Assembly (NCBI GenBank): GCA_030446305.1
Contig: JASUSA010000004.1
Span: 1 to 64,000 of the forward strand
DNA length: 64,000 nucleotides
Direction of reading: 5' to 3'
Source: Clostridiales bacterium
Lineage (GTDB): Bacteria; Bacillota; Clostridia; Peptostreptococcales; Acidaminobacteraceae
Shown: positions 1 to 64,000 of the stretch, piece by piece
Layout of the letters: each line of letters opens with the position of its first letter
Numbering within the stretch: the first letter of the stretch is position 1
Made by a program: the position numbers and the translations under genes
The notes under the pieces: model-generated
Database searches by the model: none
What the model was told of the DNA's origin: nothing
The model's input: only the letters and a program-made list of their open reading frames with translations

Positions 1-2387
1 ATATTACAAACCAATTCGTCGAAGAATCAACAAACTATTATGAAGATCAAGTACAAAAGCTGCGAGATCAAATTGATGGTAATGACAGCGATGCACTTTT
101 ACTCGACCGCGAGCAAAAGATACACATGATAACGGACATTATCAATCGTGTCAATGATATAAGGGTGAGTGCCCGCACGGCGATTGCAGCAAATGATGCC
201 GCAGCACTTATCGCTGCATCGAAACAATTTGATGTCATTCACGTTACACTGGACGAACTCTTTGCCATCACAAAACAGCAGTACAATATTGATCAGCTTA
301 ATGTTATTCATCAAAATGCAGAGGATTATGCAGACACGCTGGTAGAGCTCGCGGGGCTTTATACGGATTTAAGCACGCTGGGCGATGTTCGAAAACAGAG
401 TGGTGATTCATTGCAGGCAGTTGCCAATACGCTTTCAAGCACCAATATGAACAGCATCATCGTTGCGTCAGAAGAGACGGTTTCCGGCGTTAACAATACA
501 ACCAATGTTCTGATCTATGGCTTTATCTTGGCATTGCTTATTGGTATTGTTATCAACGCCTATATTGTAAGAGGACTGACAAAATCGATTAAAGGCCTTA
601 CCAGTGCAGCTGAAACATTGGCAACGGGAGATGTTGACGTCAATCTTGAAGCGAAGGGCAAAGATGAAATTGGTATAATGACCATTGCGTTTAACAAAAT
701 GATTGACAGTATCAAAGCGCAAGCGGACATTGCTTCAAAAATTGCAGATGGCCATCGTGACATTGATGTCGTCGTCAAATCAGATAAAGATATTTTAAAC
801 ATGAAGCTGAAAGATGCCGTTCAAAGTTTGAATCTCCTGCTGCATGAGACAGACAAGCTGACAAAAGCGGTTATGAAAGGCGATTTGTCAGAGCGCGGCA
901 AAGAAGGCGTTTTAAAAGGGGTTTGGAATGATTTGATCGTAGGGATCAACCAACTTATCGATGCCTTTGTCAACCCGATCAACCTCACAAATGAATATGT
1001 CACGATGCTGGGCAATGGTGTTGTACCGGAAAAAATCGATACGGAATACTATGGTGACTTCAATGAGATCAAAGTGAGTATCAATCGCTGTATCGACGGC
1101 ATTGACGGTTTAGTGGCAGATACCAACGAACTTATTGATGCTGCGCAATCAGGTGATCTGGCATACAGAGCAGACGCGAGTAAGCATATGGGTCAATACG
1201 GACGAATCATCAAAGGCATCAATGAAACGCTTGATGCCACGACTAAACCTGTTATGGAAGCCTCAGCGGTGCTGAAGGAAATGGCAGCCGGCAATTTGAA
1301 AGTGAAGATGACAGGCGAGTACAAGGGTGATCACAATGTGATTAAACAAGCGCTTAATCAGACGATAACGTCGTTAGTTGGTTATATCGATGAAATCGCC
1401 ATGGTATTGGGACGCATGGGCGAGGGCGATTTTACCGTACGCGTTACGCGTAAATTTGAAGGGGACTTCATTGCCATCCAAGAAGCGTTTGTCAACATTT
1501 TGGATTCACTTAACAAAATCCTTGGCGACATTAATGTATCCGCTGAACAAGTCAGCTCGGGTGCCGGTCAGGTCAGCGCATCATCACAGGCACTGTCTCA
1601 AGGATCAACTGAACAGGCGAGCTCCATTGAAGAAATTACATCTGCGATGACACAAGTAGCAGAACAGACGAAGGAAAATGCGCTTAATGCCAATAAAGCC
1701 AATGCATTAACCGTTAAGGCGAAAGACGGCGCTATTTCAGGCAACGAGCAAATGCAGGGCATGGTCGACGCGATGCGTGAGATCAATGAATCCTCTAAAA
1801 ATATCTCGAAGATCATCAAGGTGATTGATGAAATTGCATTCCAAACCAATATTTTGGCACTTAACGCTGCAGTCGAAGCCGCACGTGCCGGTGAGCACGG
1901 TAAAGGTTTTGCCGTCGTTGCAGAAGAAGTTCGAAACTTGGCGGCACGAAGTGCCAATGCGGCAAAAGAGACGACCGGCTTAATTGAAAATTCTATTAAC
2001 AAGGTTGAAAGCGGCACAGAAATAGCCAATGTGACGGCGAAATCACTGAGCGAAATCGTCGAGGGCGTTTCCGAGGTGGCCACATTAGTATCAACGATTT
2101 CAAATGCTTCCAACGAGCAGGCGATTGCCATCTCTCAAATCAATGAAGGTGTTAATCAAATTTCTGATGTCACGCAGAATAATACGGCAACAGCTGAGGA
2201 AACTGCGGCGGCCAGTGAAGAGATGTCAGCTCAGGCTGAACTGTTGAAAGATATGATTTCAAAATTCGAGCTCACGACGAAAACACATCATGTCGTTCAG
2301 CCAAAAGCTGAGAAACGTGAAGAAAAAACGTCGGCACAATCGCCAAAACACATTCAATTGGACGATACGGAATTTGGCAAGTATTAA
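1..2387 (+). CDS. Methyl-accepting chemotaxis protein with tandem HAMP-like segments (5' partial)
   Basis: Chemoreceptor cut by the left edge: the frame is open from base 3 through to the stop at 2387, so the first in-frame ATG (126) is internal. The visible part begins inside an extracytoplasmic helical sensor domain, followed by one membrane segment (about nt 505-570), a HAMP domain, then an unusually long stretch (about nt 700-1500) of repeated HAMP-like units with recurring GD-[VL]-x-V/L patterns, and the cytoplasmic coiled-coil signalling domain with the conserved hairpin tip (NILALNAAVEAARAGE, then EEVRNLAARS) near nt 1850-1950. The C-terminus has no CheR-tethering pentapeptide of the NWETF kind. 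It lies 15 bases upstream of cheR and cheB, which methylate and demethylate such receptors. The ligand is unknown. Confidence 0.95.
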   Translation, partial: ITNQFVEESTNYYEDQVQKLRDQIDGNDSDALLLDREQKIHMITDIINRVNDIRVSARTAIAANDAAALIAASKQFDVIHVTLDELFAITKQQYNIDQLNVIHQNAEDYADTLVELAGLYTDLSTLGDVRKQSGDSLQAVANTLSSTNMNSIIVASEETVSGVNNTTNVLIYGFILALLIGIVINAYIVRGLTKSIKGLTSAAETLATGDVDVNLEAKGKDEIGIMTIAFNKMIDSIKAQADIASKIADGHRDIDVVVKSDKDILNMKLKDAVQSLNLLLHETDKLTKAVMKGDLSERGKEGVLKGVWNDLIVGINQLIDAFVNPINLTNEYVTMLGNGVVPEKIDTEYYGDFNEIKVSINRCIDGIDGLVADTNELIDAAQSGDLAYRADASKHMGQYGRIIKGINETLDATTKPVMEASAVLKEMAAGNLKVKMTGEYKGDHNVIKQALNQTITSLVGYIDEIAMVLGRMGEGDFTVRVTRKFEGDFIAIQEAFVNILDSLNKILGDINVSAEQVSSGAGQVSASSQALSQGSTEQASSIEEITSAMTQVAEQTKENALNANKANALTVKAKDGAISGNEQMQGMVDAMREINESSKNISKIIKVIDEIAFQTNILALNAAVEAARAGEHGKGFAVVAEEVRNLAARSANAAKETTGLIENSINKVESGTEIANVTAKSLSEIVEGVSEVATLVSTISNASNEQAIAISQINEGVNQISDVTQNNTATAEETAAASEEMSAQAELLKDMISKFELTTKTHHVVQPKAEKREEKTSAQSPKHIQLDDTEFGKY

Positions 2388-2402
2388 TGCAGCAGAGGGC
2401 TT

Positions 2403-3212
2403 ATGAAAATCACACATGAAGAATTTAAATATGTACAACAAATGGCATACAATCAATTTGGCATTTACTTGACAGATGCCAAGAAATCACTCATTGAAAA
2501 CCGCTTTACCAATATTGTTCAGGCAAAGGGCTATGAAAGTTTTATGCCGTACTTCGAATCCTTAAAAAAGGATATGCACGGGTCGGAAATGAGTGAATTT
2601 ATCAATCGCTTGACAACCAATCACACCTATTTTTTTAGAGAAGAAAAACATTTTGATTTTTTAAGGGAAACGCTCCTGCCGGCTTTGTTTCGGCAGGAGT
2701 CCCACAGTCACGATCTGAGAATTTGGTCGGCAGGCTGTTCAAGCGGCGAAGAAGCGTTTACGCTGGCGATGATTATTGATGATATGCTTGGCGAAAAAAA
2801 GCGCCTTTGGGATACGACGATACTGGCAACAGATATATCATCAAAGGTATTGGCAAAAGCCAATGTCGGTCTTTACCCAAAGGAATCATTAAACAACATT
2901 AATCCAATTTATCGCAATCGTTATTTTGAGATTAAAGGAGACCTCTATCAACTGAAACCGGCTCTGCGCAAAGAAGTGGTCTTTCGAAAATTTAATTTAA
3001 CGCATCCTTTTCAATTCAAGAAGACATTTCACATTATCTTTTGTCGAAACGTGCTAATTTACTTTGACAAAGCATCAAAAGAAGCGGTTTTGACAAAATT
3101 CTACAACAGCTTAAACCATGGTGGCTACTTGTTTATCGGACATTCTGAGACGATTGAAAATGGCAACATTGGCTTTAAGTTCGTTGGGCCATCCATTTAC
3201 ATGAAGGAGTAG
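2403..3212 (+). CDS. cheR: Chemotaxis protein glutamate O-methyltransferase CheR
   Basis: CheR transfers methyl groups from S-adenosylmethionine to glutamates of chemoreceptors during adaptation. The 269-residue protein has the N-terminal helical CheR domain (about 1-75) and a Rossmann methyltransferase domain with the SAM-binding motif around IWSAGCSSGEEAFTLAM (about residues 107-123) and the conserved NVLIYFD segment near 216-222. Length is normal for the family. The start has an AGAGGG ribosome site. It sits between the receptor gene and cheB, four bases before cheB, so the three are probably co-transcribed. No cheA, cheW or cheY is visible, so the rest of the pathway is encoded elsewhere. 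Confidence 0.95.
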   Translation: MKITHEEFKYVQQMAYNQFGIYLTDAKKSLIENRFTNIVQAKGYESFMPYFESLKKDMHGSEMSEFINRLTTNHTYFFREEKHFDFLRETLLPALFRQESHSHDLRIWSAGCSSGEEAFTLAMIIDDMLGEKKRLWDTTILATDISSKVLAKANVGLYPKESLNNINPIYRNRYFEIKGDLYQLKPALRKEVVFRKFNLTHPFQFKKTFHIIFCRNVLIYFDKASKEAVLTKFYNSLNHGGYLFIGHSETIENGNIGFKFVGPSIYMKE

Positions 3213-3216
3213 AAGT

Positions 3217-4230
3217 ATGCCGAAGCGCAAAGTGAGGGTGTTAGTCGTCGATGATTCGATGATGTTTAGAGAGACGCTTAAAAAGATGCTGAACGAGGAT
3301 GATGGTGTTGACGTGGTAGATACCGCTGTAGATGCATATGATGCAAGGGATAAACTTTTAAAACACGAACCGGATGTCATGGTATTGGACGTTCAGATGC
3401 CGCGCATGGATGGCATTGAATTCTTAAAACGGCTGCTCCCGCAGTATCCAATTCCCGTTGTCGTCATGTCATCGCTGGACAACATGGTTTTTGATGCGCT
3501 GAGGTATGGTGCGGTTGAGTTTGTCAATAAACCCAGCAGCAACGTGTCGCTTGAAGACATGGTAAAAGAGCTGGTGATTAAAATCAAAATCGCCTCAATT
3601 GCCAATGTCAGCAGTTTGAAGCGCATTAATCGCAAGGCAGACACCAATGGCCGAGCATCTGGGACACATGTTAAGGTCGTTGCCATTGGCGCTTCGACAG
3701 GCGGCACTGAGGCGCTGTATGAAGTGCTCCAGAGACTGCCGGGCGACTTGCCGCCAATCGTCGTTGTACAGCACATGCCGGCTGTTTTTACAAAAATGTA
3801 TGCCCAGCGGCTGAATGGCCTTTGCAAGCCGGTTATCAAAGAAGCGGAGAATGCGGAAGAATTAAAGGCTGGTGCGGTTTACATTGCACCCGGTGGGTTG
3901 CAGATGAGCATCCAAAGGCAGCAAAACAAGTCGATGCTAAGGGTGTTTAACGGGGATAAACGCAATGGACACTGCCCATCGTGTGATGTGCTCTTTGACA
4001 GTGTCGCAGCACTTTATGGCAAAAGTGCCATTGGCATTATTTTAACCGGAATGGGTCAGGATGGTGCCTATGGGCTTTTGAACATGAAGCAGCGCGGTGC
4101 CGTAACCCTTGGGCAGGATGAAAAATCTTCTGTCGTCTATGGCATGCCAAAAGTCGCCTATGAAATTGGTGCAGTTGACTATCAACTGCCGATACAGGAA
4201 ATTGGTCAAAAGCTCTTACAATTGATATAG
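3217..4230 (+). CDS. cheB: Chemotaxis response regulator protein-glutamate methylesterase CheB
   Basis: CheB removes methyl groups from (and can deamidate) chemoreceptors, opposing CheR. The 337-residue protein has an N-terminal receiver domain with phospho-acceptor Asp58 (VMVLDVQMPRMDG) and the acidic pair DD at 12-13, a linker, and a C-terminal methylesterase domain with the catalytic triad visible as Ser160 (AIGASTGG), His186 (VVQHMP) and Asp282 (GMGQDGAYG). Family length is typical. A GAAGGAG ribosome site precedes the ATG. Transcription of the receptor-cheR-cheB unit may continue to the downstream aldolase-like gene, but an extended -10 element lies in between. Confidence 0.96.
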   Translation: MPKRKVRVLVVDDSMMFRETLKKMLNEDDGVDVVDTAVDAYDARDKLLKHEPDVMVLDVQMPRMDGIEFLKRLLPQYPIPVVVMSSLDNMVFDALRYGAVEFVNKPSSNVSLEDMVKELVIKIKIASIANVSSLKRINRKADTNGRASGTHVKVVAIGASTGGTEALYEVLQRLPGDLPPIVVVQHMPAVFTKMYAQRLNGLCKPVIKEAENAEELKAGAVYIAPGGLQMSIQRQQNKSMLRVFNGDKRNGHCPSCDVLFDSVAALYGKSAIGIILTGMGQDGAYGLLNMKQRGAVTLGQDEKSSVVYGMPKVAYEIGAVDYQLPIQEIGQKLLQLI

Positions 4231-4245
4231 CATCGCTGACGTTTG

Positions 4246-4254
4246 TGTTATAAT
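4246..4254 (+). promoter_or_regulatory. Extended -10 promoter for the aldolase-like gene
   Basis: TGT followed by TATAAT (4249-4254) forms a consensus extended -10 box about 28 bases before the start codon chosen at 4282. No good -35 hexamer is seen, as is usual for extended -10 promoters. Its position rules out an upstream in-frame start at 4243. Confidence 0.5.
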
Positions 4255-4281
4255 GGTCATAGTATAATGAGGGGGTATATT

Positions 4282-4935
4282 ATGTCTGTTAAACATCAAA
4301 TTGCACGAAAAGACATAACAGACGCGGGTCTGACGATTTTATCGCTGGATTACGTCGTTGGCACTGGCAGCAATATCAGTGTGCGCATACCGGGCGAAGA
4401 ATTGATTGCCATTACGCCGACTGGCATAGCATTTGACAAGATGACACCGGAAATGGTGGCGATTATCGATATGGAAGGCAACTTGATTGATGGTGAGTTT
4501 GAGCCTTCAAAGGCCTTGCAAATGCATTTGAGTATTTATAAAGAGAGAGATGACGTCAACGCGATTATTCATACGCATCCCACATATTGCACGGCATTGG
4601 CGCTTGCAAGAAAACCAATTCCAGCCGCTTGGGAAGATATGATCGAAAGTGTTGGCGGCTGTGTTAATGTAGCGGATTACGTGCTGCCAAATGCCAGTCA
4701 AATCGGTCCGATTGTCTGTGAAGCACTTGCGGACAAATTGGCGGTACTGCTTGCAAACAATGGTCTATTGACGGTTGGTGAACATTTAAAATGTGCCATT
4801 ACCGTGGCTGAGATCTGTGAAAAATCTGCTCATTCCGTATTGCTCGCACATATGGTAGGCGGTCCGGTACCACTGCCTGAGGCGGATTGTCAAGTACTCA
4901 AGCAATTTTATAATAATAAAATCTGTAAGCTCTGA
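4282..4935 (+). CDS. Class II aldolase/adducin-family protein lacking canonical catalytic residues
   Basis: The 217-residue protein has the fold signature of zinc-dependent class II aldolases such as L-fuculose-1-phosphate aldolase: the N-terminal GTGSNISVR segment, ITPTGI, and the metal-binding HTHP (His97, His99). Compared with E. coli FucA, however, the catalytic Glu (Glu73) position is alanine (PSKALQMH, Ala78), and the third zinc ligand (His155 of the HHG motif) is asparagine (ANNGLL, Asn160). It may therefore have lost aldolase activity or use a different chemistry. The start at 4282 is preferred because GAGGGGG lies eight bases upstream and a promoter box lies between this and the earlier in-frame ATGs. 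No sugar-pathway gene is adjacent. Confidence 0.85.
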   Translation: MSVKHQIARKDITDAGLTILSLDYVVGTGSNISVRIPGEELIAITPTGIAFDKMTPEMVAIIDMEGNLIDGEFEPSKALQMHLSIYKERDDVNAIIHTHPTYCTALALARKPIPAAWEDMIESVGGCVNVADYVLPNASQIGPIVCEALADKLAVLLANNGLLTVGEHLKCAITVAEICEKSAHSVLLAHMVGGPVPLPEADCQVLKQFYNNKICKL

Positions 4936-4993
4936 TGTCATGCAATTGTTTAATAGCCTTTTGCGGAGCCTTTGCCACAATAGGCTGACATCA
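4933..4993 (+). other. Nested inverted repeat after the aldolase-like gene
   Basis: TGATGTCA (4933-4940, including the stop codon) is exactly complementary to TGACATCA (4986-4993), with inner arms AGCCT/AGGCT (4955-4959 and 4982-4986) and a further imperfect stem TTGCGG/CCACAA. No T-run follows, so it is not a standard intrinsic terminator. It could stabilise the 3' end of the mRNA or be a weak terminator. Confidence 0.45.
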
Positions 4994-5110
4994 CAATTTG
5001 CAACAACTGTCCGTATAGTGGTAAACGCATTAACAATTGAATGACATCATTTTCTCATGTATAAAAATTTTTTTATAATGTTACAAATCTGTTACAACCG
5101 AAAATAATGG

Positions 5111-5139
5111 TTGCGCGCATTTGCAAAATCGGATAGAAT
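5111..5139 (+). promoter_or_regulatory. Putative promoter of the ABC exporter leader
   Basis: TTGCGC (5111-5116), a 17-base spacer and TAGAAT (5134-5139) give a plausible sigma-A-type promoter with transcription starting near 5146, about 40 bases before the leader peptide start codon. The -35 box is only partly consensus. Confidence 0.5.
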
Positions 5140-5187
5140 TTATGTGAACGTGAGACATCGCGTTACAAAACGAAGGAGGTTATAAAG

Positions 5188-5325
5188 ATGATTAAGTTAA
5201 ACTTTGCTTTTACACAATGTAATACATCCGTGGATCATGGCATTTACGCAATCAGTGCGTCCAAAATGCGTCAACCGCGTCAACTTAATCTCGATACATT
5301 TATAACCTGCGGGTATAGGCATTGA
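5188..5325 (+). CDS. 45-residue leader peptide upstream of the ABC exporter
   Basis: A 45-codon ORF starts with ATG at 5188 behind a very strong AAGGAGG ribosome site and stops at 5323-5325, 18 bases before an intrinsic terminator. The peptide begins MIKLNFAFTQCNTSVDHG and ends ITCGYRH; it has no signal sequence or membrane segment. Its start and end regions are the complementary arms of the attenuator described in the adjoining entry, and two ABC exporter genes follow. The most likely role is a cis-acting leader whose translation status is sensed, as with BmrB of B. subtilis, rather than a functional peptide. No sequence similarity to BmrB is claimed. Confidence 0.75.
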   Translation: MIKLNFAFTQCNTSVDHGIYAISASKMRQPRQLNLDTFITCGYRH

Positions 5326-5341
5326 TTAACAACGAATGTTT

Positions 5342-5371
5342 AGCCACAGGTTAATCACCTGTGGTTTTTTT
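5342..5371 (+). terminator. Intrinsic terminator after the leader peptide (attenuator)
   Basis: CCACAGGT (5344-5351) pairs perfectly with ACCTGTGG (5357-5364) around a five-base loop and is followed by seven T residues. It stops transcription before the exporter genes unless its left arm is captured by the antiterminator pairing. Confidence 0.9.
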
Positions 5372-5407
5372 ATACCTTAAATTTGATGTCGACTCAAATC
5401 GGCATAG

Positions 5408-5438
5408 AGAGGCCACGGGTGAAGGGGTCTCTTTTTTT
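5408..5438 (+). terminator. Second intrinsic-terminator-like hairpin before the ABC exporter
   Basis: AGAGGCC (5408-5414) pairs with GGTCTCT (5426-5432, one G-U) over an 11-base loop, followed by a run of Ts to 5438. A second terminator in series tightens control of the exporter. From here to 5610 no gene is seen, only a small CGCAT/ATGCG hairpin near 5560. Confidence 0.7.
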
Positions 5439-5619
5439 ATGTCAACATAACGATTTCTACACAAAGCATTTGTAGCGTGATCACCTGCAAGCACATAAAG
5501 TAAAAATCGGGAAGTGTATTAAAATCAACGTAAATCAACACTGAAAACGAACAATACGCATTTGATGCGCCAAGGCAATGCATCAATGCTAACAGGTAAA
5601 CATACAGGAGGTGACAGGC

Positions 5620-7362
5620 TTGAAAAACATCATCAAATTCATGGATGGGTATAAATTCATGTTCATTACAGCAATTTTAGCCATTGTTATCGCAACACTT
5701 ATGCAACTGGCAACACCCATAATCATTAAATACGCCGTCGATACGGTTATTGGTCATGAAGATCCGGGAAATCTGGCATTTTTTCAGCGCTGGTTTGGTG
5801 CAACGATCTCAGGTGTCGTTCTGGCATTTATTATAACGAACTTAATTCGAGGTATTTTTCTCTTTGTTAAAGGCTATTTTTCAAATGTTGCCGCGGAGGC
5901 AATTGCAAAACGCATGCGAGATGCACTTTATGAACACATTCAGTACATGCCGTTTGCATATCATACGGGACGTGAAACTGGGGACCTCATACAGCGCTGC
6001 ACATCTGATGTAGAAACGGTCAGACGCTTTTTAGGTGTACAGGTTGCCGATCTCGGTAGGATCATTTTCATGGTTGTACTTTCCGTTGCGGTGATGTTTT
6101 CACTTAGTGCGAAATTGACCCTTTACGCGGTCGTCTTGGTACCGGTTCTCTTTCTTTTTTCGTATCTCTTTTTTATCAAAGTTCAGCAGAATTTTACGAA
6201 ATCAGATGAGGCCGAAGGCAGGTTGACAACTGTCTTGCAGGAAAATCTGTCTGGGGTACGCGTTGTACGCGCTTTTGGGCGTGAGCGCTATGAAATTGAT
6301 AAATTTGAAACGGTTAACCGTGAATACCGCGATACGACTTTTAAACTCATCGAACTCTTGGGCGTCTTTTGGTCATCATCTGAAATCATAGCGTTGATTC
6401 AGAGCGGTATCGTGCTAATCGTCGGGTCGCAGATGGTCATGAGGGATGAAGTGACACTCGGGACGCTTATCGCCTTTATCACATATGAGTCGATGCTGCT
6501 CTTGCCCGTAAAACAATCCGGCAGACTGCTCAGCGAACTAGGCAAAATGACAGTTGCCTCAAAGCGAATTGAAGAAGTGCTCAGTGAGCCTGTTGAAGAA
6601 GAAGAAAAGGATGCGTTAAAACCAGCTATTAAAGGGGATATTCGCTTTGAAAATGTTTCGTTTGCCTATGAAGACGGCAAAGATGTCCTCAAGGGTTTAA
6701 ACTTTGAAGTAAAGGCAGGGCAAACACTGGGCATCCTCGGTGCGACGGGCTCCGGCAAATCGACATTGGTGCAGCTGCTGCAAAGGCTTTATGACTACAG
6801 TGGTGAAATCTATATTGACGATACGCCGCTTTCAAAGATCGATCGACACTGGATTAGAAAGCACATCGGTCTTGTTATTCAGGAACCGTATCTCTATGCA
6901 AAAAATGTTAAAGAAAACATTGGGATTACTGATCCATCTTATTCCTTTGACGCCATACGGAACGCAGCAGAACGTGCGGCGATCCATGAGAGCATCGAGG
7001 GATTCAAAGATGGCTATGAAACGGTTATTGGGGAAAAGGGCGTCTCACTTTCAGGAGGACAAAAACAGCGTATCGCCATATCCAGAACCATTATTGACGA
7101 TGCGAAACCGATATTAGTCTTTGACGATTCGCTAAGTGCTGTCGATACGGAAACGGATCAAAAAATTAGGCAGGCTCTGGCTGCCAGAAAGACGGCTGCA
7201 ACGACGATCATGATCAGTCACCGCCTGACGACACTGGCAAAAGCCGACGTGATCATTGTACTCGACGAAGGTGAAATTCTGCAGATGGGAACACATGAAG
7301 CCCTGATTGCTGAAGATGGCATGTACAAACACATCTGGGAGCTCCAGCGCGCGATCGCATAG
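5620..7362 (+). CDS. ABC multidrug exporter half-transporter, subunit 1 (BmrC/LmrC-like, degenerate Walker B)
   Basis: This is a 580-residue export-type half transporter: six membrane helices in the first ~310 residues, then a nucleotide-binding domain with Walker A GATGSGKST (nt 6739-6765), Q-loop IQEP, signature LSGGQ, Walker B ending VFDDSLSAVD and H-loop ISHR. The catalytic glutamate after Walker B is Asp (DD instead of DE), as in BmrC and other degenerate-site partners of heterodimeric exporters. The start is probably TTG at 5620, eight bases after AGGAGG; the earlier in-frame GTG at 5611 overlaps that ribosome site. It is preceded by the leader attenuator and followed by the partner subunit. 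The substrates are likely hydrophobic drugs but cannot be read from the sequence. Confidence 0.92.
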   Translation: MKNIIKFMDGYKFMFITAILAIVIATLMQLATPIIIKYAVDTVIGHEDPGNLAFFQRWFGATISGVVLAFIITNLIRGIFLFVKGYFSNVAAEAIAKRMRDALYEHIQYMPFAYHTGRETGDLIQRCTSDVETVRRFLGVQVADLGRIIFMVVLSVAVMFSLSAKLTLYAVVLVPVLFLFSYLFFIKVQQNFTKSDEAEGRLTTVLQENLSGVRVVRAFGRERYEIDKFETVNREYRDTTFKLIELLGVFWSSSEIIALIQSGIVLIVGSQMVMRDEVTLGTLIAFITYESMLLLPVKQSGRLLSELGKMTVASKRIEEVLSEPVEEEEKDALKPAIKGDIRFENVSFAYEDGKDVLKGLNFEVKAGQTLGILGATGSGKSTLVQLLQRLYDYSGEIYIDDTPLSKIDRHWIRKHIGLVIQEPYLYAKNVKENIGITDPSYSFDAIRNAAERAAIHESIEGFKDGYETVIGEKGVSLSGGQKQRIAISRTIIDDAKPILVFDDSLSAVDTETDQKIRQALAARKTAATTIMISHRLTTLAKADVIIVLDEGEILQMGTHEALIAEDGMYKHIWELQRAIA

Positions 7363-7522
7363 GGATGTGAGCACAACAGCAGCGTACAGCTTCTTCAGAT
7401 GTAAAAAAGCAAAGCGTTTGCATGAAAAGGTACAAAGTGATTTTTTCAGGTAAAGAGATTGCTTAAGAAAACTTCGAGCTTAGCATAGCAATGAAATTTG
7501 ATAAAACAAGGAGGTGTTGACC

Positions 7523-9358
7523 ATGGTAAAACAAGAGAAGACACAACTGAAATATGATAAAACCATCTGGAAGACACTGTTTCAATATTTTAAAACAATG
7601 AAGCGCGACTTTGTGATACTGGCGTGCTTTATGATGGCACTGGCGGCAATGGACATTATTTTCCCGCTGGTGACACAATACACCATTGACAACATCATTT
7701 TAAAAAACTGGTCAGAGGGACTCACCATCGTTGGGATCGTCTATGCCGTTTTAGCCGTTTTATTAACGGCAATTGTCTATTTTTTCATTCGGCATGCCGG
7801 GAAAATTGAAATGGGCATGGTCTACAAAATGCGCAAGGATAGTTTTGAAAAGCTTCAAAAGCTTTCTTTTAGCTATTACGATCAGAATGCTGTGGGCTGG
7901 ATGATTTCCAGAACGACCTCAGATGCCGCCAAGATTTCTGAAACAGTGGCATGGGGGCTTGTTGACCTCATATGGGGGTTGACCATGATGGCGGGGATCG
8001 CTATTGTCATGCTGATTGTCAATGTAAAACTGGCGCTTGTGACCTTGGTGACCATTCCATTACTGGCGCTTGTGAGTATCGCTTTTGAAAAAAAGATGCT
8101 CATTGCCTATCGACATGTGAGGCGAATCAATTCCAAAATTACGGGATTGTTTAATGACGGCATTGCGGGGGCGAAGACGACAAAAACACTGGTGAGAGAA
8201 TCGCTGAATTGTGGTGAGTTTGAAACAGTTACCGGTGAGATGCGCATGGAATCCGTCCGTGCGGCGACATTTTCATCGGGGTACTTACCGGTGGCGCTCT
8301 TTATCTCAGCCATTGGCACGGTATTGACGCTTTATTTTGGGAGCAGCGAGGTATTAAACGGGGGCATTACTTATGGAACACTGGTGCTTTTCGTTACATA
8401 CGCGCGACAATTCTTTGATCCGGTATTGGAACTGGCGAGAATTTACACTGAAATGATCAGTGCGCAAGCTGCGGCAGAACGTGTGATGCAGTTGATCCAC
8501 GAGCCTGAAACGGTAAGCGATCAGCCGGATGTCATTCAGAAATACGGTGACCACTACCATCAAAAACGTGAGGCTTGGGAAACACTTCATGGTCATATGA
8601 CGTTTGAAAACGTAGGCTTTAATTACAAACCCGGCGAAAGTATTTTAGAGGATTTCAATTTGGAAGTTAAGCAGGGTGAGACCATTGCACTGGTAGGTGA
8701 AACGGGTTCCGGCAAGAGTACCATTGTCAATCTGGCATGCCGATTTTATGAACCGACATCCGGTGTCATCAAAATTGACGGTGTCGACTATCGGAAACGT
8801 TCACAGAGCTGGCTGCATGCCAATATTGGGTATGTGCTCCAGACGCCGCACCTTTTTAGTGGTACGGTAATGGCCAACATACGCTACGGGCGTTTAGACG
8901 CTTCAGAAGAAGACGTGATGGCAGCGGCAAAGATGGTCAATGCCCATGACTTTATCATCAAAATGGAACATGGTTACCATTCACAAGTAGGAGAAGGCGG
9001 CGCCAGACTCTCTACAGGTGAGAAACAGCTCATTTCATTTGCCAGAGCGATTTTGGCAGATCCAAAAATATTTTTCTTGGACGAGGCAACTTCTTCTATT
9101 GATACAGAAACAGAAGCCAAAATTCAAGAAGCAGTTGAAAAAGTCCTTGAAAACAGGACAAGCTTTATTATCGCACATCGGCTTTCAACGATTCGGCAAG
9201 CGGACCGCATACTCGTCATAGACAAGGGGCGTATTGTCGAATCTGGCAATCATGCGACATTGATGCAGAAACGCGGTGCTTATTATCACCTTTACGCCAA
9301 TCAGTATGGTGAGGCACTGGTTAACGAGAAGAAGAAACATAAGCTGCGGAGCGCCTAG
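7523..9358 (+). CDS. ABC multidrug exporter half-transporter, subunit 2 (BmrD/LmrD-like)
   Basis: This 611-residue half transporter is the partner of the preceding gene. Six membrane helices are followed by a nucleotide-binding domain with Walker A GETGSGKST, canonical Walker B ending FLDEATSSID and H-loop IAHR, but a non-canonical signature, LSTGE instead of LSGGQ. Together with the Asp in the first subunit this predicts one degenerate and one active ATP site, as in known heterodimeric exporters. An insertion of about 25 residues precedes the ATPase domain (around QKYGDHYHQKREAWETLHG), typical of this subunit type. ATG 7523 lies eight bases after AAGGAGG; the GTG at 7514 overlaps that site. 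It is 160 bases downstream of subunit 1 with no terminator between them. Confidence 0.92.
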   Translation: MVKQEKTQLKYDKTIWKTLFQYFKTMKRDFVILACFMMALAAMDIIFPLVTQYTIDNIILKNWSEGLTIVGIVYAVLAVLLTAIVYFFIRHAGKIEMGMVYKMRKDSFEKLQKLSFSYYDQNAVGWMISRTTSDAAKISETVAWGLVDLIWGLTMMAGIAIVMLIVNVKLALVTLVTIPLLALVSIAFEKKMLIAYRHVRRINSKITGLFNDGIAGAKTTKTLVRESLNCGEFETVTGEMRMESVRAATFSSGYLPVALFISAIGTVLTLYFGSSEVLNGGITYGTLVLFVTYARQFFDPVLELARIYTEMISAQAAAERVMQLIHEPETVSDQPDVIQKYGDHYHQKREAWETLHGHMTFENVGFNYKPGESILEDFNLEVKQGETIALVGETGSGKSTIVNLACRFYEPTSGVIKIDGVDYRKRSQSWLHANIGYVLQTPHLFSGTVMANIRYGRLDASEEDVMAAAKMVNAHDFIIKMEHGYHSQVGEGGARLSTGEKQLISFARAILADPKIFFLDEATSSIDTETEAKIQEAVEKVLENRTSFIIAHRLSTIRQADRILVIDKGRIVESGNHATLMQKRGAYYHLYANQYGEALVNEKKKHKLRSA

Positions 9359-9379
9359 CGCGCAGCAGGAGGAAACGGT

Positions 9380-9529
9380 ATGAATATGTTTATATTAAAA
9401 AAATTTAGAATAGAAGATTACTATTTGACGTATAGCCAAAAAGACAATACGGAATGGCGAATGTACTTAAAAAATGAATACGGCATCCGTCATGAGGATG
9501 GCTATGACAAAATAAAATTTAGGTATTAA
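9380..9529 (+). CDS. Hypothetical 49-residue protein downstream of the ABC exporter
   Basis: A short ORF with a strong AGGAGG ribosome site (9368-9373) six bases before ATG 9380, 21 bases after the exporter and just before a strong terminator, so it is the last gene of that transcript. The product (MNMFILKKFRIEDYYLTYSQ..., ending DGYDKIKFRY) is basic and rich in Tyr, Lys and Asp, with no membrane segment or cysteines. I do not recognise a family. The ribosome site and operon position are the evidence for it being real. Confidence 0.6.
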   Translation: MNMFILKKFRIEDYYLTYSQKDNTEWRMYLKNEYGIRHEDGYDKIKFRY

Positions 9530-9566
9530 TGCGAATGCAGTCGCTGAAAGATCAGGACTTGCAATT

Positions 9567-9616
9567 AAAAAGGCGATGTGTCAAGCAAATAAACGCTTGG
9601 CACAATCGCCTTTTAT
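9567..9616. terminator. Bidirectional terminator between the ABC operon and the convergent chemoreceptor
   Basis: A long stem, GGCGAT-G-TG-T-CAAGC (9572-9586) against GCTTG-G-CA-C-AATCGCC (9595-9610), is flanked by an A-run on the left and a T-run on the right, so it can terminate transcription from both sides. Convergent genes end at 9529 and 9647. Confidence 0.9.
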
Positions 9617-9646
9617 CTTTTTTCTTTTTCTTTTTTCTTTTGGCTT

Positions 9647-11329
9647 TTATAATCTAAATCTGGATATTTCATCGGACAGTGATTCCGTTGCAGTTACGAG
9701 TGTTTGGTTATGGGTTTGGAGTGATTGACTCGTTTCATTAATTTTTTCGATGCTTGTGGTAATTTCGTATAAATTCAGCGTGTTCTTTTCAACGTCTGCC
9801 GTAATGTGATTAACGGTATCATTTACTTGCCGCATGGCAATTTCAACTTCGGTAAAGTTTTCATGAATATCCCCGATTAGGAAGCCGAGATGACTGGCAT
9901 TTTCTGTGTAGTCTTTGAGAATGGCCTCTGTTTGTTCCAGTGACATTTGCATTTGATGTGTTGAAAAGGTGCTGAAGGCCGTCGATTCATTTTGCAGAAC
10001 ATCCACAGCTTCCAGAACGCGTTTCGATATATCTTGAATTTCCATAACGGCGGACTGGGAATCCTGTGCCAGTTTCTTGATTTCTTCGGCAACGACGGAA
10101 AATCCTTTGCCGTGGACGCCTGCGCGGGCGGCTTCAATGGAAGCATTCAGGGCAAGCAAATTGGTCTGTTTCGTCAGTAAAAAGATACTTTCAGAGAGTT
10201 GGCCAATGGCGGCAACACTCTTTGAACTTTCGATGGCATTATTGAGCCGTTCCTGAATGGCGTCGGATTCGAGTTTCGATTGATTATGAGAAGCCAGCGC
10301 TTCTGACTGCAAGTGATCCGCGCTTTGCTGAACGGTTTGGATGATATTTTTAGACTGTTCAACTTGTTCAAACGTATTTTCAATATGGGCATAAATTTCT
10401 TCGGTAACACTGGATATTTCTTGAATGGAAGCATTGGAATTATCCATGTTCTCACTGAGTGTGTGCGTTGAGAGGTTTATTTTGCCAAGTTCTTCGGCAA
10501 TATAGGTTTGCTCATCACGAAGGGACTGTGTGAAAGACAAAACGCTCTCCGAAGTGTTTTGTATGCGGACGATAATCTTGTGAACGTGTGTGATAAAAGC
10601 ATTAAACGCCGTTGATATCTTTCCGAGTTCATCTTTTGATACGACCTTAATCCGACTGGTTAAATCACCCTCAGATGAATTAAGCGAGTCGAGTTCATGC
10701 TGTAAGTTGCGAAAAGCGTAATTGAGGCGTGCCAGTAATCTTATGGACAAGAGCAGCAGAATGATGATGGCCGCGACGATGACTGAAACCGTTAGGCGAA
10801 TGGTTTGCTGATAATGGCTGCTGCTGTCAGCATTGGCAGCCTTAACAGATGTGGACAGTTGATCACGGACTGCTTCAATATCATTTTTCATATGGTCGTA
10901 GGTGGTACGGCTGGTGGACATCAGCGTGGTGTCAGAGATGACATCGGGTTGAAAAATGGTTTCGCTGATCGCTTCGTAAGCTTCCCAGTCTTCAAGGAAT
11001 TTTTGCCATTCATCCATTTGAACAATTTCAGGGTACTTTTCTATCTTTTGAATGTATTGCCGTATACGATTAAGCGTTGAGGTTGAAAAGTCATAGGCGC
11101 TGAGTTTTTCAAGCGGATCGGATAGCAGGTTGTAGCTAAATTCTTGAATACGGTATTCCGATAAATTTGAAAACAGCTGATTAATGTCATTTAGATCCTG
11201 ATACATTGTCGTAATAGCGGATTGGTTGCCATAGATTTCATTTAGCCCATATAATGAAACGCCGGCAATCGCTAAAATGGTAATAAACTGCAAAAGTACG
11301 AGTGTTAATATTTTTTTTCGAATACTCAT
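9647..11329 (-). CDS. Methyl-accepting chemotaxis protein
   Basis: A complete 560-residue chemoreceptor on the - strand. Its order is: N-terminal membrane segment (about 8-30), an extracytoplasmic four-helix-bundle-like sensor domain (about 31-185), a second membrane segment ([20 protein letters not shown]), HAMP, and a cytoplasmic signalling domain whose tip reads [15 protein letters not shown] then [10 protein letters not shown]. The start at 11329 is preferred because GGGAGG precedes it; the upstream in-frame ATG lacks such a site. No CheR-docking pentapeptide is seen at the C-terminus (ISRFRL). It is not linked to other chemotaxis genes and its ligand is unknown. Confidence 0.94.
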
Positions 11330-11441
11330 TGAATCCTCCCAGAAAATCTTCATCATGGCATTAGCCTACAGCAAGGGGGCGGTTTTGGGCTATCAGCAGG
11401 GGGTAAATGTTCTGTTAAAAGTGCGTAAAGGGAAAAAACTG

Positions 11442-11470
11442 TTGCATCTTCTGGCACTTTGTGCTAATAT
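11442..11470 (+). promoter_or_regulatory. Promoter of the lysC SAM riboswitch transcript
   Basis: TTGCAT (11442-11447), exactly 17 bases, then TAATAT (11465-11470) gives a good sigma-A promoter with transcription starting near 11477, about 35 bases before the riboswitch. A perfect 7-bp inverted repeat, GCTAATA-TCAC-TATTAGC (11463-11480), overlaps the -10 box and start point. Confidence 0.7.
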
Positions 11471-11512
11471 CACTATTAGCAATTAAGTCTCTGACTTTAC
11501 AAATGCATACTG

Positions 11513-11641
11513 TTATCAAGAGTGGCTGAGAGAATAGGCTCTATGACGCCCGGCAACCTGCATATGCGTGGTGCCAATTCCTACATTTCGATGAAATGAG
11601 AGATAAACGGATCCGGTCGCTTTCATTGAAGCGGCTTTTTT
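11513..11641 (+). promoter_or_regulatory. SAM-I (S-box) riboswitch upstream of lysC
   Basis: The S-box core is plain: AGAGTGGCTGAGAGA, GGCTCTATGA, CCCGGCAACC, then GTGGTGCCAATTCC and a closing helix. P1 is formed by TTATC (11513-11517) and GATAA (11602-11606). A terminator follows: GTCGCTT (11616-11622) pairs with AAGCGGC (11629-11635), then six Ts. High S-adenosylmethionine should favour the aptamer and the terminator, shutting off aspartokinase. The remaining bases to 11722 hold only the lysC ribosome site. Confidence 0.95.
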
Positions 11642-11722
11642 AATGGAATTGGCTGACAGTATTGAATTTATGAACTTGACAATGACGTTTTAGACGTTAT
11701 TTTATAGAAAGGCGGCGAACAC

Positions 11723-12931
11723 ATGGCCATTATTGTTCAAAAATACGGTGGCACGTCAATGGCGGATGCTGACTGTATCAAAAATGTGGCGCAGAAAGTC
11801 CTTCGGGCTAAAAACGCCGGCAAGAAAGTTGTCGTCGTCGTTTCTGCACCAGCGGGGATGACGGATGACCTCATAAGGCGGGCAAAGCAGGTAACCGAGA
11901 AACCAACGGGAAGAGAACTGGATATGATTCTCTCGACGGGTGAACAGATATCAATATCGCTTTTGGCAATGGCCATTCAAAATATGGGAGAAGAAGCCAT
12001 CTCTTTTACAAGTGCTCAAGTAGGCATTTTAACAGATGGCGTTCACAACAAGGCTAAAATAGAAGCCATTAATACATCAAAAATATTAGCGGAACTCGAA
12101 CGCAATAAAGTGGTCGTGATTGCAGGCTTTCAAGGCGTCACAAAGGATCTTGAAATTACGACACTGGGTCGAGGCGGTTCAGATACATCAGCTGTTGCAC
12201 TCGGTGTGGCACTTGAGGCGGAAGAGGTGGAAATCTATACAGATGTCGACGGTATTTATACAGCCGATCCGCGCATTGTCCCAAATGCACGAAAAATTGA
12301 CAGCATTTCTTTTGATGAAATGCTCGAGATGGCCGGTGCCGGAGCAAAAGTGCTGCACCTTCGAAGTGTCGAACTCGCAGCGAAGAACAATTTGCCGATA
12401 CACTTGAGATCATCGTTTACAGACACGATGGGGACTTATGTCGTAGGGGAGGATACATCCATGGAAAAAGTATTTGTCAGAGGTGTTGCACACACCACAA
12501 ACAATGCTAAAATTACCATTGCCAATTTAAAACATACTTCAAAAAATGTCGCATATCTCTTTCATGAAATTGCTGAACAGCATATTAACGTCGACGTCAT
12601 CACGCAAAACTATTTAACGAAAGACGATGTGACGATATCCTTCACTGTGACGGAAGAAGACTTCGATCGCGCGCTGGCGCTGACAAAGACATTGGCCGAA
12701 GCGATCGGCGCAGAATCAGTGACAGGAGAACTCGGCGTTGCAAAAGTATGTGTCATCGGTGTGGGGATGAAGAGTACGCCGGGCGTTGCCGCAAGGGTTT
12801 TTGAATGCTTGGCAAACAATGACATTGAGATTGATTTGATTTCAACATCTGACATTAATATTACCTGCGTCATCAACCAATCGGACTATTCAAAAGCAGT
12901 ACTTGCAATTCATAATGAATTTGACTTATAA
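11723..12931 (+). CDS. lysC: Aspartate kinase (aspartokinase)
   Basis: Catalyses ATP-dependent phosphorylation of L-aspartate, the first step toward methionine, threonine and lysine. The 402-residue protein starts with the conserved KYGGTS motif (residues 7-12), has the amino-acid kinase domain with the TLGRGGSDTSA segment (about 150-160), and two C-terminal ACT domains (about 265-402) for allosteric amino-acid binding. Length is typical for monofunctional aspartokinase II. An AAGGCGG ribosome site precedes ATG 11723. Its SAM-I riboswitch and position before metF and metH indicate that this isozyme mainly supplies methionine biosynthesis. Confidence 0.96.
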   Translation: MAIIVQKYGGTSMADADCIKNVAQKVLRAKNAGKKVVVVVSAPAGMTDDLIRRAKQVTEKPTGRELDMILSTGEQISISLLAMAIQNMGEEAISFTSAQVGILTDGVHNKAKIEAINTSKILAELERNKVVVIAGFQGVTKDLEITTLGRGGSDTSAVALGVALEAEEVEIYTDVDGIYTADPRIVPNARKIDSISFDEMLEMAGAGAKVLHLRSVELAAKNNLPIHLRSSFTDTMGTYVVGEDTSMEKVFVRGVAHTTNNAKITIANLKHTSKNVAYLFHEIAEQHINVDVITQNYLTKDDVTISFTVTEEDFDRALALTKTLAEAIGAESVTGELGVAKVCVIGVGMKSTPGVAARVFECLANNDIEIDLISTSDINITCVINQSDYSKAVLAIHNEFDL

Positions 12932-12979
12932 TAATCATTAAATCAAGGCGATTATTAATCGCAGACAATTATATACCGA

Positions 12980-13130
12980 CTTATTAAGAGTGGCTGAGAG
13001 ACTGGCTCTATGAAGCCCGGCAACCTACATCTCATTTGATGTGTGGTGCTAATTCCTGCATTTCCTATGAAATGAAAGATAAGATTTTGAGAGAGATCGT
13101 TTCATGCAATAGGTGGAGCGATTTTTATTT
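12980..13130 (+). promoter_or_regulatory. SAM-I (S-box) riboswitch upstream of metF
   Basis: A second S-box has the same core (AGAGTGGCTGAGAGA, GGCTCTATGAAGCCCGGCAA, GTGGTGCTAATTCC). P1 is CTTAT (12980-12984) with ATAAG (13079-13083). The terminator stem is ATCGTTTCA (13097-13105) against TGGAGCGAT (13115-13123) with two or three G-U pairs, followed by a T-rich run. It should switch off metF and the following methionine synthase genes when SAM is abundant. It differs enough from the lysC copy not to be a recent duplication. Confidence 0.95.
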
Positions 13131-13235
13131 TATGAAAATTGATCAAAAAAGCATGTAAGTAAGGCGATGATGCAATGCGCTCACGTTTATAAATCATGCT
13201 GAATAATATAATTCGATAACTCGAAGGAGGCAAAA

Positions 13236-14114
13236 ATGGATATTAAAGCTATTTTTAACAAGAAGAAACCGGTTCTTTCATTTGAAATTTTTCCGCCAAA
13301 GCGTGACGGCGATCTCAACAGCGTTTATAAAACCATTGACGCACTGGCGATGTTGAATCCTGATTACATCAGTGTTACTTATGGTGCGGCAGGCTCTGAA
13401 CGCAGCAATACCACACTGGACATTGCTGCATTTATTAAATCACAGTATCAAATAGAAGCGCTGGCGCATTTAACATGTGTATCATCGAGCAAATCAGATG
13501 TTGACCGCATCTTTGACAAATTTGAAGCGGCGGGCATCGAAAATATATTGGCGCTGAGAGGTGATCTGCCTGAGGGGATGGACAAGGAGAACCGGGCTTT
13601 TCAATACGCGGGTGACTTAATCCAGTACATCAAAGAGACTAGAAATTTTACAGTTGGCGCGGCATGCTACCCCGAGGGACATATTGAAGCCAAGAGCAGA
13701 ACGGTTGACCTTATCAATTTAAAGCAGAAAGCTGCTCAGGGTGCTGATTTCCTCGTTACACAGTTGTTCTTCGACAATGAGAAATTTTATGATTTCAGAC
13801 ATGAAGTACGATCCCTAGATATTGATATCCCCATTACCGCAGGGATTATGCCGGTACTGAACAAGAGCCAAATTGAGCGTATGGTAGCATTAAGCGGTGC
13901 CAGCCTGCCGGATAAGTTCAAACGCATTATGTCAAAATATGAATTCAAACCGCAAGCGCTTCATGATGCAGGCATTATTTACGCATCAGAGCAGTTAGTT
14001 GACCTTCTCTCAACGGGTGTTGACGGCGTTCACCTTTATGTAATGAACAAACCTGAGGTAGCAAAACAACTTGTGGACAATGTTTCCAATGTTCTCAAAG
14101 CATTGCGTCCATAA
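13236..14114 (+). CDS. metF: 5,10-methylenetetrahydrofolate reductase
   Basis: Reduces 5,10-methylene-THF to 5-methyl-THF, the methyl donor for methionine synthase. The 292-residue protein has the FAD-binding TIM-barrel signature: FEIFPPKRDG near the N-terminus, SVTYGAAGS, LALRGDLP, GAACYPEGH and FLVTQLFFDNEKF. The length matches the bacterial enzyme without a regulatory domain. AAGGAGG stands eight bases before the ATG. The gene is directly behind the second SAM riboswitch and ahead of the methionine synthase pair. Between it and the next gene (14115-14224) only a small imperfect hairpin is seen. Confidence 0.96.
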   Translation: MDIKAIFNKKKPVLSFEIFPPKRDGDLNSVYKTIDALAMLNPDYISVTYGAAGSERSNTTLDIAAFIKSQYQIEALAHLTCVSSSKSDVDRIFDKFEAAGIENILALRGDLPEGMDKENRAFQYAGDLIQYIKETRNFTVGAACYPEGHIEAKSRTVDLINLKQKAAQGADFLVTQLFFDNEKFYDFRHEVRSLDIDIPITAGIMPVLNKSQIERMVALSGASLPDKFKRIMSKYEFKPQALHDAGIIYASEQLVDLLSTGVDGVHLYVMNKPEVAKQLVDNVSNVLKALRP

Positions 14115-14224
14115 CGTTAAAAATCATGTAGAATAAAAGAAAGAGCCTATATTTGATGACTTTATGATTAAATTGCCATGCGGAAGATCGTTTACGGATC
14201 AGGCATGTTAGAAAGTGAAAGCGA

Positions 14225-14902
14225 ATGACACTTAAACAAACCATTATAAACGGTGTCGACCGAAATGAAATTTATCGATACCTCAGTGCCAAAAACAAAG
14301 TTGATGATTCTTGGCAAACCTATGTGGAAGCAGTGCTGGAAGAAACGGGAACCTTGATTTTACCTAATCAGCTGATGATTGAAGATGCCATCAGTGTTGA
14401 TGCAAATCAGGTCGAGCTCATACACAGTGATCTTCGACTAACCTCTGAAAATTTTGCAAATCACGTCAAGGGCGGCACGCGTCTATGGCTTGTCGCGGCG
14501 ACACTTGGACATCTTATTGAACGCAAAATAAAATATTATTTTGCCGTGAATCCAACCCGCGCGGTTATTATGGATGCCTGCGGTTCGGCGCTTATTGAAT
14601 CCTATTGCGATATTATAGAGCGCGCGATTAAAGAATCACACACTGAAATGAAGGGGTTTACCAGCAGGTTTAGCCCCGGATATGGCGATTTGAGCCTGAC
14701 AACTCAGCGACAACTCTTTGATCGGTTTGACATTGCAAAGCGAACGGGTATTCACTTATCAGAAGGTGATCTTATGCTGCCTCAGAAGTCAGTTGTTTTT
14801 CTGATCGCCGACCAGTCTGTCACACCGCAGTCAATAGGCTGCCAGCATAAATGCGCAAGCTGCACACTGCAGCATTGCATCTATAGAACGGAGGGCATAT
14901 AA
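14225..14902 (+). CDS. Stand-alone methionine synthase reactivation-domain protein
   Basis: The 225-residue protein corresponds to the vitamin B12-dependent methionine synthase activation domain encoded as a separate gene, as in Thermotoga and many clostridia. That domain binds SAM and remethylates oxidised cob(II)alamin on MetH. It lies one base before metH, which lacks the domain, so the two complement each other. The segment around TRLWLVAATLGHLIE and the later FSPGYGDLSLTTQ (SAM-site region) support the family. The C-terminus carries a cysteine cluster, C-x3-C-x2-C-x4-C, in its last 20 residues, which could bind a metal or iron-sulfur centre. The ribosome site is weak (GAAAGTGAAAG). Confidence 0.88.
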   Translation: MTLKQTIINGVDRNEIYRYLSAKNKVDDSWQTYVEAVLEETGTLILPNQLMIEDAISVDANQVELIHSDLRLTSENFANHVKGGTRLWLVAATLGHLIERKIKYYFAVNPTRAVIMDACGSALIESYCDIIERAIKESHTEMKGFTSRFSPGYGDLSLTTQRQLFDRFDIAKRTGIHLSEGDLMLPQKSVVFLIADQSVTPQSIGCQHKCASCTLQHCIYRTEGI

Positions 14903-14903
14903 C

Positions 14904-17324
14904 GTGTTAAAACAACGGATTAAAAATGGCACGCTGATCTTTGACGGCGCTATGGGAACTTATCTACAAAAAAGCGGCATGGCGGCAGGTGAACACCCTG
15001 AGACGCTAAATATAACACAGCCGGCATTGATTCAGTCAATACACATGAAGTACTTAAAAGCGGGCTGCGATGTCCTTACGACCAATACGTTTGGGGCAAG
15101 CCCGCTAAAATATCCGGATGAAATTGCACCTGCCATTGAAGCAGCTGTTGCGAATGCCAAAGCGGCTATTGATGCTTACCAACGCGAAACCGGCGATTTT
15201 TCTCCTAAATATATTGCATTGGATCTTGGTCCGATTGGCCAGTTACTGGCACCAATGGGCACCCTTTCATTTGACGATGCATATGAGAGCTATCGCATTC
15301 AAGCAGAAATTGGCATCAGAGCAGGCTGCGATCTCATTTTAATTGAGACGCAAACCGACATATATGAAGCAAAGGCGGCTGTTCTGGCATCAAAGGCCAG
15401 TGGTGATCGCCCTATTTTCTGCACCATGTCTTTTGAAACAGGTGGGCGCACGTTTATGGGAACCGATATCCAGAGCATGGCGACAATTCTCGAAGATTTA
15501 GGCGTTGATGCCCTTGGCTTAAATTGTTCATTTGGGCCAAAGGAAATGCTGCCGCTCGTTGAAGCGCTAATTGCTGAAACATCGTGTCCAATTCTCATCC
15601 AGCCAAATGCAGGTCTGCCAAAGACCATTGACAACATTACGGTATACGATACCAAACCTTCAACCTTTAAAGCTATTATGACAGAAATTAGGTCACTTGG
15701 CGTCATGCATATCGGCGGCTGCTGCGGTACCGATGAGCAATATATAGCCGCGCTGAAAGAAATTGTGGAATTAATGCCGTCGCCAGATCGAAAACCAGCG
15801 CCAGAGCGATTTAGAATTGCGTCATATGCAAAGACGGTAACCATTGGTGAAGGCGCGCCTGTCGTCATTGGCGAGCGCCTTAATCCAACGGGGAAAAAGC
15901 GATTAAAGGAAGCGTTAAGACAGCAGGATAAAGACTATATATTAAAGGAAGCCATTTCACAGATTGAACAAGGTGCGGCGGTGCTGGATCTCAACATCGG
16001 CTTGCCGGAAATAGATGAAGCACAGCTGATGCCCGTACTCATCCGTGAAATACAGGGAATTGCAGATATTCCAATCCAAATCGATTCATCAGATCTCAAT
16101 TGTTTAGAAGCTGCTGCGAAACATTATAACGGCAAACCGCTGATTAATTCTGTCAGCGGAAAGCGCGAATCGCTGGATACGGTATTGCCGATTGTAAAAC
16201 GTTACGGTGCATGTGTTCTAGGGCTGACACTTGATGATGACGGCATCCCATCTGCCGCAGAAGCTCGATTTGCCATTGCGGAAAAGATCGTCCGTGAAGC
16301 GATGGCTTTAGGCATTCCAAAACGCAACATCATCATTGACTGTCTTGCATTGACGGCATCAGCGCAGCAGTCAGATGTCATCGAAACCATTAAGGCCATT
16401 AAACTCGTAAAATCACGCTTAGGGGTTCCCACTGTACTCGGTGTCAGCAATGTGTCCTTTGGGCTGCCCTATCGGCAGCTCTTGAATCAAACCTTCTATA
16501 TTATGGCGATGACAGCAGGGCTGGATGCAGCGATTATCAACCCCGGCCACCAGGAAATGATGTCGGCGCGCGATGCCTTCAATGTCCTAAACGGATGGGA
16601 CGAGCAATCCCAAAATTATATTCAAACCTATGGTCATATTACCAAGCGCGTTGAAAACGTTCAGCAAGAGGCGGCAGGCAGTGCTAACAGTGATGAAGCA
16701 GCAACAGGCGGGCTTTATGATATCATTCTAAAAGGCTTTAAAGGTCAGGCCGGTGAGCGCGTAGAAGATTTACTCAAAACGATGGCGCCAATGGCCGTAG
16801 TCGATGACATCATTATTCCGGCCCTTAACGATGTCGGCAGCCGTTTTGAAAATGGAACGATCTTTTTACCGCAGCTCATTCAGTCGGCAGAAACGGTCCA
16901 GCAAGCTTTTGAAAAACTCAAAGCGGCACTAAGCGCTGTTGATGGCGGTTCGATCTCGAAGGGAAAACTGGTTTTGGCAACCGTTCACCACGATGTTCAC
17001 GATATTGGCAAAAATATTGTTAAAGTCATTTTGCAGAATTATGGTTTTGACGTCATTGATTTAGGCAAAGACGTCCCGCCAGAGGCTATTCTCGAAGCAT
17101 GTGAACAGCATGATATTAAAGTTGTCGGCTTAAGTGCACTGATGACATCGACTGTGACATCAATGGAAAAAACAATTGCGTTAATTAGAAAAGAACGGCC
17201 TGAAACGGTTTTTATCGTTGGCGGCGCTGTGCTTAATCCTGAATACGCTCAGATGATTCAAGCCGATCACTATGCAAAAGATGCACGGGAAACCGCGCAG
17301 ATTGTGCAGCAGTTATTTCGTTAA
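14904..17324 (+). CDS. metH: Cobalamin-dependent methionine synthase without activation domain
   Basis: Transfers a methyl group from 5-methyl-THF to homocysteine through methylcobalamin. In its 806 residues the order is: homocysteine-binding domain (about 1-290) with zinc ligands in GLNCSFGP and GGCCGT, pterin-binding domain (about 310-570, starting VIGERLNPTGKKR), cap and cobalamin-binding domain (about 590-806) with the B12 lower-ligand motif DVHDIGKN. The C-terminal reactivation domain present in E. coli MetH (1227 residues) is absent and is supplied by the preceding gene. The start is GTG 14904, eight bases after GGAGGG. It is part of the metF transcript and so probably under SAM control. 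Confidence 0.95.
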   Translation: MLKQRIKNGTLIFDGAMGTYLQKSGMAAGEHPETLNITQPALIQSIHMKYLKAGCDVLTTNTFGASPLKYPDEIAPAIEAAVANAKAAIDAYQRETGDFSPKYIALDLGPIGQLLAPMGTLSFDDAYESYRIQAEIGIRAGCDLILIETQTDIYEAKAAVLASKASGDRPIFCTMSFETGGRTFMGTDIQSMATILEDLGVDALGLNCSFGPKEMLPLVEALIAETSCPILIQPNAGLPKTIDNITVYDTKPSTFKAIMTEIRSLGVMHIGGCCGTDEQYIAALKEIVELMPSPDRKPAPERFRIASYAKTVTIGEGAPVVIGERLNPTGKKRLKEALRQQDKDYILKEAISQIEQGAAVLDLNIGLPEIDEAQLMPVLIREIQGIADIPIQIDSSDLNCLEAAAKHYNGKPLINSVSGKRESLDTVLPIVKRYGACVLGLTLDDDGIPSAAEARFAIAEKIVREAMALGIPKRNIIIDCLALTASAQQSDVIETIKAIKLVKSRLGVPTVLGVSNVSFGLPYRQLLNQTFYIMAMTAGLDAAIINPGHQEMMSARDAFNVLNGWDEQSQNYIQTYGHITKRVENVQQEAAGSANSDEAATGGLYDIILKGFKGQAGERVEDLLKTMAPMAVVDDIIIPALNDVGSRFENGTIFLPQLIQSAETVQQAFEKLKAALSAVDGGSISKGKLVLATVHHDVHDIGKNIVKVILQNYGFDVIDLGKDVPPEAILEACEQHDIKVVGLSALMTSTVTSMEKTIALIRKERPETVFIVGGAVLNPEYAQMIQADHYAKDARETAQIVQQLFR

Positions 17325-17419
17325 AACCCATAGATTAGTATTGCGTTAGAAAGCCATTAGAATACACTAGAAACCTTGAATTCCGCTTATTGATGCTATA
17401 AACTTACAGTATAGAGAAG

Positions 17420-17507
17420 CGTTAAGGCAATGGTATCATTACCTTTAACGGATCCTACACGACAAAATGTGGTATTTTCGCATGATGAAAAGGGTACCAA
17501 TTGTCGT
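17420..17507 (+). other. Two consecutive strong hairpins between metH and pspC
   Basis: Hairpin A (17420-17450): CGTTAAGG-C-AATG, loop GTAT, CATT-A-CCTTTAACG. Hairpin B (17459-17507): ACGACAA, TGGTA-TTTTC, loop GCATGAT, GAAAA, TACCA, TTGTCGT. Neither has a T-run, so they are not ordinary terminators on this strand. Their regularity suggests a structured RNA, an mRNA 3' end, or a protein-binding site. Nothing else is seen from 17325 to 17547. Confidence 0.6.
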
Positions 17508-17559
17508 AAAAGGATAAAAATTTGAAAGAGGCAATTTTCTCAGTTACTTGGAGGTAAAC

Positions 17560-17802
17560 ATGGCGAAGAATAAACTTTGTAAAATTAGATCGGAAGGTAG
17601 AGTTTCTGGTGTTTGTGCCGGATTAGCGGATTATTTTAATATTGATGTCACCATTATTCGACTTATCTTTGTCCTCACGGCATTCTTTGGCGTTGGATCA
17701 CCAATCCTGATCTACATCGTTTTAGCCATCGTCCTGCCGGAATACGACCCCGATTCAGTTGATTTCGAAGAAGTGTATGACGACGATGATGAGCGCTACT
17801 AA
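17560..17802 (+). CDS. PspC domain protein
   Basis: An 80-residue small membrane protein with the PspC signature: the N-terminal KIRSEGRVSGVCAGLADYFNIDVTIIRLIF segment (residues ~8-37) followed by one hydrophobic helix (VLTAFFGVGSPILIYIVLAIVLP) and an acidic C-terminal tail (DDDDE). In enterobacteria PspC takes part in the phage-shock membrane stress response; in Bacillota such small stand-alone proteins have no settled role. ATG 17560 lies behind TTGGAGG; an in-frame TTG at 17548 overlaps that site. It is a single gene bounded by hairpins upstream and a terminator downstream. Confidence 0.88.
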   Translation: MAKNKLCKIRSEGRVSGVCAGLADYFNIDVTIIRLIFVLTAFFGVGSPILIYIVLAIVLPEYDPDSVDFEEVYDDDDERY

Positions 17803-17841
17803 TCTGATAAAATGCGACAGCGACAATATGATTTTTTTATA

Positions 17842-17882
17842 AACGCAGGATTCCATCTCAATGATGGCATGCTGCGTTTTTT
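17842..17882 (+). terminator. Intrinsic terminator after pspC
   Basis: AACGCAG (17842-17848) pairs with CTGCGTT (17872-17878), with inner stem CCATC/GATGG (17853-17857 and 17863-17867), followed by six Ts. Confidence 0.9.
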
Positions 17883-17928
17883 ACGAATATGTTATCTTAT
17901 TAGAATGGTTATTCCTAATGATTGGCTG

Positions 17929-17934
17929 TATAAT
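17929..17934 (+). promoter_or_regulatory. -10 box upstream of the YjjI gene
   Basis: A consensus TATAAT lies about 60 bases before the start codon, but no convincing -35 hexamer stands 16-18 bases upstream. It is the best promoter candidate in this gap. Confidence 0.4.
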
Positions 17935-17991
17935 AAGAAGAGAGGAAATGAAAATCATTCGGATACAGAAAAATAGATAGGATGCGATAAC

Positions 17992-19473
17992 ATGAAAAAC
18001 GAAATACTTAAAACCATTGTCGACCCCGTACTTACCTATGAAATGAAAGTCAATACTTTGGCGAAGCATGCGGAAAACTGTTTGGATGTTCTCCCACAGA
18101 CCGAAGCGCTTAAAGCGTATCGAGAAGCAGGCATTATCTGTGATCTCTTCGAAGGCAATGCACCCTACAGACCAAGATACATTCTGCCTGACTATGCGCG
18201 CTTCATGGCGGAGGGCAGTGCCTTTTTAAATTTGAAACCTGCAGAAGACCTTGAAGATGCGTTAAATAATTTGATGATTTTATATCGCCATGTCCCTTCC
18301 ATCACAACATTTCCCGTCTTTATAGGCGAACTGGATAAACTTCTGGAACCATACATTGAAGATGAAGCGACGGCTTACCGTGCCATTAAACGTTTTTTAA
18401 AGTACATTGATCGAACCATTACAGATTCATTTTGTCATGCGAACATTGGACCGGAGGCAACAGTAGCGGGACGCTTGATTTTAAAAGCAGAAAGAGAACT
18501 TCAAGATTCGATTCCGAATATTACCCTTAAATACAGTGCGGAAACGCCTGATGACTTTGCAATGGATGCCATTGAAACAAGCTTTATTACGGCGAAACCG
18601 AGTTTTGCCAATCATATGATGTTTACAGAAGAACTGGGTGACCGCTATGCGATTGCCAGCTGTTACAACGGCCTTTCAAAAGGCGGCGGCGCCTTTACAC
18701 TGACACGGCTTGTGCTATCGCGACTTGCAGAGAAAACAGAGGACTACCAGCACTTTTTAAAGGTGCTGCTGCCGGATGTCGTTAAAGAAATGATTGGATA
18801 CATTCATGCGCGCGTCGATTTTATTGATCGTGAAGTGGCGTTTTTTGATCATAGCTTTTTAGTCGAAGAGGGACTTTTAGACCGCAACCGTTTTGCGGCG
18901 ATGTTCGGTCTCGTGGGCTTGGCAGAGACAGTGAACCATTTTCAGCCTTCCGGATGCCGTTATGGTCATGACGCCATGGCAAATCAAATGGGCGTCGAAA
19001 TCATGGATCATTTAGAGGCATTGGTTAAGTCGTATACGCATGATCGCCTGTGGCCTGATGGACACTGCATGCTCCACGCACAGGTTGGGATTGATACTGA
19101 TTTTGGCATTTCGCCAGGTGTTCGCATTCCAATTGGCGAAGAACCGGATCTATATAGCCACCTGTCACAAATCGAACAATTTCATAAATACTTCCCGTCT
19201 GGTGTTGGCGATATTTTTGCATTTGATGAAACGGTCGAACGCAATCCGCAATACGTTCTTGATATTATCAAGGGGGCATTTAAACGCGGCATGCGCTATG
19301 TGTCATTCTATGGTGCAGATGCAGACGTCATCCGCATTACAGGATATCTCGTGAAGAAATCGGAGATTGAAAAATTGTCAAAAGGCGAGCAGGTACTTCG
19401 CGATACAGTTGTACTGGGAAAAGGTGCCGTTGACAATGGCCGTGTTCTGGAACGAAAAGTGACGGGACTTTAA
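17992..19473 (+). CDS. yjjI: YjjI-family glycyl-radical enzyme
   Basis: A 493-residue protein of the uncharacterised YjjI glycyl-radical family, which is related to pyruvate formate-lyase; its reaction is unknown. The glycyl-radical motif IRITGY is visible near the C-terminus (Gly451), and SCYNGLSKGGGAF (nt about 18657-18697) contains the likely catalytic cysteine. The length is close to that of E. coli YjjI (516). Its activase (YjjW-like) is encoded at 21218-21916, but a - strand YibE/F gene lies between them, whereas in E. coli the two are neighbours. As an oxygen-sensitive radical enzyme it fits an anaerobe. The ribosome site is weak (ATAGGATG). Confidence 0.85.
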   Translation: MKNEILKTIVDPVLTYEMKVNTLAKHAENCLDVLPQTEALKAYREAGIICDLFEGNAPYRPRYILPDYARFMAEGSAFLNLKPAEDLEDALNNLMILYRHVPSITTFPVFIGELDKLLEPYIEDEATAYRAIKRFLKYIDRTITDSFCHANIGPEATVAGRLILKAERELQDSIPNITLKYSAETPDDFAMDAIETSFITAKPSFANHMMFTEELGDRYAIASCYNGLSKGGGAFTLTRLVLSRLAEKTEDYQHFLKVLLPDVVKEMIGYIHARVDFIDREVAFFDHSFLVEEGLLDRNRFAAMFGLVGLAETVNHFQPSGCRYGHDAMANQMGVEIMDHLEALVKSYTHDRLWPDGHCMLHAQVGIDTDFGISPGVRIPIGEEPDLYSHLSQIEQFHKYFPSGVGDIFAFDETVERNPQYVLDIIKGAFKRGMRYVSFYGADADVIRITGYLVKKSEIEKLSKGEQVLRDTVVLGKGAVDNGRVLERKVTGL

Positions 19474-19591
19474 GCAAAGCATAAGGCTTAACGCTTAACA
19501 CGCCGTTTATGATGGCTGATCACGTGAAAATGGTTGGATGCCGGTGCGTTAATGGCAATAGAAATAAAGGGATACGATCATATTAAATAGG

Positions 19592-19652
19592 AAACCCCCG
19601 TGACTTCAAACTGCGTTATCACAGCGCAGGCTGCTGTCCACGGGGGTTTTGT
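19592..19652 (+). terminator. Terminator after the YjjI gene
   Basis: AAACCCCCGTG (19592-19602) pairs perfectly with CACGGGGGTTT (19639-19649), with an inner CTGCG/CGCAG stem. The flanking A and T runs mean it could act on either strand. Confidence 0.88.
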
Positions 19653-19680
19653 GCTGAATGATAGGCGTTACCAAATAATT

Positions 19681-19730
19681 AAAAGCATGCTCAAATCGTG
19701 CAGCTTCCAGTGTTGTTGAAGTGGGAGCAT
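19681..19730 (-). terminator. Possible terminator of the YibE/F gene
   Basis: Read on the - strand, ATGCTC and GAGCAT (+ strand 19725-19730 and 19687-19692) form an outer stem around a CTTC/GAAG stem, followed by GCTTTTAATT. It begins directly at the stop codon. The stem is short with a large interior. Confidence 0.4.
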
Positions 19731-20882
19731 TTAAACAGTGCTTTTTTTCGTATAAAGGACTGCGGCAATAAAAGCCGTCAGCGGCATCGTGAATAAAATG
19801 CCAAGGCTCCCGATCAGCGCCTGCAGGATTTCTGTAACGATAACCTCTCGGTTGAGGACATCAATGACCGAAGGATTATAAGAAACCATTAGCAGAACGA
19901 AAGAAAGGGAACTGCCAATATAGGCTAAAATAAGTGTGTTTGACATCGTTCCCATGATATCTTTGCCAATGTTGAGGCCGGAACGAAATAAAGCGCTTCT
20001 GGATAAGCCGGGAGAAGATTGCTTGAGTTCATACAAAGAAGAGGCGATCGACATTGCGACATCCATAATAGCGCCCAAGGCGCCAATGAGGATGGCAGCA
20101 TAAATGATGCCCTTTAGATCAATGGGATTATCCGGGTTGATAAACATGAGATAGGCTGAATCTTCATCGACAAAACCGGTGAGTTTTAATGCGCTGTTTA
20201 AGAAGAGCGTTAGCGCTGCAGAAACGAGAACGCCGCTAAAACAGCCAATGATGGCGCAGTAGCTCTTTTGATTGTAGCCGTTGATGATGAGCAGCGTCGT
20301 CAATGTTACGAAAATGCAGACGGCAATTGTCCAGAGGTAGATATTAAACCCTGACAAAATAGCCGGAATGAAAACAAAGAAGATGGCCAAAACGGTTAAA
20401 GACAGTGAAACGAGGGTATTGATTCCCTGACGTCGGCCAAATAGGATTAAAAGTGCGCCAAAGACGAGTGCAAGATAAATGAGTGCGTCAGTTCGCTGAT
20501 ACTCTCCCAGAGACCACTCGGCACCGATGGCTTCATCCGGATAATGATAGAGAATGATCTTGTCACCGACGTCAACAGGTCTTAACTGCATTAAAATAAA
20601 CGTGTTCAGATTTTGATAACCTGTGACAACAGTGCCTTTGCCGTCACCGCGCAGGATTTCTGCTTTGAAAATGATGGTTTCATTGGTATAGTTCTCCGTT
20701 TCACTGATGGCAACCGTATCTTTTTGATGATCCAGTATTTCAGTGACGCGGGCCTGTTCAACTTCTGTATTGTTTTGGCCTTCAAAAGCAGTGAGTTGTT
20801 TCGTGGCATATTGATTGCCAAGCCAGAGCAGGGCAATGGCGAGGAAGAGTGTTAAAAGATAGCGCACATTTTTTGACATCAT
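19731..20882 (-). CDS. YibE/F family multi-pass membrane protein
   Basis: A 383-residue integral membrane protein matching the YibE/F family in layout. It has an N-terminal membrane anchor (residues ~7-24), a soluble extracytoplasmic domain (about 25-125) with the segments ARVTEIL and VTGYQNL and the motif VGDKIILY, then about seven or eight membrane helices with the conserved loop GALGAIMDVAMSIASSLYEL. The biochemical role of this family is not established, although some members have been discussed as transport-related. It is transcribed against its neighbours and lies between the YjjI enzyme and its activase, with its own promoter. The ribosome site is weak, and the start could be either of two adjacent ATGs. 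Confidence 0.82.
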   Translation of the reverse strand: MMSKNVRYLLTLFLAIALLWLGNQYATKQLTAFEGQNNTEVEQARVTEILDHQKDTVAISETENYTNETIIFKAEILRGDGKGTVVTGYQNLNTFILMQLRPVDVGDKIILYHYPDEAIGAEWSLGEYQRTDALIYLALVFGALLILFGRRQGINTLVSLSLTVLAIFFVFIPAILSGFNIYLWTIAVCIFVTLTTLLIINGYNQKSYCAIIGCFSGVLVSAALTLFLNSALKLTGFVDEDSAYLMFINPDNPIDLKGIIYAAILIGALGAIMDVAMSIASSLYELKQSSPGLSRSALFRSGLNIGKDIMGTMSNTLILAYIGSSLSFVLLMVSYNPSVIDVLNREVIVTEILQALIGSLGILFTMPLTAFIAAVLYTKKSTV

Positions 20883-20975
20883 AATAGGACTCTACTTTCA
20901 TTGTAATTATTGAGACTGATGTAATGGGTTGATTAGAAACAGCACGGTAGACTTCACATGCGATTTAACAAGTAA

Positions 20976-21004
20976 AGTATATCAAAGTTGCCAATGCCAT
21001 GCAA
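20976..21004 (-). promoter_or_regulatory. Promoter of the YibE/F gene
   Basis: On the - strand TTGCAT (+ 20999-21004), 17 bases, then TATACT (+ 20976-20981) forms a near-consensus sigma-A promoter about 95 bases before the start codon. In the same 335-base divergent region an inverted repeat GAATTCC/GGAATTC lies further right near 21045-21100. Confidence 0.65.
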
Positions 21005-21176
21005 TTTAATAAAGATGGCAACAGATGAAACGGTATTATTTGAATTCCAAGCCTTTCACCACAAGATGTATATCACTCGTATGACGGGAATTCAACATAT
21101 GGTAGTGATGGCTTACCCAAGGACGCTTGCGCAATTTTCTTAATTATGTGAAATTAACGTTACATATGCGAATTTA

Positions 21177-21185
21177 TGCTATAAT
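21177..21185 (+). promoter_or_regulatory. Extended -10 promoter of the YjjW-like gene
   Basis: TGC-TATAAT (21177-21185) is a perfect extended -10 element about 33 bases before the start codon at 21218. The -35 region is poor. Confidence 0.6.
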
Positions 21186-21217
21186 AAATAGCAGAACGAA
21201 TGTTTGCAGGAGACGCT

Positions 21218-21916
21218 ATGATTGGTTATGTCAGAAATATCATTACACATTCGGCGGTAGATGGTCCCGGCAATCGGCTCGTCATTTTTTTGCAGGGGTG
21301 CAATTTTAATTGCCGATATTGTCACAATCCGGAAACGATACCGCGCGATTGGGAAAACAGCAGTTTTCAAATGGCTGTGTCGGATTTGGTCGATGAAGTA
21401 GGCAAATATATCGACTATTTGTCCGGTGTTACATTTTCGGGTGGCGAATGCACACTGCAGTCAGCATTTTTATTGGCTTGCTGCCGCGCCCTCAAGGAAC
21501 GGGGGATTCATATTCTCATTGACAGCAACGGATCTGCATCAAAAGAGACGCTTTTATCACTAGCGGCCTATGCAGATGGCTTTATGATTGATCTCAAAGC
21601 TTTTTCAGGACATTTGCACAAAGTCCTGACAGACGCCGGCAACGCACATGTGCTCGCCAATATATTGGTTTTAGCACAATACGGAAAGCTTCATGAAGTG
21701 CGTATGGTCGTCGTCCCGGACTTTGCCGATACACGTGAATCAATTACATGGCTGGCAGATCAGCATTTGCTGCATATCCCAATTAAACTGATAAAATACC
21801 GTGCACACGGTGTGACAGATCGGGCAAAAGCACTTGTCCCCCCAACAGATGATGAAATGCAAGTCTTAAAAGCATATGCAGAAAAAATGGGCTTTCATAA
21901 GGTTACCGTTGTGTAA
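21218..21916 (+). CDS. yjjW: Glycyl-radical enzyme activase (radical SAM, YjjW-like)
   Basis: A 232-residue radical-SAM enzyme that would install the glycyl radical on the YjjI protein. The start region has the activase signature VDGPGNRLVIFLQGCNFNC, with the cluster motif C28-x3-C32-x2-C35, and SGGE (SAM-binding) follows near residue 75. It is shorter than E. coli YjjW (287 residues), with no room for a ferredoxin-like insert, resembling the pyruvate formate-lyase activase in size. Start 21218 is chosen because GCAGGAG precedes it; an upstream in-frame ATG at 21200 has no site. The pairing with YjjI is inferred from proximity and family. Confidence 0.87.
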   Translation: MIGYVRNIITHSAVDGPGNRLVIFLQGCNFNCRYCHNPETIPRDWENSSFQMAVSDLVDEVGKYIDYLSGVTFSGGECTLQSAFLLACCRALKERGIHILIDSNGSASKETLLSLAAYADGFMIDLKAFSGHLHKVLTDAGNAHVLANILVLAQYGKLHEVRMVVVPDFADTRESITWLADQHLLHIPIKLIKYRAHGVTDRAKALVPPTDDEMQVLKAYAEKMGFHKVTVV

Positions 21917-21971
21917 TGATGAGAGACGCATAGTGCTTAGAGCGAAATAGATACGTAAGAAGGAGGTTGCT

Positions 21972-22325
21972 ATGCTGTTTATGCTGATTGTTAAAGCATC
22001 AAAAAATGCAGAAGCGGGTAATCTGCCAAGCCCAGCGCTGATTGAGGCAATGACGCAGTACAATCAAGCGCTGGTAACGGCGGGCGTTCGCGTTATGGCA
22101 AAAGGGCTTCACCCCAGCGTCGAAGGCATACGGCTTTCGTTTCCGGCGAGCGGAGAGAAACCGATTGTTATTGAAGGTCCCTTTGAACCGACATCGGATG
22201 TGGTAGCTGGTTTTATCCTCATAGACGTTGCTTCAAAAGAAGAAGCTGTGGATTGGGCCATGAAAATGCCGGATCCTCAGGGTGATGGTGAAGGGCAAAT
22301 TGAACTGAGACAGGTTTTTGAATAA
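21972..22325 (+). CDS. YCII-related (DGPF) domain protein
   Basis: A 117-residue protein with the dimeric alpha/beta-barrel YCII/DGPF layout: MLFMLIVKASKNAEAG at the N-terminus, IEAMTQYNQALVTAGV, the IEGPF segment that gives the family its name (near residue 74), and VDWAMKMPDP. Members are widespread and mostly of unknown function; some are fused to ECF sigma factors in other phyla. An excellent AGAAGGAGG ribosome site precedes the ATG. It follows the activase by 55 bases with no terminator, so it may share its transcript, but no functional link is evident. Confidence 0.82.
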   Translation: MLFMLIVKASKNAEAGNLPSPALIEAMTQYNQALVTAGVRVMAKGLHPSVEGIRLSFPASGEKPIVIEGPFEPTSDVVAGFILIDVASKEEAVDWAMKMPDPQGDGEGQIELRQVFE

Positions 22326-22470
22326 ATGAGATGTCTTACATAATGGATGCACGTGTATGAAGCGGCAGGCATATAAACCCCAAAATATCAAACGTATGCA
22401 GTAAAAAAAGTGAGGCTGTACGATCAATGCCTGCTGAAAATAATTTAAAAAAACGACATAAGGAGTTTTA

Positions 22471-23076
22471 ATGATAGATTATATTAAAGGCGATCTGGTT
22501 CATATTGATGTCGATCATATCGTTGTGGACAATCGTGGCGTCGGTTATCAGATACTAACATCGCGGCAATCTCAAAATGAACTGATGATGATGGAAGGCG
22601 AGATTATCTGCTATACGCAGTTGATTGTGAGAGAAGATGCGATGCAGCTCGTCGGCTTTGCTTCAAAAGACGAGCGGGCCATGTTTCAAAAGCTGACGTC
22701 AGTTAGCGGGATCGGTACCAAAGTCGCCATTGGCATGCTGTCGCATCAGGATTATCGGCAATTGGCGCTTATGATTATGAAAGGTGATATAAAGGGAATC
22801 ACTGCTGCACCGGGCGTTGGCAAAAAGACAGCCGAACGCCTTGTTTTAGAGCTAAAAGACAAGGTTGGTTATTTTGGCGGGGAGCAGGCGATGACGGTGG
22901 AAGCTGATATGCCCGATGCAGCAAATGCCTCTGTTTATTCGGATGCGCTTGAAGCACTTATGTCTCTGGGCTATGCAAAGAACGATGCAGAACATATGCT
23001 GAGGGGCATTGATGTGGCATCAATGACGGCGGAATCGGTGATCAAAGCGGCGCTTAAGAAAATGATGGGCATGTAA
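22471..23076 (+). CDS. ruvA: Holliday junction branch migration protein RuvA
   Basis: RuvA binds four-way DNA junctions and loads RuvB in recombinational repair. The 201-residue protein has the N-terminal OB domain ([26 protein letters not shown] begins it), the two helix-hairpin-helix motifs ([14 protein letters not shown] and [17 protein letters not shown], residues ~75-130), and the C-terminal domain III (about 150-201) that contacts RuvB. Length is standard. An AAGGAG ribosome site precedes the ATG. It is followed closely by ruvB, the usual order. Confidence 0.97.
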
Positions 23077-23111
23077 AGGCGTCAATAATGGTGTCAGAAA
23101 AAGGAGTCAAA

Positions 23112-24140
23112 ATGGATCGTTTTATTACGCCGAACTTAATGGCGGAAGACAGTCAGGAAATTTCCATCCGACCAAGTCGAATGGCTGATTATATTGGTCA
23201 AACCAAAACAAAAGAAAAGCTTACAATTTTTATGGAAGCGGCAAAAATGCGTGACGAATCGCTCGATCACGTTTTGCTGTACGGACCGCCGGGATTGGGA
23301 AAGACGACGCTGTCCTGCATTATTGCCAATGAGATGAACGTGGCGATTAAAGTGACATCCGGTCCCGCCATTGAGCGTCCCGGTGATCTCGCGGCTATCC
23401 TCACCAGTATGAAGCCAAATGATGTGCTTTTTATTGATGAAATTCACCGATTGAGTCGGCACGTTGAAGAGGTTCTCTACCCCGCGATGGAGGACTTTGC
23501 CATTGATATCGTCATCGGCAAGGGGCCTGGCGCGCGTTCTGTCAGACTGGATCTTCCAAAGTTTACGTTGATTGGTGCGACAACGCGTGCAGGACAATTG
23601 ACATCGCCGCTTAGAGATCGGTTTGGCGTCATCTGCAAACTGGAATTGTACGATTCTGAGGATTTGGCTGAAATTATAAAGCGTTCTGCATCTGTGCTGG
23701 CGATAGAAATTGATGATGCCGCCGCGGTTGAAATGGCAATGCGGAGCCGAGGTACACCGAGAATTGTCAATCGATTGCTGAAACGGGTCAGAGACTATGC
23801 GCAAGTGAGGGGCGAGGGGGTCATCACCCTTGAGATTGCCAAGGCGGCGCTCAATCTTCTCGAAGTAGATGCATTGGGACTTGATGCTGTTGACAGACGA
23901 ATCATTGACCATATGATTTCGAATTTTGACGGCGGCCCTGTGGGACTGGAGACCTTGGCTGCGGCAACGGGTGAAGAAGCGACAACTATTGAAGATGTTT
24001 ATGAACCCTATCTTATGCAGATCGGTTTCATTAATCGTACGCCGAGAGGCAGGGTTGTAACCAACCGAGCAAGGCAGCATCTGGGCTATCAGCTTATTTT
24101 GGAAAGTGAGCAGCTAAGTCTTTCAATAGAAGATTTATAG
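23112..24140 (+). CDS. ruvB: Holliday junction branch migration ATPase RuvB
   Basis: RuvB is the hexameric AAA+ motor that drives branch migration with RuvA. The 342-residue protein shows [19 protein letters not shown] at the N-terminus, Walker [10 protein letters not shown] (about residue 57), Walker [10 protein letters not shown], the sensor-1 region [18 protein letters not shown], and a C-terminal winged-helix domain ending in TPRGRV and the following basic residues. ATG 23112 lies just after AAAGGAG; an in-frame ATG at 23088 lacks a ribosome site. It is co-transcribed with ruvA and probably with the following spoIID-like gene (8-base gap). Confidence 0.97.
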
Positions 24141-24148
24141 GAGGTTTC

Positions 24149-25768
24149 ATGGTTCGATTATTAAGACGATTGCTTATATTTGTATGTTTGCTGACAGCGG
24201 CAGGCAATGTGGCGTATGCAGATGAAACCATGGTTGACGTCGGTCTCTTTTATGGTGCGAATAGCCAATACCCTTTTGGCATTAGCAGCGATACGGGTTT
24301 TGCCTTTGGCAGTGCGGAGGGAGACAGCATCACGACCTTAGTTGATCTCAGCAATTACAAAACGCTAAAAATTTATAAAGCGGGATACTACGAAAATGAA
24401 AAACTGGTAACCACCAATGCCACCTATTATGCCGGCGGCAATGTAAAAGGCGCCTATACGGTTCGAATCGGTCAGAGTGAGTCAAGTCTGAACGCTATTT
24501 TTGACAACTTTCTTGCAATGAAAGCATCGGCACCGGAACTGATGATGGTTTATGATGGACAGTGGTATATTGCGTATGGCTGTTATGTGAATGAAAATGC
24601 TGCCATCGCCGCACTCAATGAGTTGACGCCCAGTTATCCAAATGACATGTTGAGCGTTATGAAACAAAGCCGTTATCAAATGGTGGCTTATGGTGACAAT
24701 ATGCCGCTTGTGAGCTTTAATACGTCGCTTCAAGACTTTGTCTTTGCCGCACCGTTGATAGAATACGATGATTTAGTTTACCGGCATGCCATTATGACAA
24801 AGCGGACAAAAACAAGTGATTATGCCGTTATCAATCATCTGCCTATTGATTCCTATCTCTATGGTGTCGTACCGAAGGAAATGGCTAAGGGGTGGCCGCT
24901 GGAAGCTTTAAAAGCGCAGGCCGTTGCCGCAAGAAACTTTACACTGATTAACATGGGTTCGCATATGGCGGATGGCTTTGATGTCTGCACCACTACGGAC
25001 TGTCAAGTCTACGGCGGTTACTTGGCTGAAAACGACGATGCGACAAAAGCTGTCAATGCGACGTCCAATATTGTGCTCAAATATCAAAATGAAATTGCTT
25101 CCTGTTATTACCATGCCAACAGCGGTGGTGAAACAGAAGATATCAGCAATATATGGTCGGGTGACTTGCCCTATATTAAAGGCAAAACAGATCCGTATTC
25201 TCTGGGGCAGCCTAATGCCACTTGGACGGTGACACTTGATGCCGATACGATTGAAAAAGGGCTGAAATCGGCTGGATACAATATTGGCACCTATCAGGGC
25301 GTTCGAATTGAAGAAATATCCGATCACGGCAGGGTTCTTAAAATAACCTTTATGGGATCAAGTGGCAATGCCGTGCTGCTAAAAGAGAACATGCGCAAGA
25401 TCTTTGGCTATACAACCGTTAAAAGCATGTATTTTTCGCTTGAGGAAGCAACTGCAGGCATTGCGATGCGGACATTTTCTCATGTTGAAAATATCACTGA
25501 GAAAAACTTTTATGCGATGACATCCGCTGGCCTGTCAAAAGTTGACAGCAGTGCTTATGCGCAGCAAAGCGGCGGTTTATCGACGATTGCCTCAGCACAG
25601 AAGACATCTCAGAGCAATGTCGGCGAGTTGACGCTCTACGGCAAGGGCTATGGTCATGGACTGGGAATGAGCCAATGGGGTGCAAAAGTAATGGCGGAGT
25701 CGGGCATGACTTTTGATAAGATCCTGACTTACTACTATACGGGGACGACATTGGATCGAATCGATTAA
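24149..25768 (+). CDS. SpoIID/LytB domain protein (peptidoglycan-modifying)
   Basis: A 539-residue exported protein with an N-terminal signal peptide (hydrophobic residues ~8-22, cleavage near VAYA). The central and C-terminal part is the SpoIID/LytB domain: LPIDSYLYGVVPKEMAKGWPLEALKAQAVAARNF (about 225-260), the cysteine pair in CTTTDCQVYGG, YYHANSGGETEDISNIW, and the terminal GYGHGLGMSQWGA motif. SpoIID is a lytic transglycosylase needed for engulfment in sporulating Bacillota, while LytB-type relatives modulate autolysins. The long N-terminal region suggests the latter or a vegetative role. It directly follows ruvB, as in several clostridia, and ends at a strong terminator. Confidence 0.9.
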   Translation: MVRLLRRLLIFVCLLTAAGNVAYADETMVDVGLFYGANSQYPFGISSDTGFAFGSAEGDSITTLVDLSNYKTLKIYKAGYYENEKLVTTNATYYAGGNVKGAYTVRIGQSESSLNAIFDNFLAMKASAPELMMVYDGQWYIAYGCYVNENAAIAALNELTPSYPNDMLSVMKQSRYQMVAYGDNMPLVSFNTSLQDFVFAAPLIEYDDLVYRHAIMTKRTKTSDYAVINHLPIDSYLYGVVPKEMAKGWPLEALKAQAVAARNFTLINMGSHMADGFDVCTTTDCQVYGGYLAENDDATKAVNATSNIVLKYQNEIASCYYHANSGGETEDISNIWSGDLPYIKGKTDPYSLGQPNATWTVTLDADTIEKGLKSAGYNIGTYQGVRIEEISDHGRVLKITFMGSSGNAVLLKENMRKIFGYTTVKSMYFSLEEATAGIAMRTFSHVENITEKNFYAMTSAGLSKVDSSAYAQQSGGLSTIASAQKTSQSNVGELTLYGKGYGHGLGMSQWGAKVMAESGMTFDKILTYYYTGTTLDRID

Positions 25769-25785
25769 ACAATAATGCTAACTTT

Positions 25786-25816
25786 AAAGTGCACAGGATT
25801 TTGTGCACTTTTTCTA
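25786..25816 (+). terminator. Intrinsic terminator after the SpoIID-like gene
   Basis: AAAGTGCACA (25786-25795) is perfectly complementary to TGTGCACTTT (25802-25811), followed by further Ts. It ends the ruvA-ruvB-spoIID transcript. Confidence 0.92.
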
Positions 25817-25965
25817 TTGCAAAAGCACAGAGAGTTATATAAAATCAATAGAGTCGTCAACTTCCAATGTCAAAGATGTGATAAATAATCTAAAAATGGA
25901 TATGATAATGAAGGCGCTTTTGATAAAGTGCCAATAATATTGAAATAGAAGTGGTAGGATATGAG

Positions 25966-28124
<2,159 letters not shown>

Positions 28125-28156
28125 CCGTTGAGGCAGACTGCCGTCTATAAAAGTGA

Positions 28157-28185
28157 TTTTCAATGACGGATGTTTCTGTTATAAT
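28157..28185 (+). promoter_or_regulatory. Promoter upstream of yajC
   Basis: TTTTCA (28157-28162), 17 bases, then TATAAT (28180-28185) preceded by TGT (extended -10). It places transcription start near 28192 and shows that the upstream in-frame ATG at 28163 is not used. Confidence 0.65.
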
Positions 28186-28237
28186 AAAAATTGGATATCA
28201 AAACGCGATACGAAAAAAGATCAAAGGAGTGAACAAC

Positions 28238-28573
28238 ATGCAAAGTACTTTAAGCTTAGTGCTGTATATGGCATTTTTCTTTGGATTGATGTATTTCCTT
28301 ATTATCAGACCACAAAATAAGAAGAATAAGCAGCTAACCAATTTAAGAGATAATTTAAGACAGGGTGATATCGTCGTTACAATCGGTGGTATCGTTGGTA
28401 AAATCATCAGCGTTAAAGACGATGATGTCGTATTGGAGATAGGTGCAGCAAGAACAAAACTGGCTTTCAAAAAATGGGCGATTTCTTCTGTAGACGTGCC
28501 ATCAGAAGCACCAGTGCCTGCTGAACCAGAACAAATTGAAACCGTGGGGACCGATGATTCTGAAGAAGCGTAA
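28238..28573 (+). CDS. yajC: Preprotein translocase accessory subunit YajC
   Basis: A small membrane protein of the SecDF-YajC complex that assists protein export. The 111-residue product has one N-terminal membrane helix (LVLYMAFFFGLMYFLII), the basic RPQNKKNKQ segment after it, and the cytoplasmic domain with LRQGDIVVTIGGIVGKI (about 45-62), all typical of YajC, then an acidic Pro/Glu-rich tail. ATG 28238 lies eight bases after AAAGGAG. Its partners secD and secF lie about 2.3 kb downstream, after the SCIFF genes, an order common in clostridia. Confidence 0.94.
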   Translation: MQSTLSLVLYMAFFFGLMYFLIIRPQNKKNKQLTNLRDNLRQGDIVVTIGGIVGKIISVKDDDVVLEIGAARTKLAFKKWAISSVDVPSEAPVPAEPEQIETVGTDDSEEA

Positions 28574-28596
28574 TAACTGAACTTTGCTTGTTCTCA

Positions 28597-28619
28597 GCAA
28601 AATAGCTTTTCTATTTTGC
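28597..28619 (+). promoter_or_regulatory. Perfect inverted repeat at the scfA promoter
   Basis: GCAAAATAG (28597-28605), loop CTTTT, CTATTTTGC (28611-28619) is a perfect 9-bp inverted repeat lying across the -35 region of the scfA promoter. No T-run follows it. It could be an operator or the 3' hairpin of the yajC transcript. Confidence 0.5.
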
Positions 28620-28626
28620 AGATATA

Positions 28627-28635
28627 TGGTATAAT
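28627..28635 (+). promoter_or_regulatory. Extended -10 promoter of scfA
   Basis: TGG-TATAAT (28627-28635) is an extended -10 box about 54 bases before the scfA start; the -35 region is taken up by the inverted repeat. Confidence 0.6.
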
Positions 28636-28688
28636 GGCTTGTATTTTTTAATAAAAAATGAACTTTCTTTATGAAGGGGGATTTGAAA

Positions 28689-28829
28689 ATGAAGCATATC
28701 AAAACGCTTAACAGCGGTACGTTAAAGAGCAGTGCGGCGCACGGCGGATGTGGCGAATGCCAAACATCATGTCAGTCAGCATGCAAAACGTCTTGTACGG
28801 TTGGCAACCAAGCATGTGAAAATAAATAA
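28689..28829 (+). CDS. scfA: SCIFF ribosomally synthesised peptide precursor (six cysteines in forty-five residues)
   Basis: A 46-residue peptide starting MKHIKTLNSGTLKSSAAHGG and carrying exactly six cysteines (positions 21, 24, 28, 32, 36, 43). This is the SCIFF family, almost universal in Clostridia, in which the adjacent radical-SAM maturase makes thioether cross-links between cysteine sulfur and backbone alpha-carbons. An AAGGGGG ribosome site precedes ATG 28689. It has its own promoter, and a hairpin with a short T-run separates it from the maturase gene, which would give more precursor than enzyme. The natural role of the mature peptide is unknown. Confidence 0.95.
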   Translation: MKHIKTLNSGTLKSSAAHGGCGECQTSCQSACKTSCTVGNQACENK

Positions 28830-28843
28830 GAGCTTCAGTTATG

Positions 28844-28866
28844 AAAGCAGCTTGAAGCTGCTTTTC
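28844..28866 (+). terminator. Terminator (probably leaky) between scfA and scfB
   Basis: AAAGCAGC (28844-28851) pairs with GCTGCTTT (28857-28864) around TTGAA, followed by a short T-rich stretch (TTTTCTTAA). The T-run is short, so partial read-through into scfB is likely. Confidence 0.75.
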
Positions 28867-28941
28867 TTAATGCCCAAAGAATGTGACGCAGGCGAGCACG
28901 CTGATTAGCATGCGGTTCGCCGGTGCCCACTGGAGGAATAA

Positions 28942-30336
28942 ATGATACACAAATTTAAGCAGGGAGACCTGTACTTTGTACTGGATGTCAATAGCGGCGC
29001 CGTACATGTCATTGATGAAATCGTCTTTGATCTATTAGATTACTATCCCAAAATGTGTCCAATTAATGCCATTAAAGCATTAGTCGAAAAATACCCGGAA
29101 GATCAGCTCCGTGAAGCGATGGCCGATATCGATCAGCTCATCGATTCAGAAATGCTGCTCACCGATGATCAATATATCAACAGCATTGAGTTTCAGAATA
29201 GAAGCCCTGTTATTAAAGCACTCTGTCTTCACGTAGCGCATGACTGTAATTTGAGATGTGCTTATTGTTTCGCCTCACAAGGCGATTTTGAAGGCGATCG
29301 CGGATTAATGTCATTTGAAGTCGGCAAGAAGGCGCTTGATTTGCTGATCGCTTATTCCGGCAATCGGCATAATTTAGAAGTCGATTTCTTTGGCGGCGAG
29401 CCACTTATGAACTTTGAGGTCGTCAAGCAGCTCGTCGAATACGGAAGGTCTCTGGAAGCGGCACATCAGAAACACTTTCGATTTACCATTACCACAAACG
29501 GCGTTTTGCTGAATGATGAAATCGCGGACTATATCAATGCCAATATGGACAATGTCGTCCTTAGCATCGACGGACGCAAATCGGTCAACGACAAAATGCG
29601 CTATACGATTTCCGGCGGCGGTTCCTATGATGTCATCGTGCCGAAATTTAAAGCCATTGTGGACAAGCGTGGCGATAAAGCCTATTATGTCAGAGGCACT
29701 TATACAAGAGAAAATCTTGACTTTGCAAAAGATGTTCTTCATCTGGCAGACCTTGGTTTTAAGAGCACTTCAGTAGAGCCGGTAGTGACATCGCCTGACA
29801 TTCCTTATGCGCTGCGCGATGAAGATTTGCCGACGCTCTTTGCACAATATGACGAAATTGCCGAAGCATTGATTGCGCGAGAAGCGGCTGGACAACCCTT
29901 TGGCTTCTTTCACTTTGCCATTGATCTTTCACAAGGACCGTGCGTGATTAAACGCCTTACAGGCTGCGGCGCAGGTTCCGAATACATTGCCGTAACACCT
30001 GAAGGCGATATTTATCCATGCCATCAATTTGTTGGCAATGAACATTTTTTAATGGGCAATGTTATGGCAGGCGTTATTGACTTTGGGCTCAGCAGTGAAT
30101 TCAAAAACGCACACGTTTACAATAAGAAAAAATGTCGCGATTGTTGGGCGAAGTTTTACTGCAGCGGCGGTTGCCACGCAAATGCCTATAATTTTAATAA
30201 CGACATCTACGTGCCTTATGATTTAGGGTGCGAACTTGAAAAGAAACGCATTGAATGCTCCATCTATGTTTACAGCAAGCTGCATGAGGCTGAAAATGCG
30301 GAAACTGTTTCCGAAATTGTCGATATGTCGACTTAA
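28942..30336 (+). CDS. scfB: SCIFF maturase, radical SAM/SPASM thioether-forming enzyme
   Basis: A 464-residue radical-SAM peptide maturase that would cross-link the ScfA peptide. Domains in order: an N-terminal peptide-recognition region (about 1-85), the radical SAM core with C102-x3-C106-x2-C109 (CNLRCAYC) and DFFGGEPLMNF (SAM site, about 148-158), and a C-terminal SPASM domain with cysteines in GPCVIKRLTGCGAG, YPCHQF and CRDCWAKFYCSGGCHAN for two auxiliary iron-sulfur clusters. TGGAGG lies before the ATG. It lies 112 bases after scfA with a hairpin between; the pairing is the standard clostridial arrangement. Confidence 0.96.
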   Translation: MIHKFKQGDLYFVLDVNSGAVHVIDEIVFDLLDYYPKMCPINAIKALVEKYPEDQLREAMADIDQLIDSEMLLTDDQYINSIEFQNRSPVIKALCLHVAHDCNLRCAYCFASQGDFEGDRGLMSFEVGKKALDLLIAYSGNRHNLEVDFFGGEPLMNFEVVKQLVEYGRSLEAAHQKHFRFTITTNGVLLNDEIADYINANMDNVVLSIDGRKSVNDKMRYTISGGGSYDVIVPKFKAIVDKRGDKAYYVRGTYTRENLDFAKDVLHLADLGFKSTSVEPVVTSPDIPYALRDEDLPTLFAQYDEIAEALIAREAAGQPFGFFHFAIDLSQGPCVIKRLTGCGAGSEYIAVTPEGDIYPCHQFVGNEHFLMGNVMAGVIDFGLSSEFKNAHVYNKKKCRDCWAKFYCSGGCHANAYNFNNDIYVPYDLGCELEKKRIECSIYVYSKLHEAENAETVSEIVDMST

Positions 30337-30351
30337 GCGAAGGAGGGTGTA

Positions 30352-30849
30352 ATGATAAGAGGATTTGATGGAAAATTTCCAAAAATTGATAAAAGCTGCT
30401 TTATCGCAGAGACGGCGGACATAATTGGTGACGTTTCTGTAGCTGTTGATTCAAATTTTTGGTATAATACTGTCGTTAGAGGCGATGATGCACCAATTGC
30501 AATTGGCATGCGTTCCAATATTCAGGATTTGGTAACGATTCATTGCAATCATGGCTGTCCGTGTACGATCGGGGATGATGTCACGGTTGGGCATCGTGCG
30601 ATTGTTCACGGCTGCACAATAGGAAACCGTGTTTTAATCGGTATGGGCGCCATTATCATGGACAATGCCATCATTGAAGACGATGTCATCATTGGGGCAG
30701 GCGCACTTATTGCTTCTGGCAAACGCATTCCTTCAAAATCACTTGTCGTCGGTATGCCCGCTAAAGTTGTCAGATCGTTGACAGATGAAGAAATAGAAGG
30801 TATCAAGGCATCGTCAGAGGATTATGTGGCGCTGTCAAAGAAATACTAA
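30352..30849 (+). CDS. Gamma-class carbonic anhydrase-like hexapeptide-repeat protein
   Basis: A 165-residue left-handed beta-helix protein with repeated [LIV]-G-x4 hexapeptides. The three zinc-ligand histidines of the gamma carbonic anhydrase family are in place (VTIHCNHG, then TVGHRAIVHGC, around residues 63-89), as is the proximal VVRGDDAPIAIG segment. Related proteins (YrdA, PaaY, CaiE) often lack proven anhydrase activity, so catalysis is not certain. AAGGAGGG precedes the ATG. It begins 15 bases after scfB and ends 22 bases before secD, so it is probably co-transcribed with them. Confidence 0.9.
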   Translation: MIRGFDGKFPKIDKSCFIAETADIIGDVSVAVDSNFWYNTVVRGDDAPIAIGMRSNIQDLVTIHCNHGCPCTIGDDVTVGHRAIVHGCTIGNRVLIGMGAIIMDNAIIEDDVIIGAGALIASGKRIPSKSLVVGMPAKVVRSLTDEEIEGIKASSEDYVALSKKY

Positions 30850-30871
30850 TCGCTGGTAGGGAGGAAATTAC

Positions 30872-32167
30872 ATGAACAAAAAGAACACAATCCTGTTCAT
30901 ACTCATCGTAGCGTTGATAGCAGGGTTGACTTATTTGGCCGCATATGGTGTGACCGTCGGAAGTTTTTCCGTTGCGCCTGTTTCAGATTCGATGAATCTC
31001 GGACTTGATATTAAAGGCGGCGTTGTCGTTGTATACCAAGCAGAGACAGATGCATCGGGCGACGAGTTGTCAAAGATTATGGAACAGACTAAAAGTGTTA
31101 TTAGCAAACGTGTCAATGAATTGGGGTTAACAGAACCTGTGATTACCATTCAGGGGAATAACCGCATTCGCATAGAACTTCCGGGTGTTGAAAATGCGCA
31201 GGATGCCATTAGTGTTATCGGTGAAACGGCACAGCTGGAGTTTGCACTTGTAACCGGTGAACTGCCTGCTTATGAAGGCATGCCAAAGTCGATGCTGGAA
31301 ACAGAAACGGTTTTGACAGGGGAAGATATTAAAGATGCATTTGTGACAAGTGATGAAACGGGATCGCCGTCAGTTGGTTTGAAATTCTCCTCAGAGGGAA
31401 CCGATAAATTTACAGCGGCCACTGTTAAAGCGATTGACAATGCGTCAAACAAAGGCCAAATTGCCATTTTCCTAGATGATACGGTTATTTCGGCACCATA
31501 TGTCAGCAAAGTTATTTCACAAGATGAAGCGATTATTACCGGCAGTTTTGATGTTGAACGCGCGAACAACCTTGCAACACTCATTCGAGGCGGTGCACTG
31601 CCTGTACCACTCTCTGAAGTACAGACATCGGTTATCGGGCCAACGCTTGGTCTGGATTCGTTGAATTCATCCATACGCGCTGCCATTGTAGGTTTAATTC
31701 TCGTCGTTCTGTTCATGTTAATTTATTATAGAATTCCTGGTTTTATTGCATCCATTGCTTTATTAACCTATGCACTTATTATTCTTTATGCAATGATCGG
31801 TTTTGGCGCGACATTGACACTGCCAGGTGTTGCAGGGATCGTCCTTTCACTTGGTATGGCAGTTGATGCCAACGTTATTATTTTTGAAAGGCTCAAAGAG
31901 GAAATGAAAGTCGGCAAATCACTTAGAGCTTCCATTGACAGTGGTTTCCATCGTGCGATGCGTACGATCGTCGATTCAAACGTCACGACATTTATTGCCG
32001 CTGTCGTACTCTTTGCCTTTGGTGAAGGCCCCATTAAAGGTTTTGCCGTTACCTTGATGATTGGTATTATTGCCAGTATGTTTACGGCTGTCGTCTTGAC
32101 AAAAACGCTGTTAAAGCTTTCATTGGGCTTTACAGATCGTAAAAAGCTCTATGGATCAAGGGGGTAA
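30872..32167 (+). CDS. secD: Protein translocase subunit SecD
   Basis: SecD uses the proton-motive force to complete protein export with SecF and YajC. The 431-residue protein has an N-terminal membrane segment (about 7-27), the conserved LGLDIKGGVVVVYQAE motif (about 43-58), a periplasmic-type P1 domain, and five C-terminal membrane helices with GMAVDANVIIFERLKEE and the RAMRTIVDSNVTTFIAA region, typical of the RND-related Sec fold. It is shorter than E. coli SecD (615) but normal for Bacillota. GGGAGG precedes the ATG. secF follows after 5 bases. Confidence 0.96.
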   Translation: MNKKNTILFILIVALIAGLTYLAAYGVTVGSFSVAPVSDSMNLGLDIKGGVVVVYQAETDASGDELSKIMEQTKSVISKRVNELGLTEPVITIQGNNRIRIELPGVENAQDAISVIGETAQLEFALVTGELPAYEGMPKSMLETETVLTGEDIKDAFVTSDETGSPSVGLKFSSEGTDKFTAATVKAIDNASNKGQIAIFLDDTVISAPYVSKVISQDEAIITGSFDVERANNLATLIRGGALPVPLSEVQTSVIGPTLGLDSLNSSIRAAIVGLILVVLFMLIYYRIPGFIASIALLTYALIILYAMIGFGATLTLPGVAGIVLSLGMAVDANVIIFERLKEEMKVGKSLRASIDSGFHRAMRTIVDSNVTTFIAAVVLFAFGEGPIKGFAVTLMIGIIASMFTAVVLTKTLLKLSLGFTDRKKLYGSRG

Positions 32168-32172
32168 GCGGT

Positions 32173-33063
32173 ATGAAAAATGTAGCAATTATCAAACATT
32201 CTAAACTATGGTTTTCAATATCTGGCGCAGTCATTCTGATTGGTTTGATTATGATGCTGGTTCGCGGACTGAATTTTGGAATCGATTTTACAGGTGGTAC
32301 CATGATGCAGGTGGACCTCGGTCAAACCGTATCGGTTGAAGAACTCCAAGGTGTTTTGGCGCCTTTTAATCTGTCACCGGAAATCGTTCATGCAGGCGCA
32401 GATAAAACAGAAGTTATTATTAAGACAAAACTTTCGATTAACAATGAAGACCGCATGGCGATCTTTAACACCATCAAAACACAGTATGGCCTCGAAGACG
32501 ATGCGCTAAGAAGTACGGAGCAATTTGGTCCTGCAATTGGCACGGAAATTCGGAATAGGGCAATTATGGCAATTCTCGGTGCAGCTGTCCTGATGCTCAT
32601 CTATATTACTTTCCGATTTGAACTGGTTTTCGGCCTTGCAGCAATTGTTGCACTGCTGCATGACGTCCTCGTTTTGATATCGGTTTATGCCATTTTCAAC
32701 ATTACGGTTAATTCGTCGTTTATTGCCGCGGTCTTGACGATCGTTGGTTATTCGATCAATGATACCATCGTCGTGTTCGACCGCTTGCGCGAAAATGTAA
32801 AGCGTGAAAAGAATAAGCGATACGATGAAATTGCAGATATGTCCATTGGACAGACGCTGACGCGATCCATTAATACATCACTCACGACGATGCTCGTTAT
32901 CGGTTCACTACTGGTACTGGGCGTTGACTCAATCAAAGAGTTTGCATTGCCGCTCATGGCAGGGGTCGCTGTAGGAACGTATTCATCAATCTTTATTGCA
33001 AGTCCAGTTTGGGCACTTATTCGCAACCGTAAGGCAAAAAAGGGATCATACGCGATGAATTAG
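32173..33063 (+). CDS. secF: Protein translocase subunit SecF
   Basis: Partner of SecD in the export motor. The 296-residue protein has an N-terminal membrane segment, the conserved GLNFGIDFTGGTMMQVDLG motif (about 35-53), a short extracytoplasmic domain, and five membrane helices including IVGYSINDTIVVFDRLREN and the RSINTSLTTMLVIGSL region. Length is typical. It is translationally close to secD and is followed by a strong terminator, which ends the transcript running from the SCIFF region. Confidence 0.96.
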   Translation: MKNVAIIKHSKLWFSISGAVILIGLIMMLVRGLNFGIDFTGGTMMQVDLGQTVSVEELQGVLAPFNLSPEIVHAGADKTEVIIKTKLSINNEDRMAIFNTIKTQYGLEDDALRSTEQFGPAIGTEIRNRAIMAILGAAVLMLIYITFRFELVFGLAAIVALLHDVLVLISVYAIFNITVNSSFIAAVLTIVGYSINDTIVVFDRLRENVKREKNKRYDEIADMSIGQTLTRSINTSLTTMLVIGSLLVLGVDSIKEFALPLMAGVAVGTYSSIFIASPVWALIRNRKAKKGSYAMN

Positions 33064-33071
33064 TAAAGAGG

Positions 33072-33108
33072 AGCCATGATCGCCTATGTGGGGTGATCAT
33101 GGCTTTTT
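33072..33108 (+). terminator. Intrinsic terminator after secF
   Basis: AGCCATGATC (33072-33081) pairs perfectly with GATCATGGCT (33095-33104), followed by five Ts. Confidence 0.93.
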
Positions 33109-33180
33109 AAATAGGGAGAGTGCAATAAAAAGATTACATAAGGAAATTTCACCTTTCAGAGGCTAAGTGAGGAGGTTCAT

Positions 33181-33573
33181 ATGCAAGCGAATATTATTTT
33201 GTTCCTGATTTTTGCCATTGTCATTGCATTATTTGCACTGTTTAATGCAACGGTAGTGACAGTAAGTTTTGTATTTACACAAATTGAAGTATCATTGGCA
33301 CTTGTGATTATCATTTCGGCACTTATTGGCGCACTGATGGTTATCTTGTTTGACAGCATTAAAAAGTTAAAGACAAAAAAGACAATTAAAGAGCTTAACA
33401 AGCGTATCACGGGACTTGAAAGTCAGGTCAAGGACAAAGAACTTGAAAGTCTGAAAAAGGATGAAGTCATTAAGTCAAAAGATGAAGTCATCAAAGCAAA
33501 AGAGGATGCCCTACAAGAAAGCGAAACCGCACTGAAGGCATTGCAGGAAAAGAATTCACAAAATGGAGTCTAA
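33181..33573 (+). CDS. LapA-domain small membrane protein with coiled-coil tail
   Basis: A 130-residue protein with two membrane helices (about 4-24 and 38-60) separated by a short loop, matching the LapA/DUF1049 family (NATVVTVSFVF...SLALVIIISALIGALMV). A long charged coiled coil follows, containing a near-exact duplication (KDEVIKSKDEVIKAKEDAL). In proteobacteria LapA works with LapB in lipopolysaccharide control; in this Gram-positive-type lineage the role is unknown. GGAGG precedes the ATG. Its stop codon is immediately followed by the recJ start. Confidence 0.8.
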   Translation: MQANIILFLIFAIVIALFALFNATVVTVSFVFTQIEVSLALVIIISALIGALMVILFDSIKKLKTKKTIKELNKRITGLESQVKDKELESLKKDEVIKSKDEVIKAKEDALQESETALKALQEKNSQNGV

Positions 33574-35925
33574 ATGATTTTTCAAAACAGCATTTGGGAA
33601 CCTGTAGAGGTTTCCGAAGAAACAATAATAAAATACAGCGCGATTTTTCAAACGGAGCCCTTGATTACAAAGATGTTGTTGGATCGAGGGCTTAAAACAC
33701 GTGAAGAAGCGGTACGCTTTTTTTCACCTGCACTTGAAGCACTGCACGATCCATTTTTGCTGGCGGATATGCAGCCGGCTGTAACGCGAATTCATGAAGC
33801 GATTGCTGCAAGGGAGCAGATATGGCTGTACGGGGATTATGATGTAGATGGCATTACCAGTATTTCAATACTTATTCATTACTTTAAATCACTTGGATTG
33901 AAGGTCAATTATTATATTCCCGATCGTCAAGATGAAGGTTACGGCATTAGCACTGCCGGTCTCGACGCGATTAAAGCGGCTGGTGGCACGCTGGTCATTA
34001 CGGTGGACTGTGGGATTACCGCTGTTGCAGAGGCCGATTATGCGCGCGAAATTGGGCTCGATCTCGTCATTACAGATCATCATGAATGTCAGGAAACACT
34101 GCCGAATGCCATAGCGGTCGTCAATCCGAAGCGAGAAGGTTATCCCTTTAAAATGCTCGCAGGCTGTGGTGTGGCCTTTAAATTGGTTCAAGCGCTGGCG
34201 GGAGATGCTTTTAAAGCATTTTGTCCAAAAGTGCTTGATATTTTAGCACTGGGGACCATTGCTGACATTGTGCCGCTCTCTGATGAAAACCGCATCTTTG
34301 CAAAACTGGGTCTTGAACAAATGGAGCGTTCTGAAAACGTGGGGATCAAAGCGCTCATTAAAGAGGCAAACCTTGAAAAGAAAGAGGTGAATGCCGGTCA
34401 TATTGGATTTGTCATTGCACCGAGAATTAATGCATCAGGCCGCATCGGCAATCCGAAAATTGCCGTCGAGCTGCTGACGACAACTCATTTCGGCAAAGCA
34501 TTAAAAATTGCGAAGGAACTGAGTGCTTTAAATGCAGAACGACAGGCGCGTGAGCGCGAAATTGTCGAAGATGCAGAAGCCTATATTTTAAAAAACATCG
34601 ACTTAGACCGCGAGCGCGTACTCATCGTCGTCGGTCGGAACTGGCATACGGGGATTATCGGCATTGTCGCCTCAAAACTTTCTGAAAAATACAGTCGACC
34701 TACTGTCATTCTCAATTTGGAAGATGACCTCGCAAAAGGTTCTGCCAGAAGTATTGACGGGATAAGTATTTTCGAAGTGCTCAGCCGGTTCAAGCATTTG
34801 TTCTTGAAATTTGGCGGACACGAACAAGCGGCGGGATTGACGCTTAAAGCAGAGGACGTGCCAAAGCTAAAAATGGCATTAATGGCATATGGGGAAGCGG
34901 CGATGCCCAACTATCTGCTGAAGCTTAAGAAAACCGTCAATGGGGAGCTAACGCCCAAAATGGTCACCCATAAACTCCTCGATGAAATCGATCAGCTTAA
35001 ACCCTTTGGCGTCGGAAATCCAAGGCCGCAATTTGCGTTTAAAAATCTTGTCATTGATGATTTTACGAGAATCGGCAAGCAGCAGAACCATTTAAAACTT
35101 ATTGTCAATGACGGTATTCGCATTTATGATGCACTGGCTTTTAATCAAGGCGATCTCAGTACTTATTTCCGCAAAAATGATCGTGTACACATGCTGTTAT
35201 ACTTAGAGAAAAATAATTTTATGGGCGTTGAGACCATTCAATTTATGATTCGAGATATGGTAAAAAACAGAATGCCGATGTCTCCCTATCTTCTGCAAAA
35301 GATCAGTGAAGCTGAGACGTGTTATTTAACTTCTGAAAAAAATATTGCCATAAGCGGCAAATTTACAAAAATACAGGATTTTGATATAATATTTTCGGTA
35401 GGGCAGGCATTGCCGCTATTGATATACAATCAGGAAGGACTCATTCGTTTTAAAGATTATGTCTTTTCAGAGAACAGATACAATTACACCGTTCATTTTA
35501 ATGATCTAAACCCCTTGGAACAGCGTGAAGGCTATGTTGATGTCGTCTATATGCCGCTGTCTAAATTGACATCGGTGCTGGAAACGGGATATGTACTGGA
35601 GGATGCTTTAAGAGCGCAGACGTTAGCGGCACTGATACCGGACCGCGATGATGTTGCGCTGCTTTATAAACGCATTGCTTCTACCGAAGAAATTGCCGTT
35701 GAGAAACTTTCAGTACACGTCAATATGCATTTGACAAAATGCTTGCTAGGATTAAAATTGCTTGAGAAAATGGCGCTTTTTAAAGTTGAACGCCAAGGTG
35801 CACTTATGACATTTCATAAGATGCCGAGGCCGGAACAGAAGGTGGATATCGAACAAATACCGCTGTACCGACATTTGATGGATGAGTGGCGCGATTTATC
35901 ACGATATGAATATGACGGAGGCTAA
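33574..35925 (+). CDS. recJ: Single-stranded-DNA-specific exonuclease RecJ
   Basis: A 5'-3' single-strand DNA exonuclease in recombination and mismatch repair. The 783-residue protein has the DHH-family metal motifs: DYDVDGITS (about 88-96), TVDCGIT, the DHH motif in VITDHHE (about 168-170), the CGVAFKL segment, and the DHHA1 domain motif GGHEQAAG (about 410). The C-terminal ~200 residues form the extension usual in Bacillota RecJ. It starts directly at the stop codon of the LapA-like gene, so it is translationally coupled; the ribosome site (GGAG) is inside that gene. apt follows after 5 bases. Confidence 0.95.
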
Positions 35926-35930
35926 TAAAA

Positions 35931-36449
35931 ATGGATTTTAAATCAAAAATTCGCGTGGTTGAGGATTTCCCGGTAAAGGGGATCAGTTTCAAAGATATCA
36001 CAACACTGCTTCAAGATGGTGAGGCTTATGCGGCGGCAATTGATGAAATGGCGGCAATGGTTGAAGATCTATCGTTTGATGTCGTCGTCGGGCCGGAAGC
36101 ACGAGGCTTTTTGACGGGTGCGCCACTGAGTATTTTGACAAAGACGGGTTTTGTACCCATTCGAAAACCAGGTAAGCTTCCTTATGACACCATCCAGCAT
36201 GCTTACGCGCTTGAATATGGAACGGACACACTGGAAATTCATGCAGATGCTATTCAGAAGGGCATGAAGGTTCTGATCGTCGATGATCTATTGGCAACCG
36301 GCGGCACTTCCAAGGCCGTATGTGAACTGATTGAAAAATTGGGCGGCGAAGTCGTCGGGCTGGCATTCCTCATCGAACTGGATTTCCTTGGCGGGAGATC
36401 TCTTTTAGACGGTTATCACGTAAAGTCACTGGTTCATTACGAGGCCTAA
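35931..36449 (+). CDS. apt: Adenine phosphoribosyltransferase
   Basis: Salvages adenine by transfer to PRPP, giving AMP. The 172-residue protein contains the N-terminal [22 protein letters not shown] segment, [26 protein letters not shown] and the PRPP-binding [16 protein letters not shown] motif (about 113-128). Length is standard. GGAGG lies seven bases before the ATG. The recJ-apt-relA order is common in clostridia. Confidence 0.97.
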
Positions 36450-36514
36450 AAAAGGCTTGTAAAACCCAGCGCGACTCGCTAAAATGGAATATATATAAAG
36501 ATTTTATAGATTGG

Positions 36515-36537
36515 CAAAAGCGCGTAAGGCGCTTTTG
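36515..36537 (+). terminator. Hairpin between apt and relA (probable terminator)
   Basis: CAAAAGCGC (36515-36523) pairs perfectly with GCGCTTTTG (36529-36537) around GTAAG. The T-run is part of the stem rather than a separate tail, so termination may be partial and relA may still be reached from upstream. Confidence 0.55.
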
Positions 36538-36575
36538 TCGTATGGACAGAGAGGAAAGCTTAAGCAGGGTGTTCT

Positions 36576-38759
36576 ATGAACTTAGAGAGTTATTTAGCGA
36601 AAGTCAGTAAAATCGCACCATATGTGAATTTGGATCGATTGGCAAAAGCTTACAACTTCGGTGAAAAAGCACATGAAGGACAGTATAGGAAAGATGGCGT
36701 CACGCCATTTTTTTCGCATCCAAAAAATGTATCGCTCATTTTGGCCGAACTTGAAATGGATGAAGACACAATTATCGCTTCATTGCTGCACGATACGGTA
36801 GAGGACACCATCGTAACCCTTGATGATGTTCGCAAGCTGTTTGGCGCAGAAGTCGCACTGCTCGTCGACGGGGTCACAAAACTCGCCGTTATTAATTATG
36901 AAACGAAACAAGAACGACAAGTGGAAAACCTGCGTAAGATGTTTCTCGCCATGTCCAGTGACATTCGGGTAATTCTTATTAAACTTGCGGATCGGCTTCA
37001 CAATATCCGTACACTTGATAACATGCCACCGGAAAAGCAGCGTGAAAAAGCAGAAGAGACCATTGAAATATATGCGCCAATCGCCCATCGGCTGGGGATT
37101 TTTAAGATCAAATGGGAACTGGATGACATGAGTCTTAAATACCTAGACCCTGAAGGTTATCGTGATTTGGTCAAAAAAGTGGATCGCAAACGCACAGAAC
37201 GCGAATCCATTATTAATGATTATATTCAGCAAATTGAAAAAGCGCTTGATGATCTCCATATGAATTTTGAGATTTATGGCAGACCGAAAAATTTTTATAG
37301 TATTTATAAAAAAATGAAATTTCAGCATAAAGAGTTTGATGAAATATATGACCTTACGGCAATCCGCATTATCTGCGACGATATCAAGGACTGCTACAGT
37401 GCGTTAGGAGCAGTGCATACACTGTGGAAACCTATTCCTGGAAGATTTAAAGACTATATTGCCATGCCAAAGCCAAATCTTTATCAATCGCTGCATACAA
37501 CGGTTATGGGCAATGGTGAACCGTTTGAAATTCAAATTAGAACCCGAGATATGCATCGCATTGCTGAAATTGGTATAGCAGCACACTGGAAATACAAAGA
37601 GGGATCAAAGGATACCAATTCAGAAATGGAGAAAAAGATCTCATGGTTCCGTCAGATGATGGAATGGCAGAGCGATCTCAAGGACCCTAATGAATTTATG
37701 AAATCCTTGAAATTCGATTTGTTTAATACGGAAGTCTTTGTTTTCACGCCAAACGGCCAGGTTATTGATCTGCCCGTAGGTTCTACGCCTGTTGATTTTG
37801 CATACAAGATACACTCTGAAGTTGGGAATAAATGTATTGGCGCAAAAGTAAATGGGCGTATTGTGCCCATAAACTACCAGCTTCAAAATGGTCAGCGCGT
37901 TGAGATTTTAACCGCTAAAAATGCAAATGGCCCTTCGCGGGACTGGCTTAAATTTGTTAAATCAACGCAGGCGAAACAGCGGATTAAACAATGGTTTAAG
38001 AAAGAGCGACGTGAGGAAAATATTGAAAAGGGCATTGAGATTCTTCAAAGTGAACTCCGTAAACAGGGAATTCCCGTCAAGCAGGTTTTACATGAAGATT
38101 ATTTTAATGAGATTTTAAAACGCCTTAGTATGAAATCACTTGACGATCTCTACAATGCATTGGGTTACGGCGGCATTTTGTCCAATCAAGTGGTGCCGAA
38201 GGTTAAGGAAAAATACCTTAAGGAACAGAAAGAAGAACACGCTAAGCAAAAAATTGAAGAAAAAATAGAAGAAACGCCGCACACGCAGAAAAAGCAAACA
38301 AACAAGCGCAGTGATACGGGGATTGTCGTAAAGGGAATCGATGATATACTGGTGCGGTTTGCAAAATGCTGCAGCCCGGTCCCTGGTGATAAGATTATTG
38401 GGTACATTACGCGCGGAAGAGGCGTTACCATACATCGTGCTGACTGTCCAAACTTTGAGAAGACGGAAGAAGCGAAAAACCGCTTTATTGAAGTTGAATG
38501 GGTATCGGATAAAGCCAGTTCGTATATGACCAATGTACAAGTTATCGCATCTGACCGAAAGGGGTTACTGTCAGAAATCACGATTATTGTCAGTGATTTG
38601 AACATGATGGTAACGGGGCTTAATGCGAAAATCGATAAAAAGGGCATTGCCATTATTAATTTATCGATTGAAATTTCAGATATTGAAGAATTGAACCGTC
38701 TAATTCGCAAAATCAAAGGCATTGAAGATGTCATAGAAGTAAAGCGTGTGACGGCATAA
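36576..38759 (+). CDS. relA: Bifunctional (p)ppGpp synthetase/hydrolase (RelA/SpoT family)
   Basis: Controls the stringent-response alarmone. The 727-residue protein has, in order, an HD hydrolase domain with [10 protein letters not shown] (about 69-78), a synthetase domain with [12 protein letters not shown] and DLTAIRIIC plus [18 protein letters not shown] (about 235-320), a TGS domain ([27 protein letters not shown], about 385-410), a Cys-containing zinc-finger-like region ([10 protein letters not shown]) and a C-terminal ACT domain (about 650-727). Both catalytic domains look intact, which matches the single long Rel of Bacillota. dtd follows 16 bases later. Confidence 0.97.
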
Positions 38760-38775
38760 TAAATGGGAGGATTGC

Positions 38776-39225
38776 ATGCGAGCGGTTGTACAACGCGTTA
38801 AAAAATCGTCTGTCGTTGTCGATGCAGAAGTCGTCGGCGCCATTGGCAAGGGTATTAATGTGTTGCTGGGTGTCGAAGAAGGCGATACGGAAAAAGATGT
38901 CGATTACATGGTTGAAAAGATATGCAATCTTCGTATATTTGAAGACGAAGCTGAAAAACTCAATCGCTCATTACTGGATATTCAGGGAGAAATGCTTTGC
39001 ATATCCCAGTTTACGCTTTTGGGTGATTGCAGAAGGGGAAGAAGGCCGAGCTTTACGAAAGCGGCTAGACCGGAAGCCGCCAATGATCTCTATGAGCAAT
39101 TTGTCGAAAAGACGAGGACGATGGGCATCAAGGTCGAAACAGGTGTTTTCCAAACGTATATGCATGTCGATATTCAAAATGACGGCCCCATTACAATTTT
39201 AGTTGACAGCCATAAGCAGTTTTAA
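38776..39225 (+). CDS. dtd: D-aminoacyl-tRNA deacylase
   Basis: Hydrolyses D-amino acids, and glycine mis-charged on tRNA-Ala, from tRNA. The 149-residue protein begins [16 protein letters not shown], contains the catalytic [17 protein letters not shown] segment (about 77-93) and ends with [11 protein letters not shown], the conserved proline motif region that ensures chiral selection. Length is typical. GGGAGG precedes the ATG. The relA-dtd neighbourhood is a long-known conserved arrangement in Bacillota. Confidence 0.96.
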
Positions 39226-39306
39226 TACAAAGTGTACTGCGAAACAGCCGGACGCTAACAGTATAAACCGACTGATGGCGTTTTAAGAAATGAGGAGTGA
39301 TTGAAA

Positions 39307-39942
39307 ATGATTTTAGAGAGAATAGTCGTGGGTGCATACGGCGCCAACTGTTTTATTTTAGCAGACGAAAATGAACCGGAGAAACCGGCAATGGTTGTTG
39401 ATCCGGGCGGTGAAGCAGAACGCATTTATAAAAAACTCATGGATGAAGGCATTACATGTGAAATGATCGTACTGACACATGGGCATGGCGATCACATTGG
39501 CGGTGTAGAGAAACTTAAAAAACTAACCGGCGCCAAAGTGCTCATTCACCATGAGGACGAGGAAATGCTTAAAGATGCGGCCATTAATTTAACCGCAGCT
39601 ATGAATGGCCCTAAAGTCGCTTTTGCGGCAGATCGCACAATTGGCGAAGGCGACAAGCTTAAAGTCGGCAAAATCAGCGTAGATGTCCTGCACACGCCGG
39701 GTCATACGCGCGGCGGCATCTGTTTGCATATTCCATCGGAAAAATTACTGATTAGCGGGGACACTTTATTTTATGGTTCGATTGGCAGGACGGATTTCCC
39801 CGGCGGCGATTACAAGACATTGATTAATGCCATTCAGACAAAACTAATGAAACTACATGACGAAACAGTGGTATACCCTGGACATGGTGCCAGCACGACC
39901 ATTGGTTATGAAAGAAGAAAAAATCCATTTATTCAAGGCTAG
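39307..39942 (+). CDS. Metallo-beta-lactamase-fold hydrolase (glyoxalase II-like)
   Basis: A 211-residue hydrolase of the metallo-beta-lactamase superfamily, close to hydroxyacylglutathione-hydrolase-like YqgX/GloB proteins. The metal ligands are visible: THGHGDHIGG (about 59-68), HTPGHT, SGDTLFYGSIGRTD and YPGHG. The substrate is unknown; this family is often wedged between relA/dtd and hemZ/hisS in clostridia. ATG 39307 is nine bases after GAGGAG; a TTG at 39301 is too close to it. It ends nine bases before hemZ. Confidence 0.9.
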   Translation: MILERIVVGAYGANCFILADENEPEKPAMVVDPGGEAERIYKKLMDEGITCEMIVLTHGHGDHIGGVEKLKKLTGAKVLIHHEDEEMLKDAAINLTAAMNGPKVAFAADRTIGEGDKLKVGKISVDVLHTPGHTRGGICLHIPSEKLLISGDTLFYGSIGRTDFPGGDYKTLINAIQTKLMKLHDETVVYPGHGASTTIGYERRKNPFIQG

Positions 39943-39950
39943 GCGTACAC

Positions 39951-41435
39951 ATGTTGGTTTATGTTGAAAGAAACGAACTTTATTATGATTTAGAAAATTT
40001 GATTGCGATTTTTGTACAAAAATCGCAATTGTCTTTTTTGACAGATGAACGCGCATTTGAAGAGGCTGTTTTACGCGGTGAAGAAGGGTTAAAACTGCTT
40101 CAAACACCAAAGCAGTTTACTGCTATCTTTTTCAAAGAAGGCGATGCTGTCGACAATTTTCAAATAGCATTATCGGGTGAAGCCTCATTGACACCGGAAA
40201 TGAAACGCGCTATTAAGAAAAGGCTCTATCAGTTCTTGGAAAGCCACTATACGCCAAAGAGCAAATGGGGCATACTGGTGGGGATTCGACCGGTAAAAAT
40301 CGTCCATGAATTACTGGATCGCGGTTTGACGCCAGAGGCGATTCGTAAACAGCTTTCAGATGACTACTTGATTCAAAACGAAAAAATTGAATTGATGATG
40401 GCAATTGCAGCGCGTGAAAGGCCGCATCTCTTTCCGGTGGATTCAGATAAGCTGTCGCTTTACATCTGTATTCCTTTCTGTCCTACGCGTTGTCTGTATT
40501 GTTCATTTCCATCAAACGATGTGCGGAAAAAAGGCGGATTGATGACGCCTTATGTGGCAAAACTCATTGAAGAAATACGTGCAACCGCTAATTATGTTGC
40601 GGACAGCGGCAAGACGGTGGACTGTATCTATATTGGCGGCGGGACGCCTACCGCTTTAAACGCAATGCAGTTAAGTCAATTGCTGCGTGCGGTTTCAGAA
40701 TCATTTGATTTGACGAAAGTCATTGAATTTACAGTGGAGGCGGGGAGGCCTGATACTGTAGATCTTGAGAAGCTGCTCATCATGAAACAATTTGGCGTAG
40801 ACCGTGTATGTGTCAATCCGCAAACGATGAATGATGCGACGCTGGTTAAAATCGGACGATTACACAAGGCTTCTGCAATTAATGAAATGATGGAGCTGGT
40901 GCGCCAGGTAGGATTTAAAGTTGTCAATATGGACTTGATTATGGGATTGCCGGATGAAGCGGTGACAGATGCCGTTCGCACAGTAGAGGCGATATTAACC
41001 ATGGCGCCTGAAAATGTTACACTGCATACATTGGCCGTTAAACGCGCTTCTCGGTTGAACGAACACCTTGAAGCGGTTGAACTGGCACATGACGATGATG
41101 TGGCTAATATGATGGCAATGGCTGACCAGATGCTCAGGACGTCAGGATTAACACCGTACTACATGTATCGTCAGAAAAAAATGATCGGTCATCTTGAAAA
41201 CGTAGGCTATGCGGCAGCAGGATGCGAATCCCTTTATAATATGAGAATTATGGAGGAAAGGCATACCATCATCGCATTGGGTGCAGGTGCAGTATCAAAA
41301 ATCTGTCATCCGGATGAAAATCGCTTTGAGCGCGTTGCCAACTTTAAGGGCGTTGAAGATTATCTCAACCGATTTGATGAAATATTGGCGAAAAAGGCAC
41401 ATGCATTTTCTGAGTTGACGATGCAGACCAAATAA
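39951..41435 (+). CDS. hemZ: HemZ, HemN-like radical SAM coproporphyrinogen III oxidase-type protein
   Basis: A 494-residue radical-SAM protein of the HemZ group. An N-terminal domain of about 160 residues, absent from HemN, precedes the core with C-x3-C-x2-C (CIPFCPTRCLYCSF; the cluster cysteines are the last three, around 172-182), the YIGGGTPTAL motif and MDLIMGLPDE. HemZ of B. subtilis was linked to anaerobic haem synthesis, but its exact reaction is debated. The start has only a weak ribosome site. Codons 18-26 contain a perfect 28-base palindrome followed by a T-run, described separately. Confidence 0.9.
   Translation: MLVYVERNELYYDLENLIAIFVQKSQLSFLTDERAFEEAVLRGEEGLKLLQTPKQFTAIFFKEGDAVDNFQIALSGEASLTPEMKRAIKKRLYQFLESHYTPKSKWGILVGIRPVKIVHELLDRGLTPEAIRKQLSDDYLIQNEKIELMMAIAARERPHLFPVDSDKLSLYICIPFCPTRCLYCSFPSNDVRKKGGLMTPYVAKLIEEIRATANYVADSGKTVDCIYIGGGTPTALNAMQLSQLLRAVSESFDLTKVIEFTVEAGRPDTVDLEKLLIMKQFGVDRVCVNPQTMNDATLVKIGRLHKASAINEMMELVRQVGFKVVNMDLIMGLPDEAVTDAVRTVEAILTMAPENVTLHTLAVKRASRLNEHLEAVELAHDDDVANMMAMADQMLRTSGLTPYYMYRQKKMIGHLENVGYAAAGCESLYNMRIMEERHTIIALGAGAVSKICHPDENRFERVANFKGVEDYLNRFDEILAKKAHAFSELTMQTK
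40002..40029 (+). other. Perfect 28-base palindrome with T-run inside hemZ
   Basis: The stretch 40002-40029 reads identically on both strands (left half begins ATTGCGATTTTTGT). It is followed by TGTCTTTTTTG (40030-40040), so the RNA would form a long stem and then a U-run, like an intrinsic terminator, 50 bases into the coding sequence. Confidence 0.75.
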
Positions 41436-41443
41436 TATATAAT
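41415..41443 (+). promoter_or_regulatory. Promoter of the hisS T-box transcript
   Basis: TTGACG (41415-41420), exactly 17 bases, then TATAAT (41438-41443): a near-perfect sigma-A promoter overlapping the last codons of hemZ, with transcription starting near 41450. Confidence 0.85.
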
Positions 41444-41449
41444 ACTTTC

Positions 41450-41641
41450 AGACGAACTGAATAGGTCGTAAGAGGAGTAACAATGTTGATGTTCCAAGCG
41501 AGTGGGAGACTGGTGAAAGCCCATGAACGGCGCATTGTGAAGACACTTGCAGAAAGACCAATATCTTAAAGTGGGTTTAACCAATTAGGGTGGCACCGCG
41601 GGAGTATCTCTCGTCCCTTGCACAGGGACGGGAGTTTTTTA
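41450..41641 (+). promoter_or_regulatory. T-box riboswitch leader of hisS-aspS
   Basis: The invariant T-box AGGGTGGCACCGCGG lies at 41587-41601, followed by a terminator whose arms CTCTCGTCCCT (41608-41618) and AGGGACGGGAG (41624-41634) pair with one G-U and precede a T-run. Stem I lies upstream (about 41455-41570). Its specifier should be a His codon; CAT at 41522-41524 and CAC at 41544-41546 are candidates, and I cannot decide between them without folding. Uncharged tRNA-His would stabilise the antiterminator and raise hisS and aspS expression. The rest of the gap to 41752 holds only the hisS ribosome site. Confidence 0.95.
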
Positions 41642-41752
41642 ATTTAAATTTGAGGGACTTTCGCACACGGTTAAGGTATGAAAAGGCTGTCCTGAGACAG
41701 CGTAGATCTCAAAAAAAGAGATAAGCTCAAAAGAAGAGAAAGGAGGCGTACA

Positions 41753-43084
41753 ATGATTTTAAAACCAAAGGGCACCAATGACATTTTACCAAGTGAGGTA
41801 TACAAATGGCATCATATTGAAAAGATGTTCAGAACGATTTGCGAAGAATTTGGATTTGAAGAAATGAGGACGCCGGCATTTGAATATACGAGTCTTTTTA
41901 AGCGCGGCGTTGGGGAAACCACTGATATTGTTCAAAAGGAAATGTTTAGCGTCATTCCCAGTGTTGAAACGCGTAAGGTAACAGAGGGCACATGGGATGC
42001 TGCAGGATTTAAACGTTATCTCGACAAGGATGGTATGACACTGAAACCGGAGGGTACAGCGCCTGTTGTACGTGCGTTCGTGGAAAATAAAATGCATGGA
42101 CAGGGACAGCTGCATAAGTTTTATTACATTACGCCGTGTTTTAGACACGAACGGCCTCAAGCTGGGCGCATGCGTGCCTTTCATCAGTTTGGCATCGAAA
42201 TCTTTGGCACGATGAGTGCGACGGCAGATGCAGAAGTCATTGCACTTGCAGATACGTTTATCAAGCGTGCCGGCTTAACCGACGTCAAACTGCATATTAA
42301 CAGCATTGGCTGTCCAACGTGCCGACCTCAGTATAATGAAACGCTGAAAGCGTATTTGGCGCCAAAACTGTCAAAACTATGTGAAACCTGCAATGATCGC
42401 TTTGATAAGAACCCGATGCGCATTCTCGACTGCAAGAATCCGGACTGTCAGGCAGAGCTCCATGATGCGCCGCATATGATCGATTCACTGTGTGATGAAT
42501 GTGCGGATCACTTTGAAGATGTCAAAGGCATGCTAACTGCGATGACCATTGACTTTACAGTGGATACGGGCATTGTTAGAGGACTTGATTATTATACGAA
42601 GACGGCCTTTGAATTTATTTCTGAAGACATTGGCGCACAGTCTACCGTTTCCGGCGGCGGACGTTATGATGGCTTGATTGCAGAAATCGGCGGGCCGGAT
42701 CTTCCGGGTGTAGGTTTTGGCATGGGCATGGAACGACTGTTGCTCACCATGCAGAATACAGGTGTTGAGATTCCAAAACCGATGGTTAATGAGCTCTTTA
42801 TTCTCGTGCTCGGCGAACAGGCAAAACGCAGTGCATTGTCAGTTGCGAAACGTTTTAGGGATGCAGGGATAAAAACGGAAATTGATCACCTTGGGCGATC
42901 CATGAAAGCGCAGTTCAAATATGCCAATAAAATTGAAGTACCGTACGTCATTATCTTGGGTGATGATGAAGTGACAACGGGCGTTATGCCATTAAAGCGA
43001 ATGGCGGATGGTACTCAAATTGAAATAAATATTGAAGACGTCACAGCAGGCGTCACATTTATCAAATCAAAACAGGAGGTTTAA
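41753..43084 (+). CDS. hisS: Histidyl-tRNA synthetase
   Basis: Charges tRNA-His. The 443-residue class II synthetase shows KPKGTNDILPSEV at the start, motif 2 FRHERPQAGRMRAFHQFG (about 130-147), the histidine-specific RGLDYYTKTAFEF (about 280-292), motif 3 GFGMGMERLLL and a C-terminal anticodon-binding domain. A four-cysteine pattern, C-x2-C near 190 and CxxC pairs in CETCNDRF and CDEC, occurs in the middle, as in several clostridial HisRS. AAAGGAGG precedes the ATG. Regulated by the T-box in front; aspS follows with a one-base gap. Confidence 0.97.
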   Translation: MILKPKGTNDILPSEVYKWHHIEKMFRTICEEFGFEEMRTPAFEYTSLFKRGVGETTDIVQKEMFSVIPSVETRKVTEGTWDAAGFKRYLDKDGMTLKPEGTAPVVRAFVENKMHGQGQLHKFYYITPCFRHERPQAGRMRAFHQFGIEIFGTMSATADAEVIALADTFIKRAGLTDVKLHINSIGCPTCRPQYNETLKAYLAPKLSKLCETCNDRFDKNPMRILDCKNPDCQAELHDAPHMIDSLCDECADHFEDVKGMLTAMTIDFTVDTGIVRGLDYYTKTAFEFISEDIGAQSTVSGGGRYDGLIAEIGGPDLPGVGFGMGMERLLLTMQNTGVEIPKPMVNELFILVLGEQAKRSALSVAKRFRDAGIKTEIDHLGRSMKAQFKYANKIEVPYVIILGDDEVTTGVMPLKRMADGTQIEINIEDVTAGVTFIKSKQEV

Positions 43085-43085
43085 G

Positions 43086-44870
43086 ATGGGCGAGGCATTA
43101 AATGGTGCAAAGCGGTCGCATTATTGCGGCGTACTGCGCGAATCACATATTGGCGAAACGGTCACTGTCATGGGATGGGTTCAAAAACGCCGAAATTTAG
43201 GGAGTTTGATTTTTATAGATCTTAGGGACCGTGAAGGCATTTGCCAAATTGTATTTGACGCAGAAGTCTCAGTTGAAGCGCTGGAAAAAGCAAATGCGCT
43301 TCGCAGTGAATTCGTTATTTCCGTGACAGGTGAAGTTAAAAAACGACATAGCGTCAATCCTCAAATGCCAACGGGAATGGTTGAAATCTTTGCATCCGAG
43401 CTTAAGATTCTCTGTGAATCAGAGGTGCCGCCAATCCATGTTGAAGACGGTGATGAAGCCAACGAACGCCTGAGATTAAAATACCGATATCTCGATTTAA
43501 GAAAACCTTCAATTCAGAAGAATTTCTATTTAAGACATAAAATAACATCGACAGCGCGTCAGTTTTTAAACGAAAACGGCTTTGTCGACATTGAAACACC
43601 AGTACTTGGGAAACCGACACCGGAAGGTGCACGCGACTATCTCGTGCCGAGCCGTGTCAATCCCAATAAGTTTTATGCGCTGCCGCAGTCGCCACAGCTC
43701 TTTAAACAGCTTTTAATGGTATCGGGCTTTGATCGCTATTATCAGATTACAAAGTGTTTTAGAGATGAGGATTTAAGAGCAGACCGTCAGCCGGAATTTA
43801 CACAGATTGATATTGAAATGTCTTTTGTCGAAGAAGATGATGTCATGGCAATCAATGAAAAACTGCTGGCAGCTATTTTCAAAGAGGCCGTCGGTTACGA
43901 TATCCCACTGCCGCTTCCGAAAATGACCTATGCAGAAGCAATGAACCGCTATGGTTCAGATAAACCGGATATTCGCTTTGGATTTGAGCTTAAATGTGTC
44001 AACGAAATCGTTAAAGATGTTGATTTCAAAGTGTTTACATCTACTTTAGAAAACGGCGGCGATATTCGTGGCATCAATGTCAAGGGCTTTGGTGACCGGA
44101 TTTCAAGAAAAGAAATTGGCAAACTCGAAGACTTTGTCAAGACATATGGGGCAAAGGGGCTCGCATGGATTAAAACATCGGCAGACGGCGTTTCGTCGCC
44201 AATTGCCAAATTCTTTGACGATGCTCAGATGCAGGCAATACTTGAGGCGATGGATGCCGGTGACAATGACCTGATGCTCTTTGTAGCGGATAAGCCAAGT
44301 GTTGTTTTTGATTCACTTGGCGCACTTCGCAATGAGCTTGCAAAGCGACTAGAACTCGTTAGTCCTGATGTATATGCTTTCCTTTGGGTAACGGACTTCC
44401 CGCTTTTCGAGTACGATGAAGAAGAAGGCCGCTATGCTGCTAAGCACCATCCTTTTACGGCACCGAAAGACGAAGATGTCGATCGAATACTAACGGCGCC
44501 GGGTGAATGCTGTGCCAAGGCCTATGATATTGTCTTGAATGGTTACGAAATTGGCGGTGGCTCTATCAGAATTCATGATTCAAGTGTTCAGGAAAAAATG
44601 TTCAGTGCACTGGGGTTAACAGAAGAAGTGGCACAGGATAAATTTGGCTTTTTCATTAATGCCTTTAAATATGGTGCACCGCCACACGGTGGGATTGCCT
44701 TTGGTTTAGACCGCATTGTCATGTTGGCGGCAGGAACGGACAACATCCGTGACGTTATTGCCTTTCCTAAAACGCAAGATGCCCGCTGTCCGCTTACGGA
44801 CGCGCCAAGTGCAACCGATGAAAAGCAGTTAGATGAACTCTATATTGCACTGAAGCCTGTTGAAAAGTAG
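43086..44870 (+). CDS. aspS: Aspartyl-tRNA synthetase
   Basis: Charges tRNA-Asp. The 594-residue bacterial-type enzyme has the N-terminal OB anticodon-binding domain (VTVMGWVQKRRNLGSLIFIDLRDREG, about 22-47), motif 1 near 150, motif 2 FRDEDLRADRQPEFTQID (about 218-235), the bacterial GAD insertion domain (about 300-420) and motif 3 GGIAFGLDRIVML (about 537-549). ATG 43086 lies behind CAGGAGG and one base after the hisS stop, so translation is coupled; further upstream in-frame ATGs are inside hisS. Whether it is a discriminating or non-discriminating AspRS cannot be told from this. Confidence 0.97.
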   Translation: MGEALNGAKRSHYCGVLRESHIGETVTVMGWVQKRRNLGSLIFIDLRDREGICQIVFDAEVSVEALEKANALRSEFVISVTGEVKKRHSVNPQMPTGMVEIFASELKILCESEVPPIHVEDGDEANERLRLKYRYLDLRKPSIQKNFYLRHKITSTARQFLNENGFVDIETPVLGKPTPEGARDYLVPSRVNPNKFYALPQSPQLFKQLLMVSGFDRYYQITKCFRDEDLRADRQPEFTQIDIEMSFVEEDDVMAINEKLLAAIFKEAVGYDIPLPLPKMTYAEAMNRYGSDKPDIRFGFELKCVNEIVKDVDFKVFTSTLENGGDIRGINVKGFGDRISRKEIGKLEDFVKTYGAKGLAWIKTSADGVSSPIAKFFDDAQMQAILEAMDAGDNDLMLFVADKPSVVFDSLGALRNELAKRLELVSPDVYAFLWVTDFPLFEYDEEEGRYAAKHHPFTAPKDEDVDRILTAPGECCAKAYDIVLNGYEIGGGSIRIHDSSVQEKMFSALGLTEEVAQDKFGFFINAFKYGAPPHGGIAFGLDRIVMLAAGTDNIRDVIAFPKTQDARCPLTDAPSATDEKQLDELYIALKPVEK

Positions 44871-44896
44871 GTAGTGCTCTTTGAGAATGCATCTCA

Positions 44897-44925
44897 TTGT
44901 AAAATGGTTATAAAAGGCGTATAAT
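44897..44925 (+). promoter_or_regulatory. Promoter of the RseC-like gene
   Basis: TTGTAA (44897-44902), 17 bases, TATAAT (44920-44925): a strong sigma-A promoter about 80 bases before the start codon. Confidence 0.7.
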
Positions 44926-45003
44926 AAAATAGAATGTTGCTTTAAAGGTTATATAATCAAAAACGGTATAAAAAACCGCTGAATGTTTAGAAATGAAGGT
45001 GAA

Positions 45004-45462
45004 ATGATGGATCGAACGGGTGTCATTGTCTCTGTAGACAAAGAATTTTCAAAGATCAAATTATTGCGACATACAGCTTGCGGAAGCTGTGGCGCTTGTC
45101 ATTTGGGTGATGAGCAGAAAGATGTCATGTTGGTTGCAAAAAACGATGTGCATGCTGAAGTTGGTGATATGGTTGAAGTATCCATGGGAACCAGTGGTGT
45201 TTTGAGTGCAGCGTTTATTATGTATATGATTCCGTTGATGTCACTCTTTGTAGGCCTTGTTGCAGGGATCGGCATATTAAACGGCATGCATTACAGCGGC
45301 AACGTAGAAATGGCAGCTGCCGTTATCGGCTTGCTGTTTATGGCGGGCGCATTTCTCATTATTCGATTAAATGACAAACGCTTTTTAAAGAGCGATAAAT
45401 ACACGGCACATGTGGCTGCGATTATTCAGAAATCAAATGACAGCCTGTATCCGCTTGCTTAA
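45004..45462 (+). CDS. RseC/MucC-like SoxR-reducing system family protein
   Basis: A 152-residue membrane protein of the RseC/MucC family. The N-terminal soluble domain (about 1-65) has the cysteine cluster CGSCGACH plus the preceding conserved GVIVSVDKEFSKIKL segment, followed by two membrane helices (AAFIMYMIPLMSLFVGLVAGIGIL and AAAVIGLLFMAGAFLIIRL). RseC-type proteins associate with the Rnf electron-transfer complex and SoxR reduction in proteobacteria; stand-alone copies are common in clostridia. Start 45004 (or the adjacent ATG 45007) follows GAAGGTG; the in-frame ATG at 44983 lacks a site. It is a single gene with its own promoter and terminator. Confidence 0.85.
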   Translation: MMDRTGVIVSVDKEFSKIKLLRHTACGSCGACHLGDEQKDVMLVAKNDVHAEVGDMVEVSMGTSGVLSAAFIMYMIPLMSLFVGLVAGIGILNGMHYSGNVEMAAAVIGLLFMAGAFLIIRLNDKRFLKSDKYTAHVAAIIQKSNDSLYPLA

Positions 45463-45513
45463 CCTAGACGATTAAGGCAGCGGCAATATGAGCAGAGGAA
45501 CAAAGTAGAGCTG

Positions 45514-45556
45514 AACCGACGGCTGCACGATTGAAAGTGCAGTGCCGTCGGTTTTT
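45514..45556 (+). terminator. Intrinsic terminator after the RseC-like gene
   Basis: AACCGACGGC-T-GCAC (45514-45528) pairs with GTGC-AGT-GCCGTCGGTT (45537-45552), followed by Ts. Confidence 0.92.
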
Positions 45557-45624
45557 GTCGTCTTGGGCGAATCCTTTTTATGGCAGTGCATTGTCCTCAC
45601 ATCGTTTTTCAATGGGGAACAGAG

Positions 45625-45653
45625 TTGAAATCATGCTATATTTACCATAAAAT
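45625..45653 (+). promoter_or_regulatory. Promoter of the sigma-54 activator gene
   Basis: TTGAAA (45625-45630), 17 bases, TAAAAT (45648-45653). Transcription would start near 45660, which excludes the in-frame ATG at 45580 and supports a start near 45694. Confidence 0.65.
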
Positions 45654-45693
45654 AAAGATGATAACGACTTTTCAGAAATGGAGACAATTGGTT

Positions 45694-47112
45694 ATGAGGA
45701 TGAAGCAGCAAGTGCAGAAAGAAGCGTGGGAAACGTTAATTGAACAGATTGAAGAAGGCGTGCATATCGTCGACGACCAAGGCGTTACCATTGTTTACAA
45801 TCGAGCGATGTCTGAAATAGAGGGCTATGCACCTGAACAGGTCATTGGTCATCACTTGCTCGAAATCTATCCAAACTGGCAAAAAGAAAACAGTACGTTG
45901 CTAACGGTTCTCGCCAGCGGAGAAGCAATTTATGGCAGGCGTCAACAGTATGTCAATACAAAAGGCAAACGCATCACAACCGTTAATACGACATTGCCGC
46001 TATTTGAGAGAGGCGTTCAGATTGGTGCCATAGAGATTGCAAGAAATTTAACAGCCGTCTCACATATGAGCGAACAGATCCTTGCACTGCAGCAACAGCT
46101 TCTGAAACCTAATCAGCCAAAAGAAAAAATAAGTCATTACACCTTTGAGCACATGATTGGCAAGTCCGCCGTGTTTATGAAGGCAAAACAAACGGCGATT
46201 TTTGCGGCAAAAAGTGATTCCAATGTTCTCATTTATGGCGAGACGGGAACGGGCAAAGAGGTTTTTGCACAAAGTATTCATTATGCCAGTCGGCGGTTTG
46301 AAAAACCTTTTGTGGCACAAAACTGCGCCGCAATTCCCGAAACCCTGTTGGAAGGCATCCTCTTTGGTACGACAAAAGGTGCCTATACAGGCGCTGTCGA
46401 TCGCCCAGGTCTCTTTGAACAGGCTAATGGCGGGACGCTGTTTCTGGATGAAATTAATCATATGCCGCTAAGCCTGCAAGTAAAACTCTTAAGGGTTTTG
46501 CAGGAAAAAACATTGAGGCGCATTGGCGGCTTAAAGGAGATCGCCGTTAATGTTCGCATCATTACAGCGACAAATGAACCGCCAAATGTGCTGCTGTCAC
46601 AGGAAATGCTGCGGCGGGATCTTTACTACCGAATTAATGTGATCTATATTCATATCCCGAAATTAATGGCACGTCGAGACGATATTCCACTGCTGGCAAA
46701 TGCATTTATAAAACAGTTCAACCGCAGCATGGAAAAACGGGTTCAGGGAATATCGAATGCGTTTATGGAACGGTTGATGGATAATAAATGGCCCGGCAAC
46801 GTAAGAGAGCTTCAAAATGTCATTGAAGTGGCCATGAATGCGGCAGAAGAGGATGCGCTTCAATTAAAATCGACGGTTTATGAAACAGCGTGGATTGATG
46901 AAGCGCGTGGAGAAAATGAGCAGATGTCAGAGCCGATACACGCATATGATCACATAGACAATCTCGATGCCTATATGCATAAGGTTGAAAGCGATATCAT
47001 TATGCACGTGCTTGAAAACAGTGACGGCAATATATCTAGGGCGGCAAGAAAGCTGAATCTGTCTCGTCAAAACCTCCAATACAAGATTAGAAAGCTTAAT
47101 AACACACTGTGA
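45694..47112 (+). CDS. PAS/AAA+/Fis sigma-54-dependent transcriptional activator
   Basis: A 472-residue enhancer-binding protein. In order: a PAS sensor domain (about 10-120; IEEGVHIVDDQGVTIVYNRAMSEIEGY), a sigma-54-interacting AAA+ domain with Walker A GETGTGKEV, the sigma-54-contact loop GAYTGA (nt 46378-46395, the GAFTGA motif with Tyr), Walker B GGTLFLDEI and the arginine-containing RRDLYYRINV region, then a Fis-type helix-turn-helix (GNISRAARKLNLSRQNLQYKIRKL). The nearest -24/-12 promoter in the window precedes the ornithine cluster 2.3 kb downstream, so it is the natural candidate regulator of ornithine catabolism. That link is inferred. The start could also be ATG 45700; GGAG at 45680 favours 45694. 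Confidence 0.92.
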   Translation: MRMKQQVQKEAWETLIEQIEEGVHIVDDQGVTIVYNRAMSEIEGYAPEQVIGHHLLEIYPNWQKENSTLLTVLASGEAIYGRRQQYVNTKGKRITTVNTTLPLFERGVQIGAIEIARNLTAVSHMSEQILALQQQLLKPNQPKEKISHYTFEHMIGKSAVFMKAKQTAIFAAKSDSNVLIYGETGTGKEVFAQSIHYASRRFEKPFVAQNCAAIPETLLEGILFGTTKGAYTGAVDRPGLFEQANGGTLFLDEINHMPLSLQVKLLRVLQEKTLRRIGGLKEIAVNVRIITATNEPPNVLLSQEMLRRDLYYRINVIYIHIPKLMARRDDIPLLANAFIKQFNRSMEKRVQGISNAFMERLMDNKWPGNVRELQNVIEVAMNAAEEDALQLKSTVYETAWIDEARGENEQMSEPIHAYDHIDNLDAYMHKVESDIIMHVLENSDGNISRAARKLNLSRQNLQYKIRKLNNTL

Positions 47113-47191
47113 TTTTACGCAGTTTTTATATAAATTTTACGGTCATATGACGTTGCTGTGCTATAGTTCTTCATGAAAGAGAGGACGTCGT

Positions 47192-49030
47192 ATGGATATG
47201 GCAACAGCAGAAATGGTAACGTCGCCGCCTTTAGGCGATTGCGAATCGGACGCATTAACATTCCAGCAAATATTAGAGCAAGGCAATATTTCGACGCGCT
47301 ACCAGCCCATTGTCAATTTAAAATCGGGTGACATCATTGGCTACGAAGCGCTGTCAAGGGGGCCGATGGACAGCGAGTTTTATTCACCGCTCGCATTGAT
47401 TGACAAGGCGCATGAACTGGGACTCGTTTGGGAACTTGAAATGCTCTTTCGACAAAGGGCACTTGAGCATATTAATGCGCTTCAGGCGGATCAGTATATG
47501 TTTATTAACGTCGATCCGGATGTAATCAAAACACATGAGTTCAAATCCGGTTTGACGCGCGAATACCTCGATTTCATTGGCGGCAAAGAGACGAACATCG
47601 TCTTTGAAATTACAGAGCGGACGGCGATAACAGATTATGAAATGTTTCAGCGCGTTCTTGAAAATTATCGAAAACAAGGTTATCAAATTGCAATAGATGA
47701 TGTTGGCGCGGGGTATTCGGGACTGCGTTCGATTACAGAAATAAGGCCTAACTTTATTAAGATCGATATGGACTTGATTCGCAATATCGATAAAGACTTT
47801 TTTAAACAAGCGTTGATCAAGGCGTTTGTTGAAACGGCGACGACGACAAATATTACGATAATTGCAGAGGGAATTGAGACAAAAGAAGAGTTGAAAACAC
47901 TTATTTTGCTGGGCGTCCATGCGGGACAGGGATTCTTGCTGCAGCAGCCGCAATTGCTGTTTACAGGCATCAGCAGCGCCATAAAGCAAAAAATTTATGA
48001 CTACAATCATATTTCCTTTAACCTCAATCAGTTTTCGCAGGCTTATCACTATATTTCCAATCTCGTCAATGTACCTAAGGAAACGACATTTGAATCCATG
48101 ACATCGTGTGAGACCATTAGAAATTATATGGAAAAAGAATGTTTAAGGCGTGTCTGCATTTGTGATCACGAACAGCCCGTCGGCATTGTTATGAAGCATA
48201 ATTTAGATGCGACGATGTCCGGCAAATATGGGTATGCGGTCTTTTCCAATCGACCGATTGAACGCATTATGAATCGAAAGCCGCTTGTGGTAGACTACTA
48301 TACGCCGATTAATGTCGTCGCCAAACTGGCGATGGGGCGCTGCGATGATGAAATTTTTGATGATGTCGTTGTAACGCAGTCTTCACAGTTTTTTGGCCTC
48401 GTTTCCATGAAAAACATTTTTGAATATACGCTGATGTATGAGAAAAACAGTGCAAAGGAACAGAATCCGCTGACCGGTCTGCCGGGCAATACCATTATCA
48501 ACCGCGTATTGACTGATTTAGTGAGTTCCGAAAGCCAAGCCTGTGTGATGTATGTCGATATTAATGAATTTAAAATTTACAATGATGTCTATGGCTTTGA
48601 AAAGGGTGATGTGATGATCAAATCACTTGCTGAAATGATCAAATCAGAAGCCGGACAAGTATTTCCGCAGACCGCTTTTGTTGGTCACATAGGTGGTGAT
48701 GACTTTCTCGTCGTATGCAGCGGCAGCGAGGTCAGTTATGAAATGCTGGCAAATCGCATCATCAACCGTTTTAGCGGTGAGCGCTCGGCATTCTTCTCAA
48801 GCGAACACAATGCGCATCACCAGATTGTCTCAGAAGACCGTTATGGCATTACGCGAACTTTTTCACTGACATCACTTTCGATTTCTGGAATATTCGGTGA
48901 TCTGTCATCGTATAAGAGCAGTGACCGGCTTAGTGAAGCACTGGCAAAGCTTAAGAAAATCGTTAAGAAGAAAGGCGAGAGCGCTTCAATTTTCATTAAT
49001 TGTACCCCTTCAACTGAAGAAATGATATGA
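47192..49030 (+). CDS. EAL-CBS-GGDEF cyclic di-GMP signalling protein
   Basis: A 612-residue soluble protein with the reverse domain order. The EAL phosphodiesterase domain (about 18-265) looks catalytically complete: YEALSR, FINVDP, FEITERT, DDVGAGYSG, FIKID, EGIE and GQGF. A middle segment (about 300-420) resembles a CBS-domain pair. The GGDEF domain (about 430-600) ends in a variant signature GGDDF (nt 48692-48706), with Asp where active cyclases have Glu, so cyclase activity may be weak, absent or replaced by GTP sensing. Thus a phosphodiesterase regulated by nucleotides is most likely. GAGAGGA precedes the ATG. It lies between the sigma-54 activator and the ornithine cluster and ends at a strong terminator. 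Confidence 0.9.
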   Translation: MDMATAEMVTSPPLGDCESDALTFQQILEQGNISTRYQPIVNLKSGDIIGYEALSRGPMDSEFYSPLALIDKAHELGLVWELEMLFRQRALEHINALQADQYMFINVDPDVIKTHEFKSGLTREYLDFIGGKETNIVFEITERTAITDYEMFQRVLENYRKQGYQIAIDDVGAGYSGLRSITEIRPNFIKIDMDLIRNIDKDFFKQALIKAFVETATTTNITIIAEGIETKEELKTLILLGVHAGQGFLLQQPQLLFTGISSAIKQKIYDYNHISFNLNQFSQAYHYISNLVNVPKETTFESMTSCETIRNYMEKECLRRVCICDHEQPVGIVMKHNLDATMSGKYGYAVFSNRPIERIMNRKPLVVDYYTPINVVAKLAMGRCDDEIFDDVVVTQSSQFFGLVSMKNIFEYTLMYEKNSAKEQNPLTGLPGNTIINRVLTDLVSSESQACVMYVDINEFKIYNDVYGFEKGDVMIKSLAEMIKSEAGQVFPQTAFVGHIGGDDFLVVCSGSEVSYEMLANRIINRFSGERSAFFSSEHNAHHQIVSEDRYGITRTFSLTSLSISGIFGDLSSYKSSDRLSEALAKLKKIVKKKGESASIFINCTPSTEEMI

Positions 49031-49070
49031 AAAATTGGCATACTGGCCAACGCGTGTTTTCATATAGATG

Positions 49071-49127
49071 AATCCCCTGTTAGATGATGCTTCAAGTATT
49101 GAAGCATCTTTGGACAGGGGATTTTGT
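49071..49127 (+). terminator. Two-tier intrinsic terminator after the EAL-GGDEF gene
   Basis: An outer stem AATCCCCTGT (49071-49080) / ACAGGGGATT (49114-49123) encloses a perfect inner hairpin, GATGCTTCAA-GTA-TTGAAGCATC (49086-49108), followed by TTTG. It isolates the ornithine cluster from upstream transcription. Confidence 0.9.
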
Positions 49128-49213
49128 TTATTTCGCAAAGCTTTCTGTGGGAAAATGTTTGCAGGATGCAGTGGCCTTACCTTTATAGAAGAAAAGTTAG
49201 CTTAGAAAACATC

Positions 49214-49279
49214 TGCAAAATTATTTGCACATATTGCATTGTGTAAAAATAATTTGCACACAAACGCAAAATTATTTGC
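49214..49279 (+). promoter_or_regulatory. Three palindromic upstream activator sites before ord
   Basis: Three related palindromes: TGCAAA-ATTA-TTTGCA (49214-49229), TGTGTAAA-AATAA-TTTGCACA (49240-49260) and GCAAA-ATTA-TTTGC (49266-49279). Their centres lie roughly 150-200 bases upstream of the sigma-54 promoter, the usual place for enhancer-binding-protein sites. A further half site TTTGCA occurs at 49158-49163. The likely binder is the Fis-type activator encoded at 45694-47112 (inference). Confidence 0.7.
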
Positions 49280-49406
49280 TTTTTTCAATCATGTAAATGA
49301 ATGGATAATTGATGCGATGTGTTGTTATGCATTATTCAATGTATGAATAAAGAAACATTCAGTGATTGCAATGGATACATAAGATGTGAATTTATAAAAA
49401 TGCGTA

Positions 49407-49423
49407 TGGAATCAATATTGCAT
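49407..49423 (+). promoter_or_regulatory. Sigma-54 (-24/-12) promoter of the ornithine cluster
   Basis: TGGAAT-N5-TTGCAT, with the obligatory GG (49408-49409) and GC (49420-49421) separated by exactly ten bases, fits the sigma-54 promoter pattern. Transcription would start near 49433, leaving a leader of about 120 bases before ord. Confidence 0.72.
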
Positions 49424-49555
49424 TGACTAATGACATACGAGCAGTCGGTAATGCCGATTGTTCAGAAGGATAGACTTTGTGATGCATGCAATATGGGCGT
49501 TAAAGCATAACGTGTGAATTGTGTAAGCATTGAAATGAAGAGGAGGTATTGATTC

Positions 49556-50608
49556 ATGAGAACAGAACCGGTTAAAGTGGTTATTTGGGGATTTGGTGCC
49601 ATGGGAAGCGGTATGGCAAAAGTCTTGCTCAATAAAAAAGGCGTATCCATAGTCGGCATCTGTGACTGCCATGAAGCGCGCAGAGGACGTGAAATGCATG
49701 AAGTGTTGGGGGTTGACAGACTTGACAGAAAGCCCGTTATCATTGAAGCGGAAATCGAAAGTGTCTTAACAGAGGGCTGCTGTGACATCTGTCTGATTGC
49801 GACACATTCTTTTACAAAAGATGCATTTCCGGGTATTGCTTATGCGCTTTCAAAAAAGGTGAATGTCATTTCTACGGCAGAGGAGATGGCTTACCCGAAA
49901 GCGAAGAATCCAGCACTTGCCGAACAACTGGATCAATTGGCGAAGGCGAATGGCGTTTCCGTTTTGGGAACCGGCATCAATCCGGGCTTAATGATGGACC
50001 TTTTAGTGGTAGCGTTGACGGGCTGCATGACAGAGGTAAAGCACATCGAGGCGAAACGCGTCAACAGCCTTTCGCCATTTGGCAAGGCCGTGATGGACGA
50101 GCAGGGCGTTGGTTTGACGGAAGCAGCATTTTTAGCGGGTGCAGCAGATGGGAGCATTGCCGGACACGTTGGCTTTGAAGAGTCTATTTCGATGATTGCA
50201 GAAGCGTTGCAGCTCTCAATTGATCATATTAAAACGCAAAAATCGCCGATTTTAACGGCGGTGGAACGAAAATCCGCCTATGGACATGCAGCGGCAGGCC
50301 ATGTTGCCGGCGTCAATATGACAGGGCAGGGATATTGTCAAGGTGAAGCCGTCATCAATATGATTCATCCGCAGCAGATTGAGCCGCAGCTCGGCGGTGT
50401 TCAAACAGGTGATTACATTACACTGACGGGAACGCCGCCGGTTCACATGGCCATTACGCCAGAAGTCGACGGCGGTATTGGCACCATTGCCATGTGTGTC
50501 AATATGATTCCGCATGTTGTCAATGCAAGGCCGGGACTTAAAACCATGCTGGATTTACCGGTGCCAAGAGCCATTATTGGCGATATGCGGCATTATATGG
50601 AGGTTTGA
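49556..50608 (+). CDS. ord: 2,4-diaminopentanoate dehydrogenase
   Basis: Oxidatively deaminates (2R,4S)-2,4-diaminopentanoate with NAD(P)+ to 2-amino-4-oxopentanoate and ammonia in ornithine fermentation. The 350-residue protein starts with a Rossmann dinucleotide motif (VVIWGFGAMGSGMA, Gly at 12, 14 and 17) and has the later NPGLMMDLL and KRVNSLSPFGKAVMDEQGVGL segments shared with dihydrodipicolinate-reductase-like dehydrogenases. AGGAGG precedes the ATG. It is the first gene of the cluster, directly behind the sigma-54 promoter, and is followed by ortA after one base. Assignment rests on family features plus the full pathway context. Confidence 0.93.
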   Translation: MRTEPVKVVIWGFGAMGSGMAKVLLNKKGVSIVGICDCHEARRGREMHEVLGVDRLDRKPVIIEAEIESVLTEGCCDICLIATHSFTKDAFPGIAYALSKKVNVISTAEEMAYPKAKNPALAEQLDQLAKANGVSVLGTGINPGLMMDLLVVALTGCMTEVKHIEAKRVNSLSPFGKAVMDEQGVGLTEAAFLAGAADGSIAGHVGFEESISMIAEALQLSIDHIKTQKSPILTAVERKSAYGHAAAGHVAGVNMTGQGYCQGEAVINMIHPQQIEPQLGGVQTGDYITLTGTPPVHMAITPEVDGGIGTIAMCVNMIPHVVNARPGLKTMLDLPVPRAIIGDMRHYMEV

Positions 50609-50609
50609 G

Positions 50610-50921
50610 ATGATGTTTCAGAAAGAGGCGTGGGTACGCATTAAGCGCATCGTCATGCGACCGGAAGAGCGGACTGCACAAATTCCGGAAGACACGCGAA
50701 ACGTACCGCTTGAAATGTGGGTGAAAGGTTTCGCAGAACAAAACGGCAATCTCGGTGATACCATCCGGGTTCGAACACTGACCGGACGCATTGAGACAGG
50801 TGAAGTCGTTGAAATAGAGCCGTCATATCGACATGATTTTGGAAAGTTTATACCTGAAATATTGACGATTGGCATAACACTCCGCGATATTTTGGATGGG
50901 GGTGATAACGATGGCGAGTAG
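50610..50921 (+). CDS. ortA: 2-amino-4-oxopentanoate thiolase, alpha subunit
   Basis: The small subunit of the PLP-dependent thiolase that cleaves 2-amino-4-oxopentanoate with coenzyme A to D-alanine and acetyl-CoA. The 103-residue product (AWVRIKRIVMRPEERTAQIPEDT near the start, GRIETGEVVEIEPSYRHDFG in the middle) has the OrtA pattern. The start lies six bases after GGAGG and one base after the ord stop; the adjacent ATG at 50613 is also possible. It overlaps the start of ortB, so the two subunits are translationally coupled. Confidence 0.92.
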   Translation: MMFQKEAWVRIKRIVMRPEERTAQIPEDTRNVPLEMWVKGFAEQNGNLGDTIRVRTLTGRIETGEVVEIEPSYRHDFGKFIPEILTIGITLRDILDGGDNDGE

Positions 50922-52347
50922 CGATTACAAGATGGGATATAAAGACGTGATGAATCGTCGCAATGAAATTATGAAACGTGCCGTCGGCATTGATTATGCG
51001 GCGTTTGAATTCGATCGCATCGGTTTTGATTACGAACGCATGATGCGCGAAGTGGGCTATTCTCTTTCGGAAGTTATGGCGATACAGCGCGCTCAGGGCG
51101 TTGGCAATACGCCGCTTTTAAAACTAAATCGCCTAACGGCACTGGCACGAAAATTGAGTCCGACGGGGATGGGGGCACAGCTTTTTCTAAAAGATGAAGC
51201 ATCAAATCCATCCGGCAGTTTTAAAGCAAGACGTGCGGCAGTTGCCGTCTATCAGGCAAAAAAGTTGGGATACAAAGGTGTCATTGCGGCGACGAGCGGC
51301 AACTATGGCGCAGCCGTTGCATCACAAGCTGCCATGCAGGGCTTGAAGTGTATCATTGTACAGGAAACCTATGATTCCAAGGGGAAAGGTCAGCCTGAGA
51401 TTATTGAAAAAGCACGTAAATGTGAAGCTTTTGGTGCAGAAGTCGTTCAGTTGACAGTGGGGCCAGAGCTCTTCTATGAATTCTTGGTACTTCTTGAACA
51501 AACGGGATATTTCAACGCCTCTCTGTATACACCTTACGGCATTGCGGGTATCGAAAGTCTCGGTGCTGAGATTGCCGATCAGATGCTGGTCCAGACAGGA
51601 CGCTATCCAGATGCAGTGGTCTGTACCAATGCAGGCGGCGGCAATTTGACGGGAACAGCCAGAGGGCTTCGCAAACGTGGTGCTGTAGAAACAACAATCA
51701 TCGGTGCTTCTGTTGACTTGTCGGGGCTGCATATGGCAAGTGACGGGGATTTTAATCGGAAGTCTTTTACGACAGGTCATACGGGCTTTGGCCTGCCTTT
51801 TGCAACGATGCCAGATCGATCTGATGTGCCGCGATCGGCAGCGCGTCCACTGCGATACATGGATTCGTATGTTACGGTGAAACAGGGAGAAGTATTCTAC
51901 ATGACCGAGGCACTCGCGCAGCTTGAGGGGATGGAACGCGGTCCTGCCGGCAATGTATCATTGGCAGCGGCATTTGCACTCGCCATGACCATGCCGGAAA
52001 ATACAGCCATTGTCGTACAGGAAACAGAATACACTGGTGCCGGCAAGCACTTGCAGCCACAGCTTAGCTTTGCCAGAGAAAATGGCATAGCGATTCGCTT
52101 TGGCGACCCCGAAGAAGAAATACCGGGTAAAAGCATTATTCTGCCCTCACATCCGTCACTTATGAAAGCGCGTCCGTTGCCTTTAGTGCAACTGCGAAAA
52201 CGACTGGTGGAGAATCTTGTGTCGCCTGCGGTGTCAGCTCACGCGCAGCTGACAGCACATGAGCTGGATTTCTTAGCCGACGAAAGTCGGCTCACACGTG
52301 AAGCGATCGAAAAAATCATTAGACAGGTAATCCCATCCGATAGTTGA
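50911..52347 (+). CDS. ortB: 2-amino-4-oxopentanoate thiolase, beta subunit (PLP enzyme)
   Basis: The large catalytic subunit of the thiolase. The 478-residue protein is a fold-type II PLP enzyme related to threonine synthase/cysteine synthase: the PLP lysine is Lys105 in NPSGSFKARRAA, followed by AATSGNYGAAVA and the phosphate-binding glycine-rich NAGGGNLTGTARG (about 245-257). ATG 50911 is inside the end of ortA and follows GGGGGTG; the ATG at 50896 is upstream of that site. It is followed after about 80 bases by oraS. Confidence 0.94.
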   Translation: MASSDYKMGYKDVMNRRNEIMKRAVGIDYAAFEFDRIGFDYERMMREVGYSLSEVMAIQRAQGVGNTPLLKLNRLTALARKLSPTGMGAQLFLKDEASNPSGSFKARRAAVAVYQAKKLGYKGVIAATSGNYGAAVASQAAMQGLKCIIVQETYDSKGKGQPEIIEKARKCEAFGAEVVQLTVGPELFYEFLVLLEQTGYFNASLYTPYGIAGIESLGAEIADQMLVQTGRYPDAVVCTNAGGGNLTGTARGLRKRGAVETTIIGASVDLSGLHMASDGDFNRKSFTTGHTGFGLPFATMPDRSDVPRSAARPLRYMDSYVTVKQGEVFYMTEALAQLEGMERGPAGNVSLAAAFALAMTMPENTAIVVQETEYTGAGKHLQPQLSFARENGIAIRFGDPEEEIPGKSIILPSHPSLMKARPLPLVQLRKRLVENLVSPAVSAHAQLTAHELDFLADESRLTREAIEKIIRQVIPSDS

Positions 52348-52430
52348 TACGAACAAAATAGAAAATAGAAGAGACCCTGTATTGGCGGTTAGGCGCTATA
52401 TACCAACGATATGAAAGAGAGGGAGACAAG

Positions 52431-52808
52431 ATGAATCATTATACAAAGCGTGAAGATGATTTTGAAAACAGGCGAAAACACCTTGAACAGATGACGGAAA
52501 AAGAAGTGGAGGCGCGCTTCTGGTCACTGCTGGATGAAATTGTTGATCCGCTGTTGGCACTTGCCAAAACACATACAACCCCATCAATAGAACGCTCCGT
52601 TCTGCTAAGAATGGGATTTTCAAGCTTAGAGGCTAAACCGATGGTGGAAGAGGCTATTCGCAGAAATCTCATTGGTCACGGTGTTGGGCACCTCGTTTAT
52701 TACAAAGCGATGCAAGATGGCACCGCTATTCGAGAGGCAGGACTTGCCATGCTAAACGGTGAGGGGTGGGAAGCACTTGAAGCTCATTTCAGTCAGGAGG
52801 TGGCGTAA
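52431..52808 (+). CDS. oraS: D-ornithine 4,5-aminomutase, small subunit
   Basis: The small subunit of the adenosylcobalamin- and PLP-dependent mutase that converts D-ornithine to (2R,4S)-2,4-diaminopentanoate. The 125-residue product (RREDDF-type start KREDDFENRRKHLEQMT, then EVEARFWSLLDEIVDPLLALAKTHTTPSIERSVLLRMGFSS) is helical and matches OraS in size (about 120). GAGGGAG precedes the ATG. Its stop overlaps the start of oraE by one base, which keeps subunit amounts equal. Confidence 0.94.
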   Translation: MNHYTKREDDFENRRKHLEQMTEKEVEARFWSLLDEIVDPLLALAKTHTTPSIERSVLLRMGFSSLEAKPMVEEAIRRNLIGHGVGHLVYYKAMQDGTAIREAGLAMLNGEGWEALEAHFSQEVA

Positions 52809-55063
52809 TGAAACCGTCATTAATGCCCAATGAAAAGATTGATGTACGCTCTATTTTAGAGGATTTAGAAAATTATCGGCCAAAAAGGCGCAGCTGGATC
52901 TGGCGTGAAAAATCGGATTGTCAAACCTACGGTCCCTTTCAATATCAAAATATGTCGTCGCCGCTGACAAATGGTATTGCACAGCCTGCGGCCGGTTATT
53001 TCGGCAATATTGACCCACAGCCCGAGAACACAATCACCACAGAGATTGCCTCCGGGCGCTTTGAAGACGATATACGCCGCATGCGCATGGCAGCATGGCA
53101 CGGAGCCGATCATATCATGGTTATTCGCACAGCAGGTCAATCGCATTTTGACGGCCTTATTGAAGGCACGCCGCAGGGCATTGGCGGTATTCCCATTTCG
53201 CGAAAGCAAGTTCGTGCACATCGAAAGGCCCTTGACCTCATTGAAGAAGAAGTGGGCAGACCCATTAATTATCATTCCTATATTTCAGGTGTTGCAGGTC
53301 CGGACATTGCCGTCATGCTCGCTGAAGAAGGCGTCAATGGTGCACATCAGGACCCTCAGTACAATGTGCTCTACCGCAACATTAACATGGTTCGCTCCTT
53401 TGTCGATGCAGCAGAATCAAAAAAAGTCATGACATGGGCCGAAATGGTTCAGATCGATGGTGCACACAATGCCAATGCCACAGCACGCGAAGCTTGGAAA
53501 GTCATGCCGGAACTCATGGTGCAGCATGGTATTAATGCGCTCTTTTCGCATAAAGTCGGCATGCCAAAAGCAAATATTGCACTGTCGACAGTACCGCCGA
53601 CAGCTGCGCCGGCACCCTGTGTTCGACTGGATCTTCCTTATGCCGTTGCACTCAGAGACCTCTTCAAAGCGTATAAGATTAGAGCGCAGATGAATACAAA
53701 ATACATCACTTCATCCTCGAGAGAAGCAACGGTGACCCATGTGATGAACATGTTGATTTCAAGACTTACCTCTGCGGATATTCAATCTACGATTACACCG
53801 GATGAAGGGCGCAATGTACCATGGCACATGTACAATATTGAAGCATGCGAAACGGCAAAACAGGCACTGTCGGGGATGGATGGCCTTATGGAACTGGTAA
53901 CGCTTAATCGAGAAGGTGTCCTAGGCAGCGAAGTGCGAGAACTTAAGGAGCGGGCTGTTCTCTTTTTAGAAGAAATCATTGCTGTTGGCGGTTACTTTGA
54001 AGCTGTAGAAAAAGGATTTTTTGTGGATTCCGGGTTATATCCCGAGCGAAACGGCGACGGAATCGGAAGACGGTTGGATGGCGGTGTAGGTGCGGGTACT
54101 GTGTATAAACGCCATTCGGATTATATGGCACCTGTAACGGCGCATTTTGGCAATAATAACATCGCACAATATGATGAAACGAAAGCATCGACACCCTCTG
54201 CACTCATTGACGGTTGTACACTGGAAAAACCGGAAAAAATCATTTATATTGACGAATTGGATCCTGAGGACAATGTCAATAAGCGTCTGGACGAAAGTGA
54301 ACGCTATCGCCAAAAGGAGACGCCGACGATTACCCCTGAAGTGCAATGGCTCGGCGATGGTGTTGTTCAGGTAGACCTCGTATTGCCAACGGATGCGCGC
54401 TCGGCAAAATATGCAGCCGTTTACTTTGGCAAACAGATGAATCTTCAGGAAGTTGAGGTCATTCACATTGAAGCGCTGCATCCAAGTGAGGGAACGCGTG
54501 TGCAGATCAAAGGCGTTTTAAAAGTAGACCTCAAGCTTTCAGATCTCATTATTCCGGAAACGCCGGAAGTTTATGATGACGATACCATTCGTCATATTTT
54601 TGAAGTAAACCCCGTTAAGATCGTAGCCGGAACCGTCGGCGAAGATGAACACTCGGTCGGTTTAAGGGAGGTCATTGACATTAAACACGGCGGTATTGAA
54701 AAATATGGCTGTGACGTTACTTACCTTGGCACCTCTGTGCCAATTGAAAAGCTTGTCGATGCTGCCATTGAAATCAATGCGGATGTCATTTTGGCTTCTA
54801 CCATTATTTCACACGATGACGTACACTATAAAAACATGAAGCGCATTCACGAATACGCCATTGAAAAAGGTGTGCGGAACCGTTTTATCATCTGTGCCGG
54901 CGGGACACAGGTTACACCTGAAATCGCAAGGAAAAACGGCATGGATGAAGGATTCGGAAGGTATGACCGCGGGGTTAACGTTGCGACGTTTATCGCCAAG
55001 ACGCTGACGGACGCGAAAGAAGCGCATATCTCAGAGCGTGCCGTTTCAGGGAAAGAAGCGTGA
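52808..55063 (+). CDS. oraE: D-ornithine 4,5-aminomutase, large subunit (B12/PLP)
   Basis: The large subunit carries both cofactors. The 751-residue protein has a long TIM-barrel domain with the PLP/adenosine-binding region and a C-terminal Rossmann B12 domain with the lower-ligand motif D613-x-H615-x2-G618 (DEHSVG). Lys626 in IDIKHGG, just after it, is the likely lysine forming the PLP imine, as in the C. sticklandii enzyme. The length is close to the known OraE (about 735). It overlaps oraS by one base and is followed by the MutL-type reactivase, as expected for a radical B12 mutase that suffers inactivation. Confidence 0.96.
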   Translation: MKPSLMPNEKIDVRSILEDLENYRPKRRSWIWREKSDCQTYGPFQYQNMSSPLTNGIAQPAAGYFGNIDPQPENTITTEIASGRFEDDIRRMRMAAWHGADHIMVIRTAGQSHFDGLIEGTPQGIGGIPISRKQVRAHRKALDLIEEEVGRPINYHSYISGVAGPDIAVMLAEEGVNGAHQDPQYNVLYRNINMVRSFVDAAESKKVMTWAEMVQIDGAHNANATAREAWKVMPELMVQHGINALFSHKVGMPKANIALSTVPPTAAPAPCVRLDLPYAVALRDLFKAYKIRAQMNTKYITSSSREATVTHVMNMLISRLTSADIQSTITPDEGRNVPWHMYNIEACETAKQALSGMDGLMELVTLNREGVLGSEVRELKERAVLFLEEIIAVGGYFEAVEKGFFVDSGLYPERNGDGIGRRLDGGVGAGTVYKRHSDYMAPVTAHFGNNNIAQYDETKASTPSALIDGCTLEKPEKIIYIDELDPEDNVNKRLDESERYRQKETPTITPEVQWLGDGVVQVDLVLPTDARSAKYAAVYFGKQMNLQEVEVIHIEALHPSEGTRVQIKGVLKVDLKLSDLIIPETPEVYDDDTIRHIFEVNPVKIVAGTVGEDEHSVGLREVIDIKHGGIEKYGCDVTYLGTSVPIEKLVDAAIEINADVILASTIISHDDVHYKNMKRIHEYAIEKGVRNRFIICAGGTQVTPEIARKNGMDEGFGRYDRGVNVATFIAKTLTDAKEAHISERAVSGKEA

Positions 55064-55067
55064 AGCC

Positions 55068-56450
55068 ATGAAAGTGGATGCATTAGTTGCTGAAATCGGC
55101 AGTACCACCACCGTTGTCAGTGCTTTTGACGGACTGACAACGATTGAGCCGAAGCTGCTGGGACAAGGCATGTCTCGGACAACTGTACAGGAAGGCGATG
55201 TCTATATTGGTCTCAGCGGTGCGGTTGACGCTTTAAAAGCAACCCTTGGTACAGAAAAACTGGTTTACGATCATTTTTTTGCCTGCAGCAGCGCTGCAGG
55301 TGGTCTTAAAATGACGGTGCACGGGCTCGTTTACGATATGACGGTGAAAGCAGCAAAGGAGGCGGCACTCGGTGCGGGCGGCAATATTCAAAGCATTACG
55401 GCTGGAATGCTGACACCTTCCGATTTAAAACGCATTAAAGCACAAAAACCAAATCTTATTTTGCTCGCCGGCGGTGTGGATTATGGTGAACGCGAGACTG
55501 CACTGGCAAACGCCGAGGCATTGCTGCCCGTTATTGATGACACACCGGTGATCTATGCAGGCAACTGTGAAAATGTGCAGGTGATCCGTGATCTGTTTGA
55601 TGCGGCAGGAAAAGGCGGACAGCTTTATACAACTGAAAATGTCTATCCTAAAATCGATACCCTGAATGTCGTGCCGACGCGGCGTATTATTCAATCCGTC
55701 TTTGAAACGCATATTGTCAAAGCGAAGGGCATGTCGCGCATAAGGGAAGCGGTGGACGGCGTCATCATGCCGACACCAGGTGCTGTGATGCGTGCGGCAC
55801 AAATGCTTTCAGAGATAATGCCGGACATTCTGGTCATTGATTTAGGTGGGGCGACGACAGATGTCCATTCGGTGACATCCGGCAGTCCGGAAATTTTAAA
55901 ACGGCTGCTTTCACCGGAACCGGATGCCAAACGTACAGTTGAAGGTGATCTCGGCGTTTATGTCAATGCAGATAAGCTCATTGCCATGATTGGTGAAGAC
56001 AAATTGCTTCACATGCTGTCGATGGATTTAAAGTCGCTGACGGCATTGATTGAAACACATGTCCTCATTCCGCAAAATGAGAGTGAAACCGCCTTTATTC
56101 ACGCACTGGCGCAGGTTGCTGTTTTGACAGCCGTACAGCGGCATGTAGGCAAGCATACCGTGCGGTTTGCCGGCGGCGGGCAAGGTTATGCCGAGGGCAA
56201 AGATCTGACACAGATAAAGCGCGTTATTGGCACTGGCGGCGTCCTGACGCGTTTACCCGAAGCTGAGGCATTGATTCTAAGCAGTTTTCGCAATCCTAAG
56301 GGCGATTTGCTCCTGCCGCAGCAAATGCCGAAGATCTTCATTGACAGGCAGTATATCATGGCAGCTGCAGGGGTTTTGTCCGGGCATTATCCGGAGGCAG
56401 CCCAAAAACTGTTGTTAAATAGTTTGGGCATTCAGGAGGCATTGCGATGA
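55068..56450 (+). CDS. MutL/GlmL-family reactivating factor for the ornithine aminomutase
   Basis: A 460-residue protein of the MutL/GlmL family (ASKHA ATPase fold): the N-terminal VDALVAEIGSTTTVVSAFDG phosphate-1-like motif, the second nucleotide motif DILVIDLGGATTDVHSV (about 258-274) and VRFAGGGQGYAEGKDL near the C-terminus. GlmL serves glutamate mutase; the copy in ornithine clusters (sometimes called OR-4 or the ornithine aminomutase reactivase) is thought to exchange damaged cobalamin. ATG 55068 is chosen over the upstream in-frame ATG 55038 inside oraE, which would add ten residues before the conserved start. It overlaps orr by four bases (ATGA). Confidence 0.9.
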   Translation: MKVDALVAEIGSTTTVVSAFDGLTTIEPKLLGQGMSRTTVQEGDVYIGLSGAVDALKATLGTEKLVYDHFFACSSAAGGLKMTVHGLVYDMTVKAAKEAALGAGGNIQSITAGMLTPSDLKRIKAQKPNLILLAGGVDYGERETALANAEALLPVIDDTPVIYAGNCENVQVIRDLFDAAGKGGQLYTTENVYPKIDTLNVVPTRRIIQSVFETHIVKAKGMSRIREAVDGVIMPTPGAVMRAAQMLSEIMPDILVIDLGGATTDVHSVTSGSPEILKRLLSPEPDAKRTVEGDLGVYVNADKLIAMIGEDKLLHMLSMDLKSLTALIETHVLIPQNESETAFIHALAQVAVLTAVQRHVGKHTVRFAGGGQGYAEGKDLTQIKRVIGTGGVLTRLPEAEALILSSFRNPKGDLLLPQQMPKIFIDRQYIMAAAGVLSGHYPEAAQKLLLNSLGIQEALR

Positions 56451-57529
56451 GCCTATTTCCAAGACTGGTTTTTGACTGCATGCAGTATCGAAACAATGTA
56501 AAAAAAGTAGCGGCCTACTGTGCGCCGTTTGATATCGGCATCTTTGTCGTCACAAAAGTATTCCGCGCTTTTCGCCCGCTGGTTGAGGCAATTCAGGATC
56601 TCGACATTGACGGTATTGCGGATTCGAGACTGGAAAATCTTGAACATGTCAGTGATATTCCCATTCAAAAGCTCTTGTTGCGGCTGCCGATGCCATCAGA
56701 AGCAGAACGCGTTGTCAACGTTGCGGATATCAGCCTCAATTCGGAATGGGAGACTTTGGTGACACTGAATGAAGCGGCTGGAAGACTGTCGAAAAGACAT
56801 GCCGTGATTTTAATGATGGAAATGGGCGATTTGCGTGAAGGAATGGACAATGCGCAGTTCGAATGGATACTCAATCGCATACACCACTTGAAAAACATTG
56901 ATTTTATTGGGATAGGCGCCAATTTTTCATGTTACGGCGGCATTATGGCGACGCCGGAAAAACTTAACGCATTGGCGGCAAATACAGCGCGTTTTACGCA
57001 AGTTACCGGTGTGCAGAATCCAATTGTATCAGGCGGCAATTCCAGCAGCTTATACCTGGTAGAAAATGGTGAGATGCCTTCCGGTATCAATAATTTAAGA
57101 TTAGGTGAAGCGTTGATATTAGGACGGGAGACAGCGTTTGGCAACCATATTTTTGACCTCAGTGATTCACTTGTTTCACTGGATGTAGAGCTTATTGAAA
57201 TTAAAGTGAAGCCATCATATCCAATTGGCGTTATGACCTACGATGCCTTTGGCGAAAAACCTCAGATAGAAGACCGCGGTATGATTACGCGCGGCATTCT
57301 GGCAATTGGTCAGCAGGATGTCGATCTAAAAGGATTGATTCCATACGATGAAAACATTGAAATCCTTGGCGGTTCAAGCGATCATCTCATTGTTGAGATA
57401 AAAGCAGGCGACTATCGAGTCGGAGATATTGTTCGATTTCGCGTTAATTACAGTGCACTGCTTAGACTGTCAACGTCGCCCTATGTGCAAAAGCGCTTCG
57501 AAAATATCGTGCCGTCAATCCAGCTGTAA
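56447..57529 (+). CDS. orr: Ornithine racemase (PLP, alanine racemase fold type III)
   Basis: Interconverts L- and D-ornithine, feeding D-ornithine to the aminomutase. The 360-residue protein has the alanine-racemase-like TIM barrel with PLP lysine Lys37 (FVVTKVFR), DGIADSRLENL, MMEMGDLREG and GGNSSSLYLVENGEMPSGINNLRLGEAL (about 199-226), typical of the ornithine/YhfX-like racemase group. The ATGA overlap with the reactivase gene couples their translation. It is the last gene of the cluster; a strong hairpin follows about 200 bases later. No ornithine transporter is in the window. Confidence 0.92.
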   Translation: MSLFPRLVFDCMQYRNNVKKVAAYCAPFDIGIFVVTKVFRAFRPLVEAIQDLDIDGIADSRLENLEHVSDIPIQKLLLRLPMPSEAERVVNVADISLNSEWETLVTLNEAAGRLSKRHAVILMMEMGDLREGMDNAQFEWILNRIHHLKNIDFIGIGANFSCYGGIMATPEKLNALAANTARFTQVTGVQNPIVSGGNSSSLYLVENGEMPSGINNLRLGEALILGRETAFGNHIFDLSDSLVSLDVELIEIKVKPSYPIGVMTYDAFGEKPQIEDRGMITRGILAIGQQDVDLKGLIPYDENIEILGGSSDHLIVEIKAGDYRVGDIVRFRVNYSALLRLSTSPYVQKRFENIVPSIQL

Positions 57530-57726
57530 CATTACTTGACTTTAGGATTGGGAAGACAAGAGGCAATGGCATTATACAAATGATAATCCTTCACCCAGTA
57601 GCGATAACTTTCGTAAGACTGGAAACGGCATATGAGAGTGTGGCCTAAACTGGAGACGCCTATGCAATGTCGCTGCATGCTCATTAAAAAAAACACCATT
57701 AAAAACGATAGCATACGGATACGATT

Positions 57727-57765
57727 GAGGCATATCAAATGATTGCAGATCATTTGATATGCCTC
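57727..57765. terminator. Perfect 16-bp hairpin downstream of orr
   Basis: GAGGCATATCAAATGA (57727-57742) is exactly complementary to TCATTTGATATGCCTC (57750-57765) around a 7-base loop. Only a short T-poor tail (TTCATATT) follows, so termination efficiency is uncertain. The 335-base gap 57530-57864 otherwise holds no gene I can support. Confidence 0.6.
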
Positions 57766-57807
57766 TTCATATTGGCGGATGAGGTAACCGGCTATGCCAT
57801 TGGATGA

Positions 57808-57836
57808 TTGACTTGATGTACCAGGGGTATTTAGAT
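57808..57836 (+). promoter_or_regulatory. Weak promoter candidate for the histidine kinase gene
   Basis: TTGACT (57808-57813), 17 bases, TTAGAT (57831-57836). The -35 is good and the -10 poor. Confidence 0.35.
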
Positions 57837-57864
57837 AAAAAGACGATTAAATTGGAGGCTGATC

Positions 57865-59199
57865 ATGGATTCGGATTGGATTAAATATTTTGAGGTGCAA
57901 GATGCCCCGATTCCGTATTTAAAAATGTTGATAGAGGGGATTACGTCAAATATTGATGAACAAATATTTGTACTTTCATCAAAAGGCGATGTACTTTTTC
58001 AAAGTAATGTAAATGTCTTAAACTTTGGTGACGATTTGATTTTAAAAATGCAAAAGGAAATCGTGCTCATGCAGGTGCTGCACCAAACTTATCGCAAAAG
58101 CTATCTTGGTATTTGTCAGAATAAGCCGCTGGAAGAAGGTGCTTGTCAAAAGCGCATGCTCGACAGTCGATTTGAATTTTTTTACCGTGCATTGACATGT
58201 GAAGCGGGAACTTGCTTTTTTGTCACAATAAAGGATACAACGGCACTTCTGCAAAATGAGCAAGTCATTTTAGATCTCAACTATCAATTAAATGACAAAG
58301 TCCATAAAATAAATGAAGCCGAATTAAAATTGATGAATCAGGATCGCTTGGTGGCAATTGGCCATCTGGCATCTGGTATTGCACATGAGATTAACAATCC
58401 GCTTGGTTTTGTCAAGAGTGACGTCAAGACAATGCATGATTATCTGGAACGGCTCATAACGCTATACAAAACAGCCGTCGATGTCTTGGAAGGCCTTAAT
58501 CAGTGGCAGTGTCAGCATCCGTCCGGCGAGCTCGTGAGACTGACGCGAATGCTTGAAGCGGAAGTGATGAATGAGGATATGCAGTACATTGTCAATGATT
58601 ATGCTTCATTGATAAAAGAAACGAATATCGGCATTCATCGCGTTGAAAATATCATTACCAACTTAAAGCAATTTTCAAAACTTGATTCTGACGAGGCCAT
58701 CATGCCATATGACCTCAATGCGGGTATTCGGCAAATATTGGCAGGCATTCAACATCAATCAAAAAATGCCGTACGAATTGAAACCACCTTTGGAGAACTT
58801 CCTTTGACGCTGGCAAATGGCAGCGATGTCAATCAGGCGCTGCAGAATATATTGCTGAATGCGCTGGATGCATTTGATACCGCCAAGAAAGATCATGACC
58901 GTTTTATCAAGGTTACGACTTACAGTGACAAGGCGTTTTTATGCTGTGATATATTGGACAATGGCAGTGGTATTTTGCCTAAAGATGCCATTAAAGTCTT
59001 TGAACCTTTTTTTACGACAAAAGCGATTGGTAAAGGCTGTGGGTTAGGTTTGAGCATTGCCTATGACATTGTCGTAAACCGTCACTGCGGGACACTTCAA
59101 TTTGAAACAGCGCCAAAAGAGGGCAGCCTTTTTAAAATTCGTCTGCCGGTTAGATCAATTGACCGCAGTATACGCGATGAATTTGCGAATCATCTATAA
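57865..59199 (+). CDS. Cytosolic sensor histidine kinase
   Basis: A 444-residue histidine kinase without membrane segments. The N-terminal part (about 1-135) resembles a PAS-like sensor and has four cysteines (84, 94, 112, 117; CQNKPLEEGACQ and TCEAGTC) that might bind a metal or cluster. A coiled coil leads to the phospho-acceptor His174 (ASGIAHEINNPLGF), then a long dimerisation region and an HATPase domain with NILLNALDAF (N box), DNGSGI (G1), PFFTTKAIGKGCGLGLSIAYDI (F and G2 boxes). The H box resembles NtrB/HWE-adjacent types that pair with receiver proteins encoded nearby. Two receiver genes follow. GGAGG precedes the ATG. Confidence 0.92.
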   Translation: MDSDWIKYFEVQDAPIPYLKMLIEGITSNIDEQIFVLSSKGDVLFQSNVNVLNFGDDLILKMQKEIVLMQVLHQTYRKSYLGICQNKPLEEGACQKRMLDSRFEFFYRALTCEAGTCFFVTIKDTTALLQNEQVILDLNYQLNDKVHKINEAELKLMNQDRLVAIGHLASGIAHEINNPLGFVKSDVKTMHDYLERLITLYKTAVDVLEGLNQWQCQHPSGELVRLTRMLEAEVMNEDMQYIVNDYASLIKETNIGIHRVENIITNLKQFSKLDSDEAIMPYDLNAGIRQILAGIQHQSKNAVRIETTFGELPLTLANGSDVNQALQNILLNALDAFDTAKKDHDRFIKVTTYSDKAFLCCDILDNGSGILPKDAIKVFEPFFTTKAIGKGCGLGLSIAYDIVVNRHCGTLQFETAPKEGSLFKIRLPVRSIDRSIRDEFANHL

Positions 59200-59245
59200 G
59201 AAGTGATGATGTTATGATAAAATAACAGGAGAAAGTGAGGCGGCT

Positions 59246-60427
59246 ATGAGAACGATTTTATTTGTTGACGATGAAGTGAATATTTTAAGGGCCATCCGCC
59301 GCATGTTCCGAAACACCGGCTACGAGTGTTTCTATGCTTCAAATATCGAGGAAGCGATTCAGGTTCTAATTGGGCTCGAAAACCTCGATATGCTCGTAAC
59401 AGATATAAAAATGCCGAATTTTGACGGCATTAGGCTTTTAAAACTTTTTAAGGAAGCAACACCGTCGACAATTAGAGTGGCACTCAGTGGCTATGCTTCA
59501 ACTGCGAGTATTACAGAAGCCATCAGTAAAAATCTCGCTAAGCAGTATTTCTTTAAACCTTGGGATAACAACGACTTTTTAGAGAATATTCAAAAAGTCT
59601 TTGCACTGGAAGATAAATTTGTACAAATGGGTCTATTTCAGGTTATACAGGATTTTGAACGTATCAAAACCTTCCCAAAACTCTTCGACCGCGTCAACCA
59701 GCTGGTTCAAAAGGATGCCAGCATCGAAGAGATCTGTCATGTGATTGAAGAAGATATGGCGATGACAACCAATATACTCAGAATAGCCAATTCCGCTTTT
59801 TACGCCGCAAAGACAGGTGATTTACAGCAAGCCATTATGTATATCGGGCTCAATAATCTAAAGCAGCTTATATTATCTTATGAAATTGCAACCATGAATG
59901 ACCGTAAATATGTTAAAGCCAATGCGCTATGGCAGCATGCCGTCACATCAAATCTTATTTTTCACGACTTGTATGAGCGTTTCTATAAACGAAAAGTACC
60001 GCCAATTATTGGCTCCGCTGGTTTGATTCATGATCTGGGTGCGATTATTATGCTGCAGATCTATGGTACGGATTATTACCGTAAACTCATACAATCCAAG
60101 CTTTCAGAAGAAGATTTGGTCAGAGAGGAAGAAAATTATTTTAAAATGAATCACGCTGTCGTCGGTGGTTATTTTTTAAACTGGTGGGCTTTTCCAATGG
60201 ATTTGGTGGAATTGGCACTGTATCATCACGATCCGCGTGAAGAAGGTATTATACACCGTGAAGAAGTGGCGCTCATGTGCATTGCTTCACACATGGCGAA
60301 AGATGAAATTCGATTTATGCGGCCAAGTGTTTTTGACGCACTCGAAATTCTTCACGTTAAAGAAGATTTTTTAAAACCAACGTATGAAAAATTCCAAACT
60401 GAAATTATGGGGTGGCACGATGAGTGA
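59246..60427 (+). CDS. Response regulator with HDOD output domain
   Basis: A 393-residue protein: receiver domain (1-~120) with phospho-acceptor Asp53 (MLVTDIKMPNFDG) and acidic pair DDE at 8-10, then a linker and an HDOD domain (about 135-340; IEEDMAMTTNILRIANSAFYAAKTG, then GLIHDLGAIIMLQIYG and HHDPREEG). HDOD domains lack the catalytic HD metal residues and act as signalling platforms. It lies 46 bases after the kinase gene and overlaps the next receiver gene by eight bases, which makes it a likely phosphorylation target of that kinase. Confidence 0.92.
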   Translation: MRTILFVDDEVNILRAIRRMFRNTGYECFYASNIEEAIQVLIGLENLDMLVTDIKMPNFDGIRLLKLFKEATPSTIRVALSGYASTASITEAISKNLAKQYFFKPWDNNDFLENIQKVFALEDKFVQMGLFQVIQDFERIKTFPKLFDRVNQLVQKDASIEEICHVIEEDMAMTTNILRIANSAFYAAKTGDLQQAIMYIGLNNLKQLILSYEIATMNDRKYVKANALWQHAVTSNLIFHDLYERFYKRKVPPIIGSAGLIHDLGAIIMLQIYGTDYYRKLIQSKLSEEDLVREEENYFKMNHAVVGGYFLNWWAFPMDLVELALYHHDPREEGIIHREEVALMCIASHMAKDEIRFMRPSVFDALEILHVKEDFLKPTYEKFQTEIMGWHDE

Positions 60428-61502
60428 TCTAAAACAGCACAAGGTACTGATTGTAGACGATGAGGTAGAAATATTAAAGGCACTTAATCGTGGGCTCTAC
60501 CGAGAACCCTATGAGAAAATATTTGTCGATTCGGGTGCGAAGGCCATTGAAGTTTTTGCCTCACATGAAATCAGTGTCATTATTACAGATATGAGAATGC
60601 CGGGGATGAACGGCTTAGAGCTTTTAGAGATGATCGCGGACATCAGCCCCAATACTGTAAAAATTGTGTTGACAGGGTATACCAAACTGCCGCAGATTCT
60701 GGCGACAGTCAATAAAGTCGATGTCTTTAAATTTTTAACCAAGCCGTGGAATTTAGAGGCTGAAGTTAAAGTATACATAAGAGAAGCCATTGATCTTTAC
60801 GAAAACAATAGAGAGATTTCAGGACTCCTCAATTCGGAGGAAAAGAAGAAAAGTATTTATCAGAAACTATTGACCGACGGTTATGAAAAAGTGGATCACT
60901 TTATGAACCTGTATGAAAAGCTTGTCAAAGTGATTAATTATCATCACCTTATCACGGTTGAAGAACTTAGAGGTACAAAAAAACTGACATCGCCTGAGCA
61001 GATGATTGAAAAAGTGGATGAGAGTATTCGACATTTAAGTGTTCGCATGAACTTTATCAACCGTGTTTTCGATTTTTCTAAATATGCGCTTAAAACATTT
61101 ACGCTGAGCGATATTGCCAATATCATAGAAAAGCAGATCGATTATAAACTTCACGTTGAAATGGAAACGCTTACACCTGAGGTCGTCTATCATGATAACC
61201 TCAAGCAACTCATGGGTATTTTAGCTGAAATTTTGGATTTTCCACTGCTTAACCGACTGAAGATTGAGCACATTTTATTAAAAGAAGAAGAACGGGAGTC
61301 AGAATATATTCTGTTTTTTAAGATGATTTCACAAACGGATTATCAAATGATTAAAGCTTTGAATGAAAATCTCCAATTTGTTAAAATGGTTATACAGAGT
61401 GTTGGCGGGATCATCGACCATGAAATTGTCGATGAAAAGCTCTTTATCACCGTGGCATATCGCATGAAAATCAAAGGTAGTGCTGAAGCGGATCCATCTT
61501 AA
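60420..61502 (+). CDS. Response regulator fused to a kinase-like module lacking recognisable catalytic motifs
   Basis: A 360-residue protein. The receiver domain (1-~125) has Asp57 (VIITDMRMPGMNG). The remaining ~235 residues match no common output domain. They contain helical segments (ESIRHLSVRMNFINRVFDFSKYAL) followed by an alpha/beta stretch (NLKQLMGILAEILDF ... NENLQFVKMVIQSVGGIIDHEIVDEKLFITVAYRM) laid out like the dimerisation and ATPase domains of a histidine kinase, but without an H box or the N, G1 and G2 motifs. It may be a pseudokinase that binds the partner kinase. ATG 60420 overlaps the preceding gene and follows GGGGTGG. Confidence 0.85.
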   Translation: MSDLKQHKVLIVDDEVEILKALNRGLYREPYEKIFVDSGAKAIEVFASHEISVIITDMRMPGMNGLELLEMIADISPNTVKIVLTGYTKLPQILATVNKVDVFKFLTKPWNLEAEVKVYIREAIDLYENNREISGLLNSEEKKKSIYQKLLTDGYEKVDHFMNLYEKLVKVINYHHLITVEELRGTKKLTSPEQMIEKVDESIRHLSVRMNFINRVFDFSKYALKTFTLSDIANIIEKQIDYKLHVEMETLTPEVVYHDNLKQLMGILAEILDFPLLNRLKIEHILLKEEERESEYILFFKMISQTDYQMIKALNENLQFVKMVIQSVGGIIDHEIVDEKLFITVAYRMKIKGSAEADPS

Positions 61503-61517
61503 ATGAGGAGAGGGTAG

Positions 61518-62168
61518 ATGTATCAAAAAATGTTGCTGTCGGAGAAAATTGTAGAGAATATTACAGACCTTATTGTCAAAGGCTATTACAAACCCGGTGA
61601 CAAATTGCCGAATGAACTGGACATGTCTTCTGAACTCGGCATATCCAGAGCATCACTTCGTGAAGCCTTTAAAATTTTGGAAAGTAGAAACATCATTGAG
61701 GTCAAACGCGGAATTGGAACGTTTATTGCCAGTATGCCGGGGTTATCTGATGACCCGCTTGGAAGCCGTTTTATCAATGAAGAAACCAATAAAAATGACA
61801 GTTTGAGGATTATTGCTTTTATAGGCGGGATGCTGATTGAAAAATCTGAATACTTGGATGTACAGGGGCGACAGCACTTAGAGGCAGCACTTAAACGGGC
61901 AGAGCAGTGGCAGACGCCAACAGCAGCAGAACGCTATCTTCATGTTCTAGAGGTGTTGAATGAAATTGCCATCCTAACGGAATCAGATTATTTGAGGCGA
62001 TTATGGCGTATTCACACATTAACCGCGGAAAGATTGTTCAAAGGGAAGTCGGTAACAGCGGATGAATACTTTTTGGGCTTCTACAGCCAGTTTAAACAGG
62101 CATTGCAGAATCAGGATATTTCGGCTGCATCTGCTGCGTTCAAGGGAATTGTCGATACGTTAAGATAG
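61518..62168 (+). CDS. GntR/FadR-family transcriptional regulator
   Basis: A 216-residue regulator with an N-terminal winged helix-turn-helix of the GntR type (EKIVENITDLIVKGYYKPGDKLPNELDMSSELGISRASLREAFKILESRNIIEVKRGIGTFI, residues ~9-71) and a helical C-terminal domain of the FCD/FadR size that would bind an organic acid. The metal-binding His residues typical of the FCD subgroup are not obvious. GAGGAGAGGG precedes the ATG. It begins 15 bases after the receiver-pseudokinase gene, so it may share that transcript. Its targets are unknown; the bias of such regulators toward adjacent metabolic genes gives no clue here. Confidence 0.88.
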   Translation: MYQKMLLSEKIVENITDLIVKGYYKPGDKLPNELDMSSELGISRASLREAFKILESRNIIEVKRGIGTFIASMPGLSDDPLGSRFINEETNKNDSLRIIAFIGGMLIEKSEYLDVQGRQHLEAALKRAEQWQTPTAAERYLHVLEVLNEIAILTESDYLRRLWRIHTLTAERLFKGKSVTADEYFLGFYSQFKQALQNQDISAASAAFKGIVDTLR

Positions 62169-62240
62169 CCGCTGAGAATTCGGAAACCGTTAAAACGGCA
62201 AGCGCTAAAAAAAGCGTTTATTACCAAACAAGCATAGTGT

Positions 62241-62400
62241 GCGGCAAGTGTGATATGCGGCAAGTGTGATATGCGGCAAGTGTGATATGCGGCAAGTGTG
62301 ATATGCGGTAAGTACGGTATATGGTAAGTATGATATACGATAACAAAGACATACAGCAACAAGACATACAGCAACAAAGATACGCGATAACAATGATGAT
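62241..62400. repeat. 16-bp tandem repeat array upstream of rarA
   Basis: Four identical copies of GCGGCAAGTGTGATAT run from 62241 to 62304, followed by degenerating copies (62305-62320, 62321-62336, 62337-62352) and then two copies of ACATACAGCAACAA. No spacers separate the units. Some flanking bases also drift toward GATAAC repeats (62339, 62384). The 316-base gap 62169-62484 contains this array and no gene. Confidence 0.9.
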
Positions 62401-62484
62401 GAAACACTAAAATGATGATTAAACACAACAAACATAAGCCGCTGGTTTAACAATGCGTTTGTGTTTAGGTTACAAGGAGCCAAC

Positions 62485-63825
62485 ATGGATTTATTCGACC
62501 TCATGGCAAAAGACAATATTAAAAAGATGGCGCCGCTGGCAGAACGTATGAAGCCAAAGACGCTGGATGATTTTTTTGGTCAGGAGAATATTATTGGCAA
62601 TGAGAAGTTGTTGACAAAACTTATCAAAAGCGATCGACTGTCATCCATTATTCTTTATGGGCCGCCGGGATGCGGAAAAACTTCACTCGCACGTGTGATT
62701 GCAGAGACGACGAAGGCTAACTTCGTCGTTTTAAATGCCGTTTCATCCGGTGTGAAGGAAATTCGAGAAACCGTTCAGGCGGCAAAAGACACAGCGGCGA
62801 TGTACAACCGCAGGACGATTCTTTTTATTGATGAAATTCATCGGTTTAATAAGTCCCAGCAGGATGCACTGCTGCCGTTTGTTGAAGACGGAACCGTAAT
62901 TCTCATTGGTGCAACGACTGAGAATCCCTATTTTGAGGTAAACAGTGCGCTGATCTCGAGATCGACGGTTTTTAGACTCGAAGCATTGAATGCAACGCAT
63001 ATCGTTGGAATTTTAAAACGTGCGATCAATGATTCCGGCCAAGGGCTGGGTGATTATCGATTGGTCATTGAAGATGCCGTGCTGGACTATATTGCCGATA
63101 TGAGCAACGGTGACGCCAGAAGAGCACTCAACGTACTGGAAATGGCCGTGCTTGCTAAAGATGATCTTGCTGATCACCTAACCGTTACACGTGAAGATGT
63201 CACTGAGGCAATGCAGATGAAAGGGATGCTCTATGATAAAAGCGGTGACAACCACTATGATATCATTTCTGCCTTTATAAAAAGCATGCGCGGGTCTGAT
63301 CCTGATGCTGCGCTCTATTATTTGGGAAAAATGATCTATGCAGGCGAAGATCCGCGGTTTATCGCGAGGCGAATTGTCATTTGTGCTTCGGAAGATGTTG
63401 GCAATGCCGATCCAATGGCGCTTGTCGTCGCCAATAATGCTGCACAGGCCGTTGATTTTATTGGGATGCCGGAAGGGCGGATTATTTTAGCGCAGGCCGT
63501 TACGTATATTGCGTCTGCGCCAAAGTCAAATGCTGCCTATATTGGCATTAATGAAGCAATCAGCGATATTGAACAGATGCCAATCGGTCCGTTGCCATTT
63601 TATTTAAAAGATGGAACGGCATTGCGTCTTGACCGCAAGTATGGCACGTCCGAAGGGGATAAACGCTATGAGTATCCTCATAATCACCCGGATCACTATA
63701 TCAAGCAGCAGTACCTGCCCGACGATATTAAGGATAAGCGTTACTATCGACCGACGACGCTTGGCTATGAACAGCAGATAACGGCATATCTCAATCGCAC
63801 GAAATTTCATCGTGAAGATGATTAG
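62485..63825 (+). CDS. rarA: Replication-associated recombination protein RarA (MgsA) AAA ATPase
   Basis: RarA acts at stalled replication forks and is related to clamp-loader subunits. The 446-residue protein has MAPLAERMKPKTLDDFFGQ-type N-terminus, Walker A GPPGCGKTS (about 56-64), Walker [20 protein letters not shown], sensor 1 GATTENPYFEVNSALISRS, and the C-terminal tetramerisation region with GSDPDAALYYLGKMIYAGEDPRFIARRIVICASEDVGNADP. ATG 62485 follows AAGGAG; the in-frame ATG at 62461 is further from any site. The tandem repeat array lies directly upstream, and a bidirectional terminator follows. Confidence 0.96.
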   Translation: MDLFDLMAKDNIKKMAPLAERMKPKTLDDFFGQENIIGNEKLLTKLIKSDRLSSIILYGPPGCGKTSLARVIAETTKANFVVLNAVSSGVKEIRETVQAAKDTAAMYNRRTILFIDEIHRFNKSQQDALLPFVEDGTVILIGATTENPYFEVNSALISRSTVFRLEALNATHIVGILKRAINDSGQGLGDYRLVIEDAVLDYIADMSNGDARRALNVLEMAVLAKDDLADHLTVTREDVTEAMQMKGMLYDKSGDNHYDIISAFIKSMRGSDPDAALYYLGKMIYAGEDPRFIARRIVICASEDVGNADPMALVVANNAAQAVDFIGMPEGRIILAQAVTYIASAPKSNAAYIGINEAISDIEQMPIGPLPFYLKDGTALRLDRKYGTSEGDKRYEYPHNHPDHYIKQQYLPDDIKDKRYYRPTTLGYEQQITAYLNRTKFHREDD

Positions 63826-63837
63826 GAAATAAAAGGC

Positions 63838-63893
63838 AAAAGACCGGATGGCACCGCAATGATAAGCTCATAAGCGGCAATCCGGTCTTTTTT
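63838..63893. terminator. Bidirectional terminator after rarA
   Basis: AAAGACCGGAT (63839-63849) pairs with ATCCGGTCTTT (63880-63890), with an inner CCGC/GCGG stem. A-rich bases on the left and seven Ts on the right allow use by both rarA and the convergent gene at the right edge. Confidence 0.92.
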
Positions 63894-63903
63894 TCACGGC
63901 AAT

Positions 63904-64000
63904 TTATAAAGCGTTTATTTGGTTCTGACGAAGATTATACTTCTGAATTTTTCGTACCAGTGTTGAAATGCTGATATCCAATTTGTCGGCAATTTCATTC
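63904..64000 (-). CDS. C-terminal end of a regulator with a Fis/NifA-like helix-turn-helix (partial)
   Basis: The - strand frame entering from the right edge encodes NEIADKLDISISTLVRKIQKYNLRQNQINAL and stops at 63904-63906. The segment IADKLDISISTLVRKIQKYNL is the recognition-helix end typical of sigma-54 activators with a Fis-type DNA-binding domain (compare ISISTLVRKI-type C-termini of PAS/AAA+ activators). Only 31 residues are visible, so the sensor and ATPase domains lie beyond the window. The gene converges on rarA. Confidence 0.7.
   Translation of the reverse strand, partial: NEIADKLDISISTLVRKIQKYNLRQNQINAL

Follow-up and report, generated by a model that had tools for sequence, protein, structure and literature searches.

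A probable ribosome-mediated attenuator with a Shine-Dalgarno sensor arm and linked tandem terminators ahead of an ABC exporter pair in a Fusibacter relative

The leader of a pair of ABC exporter genes in a relative of Fusibacter probably encodes a ribosome-mediated transcription attenuator, in which the Shine-Dalgarno (SD) sequence of a leader ORF serves as the anti-antiterminator arm and two tandem terminators are coupled. The leader lies in a 64,000-nucleotide stretch of DNA (the window); the closest named relative, by the first exporter protein, is Fusibacter paucivorans DSM 12116 (95% identity), followed by a Clostridiales MAG and F. tunisiensis. The elements of the leader form mutually exclusive pairings, are conserved and covary among relatives, and masking of the ribosome site changes the predicted fold. 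Such a decoy-ORF switch would probably turn the exporter on when ribosomes slow. The kind of switch is already known, and what is new here is the leader SD as sensor arm together with two linked terminators, conserved in many relatives.

The leader ORF and the genes downstream of it are arranged as follows.

5111..5139 (+), probable promoter: TTGCGC at 5111-5116, a 17 nt spacer and TAGAAT at 5134-5139
5188..5325 (+), leader ORF of 45 codons with an ATG start, MIKLNFAFTQCNTSVDHGIYAISASKMRQPRQLNLDTFITCGYRH, present in all orthologues
5620..7362 (+), ABC exporter half 1, beginning with TTG 5620 or GTG 5611; signature LSGGQ and a Walker B of VFDD, in which Asp replaces Glu
7523..9358 (+), ABC exporter half 2: ATG start at 7523, or GTG at 7514; signature LSTGE, Walker B FLDE

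The promoter-like element (TTGC...TA) is kept in the orthologues at a similar distance, and the putative transcript start is near 5146. The 45-codon ORF with a strong ribosome site, the starting point of the original prediction, is indeed present, with the SD AAGGAGG upstream of its ATG. Both downstream genes encode ABCB-type half-transporters. The replacement of the catalytic Glu by Asp in half 1 and the degenerate signature of half 2 (LSTGE) make up what we take to be the heterodimeric exporter pattern, as in TM287/288 and BmrCD, and by their sequences the two half-transporters, with one degenerate catalytic site, probably form a heterodimeric ABC multidrug exporter. Among bacterial heterodimers, the PDB matches were TM_0288, the exporter of entries 5mkk/6raf (presumably TmrAB) and YheI/YheH (BmrC/BmrD). 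The pair had been expected to be of BmrC/BmrD type; the heterodimeric exporter stands, as does the placing of a leader-ORF attenuator before it, but the specific assignment does not, since the TM287/288 type and 5mkk/6raf match as well or better and BmrC/BmrD is not the closest.

Six features of the leader provide the arms of the proposed switch.

5177..5186 (+), arm A, AGGTTATAAA, overlapping the leader SD region and complementary to arm B at 10/10 positions
5299..5312 (+), arm B, TTTATAACCTGCGG, codons 38-42 of the leader ORF, partner of A or C
5343..5371 (+), terminator 1, with arms C (5344-5353) and D (5355-5364) and a U-tract (5365-5371)
5355..5373 (+), arm D with the U-tract, pairing over 19 bp with arm E in the minimum-energy fold
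5404..5422 (+), arm E, ATAGAGAGGCCACGGGTGA, partner of D (19 bp) or F
5407..5438 (+), terminator 2, with its left arm inside E, its right arm F at 5424-5432 and a U-tract to 5438

Two exact complements had been proposed from the sequence and both were confirmed: ten bases between the ribosome site and the ORF end (A, 5177-5186, AGGTTATAAA, with B, 5299-5308, TTTATAACCT), and seven bases between the ORF end and the left arm of the terminator (the B:C core, 5303-5309 TAACCTG with 5347-5353 CAGGTTA). Terminator 1 begins 17 nt past the leader stop codon, and its hairpin (5343-5365) has a predicted energy of -13.7 kcal/mol; the second terminator, also foreseen, has an imperfect stem (5407-5433, -11.1 kcal/mol). 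The complete three-way switch of the original prediction gives way to a chain of five helices in the folding models, A:B/B:C/C:D/D:E/E:F, in which each inner arm has two partners; the helix between 5355-5373 and 5404-5422, 19 bp long, had been missed. The minimum-energy structure of the whole leader combines B:C with this helix and is not the terminated form.

The first exporter protein was searched in 41 genomes of the family; its orthologues there share 63-66% identity with it, and a set of more distant homologues 45-49%. All 13 family orthologous loci with readable upstream sequence (window included) have a strong SD, an ORF of 38-60 codons and two terminators, the second terminator being present in 13/13; the leader of the nearest genome is 96% identical over 311 bases. 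The combination of leader ORF and two terminators also occurs in six loci whose exporters are the more distant homologues. Extending the search to 297 genomes of the order added loci from other families; eleven of these, drawn from three families, were examined, and in each a leader ORF precedes two terminators, with sequences that differ considerably. Three loci (L023, L030 and L031) have no clear second terminator or leader and were excluded from the two-terminator counts. In total, an ORF with a ribosome site upstream of an intrinsic terminator is conserved in 30 loci. The core of arm B lies in frame 0 in 13/13 orthologues, although its codon number varies between 32 and 48, and this conservation of frame despite variation in ORF length argues for translation of the leader ORF.

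The conserved frame of B, together with conservation of the ORF and SD, also bears on whether the region might be a riboswitch-like element, that is, an attenuator that senses a ligand or protein independently of leader translation. The whole region does fold very stably (5146-5445, -88.6 kcal/mol, z = -5.0, with 0/200 shuffles as low), as such an element would. However, no conserved aptamer-like core was seen outside the ORF, and the leader has no match among Rfam families at gathering score, where the only matches of the window are two SAM riboswitches elsewhere, so that a riboswitch-like element seems very improbable. The Rfam matches are these.

11510-11609, SAM riboswitch (S-box), preceding an aspartokinase-like gene at 11723
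12978-13085, SAM riboswitch (S-box)

The preferred reading, a ribosome-mediated attenuator, would operate as follows. The leader ORF would be translated from its strong SD, and a ribosome reaching the end of the ORF would cover B, leaving C to pair with D as terminator 1; with D engaged in C:D, E would be available to F, and terminator 2 would then reinforce terminator 1, keeping the exporter off. Without a loaded ribosome, A would capture B ahead of the synthesis of C, again with both terminators as the outcome. Where a ribosome stays on the SD and the opening codons, as an inhibitor acting at initiation or early in elongation could cause it to do, A would be covered and B exposed; the exposed B would pair with C as the antiterminator, D would be freed for E, and both terminators would be disabled, turning the exporter on. 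By analogy with known leaders, ribosome-targeting drugs may be the inducers.

These states were modelled by barring the bases of a ribosome footprint from pairing and folding the RNA at the point when C has emerged and D has not; equilibrium folding at the finished terminators is uninformative, because there the terminators nearly always win. With a ribosome on codons 1-8, the predicted probability of B:C was near 1.0 for every footprint and transcript start tested (about 0.93-1.0 on codon 1), with a ribosome in the middle of the ORF it was mostly 0.5-1.0, in competition with A:B, and from about codon 36-37 onward it was 0. For the whole leader, a ribosome on the start codon gave predicted values of 0.97-0.98 for B:C and 0.98 for D:E, whereas on codon 40 the values were 0 for B:C, 0.96-0.98 for C:D and 0.94-0.95 for E:F. 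The contrast between start-masked and B-masked folds recurs in the models of about 27/30 loci. Thus, the antiterminator is predicted to be mutually exclusive with terminator 1 and to depend on ribosome position, and the fold check proposed at the outset, with and without a ribosome mask, gives the expected antiterminator when the ribosome site is masked.

The order of synthesis appears to matter for both states, as in other attenuators. In the models, A:B is already fully formed (0.98-0.99) by the time C is synthesized, in keeping with a leader that is off by default in the absence of a loaded ribosome. When the RNA ends at the U-tract of terminator 1, the equilibrium is predicted to lie with terminator 1 (0.96), and placing a ribosome on the start codon does not change this; since terminator 1 beats B:C at equilibrium once D is out, antitermination must be kinetic, and we infer that control at terminator 1 is kinetic rather than equilibrium. 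Without a ribosome, the modelled A:B/B:C balance depends on transcript start and end, and moves from 0.83/0.15 to 0.31/0.67 upon small changes of the transcript ends, which qualifies a reading in terms of SD occupancy. It had been proposed that the leader senses by occupancy of its own SD; masking the SD does switch the predicted fold to the antiterminator, but the SD seems to be only one input.

In a related scheme, SD pairing would only brake leader translation, and the switch would be set solely by whether a ribosome reaches B, in the trp manner, with stalling anywhere upstream being sufficient. This agrees with the prediction of B:C at 0.5-1.0 for nearly every ribosome position at codons 1-35 and at 0 from about codon 36-37, with or without competition from A:B. 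Nevertheless it seems unlikely, as A:B is kept by compensatory changes, is the strongest pairing in several relatives (about -20 kcal/mol in L020 and L013) and in many relatives abolishes the predicted B:C unless the SD is masked.

Covariation of the arms among relatives had been set beforehand as the test that could refute the attenuator, and A:B, B:C and D:E all covary; the arms were aligned by hand, the D:E columns were hand-picked, and related sequences inflate the counts that follow. Over nine A:B pairs in 14 distinct leaders, 92.9% of cells are paired, compared with no more than 42% when the arms are slid by one to three columns, and five of the nine pairs have changes on both sides (e.g. 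A-U to G-C, U-A to C-G). For B:C the corresponding values are 89.8% and at most 46%, with two doubly changed pairs and one position that is often a C.A mismatch. Both pairings beat codon-shuffled ORFs in most loci. In the window alone, the energy of A:B is not beyond chance by this comparison (p = 0.11) and that of B:C is (p = 0.017); A:B reaches p < 0.05 in 10/13 family orthologues and is weak (p 0.3-0.58) in at least 3/7 loci of family f2. The 10-base match of the window is therefore more than chance because it is conserved and covaries in relatives. The leaders of f2 (L043-L049) carry a near-fixed CATCTTT(A/G)C-like stretch at their end, and terminator 1 of several of these loci has GTAAGG, with arm C as a mimic of arm A; the solution reached there thus differs in sequence.

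For D:E, 88.4% of cells are paired over 23 distinct loci, with 39 double-change cells versus 13 in shuffles, and the two arms covary across four families. These figures have to be weighed against an ordinary, uncoupled double terminator, in which D:E would merely follow from the likeness of terminator 2 to terminator 1. When only loops and flanks are shuffled, D:E is equally strong in most relatives, as the similarity of the terminators already implies, and in L014, L020 and L029 it is no better than chance, so that an uncoupled pair is a real possibility, to which we give rather less than even weight. What speaks for coupling, apart from the covariation in four families, is the window itself, where D:E has 19 consecutive pairs, exceeds both C:D and E:F and draws on bases of the loop and the U-tract (p = 0.002); the duplex is predicted at -26.9 kcal/mol, against a mean of -8.0 for the other terminators of the window (rank 0/21). 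D:E clearly exceeds the level of terminator similarity in L028, L051, the window and the relative nearest to it, and does so to a lesser degree in L018. Coupling of the terminators by D:E is thus well supported at this locus and moderately so as a general rule, and D:E may contribute to read-through by the mechanism set out above.

The overall helix logic also resembles that of an amino-acid-sensing leader of the trp/his type. In the present case, though, the peptide has no run of one amino acid that could serve as regulatory codons, the peptides differ between relatives, and the downstream genes encode exporters and not biosynthetic enzymes, which leaves this explanation with a barely appreciable probability. 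The leader peptides (5248-5265 and relatives) share a stretch [I/T]SA[S/P], whose codons ATC AGT GCG are nearly fixed and of which L018 has two copies. This stretch may act as an arrest motif or carry a signal at the nucleotide level. A hairpin in the middle of the ORF around these codons was considered and dropped, as RNAalifold gave no consensus structure. Codons 26-28 (5263-5271) encode KMR, a +x+ pattern that resembles macrolide arrest motifs; as a signal it was rejected, since it is not conserved among relatives.

Among known systems, the closest that has been described is the bmrB leader of bmrCD in Bacillus subtilis, which is induced by ribosome-targeting antibiotics; it is similar in that a leader ORF of translated type precedes a heterodimeric ABC exporter, with predicted terminator, antiterminator and anti-antiterminator; induction by lincomycin was shown to act through translation of the ORF and the terminator (PMC4191407). 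The bmrB ORF contains all three of these structures (nt 60-162), and the study did not settle what the anti-antiterminator does (PMC4191407). The leader described here differs in that its terminator and alternative structures are not confined to the ORF: one arm is the SD of the leader itself, terminator 1 comes only after the stop codon, and there is a second terminator, probably coupled to it. The same logic as proposed here, in which the anti-antiterminator is broken by a ribosome that has stalled at the beginning of a uORF or close to it, so that the antiterminator prevents termination, is known for vmlR of B. subtilis (PMC9226507) and lmo0919/Rli53 of Listeria (PMC8079631). Their uORF, however, has three codons rather than 45, the SD of vmlR is single-stranded before the anti-antiterminator hairpin whereas here its partner is the distal end of the ORF, and the downstream gene encodes an ABC-F factor rather than an ABCB-type exporter pair. 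Listeria hflXr/rli80 likewise has a short ORF overlapping the anti-antiterminator, with antibiotic-dependent antitermination, but the ORF has 14 codons and an RLR motif and the gene is different (PMC6310831). For the fthC motif, a uORF has been proposed to sense the rate of initiation (PMC11109978).

Two further systems may be compared. Bacillus erm(K), as described where it is cited in PMC4335068, has a leader ORF and two adjacent intrinsic terminators, as here; the downstream gene is a methylase instead of an exporter pair. Streptococcus pneumoniae patAB shares a predicted terminator, antiterminator and anti-antiterminator before a heterodimeric ABC exporter, but differs in having one terminator and fluoroquinolone induction, and the passages covered make no mention of a leader peptide (PMC4319486). 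The portion of the open-licence literature covered, as text without figures, contains no description of a leader SD acting as an anti-antiterminator arm whose partner lies at the distal end of the ORF, nor of a D:E-type link between tandem terminators.

Tentatively, and with slightly more doubt than confidence, we suggest that these leaders represent a widespread, undescribed class of attenuator in this clostridial order that controls ABC exporter pairs, with the leader SD as a sensor arm reading stalling at initiation or early elongation and five mutually exclusive helices coupling the two terminators, both of which a single ribosome event would then open or close. If so, environmental anaerobes would possess a compact, conserved sensor of ribosome inhibition with a simple rule, namely who occupies the leader SD, and the coupled terminators might give a tight off-state while inducibility is kept. 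Antibiotic-responsive attenuators of ABC exporters would then extend well beyond Bacillus and Listeria, and induction of exporter pairs across the order could be explained without a drug-binding regulator.

Two other observations concern additional control of the exporter. In L012, the exporter SD (AGGAGGTTGTAA) repeats the leader SD, so arm B could sequester the exporter SD too, and a translational control layer is possible in that genome. The second is a direct repeat upstream of the promoter.

5081..5096 (+), direct repeat TTACA-N6-TTACA with an 11-bp period, a possible regulator site

The repeat lies about 30 bp upstream of the -35 element and is found in the same place in 12/13 family orthologues, and also at several other loci; the loci that have it besides the window are L010-L015, L017, L019-L022, L024, L025, L027, L029, L053 and L054. 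The chance of such a repeat is about 0.2% per 260 nt. A genome search for the upstream repeat adjoining TTGC gave 3 matches versus 3 in the control, and no regulon is therefore claimed. The 11-bp period fits a response regulator of OmpR/PhoB type, and thus the exporter may have a second, promoter-level input.

Follow-up and report, generated by a model that had tools for sequence, protein, structure and literature searches.

A predicted OrdR/sigma-54 switch upstream of the ornithine-fermentation operon of a Fusibacter-like clostridium

Palindromes of the form GCAAA-W4-TTTGC stand upstream of the ornithine-fermentation operon in the 64,000-nucleotide stretch of DNA analyzed here (the window), and are very probably the UAS sites of OrdR, a sigma-54 activator encoded at 45580-47112 that would switch on the operon via an RpoN promoter at 49407-49422. 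This ornithine switch is a new example of the already known OrdR switch, not a new kind, and the OrdR regulon in this genome is one operon. An earlier note, made from the sequence alone, had described three palindromes and a -24/-12 promoter ahead of these genes and had read them as a sigma-54 unit for ornithine with a new operator sequence. We confirm the observation with two reservations, a degenerate second site and a weak promoter, and support the interpretation in part: the ornithine sigma-54 unit is right, the novelty of the operator wrong.

The ornithine locus

The locus comprises the following features, with coordinates given in the window:

45580-47112, + strand: ordR, PAS - sigma-54 AAA+ - Fis-type HTH activator of 510 residues (Pfam PAS_4, Sigma54_activat, HTH_8)
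47192-49030, + strand: EAL - CBS - GGDEF gene of cyclic-di-GMP type (Pfam), between ordR and ord
49064-49131, + strand: strong hairpin followed by T-rich DNA (-35 kcal/mol, z = -8.6)
49214-49229, no strand: UAS1, predicted OrdR site 1, TGCAAAATTATTTGCA, perfect palindromic arms
49242-49258, no strand: UAS2, predicted OrdR site 2, TGTAAAAATAATTTGCA, degenerate, with one mismatch and a 5-bp spacer
49265-49280, no strand: UAS3, predicted OrdR site 3, CGCAAAATTATTTGCT, perfect 10-base core, outer T/A replaced
49407-49422, + strand: candidate -24/-12 sigma-54 promoter, TGGAATCAATATTGCA, correct GG-N10-GC spacing, weak, A after GG
49556-50608, + strand: ord, 2,4-diaminopentanoate dehydrogenase (NF040740, 502.9 bits vs cut-off 400)
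50514-50921, + strand: ortA, 2-amino-4-oxopentanoate thiolase subunit (NF040739, above cut-off)
50896-52347, + strand: ortB, thiolase subunit (NF040741, above cut-off)
52431-52808, + strand: oraS, D-ornithine 4,5-aminomutase small subunit (PF16552)
52808-55063, + strand: oraE, D-ornithine 4,5-aminomutase large subunit (NF040743, above cut-off)
55038-56450, + strand: oraF / Or-4, GlmL-related (MutL family) reactivase-like protein (NF040744, above cut-off; PF13941)
56447-57529, + strand: orr, ornithine racemase (PF01168, alanine-racemase family, and operon position; NF040742 408.8 bits, under cut-off 480)

NCBIfam and Pfam searches thus bore out the ord-ortAB-oraSE-reactivase-orr cluster that had been read directly downstream of the sites, with Orr below its curated cut-off, and Pfam bore out the PAS/AAA+/Fis activator, whose gene lies 2.1 kb before the sites. 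The true ordR start is probably the ATG at 45694 or 45700, and homology of the product to other OrdR proteins starts at about residue 41-50; the true ortA start probably lies inside the listed frame, near the ord stop. Beyond ordR, the upstream genes are hisS, aspS and an RseC-like gene (Pfam). RpoN is encoded in the genome (Sigma54_DBD, 212 bits), and the closest named genome is that of F. paucivorans (Ord 89% identical). No known RNA element was found across 44800-58000.

The EAL-CBS-GGDEF gene occupies the same place in eight loci (L005, L007, L009, L010, L014, L021, L029, L032), and in the Fusibacter group it has stayed between ordR and ord even at loci that other genes have entered. A link between cyclic-di-GMP signalling and ornithine use is possible. 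At the other end of the operon, a transporter gene (nhaC) is absent directly after orr, and a histidine kinase, an HDOD response regulator and a second response regulator stand there instead (57865-61502); the two response regulators are retained after orr in several Fusibacter-group loci.

The hairpin at 49064-49131 is conserved in F. paucivorans and is a probable terminator separating ord from upstream transcription. Its stability, the T-rich stretch that follows it and its conservation are consistent with a terminator that would make ord reliant on its own promoter.

Operator sites and promoter

All three of the palindromes first described are present, in differing states of preservation. 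GCAAA-N4-TTTGC is perfect at 49215-49228 and 49266-49279, with the degenerate UAS2 between them; a literal pattern scan found one full TGCAAA-N-TTTGCA match in the window, which is UAS1, the outer bases of UAS3 being replaced. With a weight matrix trained on other genomes and built for a 4-bp spacer, UAS1 and UAS3 are the two best places in the 64 kb window, at 24.4-24.7 bits with the next at 7.1, and UAS2 scores merely 1.5 bits under that spacer model. The departure of UAS2 from the pattern (GTAAAAAT-ATTTGC) is retained in Fusibacter paucivorans. Chance is a poor source of such sites: across 20,000 dinucleotide shuffles of the 500 bp preceding ord, the A/T-spacer form of the core averaged 0.00135 sites per shuffle, and none of the 20,000 held two.

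The genome-wide search for the palindrome that the earlier note had proposed showed the two perfect sites to be unique to the ord upstream region. GCAAAWWWWTTTGC occurs exactly twice in the assembly (3.40 Mb, 90.6% complete), both times before ord and 51 bases apart, and UAS1 and UAS3 are the sole matches to GCAAA-WWWW-TTTGC in the 3.40 Mb. Sites with one mismatch occur at 43 further places in the assembly, not more commonly than a reversed control pattern and without clustering. A genome-wide search for further targets returned neither a second cluster nor a perfect A/T-spacer site elsewhere.

The UAS centres lie 136-187 bp upstream of the promoter GG, slightly nearer than the 150-200 bases first given. 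The distance falls within the 100-250 bases usual between UAS and promoter according to a 2019 survey of sigma-54 regulons (PMC6615313).

The promoter is the weakest piece of the OrdR/sigma-54 reading. Its GG-N10-GC spacing is correct, as first noted, and it would place the transcription start of ord near 49433; TGGAATCAATATTGCA scores 8.1 bits, however, whereas the training promoters all reach at least 15.4, and it ranks about 18th in the window; taken alone, the element is modest. The low score results from the A after GG (TGGA for TGGC). The case for a promoter would rest on conservation and position: the F. paucivorans counterpart, GCGTATGGAATCA-TATTGCATTGACTAAT, differs by one change, with TGGAAT...TTGCA and its flanks conserved, and the site stands where strong TGGCA..TTGC sites stand in relatives. 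This weak match, together with some sigma-70-like matches in the ord upstream region, could instead mean that ord is transcribed from a sigma-A promoter, that the palindromes bind a repressor, and that the GG-N10-GC arose by chance. We consider this very unlikely, as the sigma-70-like matches on the + strand number seven in total, not far above shuffles (3.1 +/- 1.8), with none near the predicted start, as the -24/-12 site shows the conservation and placement just described, and as the C. difficile ord promoter is of the -24/-12 type (PMC7438776).

Between the UAS array and the promoter lies an inverted repeat, ATTCA-N5-TGAAT, at 49334-49348. In L009 the repeat is near-identical and has the same arms; L007 and L010 have it with one change. 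This recurrence would fit a two-layer control, in which a global repressor such as CodY acts through further elements between sites and promoter in addition to OrdR and sigma-54. CodY-like boxes with at most two mismatches do occur between sites and promoter in nine of 61 loci (L009, L026, L029, L040, L041, L043, L077, L089, L095), vs 0.23 in shuffles that preserve composition only; the window, by contrast, has no such box, its best CodY-like match carrying five mismatches. A second layer of this kind is a tentative and rather doubtful addition to the OrdR/sigma-54 switch.

OrdR as the cognate activator

We conclude from its sequence that the window activator is an OrdR orthologue. In a tree of 112 activators it falls within a clade of 48 ord-linked activators (48/48, support 0.94) that includes the G. 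ferrireducens protein (L031), and the tree's 34 other activators from this genome lie outside that clade. Its recognition helix, SRQNLQYK, conforms to the OrdR helix [SK]-R-Q-[NTSG]-L-Q-[YH]-K, whose R, Q, L, Q and K never vary, and GAYTGA, a GAFTGA-type loop, is present. Identity with PrdR was rejected, the PrdR equivalog test giving 377.5 bits vs a cut-off of 795.

The motif accompanies OrdR well beyond this genome. We took ord loci from 80 named genome records (L005-L084) plus relatives, and in dozens of Clostridia GCAAA-W4-TTTGC precedes ord. Within the 500 bases before ord (102 distinct regions) the A/T-spacer core is found at 109 sites, vs 0.09 expected in shuffles, and among the longer loci it is present in 27 of the 36 with an OrdR-like activator within reach vs one of the 29 without (Fisher p = 1.5e-9). 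The species behind these counts are related, and the counts do not represent independent events. Most of the nine OrdR-bearing loci that lack the strict motif carry versions with one mismatch. In nearly all loci sites are paired 19-24 bp apart, and the Fusibacter group has a third site 28-32 bp away; in relatives the proximal site is typically followed, after about 70-240 bp, by a canonical TGGCA..TTGC promoter. We place no weight on helical phasing of the longer gaps, because these are non-uniform at 10.5 bp (R = 0.71) but at 11 bp too, and because the species are related.

In six loci (L024, L025, L026, L031, L094, L095) the ordR coding sequence itself contains a third perfect palindrome of OrdR type, some 422-442 bases ahead of ord and 206-208 bases from the promoter-proximal pair. 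It falls in the linker before the HTH and is translated as A-K-I/L/M-F-A. L111 has a palindrome at the same spacing, with no activator detected within the fetched locus.

The palindromes might in principle be operators of another regulator, such as a GntR-type protein or another activator, with OrdR acting elsewhere. A GntR gene does lie 4 kb downstream of orr (61518-62168), the right-edge regulator that the earlier note had offered as a possible binder, and the Fusibacter-like 3.4 Mb genome encodes more than 35 sigma-54 activator domains. The GntR-type protein, however, has relatives in none of the 80 loci (L005-L084, tblastn), though the motif occurs there, and so fails to account for the conserved motif. 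The motif tracks with OrdR across loci, and among the genome's other activators with a readable HTH the RQxLQ helix of OrdR type is shared solely by a lysine-linked paralogue, which has its own palindrome. We rejected the GntR protein by its absence from those 80 loci and the other activators with a readable HTH by helix mismatch, and regard operators of another regulator as extremely improbable. Orthology of the activator, co-occurrence of motif and OrdR, and the lack of a motif match of equal quality elsewhere in the genome all favor the sigma-54/activator unit for ornithine that was first proposed.

We infer a mechanism in which OrdR dimers would bind the GCAAA-W4-TTTGC sites, about two to three helical turns apart, and the PAS domain would sense a signal, which may be ornithine or a close derivative. 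The AAA+ hexamer would then reach, via DNA looping, the RpoN-polymerase waiting at 49407-49422 and open the complex, turning on ord-ortA-ortB-oraS-oraE-oraF-orr.

The system is known and its operator cannot count as new, because the OrdR regulon and promoter have been published and the same elements recur in known species. A 2019 study that reconstructed Clostridiales sigma-54 regulons predicts OrdR as the sigma-54 activator of ord-ortBA-oraSEF-orr-nhaC in five species, Geosporobacter ferrireducens among them, and lists its UAS motif among the "distinct" ones (PMC6615313); the OrdR/SigL regulon is described from C. difficile, C. aceticum, C. scatologenes, G. ferrireducens and Romboutsia (PMC6615313; PMC7438776). 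A -24/-12 (SigL-type) promoter of C. difficile ord was mapped by start-site sequencing in 2020 and assigned to CD0441/OrdR, with the sigL-mutant fold change given as "NR" (PMC7438776). G. ferrireducens (L031) carries the same palindrome pair, a comparison made on its genome and not on the published UAS logo, and Acetoanaerobium noterae (L201) shows the same layout with the motif. The window shares with the OrdR/SigL regulon the operon, the class of activator encoded upstream, the UAS sites and the -24/-12 promoter; it differs in the lack of a transporter after orr, a three-site array and the base after the promoter GG, and the Fusibacter group differs in the EAL-CBS-GGDEF gene between ordR and ord.

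The claim of a new operator is further weakened by a near-identical box at rocD. In B. subtilis, RocR activates rocDEF in response to arginine, ornithine or citrulline (PMC9245794). Two rocD-linked loci from a phylum-wide draw of genomes encode PAS/AAA+ activators, divergent from rocD and 43-45% identical to OrdR over the matched part, and between the genes both rocD promoters have GCAAA-N5-TTTGC and a canonical -24/-12 site, TGGCACGAT..TTGC. Both proteins, which we provisionally call RocR-like from their linkage to rocD, join the OrdR clade (joint RocR+OrdR support 0.91) and have the helix SRQSLQYR. The OrdR operator is thus a close relative of the rocD box. RocR of B. subtilis and relatives (sigma-L) is, like OrdR, a PAS - AAA+ - Fis activator of ornithine catabolism, but it serves a transaminase pathway, its gene is divergent from its target, and its operator is one base longer; the window activator groups with the RocR-like proteins and would work as RocR does, but its target pathway and spacer differ, and it is classed as OrdR.

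A lysine-linked sister activator

A paralogue of OrdR (44% identical) is encoded directly upstream of the lysine-fermentation operon, kdd-kamA-kamB-kamD-kamE, in this genome (contig C29:18003-19415, - strand; L167:9001-10416). A sigma-54 site, TGGCATCATATTTGCA, lies at kdd in this genome, and the palindrome GCCSAAWWTTSGGC occurs exactly twice in the genome (reversed control 0), both copies flanking the lysine-linked activator gene. In the 112-activator tree such activators group on their own (30/30, support 1.0) as the sister clade of OrdR, and every member has P before RQ. In 27 of the 30 fetched loci kdd comes just after the activator, in nearly all of these with a sigma-54-type site close to the kdd start, and 25 of the 27 activator-kdd gaps contain a match within one mismatch of GCCNAAWWTTNGGC, vs none in shuffles. 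A search of 1.49 Mb of ord loci found no strict lysine-type palindrome.

T-runs follow the lysine palindrome in some genomes and are absent in others, so a terminator is possible. We favor an operator, given the conserved sequence, a further copy upstream of the gene, and the genomes in which no T-run follows. Sigma-54 control of kamA by KamR of Bacillus thuringiensis (PMC4428206) offers a precedent for the kdd-linked activator, KamR being a PAS-containing sigma-54 activator encoded next to a lysine 2,3-aminomutase gene.

RocR/OrdR, for ornithine, and the lysine sister likely make up one small family of activators of amino-acid fermentation. Within it, the start of the recognition helix would shift from [SK]RQ[NT]LQ to PRQTLQ as the operator shifts from GCAAA-W4-TTTGC to GCCSAAWWTTSGGC, the 14-bp frame being unchanged.

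We suggest that the predicted OrdR regulon, so far backed by C. difficile start-site data, extends to the Fusibacter group and many other anaerobes, and that its operator can now be written out, with strong statistics behind it and a tie to activators of RocR type. If the proposed family is real, kdd-kamA-kamB-kamD-kamE of Clostridia would be a sigma-54 regulon apparently absent from the 2019 survey, which does not mention lysine (PMC6615313). OrdR and its lysine paralogue, present in one genome and each with an operator that occurs nowhere else in it, make a clean test case for the choice of DNA site by a Fis-type helix.
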